A stretch of DNA of 21,734 nucleotides, from positions 1-21,734 of IMG/VR virus record IMGVR_UViG_3300024359_000426; one strand, 5' to 3'. Below the pieces are notes generated by a model. That model was given only the letters and a program-made list of their open reading frames with translations, made no database searches and was not told where the DNA came from. This DNA is from a virus. Shown piece after piece: positions 1 to 21,734 of this stretch. Numbering within the stretch: position 1 is the first letter of the stretch; each line of letters begins with the position of its first letter. Made by a program: the position numbers and the translations under genes.

Positions 1-1040
1 CATTGTAATAGTTCTTTGAAAGAGCTAATACTTAATAAATTAAATGCAGCCATGCATGTAACACCTGCTCCGTTTGTATTGTCGAGAAAGTATTCTATGT
101 TTGTTTTCCATAGTTCATAATCCATTCCGTATCTTACATAGTCATTTTTATCACCGCTAGCTTCTGCACTAGTAAACAATACAAAATCTTTAATACACTT
201 ACCGTCTTCTAACTGTTTAATTTTTGCAGTAAACTCTTTCCATATATCTCCTGGTGGACATCCATTACTGTTAATAGCAAATGATAAATTTGGATTTGGA
301 TTCTCTAATAGGAAGTCAATAACTTTCATTGTGTCTTTTATTAATAACGGCTCACCGCCTGTAATACGAAACGTGTGCATGTGTTTGTATGCTTCAGGAA
401 ACCATTCCCAAAATGCATCAATGTATGGATTATGTTCACGTTGCGGTATGTGTTCTTCTGTGTGCTTGGATAAGTTAAACTTCATGTCTTCTAATATGTA
501 TGGCCCGTGTTGTTTAAGTTCCTGATGCCACTGACTACTGTATGCTGGTCCACAATATGCACATTTAAAATTACATGTTCGTCCAAAACTTACTTCAACA
601 TACGTAGGGAATATATCTTCGTCACCTACTAGTTGTGCAATCTTATCGTGATGCTTAAAGCTATACGAGTCTAAACTTTTAAATACTCTGTCGCTTGTTT
701 CACCGTTGTCTTCCACTCGCCAACAAAAGTCACACTCTGCAGGACGCTGACCGTTTAACATTGCTTTGCGTTGTTCTTTTTTAAATTTTGTATTATGCAA
801 TGCACTAGGATTATTTTTAAGTTCATCTAATGGAATCTTGTGTGCAACTGGATGATGACAACTGTGCGTTGTGCCGTTACCCAAGTGCATAGTAACCTGT
901 GTCCATTTAGCCAAACAGAATCCAGGCCCGGTACTATTAAGCATAGACTTCATTGCTTGTTGATTCTTGCCGTTGGCATCGTGGCCTTTGGTTACAGGAT
1001 TAACTTCCCATTCAAAATCGTTTATTTGTTTATTAGTCAT
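1..1040 (-). CDS. Radical SAM protein with extra N-terminal cysteines (SPASM/twitch-like), 3' end cut by window edge
   Basis: I translated this frame from the minus strand: 346 codons are open from the ATG at 1040 down to base 1, so the C-terminus lies outside the window. The radical SAM 4Fe-4S motif CNFKCAYC is at residues 156-163 (C156, C160, C163), preceded by the beta-strand VEVSFGRT. The SAM-binding GGEP motif is at residues 228-231 (FRITGGEPLL). N-terminal to the core are C42, C61 (SCHHP), C103 and C106 (CDFCWR), an arrangement that in SPASM/twitch-type enzymes can bind an auxiliary cluster. Radical SAM enzymes cleave S-adenosylmethionine to a 5'-deoxyadenosyl radical; this subgroup often acts on peptides or sugars, but the substrate here is unknown. 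The start overlaps the upstream stop as TAATG and I see no good Shine-Dalgarno, so translation is probably coupled to the AcpS-like gene. The family is secure, the reaction is not. Confidence 0.92.
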   Translation of the reverse strand, partial: MTNKQINDFEWEVNPVTKGHDANGKNQQAMKSMLNSTGPGFCLAKWTQVTMHLGNGTTHSCHHPVAHKIPLDELKNNPSALHNTKFKKEQRKAMLNGQRPAECDFCWRVEDNGETSDRVFKSLDSYSFKHHDKIAQLVGDEDIFPTYVEVSFGRTCNFKCAYCGPAYSSQWHQELKQHGPYILEDMKFNLSKHTEEHIPQREHNPYIDAFWEWFPEAYKHMHTFRITGGEPLLIKDTMKVIDFLLENPNPNLSFAINSNGCPPGDIWKEFTAKIKQLEDGKCIKDFVLFTSAEASGDKNDYVRYGMDYELWKTNIEYFLDNTNGAGVTCMAAFNLLSISSFKELLQ

Positions 1041-1348
1041 TAATTTTTTAATACCATAGCAACTGCATATTCTTTTTCATCAGATACACTAAGGTTCCAT
1101 GTGCCTTCTATATCAGTAATTACTATAGGTTGCTTTCCGTTCTTTCCGTATGAGAATTGTTTAGCATCTGTAATGCCGCTTGCCTTGATTGAAGCTTCCT
1201 TAACTGCCCAACACTTAGATATGTATTCTGGCGTAAGTTCTTTTTGTTTTTCTATATCTGTTAGAAACTGATCAGTAAATCGTGTTCCATATTTGTCAAA
1301 TATTTTTCTTATGCGATTAATAGATACTATGTCTACACCTATGTTCAT
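1040..1348 (-). CDS. acpS: AcpS-like holo-acyl-carrier-protein synthase (4'-phosphopantetheinyl transferase)
   Basis: This 102-residue protein has the two signature blocks of AcpS. The N-terminal GVDIVSINRI (D6) matches the GxDI motif whose Asp binds magnesium. AVKEASIKA (K50, E51, K55) matches the helix whose Glu is the second metal ligand. A C-terminal strand SVSDEKEYAVAMV (from about residue 87) matches the family's last motif, in which E. coli also has a DE pair. AcpS enzymes move 4'-phosphopantetheine from coenzyme A to a serine of an acyl carrier protein. Bacterial AcpS is usually about 120-126 residues; this one looks shortened between the GK(Q)P strand and the final motif. The ATG at 1348 follows the neighbouring stop by one base, and the ribosome-binding site is weak. 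No acyl carrier protein gene is visible in the window, so the target is probably host-encoded or lies elsewhere in the phage. A misassigned small phage protein is unlikely given both motifs. Confidence 0.87.
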   Translation of the reverse strand: MNIGVDIVSINRIRKIFDKYGTRFTDQFLTDIEKQKELTPEYISKCWAVKEASIKASGITDAKQFSYGKNGKQPIVITDIEGTWNLSVSDEKEYAVAMVLKN

Positions 1349-1349
1349 A

Positions 1350-2333
1350 TTATTCCAATGTATCTTCTACTTGTTCTTCTCTAATCTGAGCACCCATTCT
1401 ACTAGGGTTAACATATACTTTCTTAAAGAATCTAGAACCTTCTTTTCCTAAGTCAGCAATTTCTAAATCTAACTTAGAACGTATTTCATACCCAAGCCTA
1501 TTACTTTCTTTTTGTAGTGTGTCGTAGTTCCATTTCATTCCTGTGCGTGGGCAAAGCTGATCATTATTTGCCTCAAAGTTAGGTAATACATTTTCTTTAT
1601 AATATTTTGTAAGCCAATCAAAGTCTCGAACATTTTTCCAGTCCCAACTTTCTCTGTCTATGTTTGTCATGTGGCATCCAAGTCTTGCACCGTATATTGC
1701 CCACAATCCATTTTCACTATCGTCACCAACAGTCATCCATGTTAACAAACGTTGGTAGTTTTTCTTATGAATACTTTTAATTTCTGATGGGTCTACAACA
1801 TCGCCGTCTATTAGTCCCATCTTAACTCCTTCACGGAAACCTGCACGCCAGGCTTGTAACGGACTAGCATTGTTCATTACATCACAGTATATGTTATTCA
1901 TTTGTACATAATTAATATTCCAACAAAAATCTACTTGAGCTCGCTTGTCACCCTCTGGTGCATTTTCATGTGTTTGCATTCCATATACTACTTCCTTTGG
2001 CCAACACTTGATACCGCCGTTGCCGTATACTAATCCGTTTACTGTATTCTTTCCTGCCCAACTAATAACATCTGTTTTAGCTATCTTACTCATGTCTACT
2101 TCAACACCAAAGAAATCTTCTTTAACAATGTTATCTGCATCAATAGTAATAAATCTATCTGTTTCGGCTAAGTCTGCTGCTGCTTTATGTGCCGCGTCAC
2201 TACCAAATACTCCATGACTACGCTTTGCCCATGGCGCCTTATTGATTAGGTCATTATAGTTTTCATCTGCATTTGGTTCATCGTAGCTAATGAATACTAT
2301 ATCAAATTCATTAATGCTTTGCATTTTGCTCAT
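1350..2333 (-). CDS. Predicted GT-A-fold glycosyltransferase (marine phage type)
   Basis: The 327-residue protein opens with FDIVFISYDEPNADENY (residues 10-26), a beta-strand and loop typical of nucleotide-sugar-binding GT-A enzymes. A strand ending in FITIDADNIV (61-70) follows, where D65-A-D67 fits the metal-binding DxD motif. The GNGGIKCWP segment (104-112) resembles the acceptor-side loop seen in this phage family. I recall near-identical N-termini in marine T4-like phages annotated as glycosyltransferases. No signal peptide or membrane segment is evident. The ATG at 2333 lies inside the end of the upstream gene (23-base overlap), but a strong AGGAG (2340-2344) sits six bases before it, which supports this start. 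Donor and acceptor sugars are unknown; clustering with structural genes suggests virion or surface glycan decoration (inference). DNA-base glucosylation is an alternative I cannot exclude. Confidence 0.77.
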   Translation of the reverse strand: MSKMQSINEFDIVFISYDEPNADENYNDLINKAPWAKRSHGVFGSDAAHKAAADLAETDRFITIDADNIVKEDFFGVEVDMSKIAKTDVISWAGKNTVNGLVYGNGGIKCWPKEVVYGMQTHENAPEGDKRAQVDFCWNINYVQMNNIYCDVMNNASPLQAWRAGFREGVKMGLIDGDVVDPSEIKSIHKKNYQRLLTWMTVGDDSENGLWAIYGARLGCHMTNIDRESWDWKNVRDFDWLTKYYKENVLPNFEANNDQLCPRTGMKWNYDTLQKESNRLGYEIRSKLDLEIADLGKEGSRFFKKVYVNPSRMGAQIREEQVEDTLE

Positions 2334-3300
2334 GTATATCTCCTGTGTTTATTGTTACGTAATTATTTTTATAAATTAATATTGGCTTTGCTGGCCAATC
2401 AAATGTTGTTTCTGTACTTGATTGTTTTTGCACTAACACCTCAGTTGGTATTTCAAATGCACCAACAAAGTTATCAGCATCTGCATCGCATACGATAATC
2501 TTTAATCTAGTTTGTCCCTTAAAGTAATACATCTGTGATTCATTTAACTTACTTGTCACGTACATAGTATTGTCTACTACGTTAATATTTATGTCTGCTT
2601 CATCTTCTGTTTTTGATACCTGCATAATTTTATCAATTCCAACTCTATTAGTAGATCTAGTTGCTGACAGTGACCATCCATAATCATTAAACACTTGTTT
2701 GGTATATAAACTAATGTTGTTCCAGTCTACCTTTTTAGTAATGTTTGTACCTAATTCAAACACTTGTATTCCTTCTTTAAATAATGGTAATGGATCTACT
2801 TTAATAGTACTGATAAGATAATCTGGATCATTCTTTTTTGTAAGAAATATATCAAGTAAGTTTGTTTCGTTAGTTGATATTTCTGTTATGTCTCCTAGGT
2901 TCTTAGAACTTTTAATTTTATTTGTGTTTGCTTCTATTAATAATTTACTACTATTGTAAAATGCCTTTACAAATATATCTGCATCGTCTGGATATATATC
3001 TTGTTGTATAGGCAATAACTTATTATTCTTTGACTCTATTACTAATGTTGTACTACGTAAATCAATATCCCATTGCTCTCGTAATACATCCCATATCATT
3101 CCATATTTTTTTAAACTAGCCTTGCCTTGTGTTATTTTTTTACACACAGGATTTTTACTTACTATTTGTTGTAGGCCATCAGCTTCTACCATATCAAACG
3201 GAGAGCTATTAATCTGATATATCTTGCCAAGTGAATCAAACACTATGTAGTAAGAACGTTCAGCGTGTTGTTGTGGCTGCGTAGGTGTCTCGGTGTCCAT
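2311..3300 (-). CDS. Conserved-looking protein of unknown function inside the glycosyltransferase cluster
   Basis: I do not recognise this 329-residue protein. It begins with a short polar, Gln-rich stretch (TETPTQPQQHAE), then YYIVFDSLGKIYQI (residues 17-30), an alternating strand pattern. Much of the chain reads as beta-rich, with segments such as TTLVIE, LLIEAN and RLKIIVCDADADNFVGAF (about residues 265-282). It has no signal peptide, membrane helix, DxD-plus-GT fold pattern or nucleotide-binding loop that I can name. Its start overlaps the upstream gene by 41 bases and its end overlaps the downstream glycosyltransferase by 23, both unusually long overlaps. The only upstream purine-rich signal is AGAAGA about ten bases before the ATG, so reinitiation is likely. 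A beta-rich fold and the position next to virion genes would suit a structural or scaffold role, but this is a guess; the ORF itself is well supported by length and tiling. Confidence 0.82.
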   Translation of the reverse strand: MDTETPTQPQQHAERSYYIVFDSLGKIYQINSSPFDMVEADGLQQIVSKNPVCKKITQGKASLKKYGMIWDVLREQWDIDLRSTTLVIESKNNKLLPIQQDIYPDDADIFVKAFYNSSKLLIEANTNKIKSSKNLGDITEISTNETNLLDIFLTKKNDPDYLISTIKVDPLPLFKEGIQVFELGTNITKKVDWNNISLYTKQVFNDYGWSLSATRSTNRVGIDKIMQVSKTEDEADININVVDNTMYVTSKLNESQMYYFKGQTRLKIIVCDADADNFVGAFEIPTEVLVQKQSSTETTFDWPAKPILIYKNNYVTINTGDIHEQNAKH

Positions 3301-4114
3301 TAAAAATATCTTCTGTTAGAAACTCTTGTTCTCCGTAATACAGATTAGTAGCAACTGCAAAGTTTTGAATCTTAACTTTAGCCCTGTCACTATTCCATAT
3401 GTTTAGTCTATCTGTCCATTTTTCCCATTGACCAATAACACCGTCTGTTAATGTTACTGGCATATTAATTGTGTTTATAATATCATTATGTAACATTGGT
3501 TCTTCAAATAATATTATTGTGTTTACTAAACTATGAATTAAATCACTGTTATAAAATTCAGGTCTGTGAGCTTCATTAAAATAATGAATATGAACGTCTC
3601 TCCAGTTTTGCATGAACACATCTGCTAATTTGAAATAAGCAAGAGATAAGTCTGTGTCTTGTTTAAAATAAAACATATGAGAATATACTGGATTAATTTT
3701 ATATTCTTCTTGGAATATAGCAGTGTGTTTATTTGTTAGCTGTGTTCCTTTGAAGTCATATGCTTGATTAAAAAAATAAATATCATAATGATCTTCTAAG
3801 TATTCCCACACACTATCATGATTTTCTTTTACAAGACTTGCACAGTCAATAACAATATTATGTTTGTATGGAGTTGACCAATACAACTGCCAGTCATTAA
3901 CTCTAGTAATTTCGTTAAAGCCAAATGATAATTCAACCAAATGATTAAATACGTCTCTGTGGTGATGTGGTACACGATCTATATAATTAGTTACTAAAGT
4001 AACACTAGCATCTTTATTATGTATCTTAATACTGTATGCAAGAGCAGTTGCTTGCTCATATTCAAAATCTTGTATTGCTAGAATTACATAGCCTCTATCT
4101 TCTTTAATCTGCAT
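3260..4114 (-). CDS. Glycosyltransferase-like protein with degenerate DxD motif
   Basis: With the ATG at 4114 the product is 284 residues. It opens with DRGYVILAIQDFEYEQATALAYSI, followed by DASVTLVTNYID, the alternating strand-helix start of GT8-like nucleotide-sugar enzymes. At residues 83-95, PYKHNIVIDCASLV lines up with SPFEKTLLLDIDYIV of the upstream protein. The second Asp of the metal-binding DxD is replaced (D90-C91-A92). The two proteins also share the order of N-terminal strands, so I infer an old duplication. Loss of DxD suggests a metal-independent, altered or inactive enzyme, perhaps a partner of its neighbour. A TTG one codon earlier (4117) is a possible start, but the GGAGG at 4121-4125 lies six bases from the ATG and only three from the TTG. 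The gene overlaps its upstream neighbour by 11 bases and its downstream neighbour by 41. Confidence 0.72.
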   Translation of the reverse strand: MQIKEDRGYVILAIQDFEYEQATALAYSIKIHNKDASVTLVTNYIDRVPHHHRDVFNHLVELSFGFNEITRVNDWQLYWSTPYKHNIVIDCASLVKENHDSVWEYLEDHYDIYFFNQAYDFKGTQLTNKHTAIFQEEYKINPVYSHMFYFKQDTDLSLAYFKLADVFMQNWRDVHIHYFNEAHRPEFYNSDLIHSLVNTIILFEEPMLHNDIINTINMPVTLTDGVIGQWEKWTDRLNIWNSDRAKVKIQNFAVATNLYYGEQEFLTEDIFNGHRDTYAATTTR

Positions 4115-5006
4115 CAAACGCCTCCATTAGATTTGGTATAACTCTGCCCAATGCTCTCTTGTTCATTACGTGTATATCTTGATTGTGCGTATTCACTAAT
4201 ATATTCTTCCATACTTCTTTTTGATCGTGTGCAATAATAATCCATTCGTTTGTATTTTTTGTTTCTACTATGTCATCTTTTTGACTTACATTAACTAGTG
4301 CAGTATTATCAAAGTTGCCTAAGTACTCCTGTGTGTCTTGCATGCCAGACAATATATGTACTGCTATGCTAACACAATAGTCTGTTCTAAATAATTTATT
4401 TGGAAAATTATACAAGTACTGATAAAAATCATAGTTGTCAGCAACATGAGCCCATGTATCAAAAAACATTTTACTAAAGTCGCTACGGTCAAAATATACA
4501 ACTGTACTCCACCACATTTTAATTCCTGCGTCATATAAGAAGCGTTCTTCGTTTGCTGGTAGTTCATTTCTAATTGTAGTTGCATTGTCAAACATAGATA
4601 CTGGGTAATCACTATCAAAATATTTTAACAGTACGTCTGTCTTTACAATATAATCAATATCAAGTAATAATGTTTTTTCAAATGGACTATACTCATATAT
4701 TTTATGTTTGTTGCTATTATTAAATTGTGCTTTAAATTCTGTCCAAGGGCTATCAAAATGTCGTCTATGATTTGATCGCATTTCGTCGTTAGTGATTATA
4801 ATATAATCAAATACTTCGCTGACTAATTGTTTAGGTTGACTTTCCTCTAGCCAGCTCGCTGAGCCTTCATCAGTGATCAAACACACTGGTAGTTTTAGAT
4901 TTTGTTTAGCATACTTACCAGCAGCAAGCGCCATCTTTACGTAGTCTAGTTGATCATTGTTGTAAGCAAAAAAGCAAATGCCTCTTGGTTCTAGAACTTC
5001 TTCCAT
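4104..5006 (-). CDS. Predicted GT-A-type glycosyltransferase (GT8-like) with intact DxD
   Basis: The 300-residue protein begins with GICFFAYNNDQLDYVKMALAAG and then LPVCLITDEGS (residues 40-49), the usual first strands of a nucleotide-sugar-binding fold. EYSPFEKTLLLDIDYIVKTD (105-124) carries D116-I-D118, the metal-binding DxD. Downstream, DAGIKMWWSTVVYFDRS (about 159-175) resembles the acceptor/donor loop of related phage glycosyltransferases, in which a small gap in the fold precedes an F/YFD strand. It has no signal peptide or membrane segment, so it acts in the cytoplasm. The start overlaps the upstream stop as TAATG and only a weak GGA precedes it, so translation is probably coupled. The next gene appears to be a diverged copy lacking the DxD. 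Transfer of a sugar to a virion protein or glycan is plausible; the substrate is unknown. Confidence 0.8.
   Translation of the reverse strand: MEEVLEPRGICFFAYNNDQLDYVKMALAAGKYAKQNLKLPVCLITDEGSASWLEESQPKQLVSEVFDYIIITNDEMRSNHRRHFDSPWTEFKAQFNNSNKHKIYEYSPFEKTLLLDIDYIVKTDVLLKYFDSDYPVSMFDNATTIRNELPANEERFLYDAGIKMWWSTVVYFDRSDFSKMFFDTWAHVADNYDFYQYLYNFPNKLFRTDYCVSIAVHILSGMQDTQEYLGNFDNTALVNVSQKDDIVETKNTNEWIIIAHDQKEVWKNILVNTHNQDIHVMNKRALGRVIPNLMEAFDAD
4121..4125 (-). promoter_or_regulatory. Ribosome binding site that decides the start of the degenerate GT-like gene
   Basis: On the minus strand this reads GGAGG, a strong Shine-Dalgarno. Its distance is six bases to the ATG at 4114 but only three to the TTG at 4117, which favours the ATG. 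It lies inside the last codons of the upstream glycosyltransferase gene. Confidence 0.75.
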
Positions 5007-5353
5007 TACCAGTCCATTATTTTCTTAATGTTACGAGCTTTCTTTATTTTTTCATTTTCAATATCAAATTCTGTAGTAGCACTAGTGTATGCATCAACAA
5101 GTTTTTCTAATAATTCTTTTAAGTTTTTTACTGTGATAGGATTATTTTTGCTATCAATTAAAATAGAACTCTTATGACCTAAGTCTATTAATGTTTTTGT
5201 GAATGCTATTGTTTCGTGATTAGCAATAAATACACCACCTAAGTGATGTACAATTTGTAGTTGTGCAACTCTATTTCTAATATTTCTTTTCTGATTATTG
5301 ATCGTTAAAGCATAATTACTAAAGTCTAATGCTTTCTCGAGTCTTTCGTCCAT
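5006..5353 (-). CDS. Small conserved phage protein, function unknown
   Basis: This 115-residue, highly charged protein begins MDERLEKALDFSNYALTINNQ. From memory this N-terminus is shared by small uncharacterised proteins of T4-like marine phages. The middle has the strand pattern GGVFIANHETIAF (residues 39-51) and SSILIDSKNNPITV (62-75). The C-terminal 40 residues look helical (LKELLEKLVDAY, then a Lys-rich tail ending in KKIMDW), possibly a coiled coil. The ATG at 5353 is supported by AAAGGAG at 5360-5366, six bases upstream. It is the first gene of the accessory cassette and follows a short gap holding a promoter-like element and an AT-only palindrome. Its stop overlaps the next start as TAATG. 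No enzymatic motif is visible; a small chaperone or regulator of the following glycosyltransferase is only a guess. Confidence 0.82.
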   Translation of the reverse strand: MDERLEKALDFSNYALTINNQKRNIRNRVAQLQIVHHLGGVFIANHETIAFTKTLIDLGHKSSILIDSKNNPITVKNLKELLEKLVDAYTSATTEFDIENEKIKKARNIKKIMDW

Positions 5354-5366
5354 AGAATACTCCTTT

Positions 5367-5384
5367 ATTATATATGTATATAAT
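5367..5384. repeat. AT-only palindrome in the leader of the accessory cassette
   Basis: On the minus strand this reads ATTATATA-CA-TATATAAT, a perfect eight-base inverted repeat around two bases. It lies between the promoter-like element and the Shine-Dalgarno of the 115-residue gene, so a transcript starting at that promoter could carry it as a small, weak hairpin just before the ribosome site. It has no G/C stem or U-tract, so it is not a standard terminator. Confidence 0.5.
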
Positions 5385-5387
5385 ACA

Positions 5388-5395
5388 CTATTTAG
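5388..5395 (-). promoter_or_regulatory. Weak T4-late-promoter-like element upstream of the accessory cassette
   Basis: The minus strand has ACTAAATAGTGTAT here. CTAAATAG partly matches the T4 late promoter TATAAATA. The surrounding 12 bases (plus-strand positions 5383-5394) are identical to those of the better late-promoter candidate at 8233-8244. It lies 35-42 bases before the ATG at 5353, in one of only two real gaps in the window. In AT-rich DNA a partial match could be chance; the shared 12-mer is the stronger argument. Confidence 0.4.
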
Positions 5396-5414
5396 TTTGT
5401 TTTGTCAATGGGGT

Positions 5415-6650
5415 TTATGGATTTTTAGTATATCGATATCCACTATCGAATGTCCAATTAGTTGAACCATCAATGAAGTCTTCTAATTGCTCACCATCTG
5501 CAGCATCTACTTCTATCCAACCTGTGCCCTCTAATGCGATATCGGGTGCCGCTCGGGCAATAAACTGCACAGCTGAATTGCTTCCTACTGTCATATAAAT
5601 GTTTCCATTATTATCTGATGTTCCTGGCGTTGTAGATGGTTGTGCGTATCCCGAAGTTAGTGTTATAGCTGCAGTAATATCATAATCATCATCAACATCT
5701 TCAATTAATATAACTTTTACATATACGTTGAACTTTCCACCTTGTTCGTCTGCTTTTAATTTTAATCTAATTCTTCTACTATTGTACTCGCTTTCTAAGT
5801 ACACTGTTGCAGTGTCACTTGAAACATATGCAAACACACCAGCATCAAGTATAGTTTCAAATGTTGGTGTAGCTGAATATAATATTCCAGTGTAGAATCC
5901 TTTGTTAATTCCACTTGTAGTAATTACATCATACACAGCATCTCCTACTACTTTACATGCTTCGGCTCCAATTCTAATACTATCAAACTGATCAAATATT
6001 TGTTGCCAAACTTGGTTACCAGTAGTACCACCTGCAGCCATACTTAATTCTAATGTTAGCTCACCGCCTGCATTAAAAAAGTATCTTGCTTCGTTGTAAT
6101 TGTTAAATTCAAATTTATGAACTATTTCTAAATCCTGTGACCAGTCGCTAGTGCTAGTTGTTTGTAATACACTTGTGTTTAAGTTTAACCAATCAGTTTT
6201 ATATTTGTTAGTGTTTAATGTTTCTATTTTAGTAGACACATCGTTGAACAATGTCTTAGTAATTAAACTACCTTGTATATCTACTGTTCGATTTGATAAT
6301 GGATATAATCCATATGTTGGTGTTGCTGGGTTATCTTCTTTATGATATAATCCTGCGTTTACTTGAGCAATAAGTTGATCCATATCATCTATTGTTACTT
6401 TTGTGCCTTCAGTAACTGCACCAGTAGTTGGGTCTTTAAAAAATGCTTGTGGTGTAGGACTAATACTTGCAGCCGTTTGTCCCCATCCAAATCTTCTATC
6501 ATCTGATCCTGTACTGTGGTTTGTATCAAACGTGTATCCTCCAATAACTGGATCATTCCAATACTCGTTATAATATATCACCAACTCATTTAAATGATCA
6601 GCTTCGATAAACTTGATGTTTGGATCAGTAATGTTTGGCTGTGGACCCAT
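5415..6650 (-). CDS. Virion structural / tail-fibre-like protein
   Basis: The 411-residue product begins MGPQPNITDPNIKFIEADHLNEL and has the stretch EARYFFNAGGELTLELS at about residues 187-203. I recall the R-Y-F/Y-F-N-x-G-G-E/Q-L pattern from many phage tail-fibre and appendage proteins. The rest is rich in Thr, Ser, Asn and Gly with alternating beta-strand patterns (RRIRLKLKAD, NVYVKVILIEDV) and no helical domain, as expected for a trimeric or beta-sandwich virion protein. It starts directly after the stop of the preceding structural gene, with GGAG about nine bases before the ATG, and ends just before the short gap leading to the accessory cassette. It is probably a neck, baseplate or fibre component; the exact T4 equivalent cannot be assigned. 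It has no catalytic motif. Confidence 0.72.
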   Translation of the reverse strand: MGPQPNITDPNIKFIEADHLNELVIYYNEYWNDPVIGGYTFDTNHSTGSDDRRFGWGQTAASISPTPQAFFKDPTTGAVTEGTKVTIDDMDQLIAQVNAGLYHKEDNPATPTYGLYPLSNRTVDIQGSLITKTLFNDVSTKIETLNTNKYKTDWLNLNTSVLQTTSTSDWSQDLEIVHKFEFNNYNEARYFFNAGGELTLELSMAAGGTTGNQVWQQIFDQFDSIRIGAEACKVVGDAVYDVITTSGINKGFYTGILYSATPTFETILDAGVFAYVSSDTATVYLESEYNSRRIRLKLKADEQGGKFNVYVKVILIEDVDDDYDITAAITLTSGYAQPSTTPGTSDNNGNIYMTVGSNSAVQFIARAAPDIALEGTGWIEVDAADGEQLEDFIDGSTNWTFDSGYRYTKNP

Positions 6651-7622
6651 TTACTTTACTCCAACTATTACTTCTATTATGCCTGTGTTGTTTCCTGGTT
6701 TACTATCTAACGCTCTACCAACTACATGTCGCCAATTCAATTCATCTACATTATGTTCTGATTGACCGTGTCCTGGTACATTGCTACTAATAATTCTGTC
6801 GCCTCGTTTTATTGGGCCGGTTACCTTACACGGTACCCTTCCTAGTAATGCTACACCAACCACTACACCTTGTAACTTACTATTCATAAGTAATGCAGGA
6901 TCTGTTGTAACCACACCAAACACACTTGGATCTTTTTCGTGTACTGTTTGTGTTACTTCTGTATCTAATGTGTCTTTGACCATCATTAGTGTGCCGGGTT
7001 CGTAGTTTTCATCACTTGTATAAAGCTCTGCCACGTCAGCGTATTTTGCCGATGTTGCTGTTCCATGAAACTGCATATTTTTTGATGCTACTGTAACTAA
7101 GTTGATACCAGCTTTAATAGTTGCTACGTTAGTTGCGTCAGTTGATACTGTGCCTAGGCCGTCATTTCTAAACCACTTATGTAATGGATCACTGTAATGA
7201 ATTTGCCAATCTGTATCTTCTGAACTTGCTAGTGAGACTGGAGTTGAGTTTGCTCTTTGTACTAATACATTTCTAAATACAGGAACTAATTCGGTCCATG
7301 CACTATCTTTTACTGCTACTAAACCTGTTGATGGATCTAGTGTAAGCCAAGCCCCATCGTGTCGTACGTATAAAATTTCATCTGATGGTTTCCACCACAG
7401 TTGTCCTTCGATTGGATTTGCAGGTCCCTCTACTGTATCATCACTTGCAAAATTTTCTAATAAGTTTACAGAGTTCTGTGCAATAGTTTCACCATATCCA
7501 ACATAGTACTTTCCTACTAATGCCAACGAAGTATCAGTTGTATTTAACCCATCATCGTTAATATCAAAGGCTCCACCATTTTTTACATTTATTGTTCCGT
7601 GTTTACTAATATTGTATGCCAT
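6651..7622 (-). CDS. Phage tail-fibre-like structural protein with conserved C-terminal domain
   Basis: The 323-residue protein has two parts. The N-terminal half starts MAYNISKHGTINVKNGG, has YYVGYGETIAQNSVNLLENFAS (residues 39-60), then NPIEGQLWWKPS (69-80), a beta-hairpin motif common in marine T4-like fibre proteins. The C-terminal 135 residues begin ATSAKYADVAELYTSDENYEPG (189-210) and include GVVTTDPALLMNS (236-248), GRVPCKVTGPIKRGD (261-275) and a final IIEVIVGVK. I recall this domain from the ends of many phage fibre and appendage proteins, where it may help trimerisation or receptor contact. The start has AGGAG eight bases upstream, and only three bases separate it from the previous gene. 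It is co-transcribed with both structural neighbours. Attachment function is likely; the receptor is unknown. Confidence 0.78.
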   Translation of the reverse strand: MAYNISKHGTINVKNGGAFDINDDGLNTTDTSLALVGKYYVGYGETIAQNSVNLLENFASDDTVEGPANPIEGQLWWKPSDEILYVRHDGAWLTLDPSTGLVAVKDSAWTELVPVFRNVLVQRANSTPVSLASSEDTDWQIHYSDPLHKWFRNDGLGTVSTDATNVATIKAGINLVTVASKNMQFHGTATSAKYADVAELYTSDENYEPGTLMMVKDTLDTEVTQTVHEKDPSVFGVVTTDPALLMNSKLQGVVVGVALLGRVPCKVTGPIKRGDRIISSNVPGHGQSEHNVDELNWRHVVGRALDSKPGNNTGIIEVIVGVK

Positions 7623-7625
7623 ATG

Positions 7626-8219
7626 TTATACTCCTGCTCTGATTCTTATTGTGTAAAGAATCTCTAATCGTCTGTTATTACTTTTTTGGATAGGGTGGAA
7701 TATTAAATGAGTTAAGTATGTTCCCGACTCTGTCATTAAACCAATTTCATCAAACACAAAACTGTCTGGATCATCAAAGTCCGATGCGTTGTCTGTTATT
7801 GGTCCACTTGAGTCTGGTTCGTCATAATCTAATATAACTTTACATTCTAGGTCCGAGTATGGTTGATTACTTGAATCGTTTACAGTGAAGGTTACATCTT
7901 TTTGCAACGGTGTTACTGAAGCATCACCACCTATGCTTGTTGGACTAGGACTATATAATCCTGTACTAACTGCGCCAGATACCTTTGCATCCTTGTATGT
8001 AACGTTTCCGTTTACGTCTAATGTTGTACCACCATAACCAAATGCTAATTTGTCTATAGCAAATGTGGTATCGCCTTTCAGTGCATTTGCTACTGCATAT
8101 GCAAAGTTTTGAAAGTTTATTGCGTTGTATTTGTCAAGTAGAACTTTGCCCGAATCAATATCTCTGATTAGAACGTGTCCTTCTACCTTAACGTTTGAGT
8201 TGTCGTTTAATGTTTTCAT
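7626..8219 (-). CDS. Conserved virion structural protein (197 aa)
   Basis: The protein begins with NVKVEGHVLIRDIDSGKVLLDKYNAINFQNFAYAVANAL (motif at residues 9-47, quoted by its parts: VEGHVLIRD, GKVLLDK, NAINFQNFA). I recall this arrangement from virion proteins of marine T4-like phages. FAIDKLAFGYGGTTLD (about 53-68) follows, then a Ser/Thr/Asp-rich middle and a C-terminal strand region (GTYLTHLIFHPI, RLEILYTIRIRAGV). The repeated strand-turn pattern fits a small beta-sandwich. In the order after gp6 and the giant protein it sits where T4 has gp8, but it is much shorter than T4 gp8 and I see no basis for that name. The start at 8219 is preceded by AAGGA and, further up, by the best late-promoter candidate of the window, so this gene may open a new late transcript. 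Confidence 0.75.
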   Translation of the reverse strand: MKTLNDNSNVKVEGHVLIRDIDSGKVLLDKYNAINFQNFAYAVANALKGDTTFAIDKLAFGYGGTTLDVNGNVTYKDAKVSGAVSTGLYSPSPTSIGGDASVTPLQKDVTFTVNDSSNQPYSDLECKVILDYDEPDSSGPITDNASDFDDPDSFVFDEIGLMTESGTYLTHLIFHPIQKSNNRRLEILYTIRIRAGV

Positions 8220-8227
8220 ATTCCTAT

Positions 8228-8232
8228 TCCTT
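8228..8232 (-). promoter_or_regulatory. Ribosome binding site of the 197-residue virion gene
   Basis: The minus strand reads AAGGA eight bases before the ATG at 8219, with a second AGGA at 8222-8225 that is too close for good use. It lies just downstream of the late-promoter-like element, giving a leader of only about a dozen bases if that promoter is real. Confidence 0.5.
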
Positions 8233-8237
8233 ATACA

Positions 8238-8261
8238 CTATTTATGCATTTCATTAAATAG
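8238..8261. repeat. Seven-base inverted repeat after the giant gene
   Basis: The plus strand has CTATTTA (8238-8244), ten unpaired bases and TAAATAG (8255-8261), a perfect inverted repeat that includes the late-promoter candidate. It starts a few bases after the stop of the giant gene. It places a TAAATAG element on each strand. The stem is AT-rich and there is no clear U-tract, so I do not call it a terminator. Confidence 0.4.
8239..8246 (-). promoter_or_regulatory. T4-like late promoter candidate
   Basis: The minus strand reads CATAAATA, seven of eight matches to the T4 late promoter TATAAATA and a full match to NATAAATA, which I recall as the consensus in cyanophages. It sits in the 44-base gap between the giant gene and the 197-residue gene, 20-27 bases before the ATG. 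The flanking 12-mer (8233-8244) recurs before the accessory cassette. The same eight bases also occur once inside a coding region (2586-2593), so the match alone is not proof. Confidence 0.6.
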
Positions 8262-8263
8262 CA

Positions 8264-11200
8264 TTATAATTCAATTCCCTTGCCAAACGTTTGCAACTCT
8301 TGTGCCTGTGTTGACCCTGGACTATTTAAAATTGTATCACTTGATTTATTATATTGATAATCGTTTGCATCTACAATACCTGTATATTCATTTACTGTTC
8401 CTACATCTCTATGAACTCTTTCTACTTGTTTTATATTTGCAAACGTAAGTTGTGTTTTGTCAACTTGTGTTATTGAATCTCCAACACTTGCTAGAACTTT
8501 AAATGTTCCTGCTAGTTCTCGTTTTGTAATTCCCAATGTAGTACTGTCTACTACACTATATTCTATTAGCTCACCGTTTACATAAGCAATACCAACATTA
8601 TCAAATGCTGTTGTACTTGCTACAGTTATAGTTGTGCTATTCAATGTTAAAGGAGTAGTTGCAATAGTTGTTTCCTTTGCTTCTGTTAATGCGTAAGCAC
8701 TAACAGTTCCATTAACATTGCGTATGTGTGCAAATGTTCTTGAAGTGCTTGCATGTGTACTACCCGAAGCATTTGTCTGAACATTTATTCTTAATAATTC
8801 TAGTGGTCTAACTTCTACTAAACTATTTCTGTTGTGTCCTTCATTTGTATAATTAAAATATGCTGGATCAACTTTTGGAGATAATTTTGCAACTACACTA
8901 TCATTGTTTAGTGGAGCAGTAACAAATGTTATTACTTGTCCTGCAATGCTCCAACTATCTGTTGATTGCAGTATATTGTTTATTGTAATGTCTATTTCAT
9001 ATGTTACTCCTACATTAACATCTTGAGTTAATGTAAATGTATTTGCTGTTCCATCGCCTGTGAATGTTTGTGTTATAGGATTACTAATTTCTGTATTGCC
9101 AAACCCAATGCCACTAACAGTATCTGTACTAGCATGGTCTGTAGTGAACCCACCACCATCGTATGTTGTAGCAGCAGTTTCATTCCATTCTGATTCTCCT
9201 TGTATTGTTACTGAAGGATAACCAAACGCAGTATCAATATCAAATGGCTTCATAATTATTTTTGTAGTTGGAGATTCTGTTAACGTTAATCCAACTTCAT
9301 CCATAGTAGTATTTCTCATAACCACAGTACTTGCTTTAGTATGGTAAGGTTTAATTTCTTGTATGTATCCTAGTACATTATTAATTTTGTTTCTTGTATA
9401 TTTTCTAGTAACTGTATCAAGTGTATTAGTAAACTCTAATTTGATATATGTTGTTTTTCTAATCCAATTTGTTTGTTCAAACGTACTTAGTATGTAATGT
9501 ATTACACTAAAGAAGAATGTATTCATTTTATCTGTGTTATATGAAACAAAGATGTCTTTGTGCAATGCTTCTATAATTATTTCCCAATATCCTGCAATGT
9601 CTGCCGCATCATATAATCCCGAATCAAAGGACATAGAATCCCATCCACCAGTGGTAGTTAATAATTTTTCATCAAATGCTATTGTGCCATTTTTCTTAAA
9701 CACAAGTTCCCAAAGATTTGTATCAGTGTTATATGCATATGTTTCACTTGTATTAAGTTGCAATGCATTATTAAATACTGTCATTTTAACTACATGATGA
9801 TAATCTAAATCAATTGAATCTAAATCCGAATACGCAGTAATAAATCTTGTATGATTTAATGTACCCGAGTATGATGCAGATTTATAATCTGTATATTTCC
9901 ATAAGTTAGATGGGAAATTGTGTGCAACAAGTGTATCGTCCCATTTACCTAAGTACTCGCCTATTAAGTTAATGTTCTTTAATAACATATTAATTGTAAT
10001 GATTGCATTTCTTCTTGCGTCAGTTATATCATTGAACCAGCTTTGTCCAATAGATAAATCATCTCCGTACTTGTTAAATTTATGTAATGTCTGATATGGA
10101 ATTTTATTTAAGTTTGCATCTCTGCCACCAAAGTTCATTTTCATTCCATTTATATAGTATTCAGGAATAGTATCACTGTCTTGTGCTATTACTGTCCACT
10201 CGTTATGAGATTTAAATTTGTCTCCAGCTTTATTAATTTGTAGCACAGTATTTTTATCTTCAACATAATAGTTAATATTGTCTATAATAAATTCTTTATC
10301 ACTTATAACTGCAAACCAGCTAACGCCACTTCCAGTTGGGTCTTTGATAATATTTTCAACATCATATGCTGACAACGATCTCTCATCTGAGATAGTTGTT
10401 TTGTTTTTAACCCAGTAATAATAAACAGTATCATATGAAGAAGTTTGTGTATTCCACTCTTCAATTGTTGTATAATAATATTGTGTTTCTTTAGCTACTT
10501 GGTCGTATATAGAATATGCTACACCTGTAGCAACTGTACCAAATATCTCTTTGCCAAGTTTAACTGCTTCTGCATAATCATCTGGAGCAACATTTGATTT
10601 AATCCATTCCCATACTACTATTTCACTTCCAGGATACAACTGACCCCACAATGCAGATTTATAAAATGAGTCACCCTGGTCGTAATCGTAATATCTTACT
10701 TTACTTATATCCCACCATCGTGTTCCTACTTGCTCAGTACCCCACGCAGCATCTTTGTCTAATAATTGTGTAGTGTCTGTTGAGGTATTATAAATTGCGT
10801 TATCATTAAAATTATTATAGTCTATATTTTTCTGTGCAATACCTGGTAATATTTTTCTCATTGGGTCCCATACTTCTAACTGAACCTTAGCTTTGTTTTC
10901 TGCATGATTATAAATTACTATACTATCAATATCTTTATTTGTTGGCCTTTGTAGTGTCTGTCTTACTAATCCCTTACCTACTTCGCCTGTTTCTGTTAGT
11001 ATCTTCCAATCATACACATACGTTCCTTGTACACCGTTTTTATCATTAACAAATAACATTGTATTAATTGGTAAGTTCCAATGTGCTGTTAGTGCTGCCT
11101 CATCTACTTGTGGTGTATTTAAAAATCTTGTTGTTACTAGAGGCATTACTGAAACTGCATTACCGCATGCTTCAATATATTCATCTATATAAAATACTTT

Positions 11201-14200
11201 ATTAGTTGATCCTAATTTTGTTACTTTGTGTATACCATCAATGGTTGGTGTTGTAGTTGTGTTCAATAGCTGTACATAATCGCCAACACTTAACCCATGC
11301 GGTTCGTTTGTTGTAACCTCAGCATCATTTCCGTCCTTACTAGATCGCCCTGCACATATTCCACAGTCTGAACCATCGGAACTTTTAGTATATAATGGTG
11401 TATCTATTATTTGTGTAACTGTTCCTGTGCCCGATACTGTTGTACCAGTGGCTGTAAATCTAGTTAATACTGTATTAACAGATGCGCCTAGTGATGTAAA
11501 GTCTGTAGTCCCTACAGAACTGATTCTATAATCTTTGCCTATTACTAATGGAAGTGACAATCCTGTGTCAGGGTCTACATGTGCTACACTAGATTTACGT
11601 AATGTTGTTTGTAATACATTCCATCCATAAAATTTTGTTGTAACTGTTTCTCTCGATTCAATTTCAAAATCACTATCATCTGTTATTTGTATATTGTAAA
11701 TTGCAGGATCTTCGCTATTAATTGAAGTAGTTCCAAACTGTGCTGGATTCCAAACGTTTGCAACATTAACATCACTTGACGTAATTGTTCCTGTTTGTAA
11801 ACCTGCTATACCGTTAAAATCTGTGTCGCCCATTGCTAAACTAGAACCTGTTGATGTTATTCGGATTGCTTGCCCAAATACTGAAATTGTTACCTCAGTA
11901 ATACCGTTATTAACAAGTTCGGTTGCTATAGCATTCTTGGCACCTGTTGCGTCCATTGTTGTAGGAGTAGATACTCCTACAGAAGTATATGTTCCTGGTG
12001 TAGCTGTATCACCGGGTAATCCCAAGTAAGTTAAAATATTAGTAGAGCCACCTAGCACTAAGGTTTTGTTGTTACTAGTGTTATTTGTTTTTGTAAGAAC
12101 TAAATTTCCGCTACTTTCTGATGCAGTAATACTTACTAGGTTTGTAGCACTAGTGTTATTAATTTGTGTTACAACATCTGCTACTGTTAATGGCTGTGGT
12201 ACTAAGGCGTTTGATGTTTCTTGTCCTTCTACTAAGTTACCAGTTGTTGGATATCCCAAATCTGCGTTGTCTGGATTGTCTTTTAATGTAATACTGTTTT
12301 CTGGATCTGCGTCTTGATATACAAATTCCATACTTTGTGTAACAATTCCATTAACAATAGAAGTTGTATTAACTGTTAAGCCAGATATATTATAAGCATC
12401 AATGTGACTCTTAATTTCACTAGCATTCATTGTTAATGGTGTGTGTGCTAAAGTAACAACAATATTAGATGTTCCTGTTCCTGGTGCAGATGTAAAAGTA
12501 ACTATTTGTCCAGTCTGAGAATAGTCAGCTGGCTCGGCTTGAGCTACACCGTCTACATCAATACCGTTAATAAAAAATCCACCCGATGTTAATGCTTGGC
12601 TTATAGTAAATGATGTTGTAGTTGTGTCACCATCAAAGCTCTCAGTTATCTCGCCTGGAGTTGTATCAAAGTCTATTGGATATTCTGTATCAGTTGTAAC
12701 TGTGTTGTTGTTAGCATCTAGTGTTGTGTTTCTAACAACAAAAGTAATATTTTTATTAGTAACTGGATTAAGTTCTGCTGGTCCACTGTCTGCAATTAGT
12801 CTTGCAGGACCTGTAACTGATGTAACATATTCGTCTTTGTCAAATATAATTGACTCTCCGTTTATTGTTAATGATTCTGAATCAGTAAATGCAGTAAAAC
12901 TTGATCCTGTTGCTACTATGTCTGGGTATACTGTGACTTGATTTTGTAATTCAAATTCCGGCATCCCAGCAAGGTTAACCTTTGTTCCATATGGGAATGT
13001 TGGAGATGTTGTTAGTCCAGTTTCTTGTATAATATCTGTTACTTCTGTAAGCCCAGTAAAGTCAACACTACATTGCCATAGTTCGCCTTGGTATCTAACT
13101 TTATCACCTTTCTTATAACTTGTTGTATTATTCCACGTTGGTATATTTGCATATTCGGCTGTGCTATCAAACACGTCACTTAAATAACTTGAATTTAGTA
13201 CTTGGTAGTCTGATTCATTTCTCAATAACTCACCACCAGTAAGTATGTCGTTATCTGCATAAGCATAATCAACTGTATCAAATGTAATTGATTTATTGTT
13301 GACAATTTTATTGTCTGTTGCTATAATTACATTAGCCTCTGTATTAGAAGTATTTAATGATATAGTTTGAGGAGATGAAATAATGTCACCTGACACAATT
13401 TCAATTTCAAGTGGGTCTTCAAAGTCGTCGTTGCCTAATGTAGACTGTCTAAACATGTATTCTTCAAATGCAGAAACTGTTGTTTCTCCGTTGTCGAGTA
13501 TGTTGGATTTCCCCACATGTTCAACTGCACCACGTGTACCTTTTTCTTTTATTACACCCTGATGATAGTTAGTAAGTACGTTTTCGTTAATACCAAGGTT
13601 GCTAAGAAGTTGTCCTTCTGCATTTCCTATTGTTAAATCTTTTGCTTTTGAAAACGATTTGTTAAAATGGTCTACATCAGTTCTATATAAATTGTCAATA
13701 CTTTCTACTGCACTATCAAAGTTTTGGACAATGTAATCGCCCATGATTAAATAGCCAGGAGCTTTCTTTTCACCTGTCCAGTTTTGAGTTCGTTGTCCAG
13801 TAACTAATAAACGCACTGGCCCATTATTCTTAGTGTCATCAAAAATAGTGACTCCAAGTTTTGTTTTGTTTTCAAAAATTATAATATGTTCATAATCTAA
13901 AATAGCACTAGTAATACTTCCAATAAAACTTTTGTCTTTTGTTTCAACTGAAACTGTTCCATCAATACGTTTAATACCTAAATCACTGTTTTCTATTTTC
14001 TTACCATTTTGTAATAAAATATTATTACTGTTATATTCTAATTGATTATATTCATACACATGCCCAGTGTCTGGTGTGAATGATATTTCTCTACCAATTT
14101 GTAAAATATATCCTTCACCCTCTTTGGCAGTTAATGCCCAACCAACAAAGTCAGTAGCAGAACTATCGCCATCGTATGTAAGTTTATATCCAGACGTTTC

Positions 14201-17200
14201 CATCCACTTCCAGTAACCACGTATAAAGTTATAAACATCTTGTAGCCTTTGAAATTCAGAATCGTATTCTACAACACTAGGTGTAGTTACAAATTTGTTA
14301 TAACGTCTTACTGTTTGAGATGCAATATTTCGTGTAGTGTAATCTGTTGAACTTACTACATTTGGTTCATAGAATTTAAATTCTCTTGCATTATTACTAA
14401 CACCTGCAACTGTGTATCCAGAAGATGTTTTTGTGATTGTCACTGTACTTGCGGCTACTAAATCTGTAGTAGCACCTTTATACATTTTAATATCAAAATC
14501 GTCATCTCCTAAAACAAAATCTCCTGTTAAACTAGTTTCAGAAGAAATATTTAATAAGTGTTTGTTACTGAATCCACTTAACTTAAATTGCAATTTAGTT
14601 GCTAAAGTATTATATAAATCATCTAACTCAACTCCAAAACTATTTCGAATCATATAGTTATATTGTGATTGTGATATTCCGTTTGCAACAAATGGGATAG
14701 ATTTAAGTCTTGCATCTAAATCTATATTGGCTGCTAGTCCTGTTGTACCTACATATGAAATAATATGTTGACTAGTAAAACTTAAACCTCTGTCTGTCAT
14801 ACTCAGTGCTGTAATTTTGTTATCACTGTTTAATGAATATACTGCTTTACCAAATGTACTATAATCATCATCTAGCATTGTAAAGTATCCGTCACTTTCT
14901 AATGTAGTAGGTGAATTTTTAACTGTAATTGAATCAATAACACTGTCATATACTTTACCTGGAGTCTTATAATAACATATATTGTTTCCTGGCAACATAT
15001 CATTGTATTGATTTATGTTGTGTATTCCTGTATTGTTTTTTCTAAATATACCTGGTTGGAAAAAATCTGTCCATGCTTTAGCAGGATGTAATTTTAATAC
15101 ACCATCTACCATTATTGATTGACCTATTGCAGTTGACCTCCAATTAAATTCAACTGGCCCCCAATCACCAAAGACAAACTCTTTTGCTTTTTCTATATCT
15201 GTTGGAATTCCCAAAACTAAATGAGGTAACTCTAACGTTCCTGTATCTGTAACAGGACACTTATTGGTAGTAGAGAACGGCCAATAATACCTTGCATATT
15301 TTACTGATTGTGTTACTGGTTTGCCTGGTTCAGATATAATACCTTTTTTTAATGCGTCTAATAATGCTGTTCTTTTAGCACCTGCTTTCCAACTATAATG
15401 TGTATCCCACCAAGTTGGCTTAAATGCATATCCTAGCATGTGCCAAGGAGTTATATGCGGTGTGCATGTTCCAAACAAATATGTATATGCACCTTTCCAA
15501 TGTCCAGGCAATGAACTTAAAAATCCATCTGCAATTATTATACTACTGTAATTCCATGTAAACGGATCAGCAGCATCATAGTAATTGCTTAAAGTTAAAC
15601 TTGTGACGTTATTTTCTGTTGCCCAATTTGAATAATATTTTTCTAAGTAATTGTTATAATCTGATAACGAATACCAAGTTGGTTTATGTTGACTTGGCAA
15701 ATAATCAATATGTGATTTATATTTTTCTATTACAATATCATTATACATTTTATCTTGCTTAACTAGTCCAGCATATATGCGTTTTTCTATTTCATATATT
15801 ACGGCACTAACAGGATCAAAGTTTGGTGCGTTTACGTTTAGTAGTTCACTGTTAGTTACATCAAATTGTGTACCATCATGTGTATATAAAATATTATCAT
15901 TTACTTGTGGCTGTGTACCGTAACCTAGTCCAAGTTTTACCATACTAGGTGGAATAAAATAATCATCATCCATATCGATATAAAATACTTCTACTTGTGG
16001 TTGGGTTTTAAGACTATCAAATGCTGCATAGTCTAATGTAAGTGTAACAGTGTCACCAATAAAGGTATATTCAGTATCCTTAACTAATGATCTTCTTTGT
16101 TGTCCATCTTGCTTTGCAGTACCGCTTGCACCAGATTGTGATGTTCTATTAGTAGCTACAAATACAGTTCCTGCATTGTTATTAGCTGATCCAAGTAAAG
16201 TCCAATCTACGTTACCGGGTGTAACAATAGTATAAGTTTCTCCTGGTATTAAATTACTATATTCAGTAACTTCTTTAATAGCTTCAGTTAGATAAACATA
16301 TACATGATCTCTTATATTTGTATCACCGTTAAATATGAATCTTGTTTGAAAAGTTTTAGAGAACTCAGAAATGTTGTCTTCTTCTAATATCCATTTTTGT
16401 GTATTTTCCATATCAATGGAAAGCATATTTGATTCTTTATATAATCCATGGTCTCTTTGATTTCTAGTTACTTCGTTAACTGCTTTGTTAGCCAAGTCTT
16501 GCACATTTAAAACTCCAGTTGTAGCATACACTCTTCTTGCTTGTGCTGCCACCCTTGTTCTAAATGCTATAAATTCTTTTGCTTGTTCGAGTAATGCGCC
16601 TGTAATACTTAACTCATTGTCTGCATATGTGATATCATGCATAATGCTAGTATCTTCGTGCATAAAGATTGTACCACCGTAACAAGAAGTACGTGGTATG
16701 CTTGCAAAATTATTTTCTCCATATGTCTTCCCATCAAATCCTGGAGTTGCGTTTAATTTACTTTTCCAGTGATCCATTGTTTCACTGATTGTAAATGTTG
16801 TAATAGCTTTATTTTCTGAGTTATGTTTATGCACATCTGGCATACTTGTGTTGTTTGTTTCATTTAATGAATCATTATTTCTCCAATATATATCAACTAG
16901 ATCATCTGATGCAAATATACTTTTATCAATAGTAATACTAGTTGCAGTTGTTGTTATTTTAGAATATGCTATTGCTTCTCCATTAAGTGTAACATTGTAA
17001 AAACTATCATCCCATTTATCAGTTACAATAAACGATTGCAATACTGCTCCATTTACAAGAATACTAAAATGCTTATTGTTGCTCGCCGAGCTTGTTTGAA
17101 TAGCTATGTTAGTGCCTGGTCTTGTGATTGTAATTTCTGGTATAGTATTAGTTTCAATATTTACACCATGTGACATAATTGTTATAGTTGAATCTGTTAG

Positions 17201-19312
17201 ATCTTGAAATATAATTTGAGATGATGTTCCAACCTTGTATAATTCGTTTGGTTGCGATAATGCAAAATTTGATCCATCTTTGCTATTGATTGTAATAGCC
17301 GTTTTATCATTATCGTTGTGGATTATATATTCTTGTGTAGGGCGCCAGTTGTTATACCCAAGTGGAATAACTAAATCTGTATCTGTTGATTCTACGTTGT
17401 ATTGTTTGTGTTCTAATGCGCCAGATAATTCTCCTGCTGGTACGTATACTGTTTTTAGTACATCAGCCTGTTTAAACAAATTATAGCCTTTTTGGTCTTT
17501 TGAAAATGTTCCTCTAGAGTTTTCTGCATTTGCATACGTAGTATAATAATTACTTGTGATTATAAAATTTTCAAATTCATATTCAGCACCCTTGGGTGAA
17601 TCTTTATAACATAGTGCAAATCCTAATTCAGGATCATTTGCACCAGTTCCTTCTTTAAATCCAAATATTCTATCACCAACAAATCTTTTTCCATTAATAC
17701 TTTCTAGTGGTGTGCCTTGTGTATTATAAAATCTATATAATGGATATTGATTAGTTTTTGTTTTTTGTTGTGCAAGTTCCAACTTACCACTTGTAAAATA
17801 TCCATCTGCTTCAACCCATAAACTGTTTGTACTTTCAAGTACAGAGAATGTATCACCTTCAATTAATGAACTAGTTGATCCTCCTACTGTATGAATTAAA
17901 TCATCAGTGTCGTCTATGTAAACATAAGTTTTGCCTGTAGTGGTTGGCTCGTTGCCAGTTGTTACTGCTTCATCAATTACACCCTTGTATTCTGCACCAG
18001 TAACATTCTCAGATTGATTCCATAAATGTAATCCTGGATTATATTCTATAATAGGCCTGTGTGCTCTTCTTTTAATATCTCTTATTTCACTAAAATCATA
18101 ATATGGCATTAGTATTGCTAACTTGCTAATAGTACTTCTATTAACCCAATGGTTACTTCTGCTCCAAGCTGTTTGCGGTGGATCATTTTTAGCAATAGTA
18201 ATATAATCTTTTAATGGCATCACTGGATGTCCACTATCATACATTAAATTGTTATTAGGTGTAATATAAGACCCAGTTACTTTTGCTTTTTCATCATCAG
18301 TGCCTTCGGTTAATACTACTTCTGGATTTGATGCTATTGTGTACTGAACAGAGTATGGCTCTACAAGGTCTGTTCCTGTTCCCCATCCTGTTGTAAATTT
18401 TATTAAAGTATATCCAGTAAGTGACTCAGAATGTGTATCTTTATCAGTAAATTTAAAACCATCAAACACAGGCAGTCTGTCAACATTTTGATTATATGCT
18501 TGTACAACTTCTGCTGGTGTTCTGCCCGCTACCCAATAAGCACTGTTTGTATTTGGTTCAACACGTAATACTGTATTGTTTACATATGTACCATCTGTGT
18601 TCTCGGAATGCTTGACTGTATTGTTGTATACTCTATTTCCACTTGCATCTAGGTATTCATATAACTTAAAATTGTTTATTGTGCCTGCTATAATAAATGT
18701 TTTATTTAATACATCTGTATGCCAACCTGCTCCTTTAAACTTAATAAGCATCTGGTTTTCAACTGTGAATTCATTGTTATCATCAAGTATAGTTGGCCAT
18801 CCATTAATTTCTATATCTGTTATTGGATTCTTAATTGCTCCTGTCCATATACTTTCGTATATAGGTAATTCCTCTACCCAATGATAGTTTATATAATTTA
18901 CAAACTTATCAAAATCAATTGGCGGACTATAACTATATCTACTAGACGAATATGCTGAATTATAATTATATGTACTAAAATTATTATCAATAGCATGTGC
19001 AATATCATCAAATGCCAGCATTTTAGTTATGTCTTTATTTTTATTATAAGAAACAATAGCAGGTGTTAATTCATTTTCAGTTCTAATATTTTTACGAAAT
19101 TTAGGTTCTATATATGTGTCGGTTGCTTTTGCAACTAATCCATCTCTGCTTCCAACAAATCCATTAATATCTTCTAACGGTCCTTTTGAAACCATTTGAT
19201 CCATTGTACTGTCTAACCAACTTTTGTTTAGTTCGGTTTGAAATACACTTGGTAAGAATTTACTAGTTTTTATATTGTTAACTGGATTTTGTCCTGATTT
19301 CTTTTTAGCCAT
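8264..19312 (-). CDS. Giant modular virion/baseplate structural protein (3,682 residues) in the gene 7 position
   Basis: A single uninterrupted frame follows gp6, overlapping its stop as TAATG, with GCAGGA before the ATG. The N-terminus (GFVGSRDG, PPIDFDKFVNYINYHW at about 130-145, WSRSNHW near 380, RPIIEYNPGLHLWN) and later blocks (YARYYWPF and FGDWGPVEFNW at about 1338-1395, EIKPYHTK near 3320) are what I recall from large structural proteins of marine T4-like phages. Between them lie beta-rich modules: a GxxYxI...DxTxLG repeat at 1021-1068 and 2589-2635, a TWNNTTSYKKGDKVRYQGELW segment (2057-2087) like a CBM5/12 fold, EPHGLSVGDYV (about 2664-2714) like E1-FCCH modules, and two GDG...ING repeats (2226-2289, 3417-3478). 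T4 gp7 has 1,032 residues, so this is over three times longer. Identity with gp7 is positional inference. There are no membrane segments and few cysteines. Confidence 0.85.
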   Translation of the reverse strand: MAKKKSGQNPVNNIKTSKFLPSVFQTELNKSWLDSTMDQMVSKGPLEDINGFVGSRDGLVAKATDTYIEPKFRKNIRTENELTPAIVSYNKNKDITKMLAFDDIAHAIDNNFSTYNYNSAYSSSRYSYSPPIDFDKFVNYINYHWVEELPIYESIWTGAIKNPITDIEINGWPTILDDNNEFTVENQMLIKFKGAGWHTDVLNKTFIIAGTINNFKLYEYLDASGNRVYNNTVKHSENTDGTYVNNTVLRVEPNTNSAYWVAGRTPAEVVQAYNQNVDRLPVFDGFKFTDKDTHSESLTGYTLIKFTTGWGTGTDLVEPYSVQYTIASNPEVVLTEGTDDEKAKVTGSYITPNNNLMYDSGHPVMPLKDYITIAKNDPPQTAWSRSNHWVNRSTISKLAILMPYYDFSEIRDIKRRAHRPIIEYNPGLHLWNQSENVTGAEYKGVIDEAVTTGNEPTTTGKTYVYIDDTDDLIHTVGGSTSSLIEGDTFSVLESTNSLWVEADGYFTSGKLELAQQKTKTNQYPLYRFYNTQGTPLESINGKRFVGDRIFGFKEGTGANDPELGFALCYKDSPKGAEYEFENFIITSNYYTTYANAENSRGTFSKDQKGYNLFKQADVLKTVYVPAGELSGALEHKQYNVESTDTDLVIPLGYNNWRPTQEYIIHNDNDKTAITINSKDGSNFALSQPNELYKVGTSSQIIFQDLTDSTITIMSHGVNIETNTIPEITITRPGTNIAIQTSSASNNKHFSILVNGAVLQSFIVTDKWDDSFYNVTLNGEAIAYSKITTTATSITIDKSIFASDDLVDIYWRNNDSLNETNNTSMPDVHKHNSENKAITTFTISETMDHWKSKLNATPGFDGKTYGENNFASIPRTSCYGGTIFMHEDTSIMHDITYADNELSITGALLEQAKEFIAFRTRVAAQARRVYATTGVLNVQDLANKAVNEVTRNQRDHGLYKESNMLSIDMENTQKWILEEDNISEFSKTFQTRFIFNGDTNIRDHVYVYLTEAIKEVTEYSNLIPGETYTIVTPGNVDWTLLGSANNNAGTVFVATNRTSQSGASGTAKQDGQQRRSLVKDTEYTFIGDTVTLTLDYAAFDSLKTQPQVEVFYIDMDDDYFIPPSMVKLGLGYGTQPQVNDNILYTHDGTQFDVTNSELLNVNAPNFDPVSAVIYEIEKRIYAGLVKQDKMYNDIVIEKYKSHIDYLPSQHKPTWYSLSDYNNYLEKYYSNWATENNVTSLTLSNYYDAADPFTWNYSSIIIADGFLSSLPGHWKGAYTYLFGTCTPHITPWHMLGYAFKPTWWDTHYSWKAGAKRTALLDALKKGIISEPGKPVTQSVKYARYYWPFSTTNKCPVTDTGTLELPHLVLGIPTDIEKAKEFVFGDWGPVEFNWRSTAIGQSIMVDGVLKLHPAKAWTDFFQPGIFRKNNTGIHNINQYNDMLPGNNICYYKTPGKVYDSVIDSITVKNSPTTLESDGYFTMLDDDYSTFGKAVYSLNSDNKITALSMTDRGLSFTSQHIISYVGTTGLAANIDLDARLKSIPFVANGISQSQYNYMIRNSFGVELDDLYNTLATKLQFKLSGFSNKHLLNISSETSLTGDFVLGDDDFDIKMYKGATTDLVAASTVTITKTSSGYTVAGVSNNAREFKFYEPNVVSSTDYTTRNIASQTVRRYNKFVTTPSVVEYDSEFQRLQDVYNFIRGYWKWMETSGYKLTYDGDSSATDFVGWALTAKEGEGYILQIGREISFTPDTGHVYEYNQLEYNSNNILLQNGKKIENSDLGIKRIDGTVSVETKDKSFIGSITSAILDYEHIIIFENKTKLGVTIFDDTKNNGPVRLLVTGQRTQNWTGEKKAPGYLIMGDYIVQNFDSAVESIDNLYRTDVDHFNKSFSKAKDLTIGNAEGQLLSNLGINENVLTNYHQGVIKEKGTRGAVEHVGKSNILDNGETTVSAFEEYMFRQSTLGNDDFEDPLEIEIVSGDIISSPQTISLNTSNTEANVIIATDNKIVNNKSITFDTVDYAYADNDILTGGELLRNESDYQVLNSSYLSDVFDSTAEYANIPTWNNTTSYKKGDKVRYQGELWQCSVDFTGLTEVTDIIQETGLTTSPTFPYGTKVNLAGMPEFELQNQVTVYPDIVATGSSFTAFTDSESLTINGESIIFDKDEYVTSVTGPARLIADSGPAELNPVTNKNITFVVRNTTLDANNNTVTTDTEYPIDFDTTPGEITESFDGDTTTTSFTISQALTSGGFFINGIDVDGVAQAEPADYSQTGQIVTFTSAPGTGTSNIVVTLAHTPLTMNASEIKSHIDAYNISGLTVNTTSIVNGIVTQSMEFVYQDADPENSITLKDNPDNADLGYPTTGNLVEGQETSNALVPQPLTVADVVTQINNTSATNLVSITASESSGNLVLTKTNNTSNNKTLVLGGSTNILTYLGLPGDTATPGTYTSVGVSTPTTMDATGAKNAIATELVNNGITEVTISVFGQAIRITSTGSSLAMGDTDFNGIAGLQTGTITSSDVNVANVWNPAQFGTTSINSEDPAIYNIQITDDSDFEIESRETVTTKFYGWNVLQTTLRKSSVAHVDPDTGLSLPLVIGKDYRISSVGTTDFTSLGASVNTVLTRFTATGTTVSGTGTVTQIIDTPLYTKSSDGSDCGICAGRSSKDGNDAEVTTNEPHGLSVGDYVQLLNTTTTPTIDGIHKVTKLGSTNKVFYIDEYIEACGNAVSVMPLVTTRFLNTPQVDEAALTAHWNLPINTMLFVNDKNGVQGTYVYDWKILTETGEVGKGLVRQTLQRPTNKDIDSIVIYNHAENKAKVQLEVWDPMRKILPGIAQKNIDYNNFNDNAIYNTSTDTTQLLDKDAAWGTEQVGTRWWDISKVRYYDYDQGDSFYKSALWGQLYPGSEIVVWEWIKSNVAPDDYAEAVKLGKEIFGTVATGVAYSIYDQVAKETQYYYTTIEEWNTQTSSYDTVYYYWVKNKTTISDERSLSAYDVENIIKDPTGSGVSWFAVISDKEFIIDNINYYVEDKNTVLQINKAGDKFKSHNEWTVIAQDSDTIPEYYINGMKMNFGGRDANLNKIPYQTLHKFNKYGDDLSIGQSWFNDITDARRNAIITINMLLKNINLIGEYLGKWDDTLVAHNFPSNLWKYTDYKSASYSGTLNHTRFITAYSDLDSIDLDYHHVVKMTVFNNALQLNTSETYAYNTDTNLWELVFKKNGTIAFDEKLLTTTGGWDSMSFDSGLYDAADIAGYWEIIIEALHKDIFVSYNTDKMNTFFFSVIHYILSTFEQTNWIRKTTYIKLEFTNTLDTVTRKYTRNKINNVLGYIQEIKPYHTKASTVVMRNTTMDEVGLTLTESPTTKIIMKPFDIDTAFGYPSVTIQGESEWNETAATTYDGGGFTTDHASTDTVSGIGFGNTEISNPITQTFTGDGTANTFTLTQDVNVGVTYEIDITINNILQSTDSWSIAGQVITFVTAPLNNDSVVAKLSPKVDPAYFNYTNEGHNRNSLVEVRPLELLRINVQTNASGSTHASTSRTFAHIRNVNGTVSAYALTEAKETTIATTPLTLNSTTITVASTTAFDNVGIAYVNGELIEYSVVDSTTLGITKRELAGTFKVLASVGDSITQVDKTQLTFANIKQVERVHRDVGTVNEYTGIVDANDYQYNKSSDTILNSPGSTQAQELQTFGKGIEL
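8879..9064 (-). repeat. Structural module B, copy 2, in the giant protein (residues 3417-3478)
   Basis: The segment FTGDGTANTFTLTQ, then ITINNILQ, then IAGQVITFVTAPLNNDSVV matches the copy at residues 2226-2289 in order and spacing. It lies after the EIKPYHTK block, in the C-terminal region that ends the giant protein. Confidence 0.65.
11408..11548 (-). repeat. Structural module A, copy 2, in the giant protein (residues 2589-2635)
   Basis: The encoded segment runs from LVIGKDYRISSVGTTDFTSLG through RFTATGTTVSG to TGTVTQI and lines up over its whole length with the segment at residues 1021-1068. It is directly followed by a CGIC-containing loop and the E1-FCCH-like module. Confidence 0.7.
12446..12637 (-). 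repeat. Structural module B, copy 1, in the giant protein (residues 2226-2289)
   Basis: The segment has FDGDTTTTSFTISQ, then an ING(x)DVDGV turn, then QTGQIVTFTSAPGTGTSNIVV. The order F-x-GDG/T, S/T-F-T-[IL]-x-Q, v-x-x-[IV]-NG/NN, G-Q-[IV]-x-TF-x-x-AP is repeated near the C-terminus. It is typical of short beta-sandwich units in phage fibre-like proteins. Confidence 0.65.
16109..16252 (-). repeat. Structural module A, copy 1, in the giant protein (residues 1021-1068)
   Basis: The encoded segment runs from LIPGETYTIV through VDWTLLGSANNNAGTVFVAT to GASGTAKQ. The pattern GxxYxI, then G-x-x-D-[WF]-T-x-LG, then a turn and a final Gly/Thr-rich strand, is repeated at residues 2589-2635. It is a known kind of small beta module in phage tail proteins. 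The match is at protein level; the DNA copies are well diverged. Confidence 0.7.
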
Positions 19313-21734
19313 TAGTATGTTCCTGCTTTAATATTTTCGTCTGTTATATTTGTAATAATATCTATATCATTAACATTTATATCTGGTATAATAAGTTCGT
19401 CTGTATTAGGTTTGTATTCAAACATATCTCCAAATACACTGCCCGAACTTTGAGGTACAATAACAAAACTACTTAACAGTCCTGGAAGTTGTTTATGTAC
19501 GTAAGCTGCTAACTCTGTGAAGTAAAAAGTTTCACCAAAGTCCCAATTACTAGAATCAAAGAAATCATCTATTGCAGTAACTACTTTTGATTTTAAATCA
19601 CTATCAGTAATAGTTGCACCAAATAATTTAATTATTCTAAATCTTGCTCTAAGATGTGGTTCAGCTAAACTACCAAATAGAGGTTTATATTTTACTGGTT
19701 TATATACAATAGTATCACTGATTGCTTTTTTATCTATTACACCACTAAATTGTGTGCCTAATTGATAACTTGTTGGTGGCAATGGTTCTTCTGCTACTGT
19801 ACCCTTAAGATAATTTTTATATTGTGTGTCGTATGTTTTTGATAAAGCAAACACATCAATAATATTTGTAAAACTAGGATCAACTACTTGATTATCAGCT
19901 GCTATATGTTCCCATTCAAATTTTAAATTGTCTACTCCATTGTATCCATCTACTGTTGAAGAACCAATTACGTTTTTAAATACTTCTGGGTCATCTGGTC
20001 TGCTGTCAGCATTCCCATCTATTAGTGTTAATCTATAATTAGTTGAATCTGAATTCTCAAATCCATATACATAAAATTTACCTAATGATGTTAAAAAATC
20101 ACCATCGGCTCCTACTAAACTAATTATATCTCGTTTTGCTTTTTTAGTATAAGTTCCTATTTCAACTTCGTTTTGAATATTTCCTAATTTAACTGAACTG
20201 CTTGTAAAGTTAAATCTTATTGTTCTCAAATAAATGTCGTATGTTGACCCAGTAAAATTAAAATGTGCTATCCAACTTAAATCGTTATCAGAAAAAGCTA
20301 AATCGTCAAACCTAGCACTCGGATCAAAAGGACTACTTGGAGAGCTATCAATTAACCATGCTCTGTTTTTAAAATCATATTTTAAAGAAAATGTTCTTTT
20401 TGATTTTATGTATGAAATAAGTAATGCTCTTTCATCGTTTGAGAAATTTCTCGACAACGCAGGGTATATAATTTCTATAGTACTTTGATCTGGAACAGTT
20501 GCGTCTAACACAATAGAACCCGTACCATCTGCACGTTTTCCTGTAGGTTCACCTGCGTTTGTTCCTGTACCTTCAATTCCTAGTCCATGAGAGAAAGTAT
20601 CAATAACTTTTGCCCATATAAATGTATTGTCTTCTTTTCTAAATTTAATTAATGCTCCTGGTGTAAAATATTTCATATATCCAGATGCCGTGCTACCTAC
20701 TCTAGTAACTGCACTTGGTGTTCCAGACAACAAGTATCCAGTTTTAATACCACTTGCAGTTGTACTAGGACTTTGCCAAGTATATGTTGAGTTAGAAAGC
20801 ACGTTTGCATTACTGTCCATGTGACCTTCTGCATCTGCTAATGCATAAAATGAATCAGCAAAGTTTTTATAATATAAATTTACAAACTCATCATTGTGTA
20901 ATAATTCTTTAACATATTTTTCGTAAGTTATTTCTGCTGTATCTGTTGATGCAGTTGATATCTGTACTAGATTATCTTTTGCAAGTAGTGTTGCATCATT
21001 GCTTGCCATATATAAGTTACTATATGTTCCTGTAGGATCATAAAACTTTGAGTACCTGCTGTGTCCACTAAATGTTCTATTAATACTTTTTATTTTAATG
21101 ATACCACCGTTGGTAGTACCTAGCATAGTATTGTAGTCTTGGGCAGTAATCATTCTGTCTTGACTAGCATAATTTCTTGGAGCATTTTCTTTTATTTCGT
21201 CTATACTCTCATTTGAACTTGCAGTTGATACTGATTGTTTAAGTTGTAATTTAAATATGGCTGTGTATGTATTGCCATCATATCCTGTATAATTTACTTG
21301 TACTTTTTTACTTGGAATGTCGTCTGGTCTTAAAACATATGTACTGTTGACACTTGGTCTGTACCAAACTCTAACAACATCTTTTGGAATATTACCAAAT
21401 GTATCATCAGGAAATAAAATTGATATTTGATTATCTTTTCTCGTCTTTACACTGAATATATTTCTTTCACCAGTTGAAAGGTTATTGTAAATTACATTAC
21501 TGTTTACATCTGTTACTTTAGTCCAATGCTTTACAACATTTCCTGTATCGTTAATGTTTTGCACCCACACATCTGTTGTATTAATATTATCTACATCAAC
21601 GTCTAATGAAGTACTGTTAATTGGTGTACTAATAGGAAAGTCTTGATATGCAAGTGTTCCTTGTTTAACTCCAAAGAAGAATCCTGTATTAACACTATTA
21701 ATGCCTTTGCCATCTTGTTTGAAGTATATTCCAA
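19312..21734 (-). CDS. gp6-like baseplate wedge protein, 5' end outside the window
   Basis: The frame is open from the window edge (21734) to the TAA at 19312-19314, giving at least 806 residues. A GTG at 21570 is internal: the frame continues upstream through FFFGVKQGTLAYQDFP without a stop. The segment APRNYASQDRMITAQDYNTML (about 21122-21185) is the conserved core of the baseplate J / T4 gp6 family. The C-terminus (FYFTELAAYVHKQLPG, then DELIIPDINVNDIDIITNIT) matches gp6-like ends. gp6 forms dimers that build the inner ring of the contractile-tail baseplate and hold the wedges together. T4 gp6 is 660 residues, so this homologue is longer; the extra part may be the Gly/Ser-rich middle (about 20500-20850). 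The stop overlaps the start of the giant gene, as 6 precedes 7 in T4. Confidence 0.83.
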   Translation of the reverse strand, partial: GIYFKQDGKGINSVNTGFFFGVKQGTLAYQDFPISTPINSTSLDVDVDNINTTDVWVQNINDTGNVVKHWTKVTDVNSNVIYNNLSTGERNIFSVKTRKDNQISILFPDDTFGNIPKDVVRVWYRPSVNSTYVLRPDDIPSKKVQVNYTGYDGNTYTAIFKLQLKQSVSTASSNESIDEIKENAPRNYASQDRMITAQDYNTMLGTTNGGIIKIKSINRTFSGHSRYSKFYDPTGTYSNLYMASNDATLLAKDNLVQISTASTDTAEITYEKYVKELLHNDEFVNLYYKNFADSFYALADAEGHMDSNANVLSNSTYTWQSPSTTASGIKTGYLLSGTPSAVTRVGSTASGYMKYFTPGALIKFRKEDNTFIWAKVIDTFSHGLGIEGTGTNAGEPTGKRADGTGSIVLDATVPDQSTIEIIYPALSRNFSNDERALLISYIKSKRTFSLKYDFKNRAWLIDSSPSSPFDPSARFDDLAFSDNDLSWIAHFNFTGSTYDIYLRTIRFNFTSSSVKLGNIQNEVEIGTYTKKAKRDIISLVGADGDFLTSLGKFYVYGFENSDSTNYRLTLIDGNADSRPDDPEVFKNVIGSSTVDGYNGVDNLKFEWEHIAADNQVVDPSFTNIIDVFALSKTYDTQYKNYLKGTVAEEPLPPTSYQLGTQFSGVIDKKAISDTIVYKPVKYKPLFGSLAEPHLRARFRIIKLFGATITDSDLKSKVVTAIDDFFDSSNWDFGETFYFTELAAYVHKQLPGLLSSFVIVPQSSGSVFGDMFEYKPNTDELIIPDINVNDIDIITNITDENIKAGTY

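Follow-up and report, generated by a model that had tools for sequence, protein, structure and literature searches.

The window analyzed here makes up an entire IMG/VR record (21,734 bases) and is a fragment, truncated on either side. One strand carries, in order of transcription, a baseplate wedge subunit, a protein of 3,682 residues, several tail-like proteins, the genes c7, c8, c11 and c9, an AcpS-type 4'-phosphopantetheinyl transferase (AcpS) and a radical SAM protein. The AcpS gene (1040..1348, minus strand) is complete, starts with ATG and encodes 102 residues; it is the first gene of a cassette, and the window stops 1 kb beyond it. Its stop codon overlaps the start of the twitch-type radical SAM gene in the letters TAATG. 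The contig end cuts this second gene, leaving its N-terminal 346 residues (3..1040, minus strand; NF033640, 269 bits against a cut-off of 170). On the other side, about 1 base separates the end of c9 from the AcpS start. The overlap and the close spacing are as expected for genes that would be co-translated.

The upstream neighbour c9 (1350..2333, minus strand; 327 residues) is conserved, with at least 547 viral relatives, and contains a DxD-like motif, FITIDADNIV. A glycosyltransferase function was considered for c9 and rejected, as the motif was recognized by eye only and no profile match was obtained. The genes c11 (2311..3300), c8 (3260..4117) and c7 (4104..5006), all on the minus strand, are assigned to the backbone by synteny; c8 gave no family match and c11 and c7 no significant one. 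Judged by eye from the DxD-like motif LLLDIDYIV, c7 is possibly glycosyltransferase-like. Further upstream, the gp6-like baseplate wedge subunit (19312..21732, minus strand; phrog_10646, E = 4.9e-169), whose 5' end is cut by the contig end, is about 33% identical to its counterparts in the jumbo phages Salicola SCTP-2, Pseudomonas PA5oct and Agrobacterium Atu_ph07. Being on the same strand as AcpS, it bears out the statement of an earlier, sequence-only reading that AcpS is flanked by phage genes. The 3,682-residue protein is encoded by a single open reading frame (8264-19312, minus strand) and is likely a baseplate wedge protein as well. This frame comes after the gp6-like gene, and a giant gp7 is likewise placed in the phage P-HM1. 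The AcpS cassette had also been described as late, and its gene position suggests that it may be.

The sequence-only reading took the 102-residue frame for an AcpS, an identity that sequence, fold and catalytic residues all support. The match to the Pfam ACPS profile PF01648 (E = 1.3e-9; 38.5 bits, cut-off 25) is far above chance. Of the curated NCBIfam profiles, TIGR00556 was matched just over its cut-off (46.4 bits against 45.35), while the stricter equivalog cut-off of TIGR00516 was missed (47.7 bits against 59.8). A PHROGs search with the frame gave no match. The best sequence match in the PDB is the Bacillus anthracis AcpS 3hyk (E = 7.6e-9), and profile comparison with solved AcpS chains yielded E = 1e-10. 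Both metal-binding motifs are found where they had been reported, GVDI with D6 and WAVKEASIKASG with E51, as is the final, C-terminal strand LSVSDEKEYAVAMV. D6 and E51 correspond to the Mg-binding Asp near the N-terminus and to the Glu in the (F/W)AxKEAxxKA helix that are expected of the family, and align with D9 and E58 of the E. coli enzyme. When 7 phage and 4 bacterial sequences are aligned, D6, R12, K50, E51 and K55 are invariant, and S87 and S89 nearly so.

The AlphaFold model of AcpS, a monomer built from 11 sequences, has a mean pLDDT of 95.2 and adopts the AcpS alpha/beta fold. As the sequence-only reading would have it, this model superposes on solved AcpS structures: Foldseek ranked E. 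coli AcpS first in the PDB, and the best matches were all AcpS, with TM scores of 0.8-0.9. Query-normalised, the TM score is 0.90 for 1f80_C, a chain from an AcpS-ACP complex, and 0.88 for 5xu7_A. The one significant match in a viral structure library was a Megaviridae phosphopantetheinyl transferase.

The phage AcpS was also found in 8 further viral contigs (G001-G008; 77-98% identity), and a broader alignment search led to the same 8. A genome scan returned only ordinary-looking bacterial AcpS (33-42%), and two short Listeria-labelled records with a weak match (E = 0.3) were dismissed as chance or host DNA. To these nine whole records, namely the window and the eight AcpS contigs, we applied the carrier-protein profile PF00550. 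An acyl carrier protein (ACP) scored above the cut-off in six of them (G002-G006 and G008), so that ACP and a PF01648 transferase occur together in one phage contig. These are all six of the related cassette contigs that reach far enough. Three of the six are near-identical, with one and the same ACP in G002, G003 and G004, which leaves about four independent lineages; the contigs are, moreover, fragments. The ACP gene of each follows AcpS at a distance of about 7 kb downstream, is read from the same strand and comes directly after a second radical SAM gene, c16. The encoded proteins (80-81 residues) are strongly acidic, with 19-20 Asp and Glu residues against 5-7 Lys and Arg, match ACPs of known structure, among them the E. 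coli protein, and share a GLDSLDK motif with an invariant DSL serine.

PF00550 found no ACP in the window, in G001 or in G007. The contig G001 stops just past AcpS. G007, at 91 kb, carries AcpS (84% identity) among other genes, in a nucleotide-metabolism-like setting, and shows that AcpS can occur without ACP on the same fragment. By clustering, G007 also contains roughly 20 radical-SAM-type frames (L038-L042; L039 at 8401-9477, minus strand) and, by eye, an amidinotransferase-like frame along with DHFR-like and thymidylate-synthase-like genes. Neither PF00550 nor PF01648 matched in 50 c9 contigs that lack AcpS, of which 38 reach 9 kb or more beyond c9, with some of the remainder too short on that side to be informative. 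It had been noted earlier that no carrier protein is visible in the window; this is literally true, but only since the contig ends. The small acidic DSL protein that was to be looked for elsewhere in the phage is present in the six relatives, outside the window, and we infer that the phage represented by the window also carries an ACP beyond the contig end.

In the relatives, the cassette reads AcpS, twitch radical SAM, c13, a set of genes on the opposite strand (c14, c15 and, where called, c38), c12, c16 and, as the last gene, ACP; c12 encodes a small PLP-aminotransferase-like protein. Past ACP, the contigs of one group continue with a DUF6071 protein, to which G002 adds a sulfotransferase-domain gene, and those of the other group with a HAD phosphatase, to which G006 adds a nucleotidyltransferase-domain gene. 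For c14, a GHSS motif seen by eye had raised the possibility of an alpha/beta-hydrolase-type thioesterase; this candidate was rejected, as its model (pLDDT 41.6) is too poor and no meaningful PDB profile match was found. The PLP gene was likewise considered as a marker of ACP dependence, and abandoned: both ACP and AcpS are missing from 50 phage contigs that encode a related protein, and the PLP enzyme alone therefore implies no carrier pathway. This short, PLP fold-type-I-like family (L072-L151; about 250 residues, with a SLSKPFG lysine motif) occurs in viral contigs of up to 518 kb and is widespread in phages, with 105 loci and a member in Pelagibacter phage Mosig.

The backbone c7-c8-c11-c9 ahead of AcpS is widely shared. 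Among the 80 best c9 relatives, the cargo after c9 differs in most, radical SAM proteins are frequent and AcpS is present in just 6. Between the window and four relatives, the identity of the twitch radical SAM protein is 82-83%, as opposed to 28-74% for c8 and c11; such a steady value beside a varying backbone is what a cassette passing from one backbone to another would be expected to show. More generally, the variable slot after c9 (1350-5353 in the window; L152-L231) holds 1-7 radical SAM genes, often twitch-type, in many contigs of a large marine phage family, and its cargo is different in each lineage.

We consider it probable that the phage's own ACP is what AcpS primes, and that the two genes bound an exchangeable cassette, AcpS at its start and ACP at its end, in a jumbo-like marine myophage, where the cassette would occupy the variable slot for cargo behind the tail genes. 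In the proposed pathway, AcpS would take 4'-phosphopantetheine from CoA and attach it to the phage ACP at the DSL serine; the ACP would then bear the group handled by the cassette enzymes. That loading of the ACP would come first is deduced from the protein families, while the choice of partner is based on co-occurrence. The two radical SAM proteins and the PLP-like protein, encoded between AcpS and ACP, would make or modify an acyl or aminoacyl group attached to the arm of the ACP. Where this group goes is a more tentative matter. A role in a surface glycan or the virion, as suggested in the sequence-only reading, is possible, and modification of a surface is plausible given the nearby tail genes and the possibly glycosyltransferase-like genes; still, we would give somewhat less than even weight to the suggestion that the product serves to decorate a surface molecule of phage or host. 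More tentative again is the complete scheme, in which AcpS and ACP bound an exchangeable assembly line, radical SAM and PLP enzymes assemble an unusual group on the phosphopantetheine arm for transfer to a surface molecule of phage or host, and the whole is swapped between jumbo-phage backbones like cargo.

The same earlier reading had also raised an effect on lipid synthesis, for which the results give no support. Ketosynthase (PF00109) and AMP-binding (PF00501) domains gave no match in any of the nine records, all of them fragments, so that no ketosynthase or AMP-ligase was found alongside the ACP as at a type II fatty acid or polyketide locus; ordinary fatty-acid or polyketide synthesis is therefore not indicated. 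The same result counts against the proposed pathway to some extent, as no ACP-loading (AMP-binding) enzyme that would charge the ACP was found in the nine records.

Whether the carrier is that of the phage or of the host should be considered in light of these data. As a rule, bacterial AcpS enzymes work on type II ACPs, and with such broad acceptance the phage enzyme might act on the host ACP or another host carrier, keeping the infected host supplied with holo-ACP for making lipid or LPS, with the phage ACP being incidental. The G007 contig, with AcpS in its nucleotide-metabolism-like setting and no detectable ACP in 91 kb, agrees with this. We nonetheless regard it as unlikely: ACP accompanies AcpS in every cassette contig that is long enough and is absent from the 50 AcpS-less c9 contigs, an AcpS should already be present in the hosts, and no fatty-acid enzymes are found alongside. 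Of the two carriers allowed for in the sequence-only reading, the phage one is thus favored and the host one disfavored, because the relatives hold an ACP in the same cassette, about 7 kb downstream.

The lack of a loading or condensing enzyme near the ACP would also suit a regulatory or takeover device, in which the phage ACP titrates CoA-derived phosphopantetheine or the ACP-binding partners of the host rather than bearing a biosynthetic intermediate; given the conserved tie to radical SAM and PLP-like genes in one cassette, we find this very improbable. Even less credence is given to AcpS as a decaying, non-functional passenger gene of host origin. The protein does lack about 17-24 residues relative to bacterial AcpS of known structure and falls under the TIGR00516 equivalog cut-off. 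However, pairwise dN/dS among the phage copies is about 0.05-0.17, from which we conclude that the gene is under purifying selection, and the catalytic residues are invariant and the predicted fold complete. Priming of the phage's own ACP is the reading that we retain, with the partner assigned to AcpS from sequence data and to be taken as probable.

Compared with known systems, the enzyme itself is close to bacterial AcpS (B. subtilis 1f80/1f7l, E. coli 5vbx/5xu7 and B. anthracis 3hyk), with which it shares PF01648, the fold and the Asp and Glu metal ligands, at roughly 23-35% identity in fold alignments. It is a short standalone chain like the trimer-forming bacterial enzymes, here compared as a predicted monomer, and has 102 residues against about 119-126. 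Unlike them, it is encoded in a phage cassette. Our search of the literature on AcpS or phosphopantetheinyl transferases as auxiliary metabolic genes yielded no report of AcpS. The published phage ACPs that we found are, as far as the available excerpts go, mostly lone auxiliary genes or tied to host fatty-acid synthesis: roseobacter prophages carry acpP as an auxiliary metabolic gene, alone or with fabF/fabG (PMC8224337), and vibriophage R16F encodes an ACP (PMC10152775). These ACPs are phage-borne like that of the cassette, and the same excerpts mention no AcpS for them; acpP with fabF/fabG points to fatty-acid synthesis, whereas no ketosynthase was found with the AcpS cassette. The putative aminotransferase of Pelagibacter phage Mosig EXVC030M is 45.5% identical to the PLP-like protein of the cassette and also lies near tail-fibre genes, and no gene in the 24.6 kb region viewed is annotated as ACP or phosphopantetheinyl transferase.

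The closest precedent is in Prochlorococcus phages P-HM1 and P-HM2, for which Sullivan and colleagues (2010; PMC3037559) described an ACP and its synthetase. Profile search confirmed PF00550 and PF01648 in P-HM1, and relatives of both proteins were found in Prochlorococcus phage MED4-213. The transferase gene lies at 41410-41868 of NC_015280.1 in P-HM1, and its MED4-213 relative (NC_020845.1, 71060-71515; 94%) is annotated as hypothetical; PHROGs lists the family under unknown function. As in the cassette contigs, these three phages hold an ACP (T4-GC457) and a PF01648 transferase (T4-GC500) in one genome, and a phage pair of this kind is thus already known. The transferases differ, however: that of the P-HM1 type has 152 residues with the ACPS domain at residues 73-125, and tblastn from the window's AcpS did not find it. 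In P-HM1 about 22 kb separate the transferase gene from that of the ACP, and the former is surrounded by small genes of unknown function rather than being part of a radical SAM/PLP cassette. What appears to be new, within the reach of our searches, is a standalone-type AcpS bounding an exchangeable radical SAM/PLP module in a jumbo-like lineage. That AcpS and ACP bracket a swappable radical SAM module, near which no ketosynthase or AMP-ligase domain was found, suggests the existence of phages with their own carrier-protein pathway, an idea that the pairing makes testable with two small proteins. Set beside these systems, the AcpS is an ordinary enzyme, and it is its setting that is unusual and informative.
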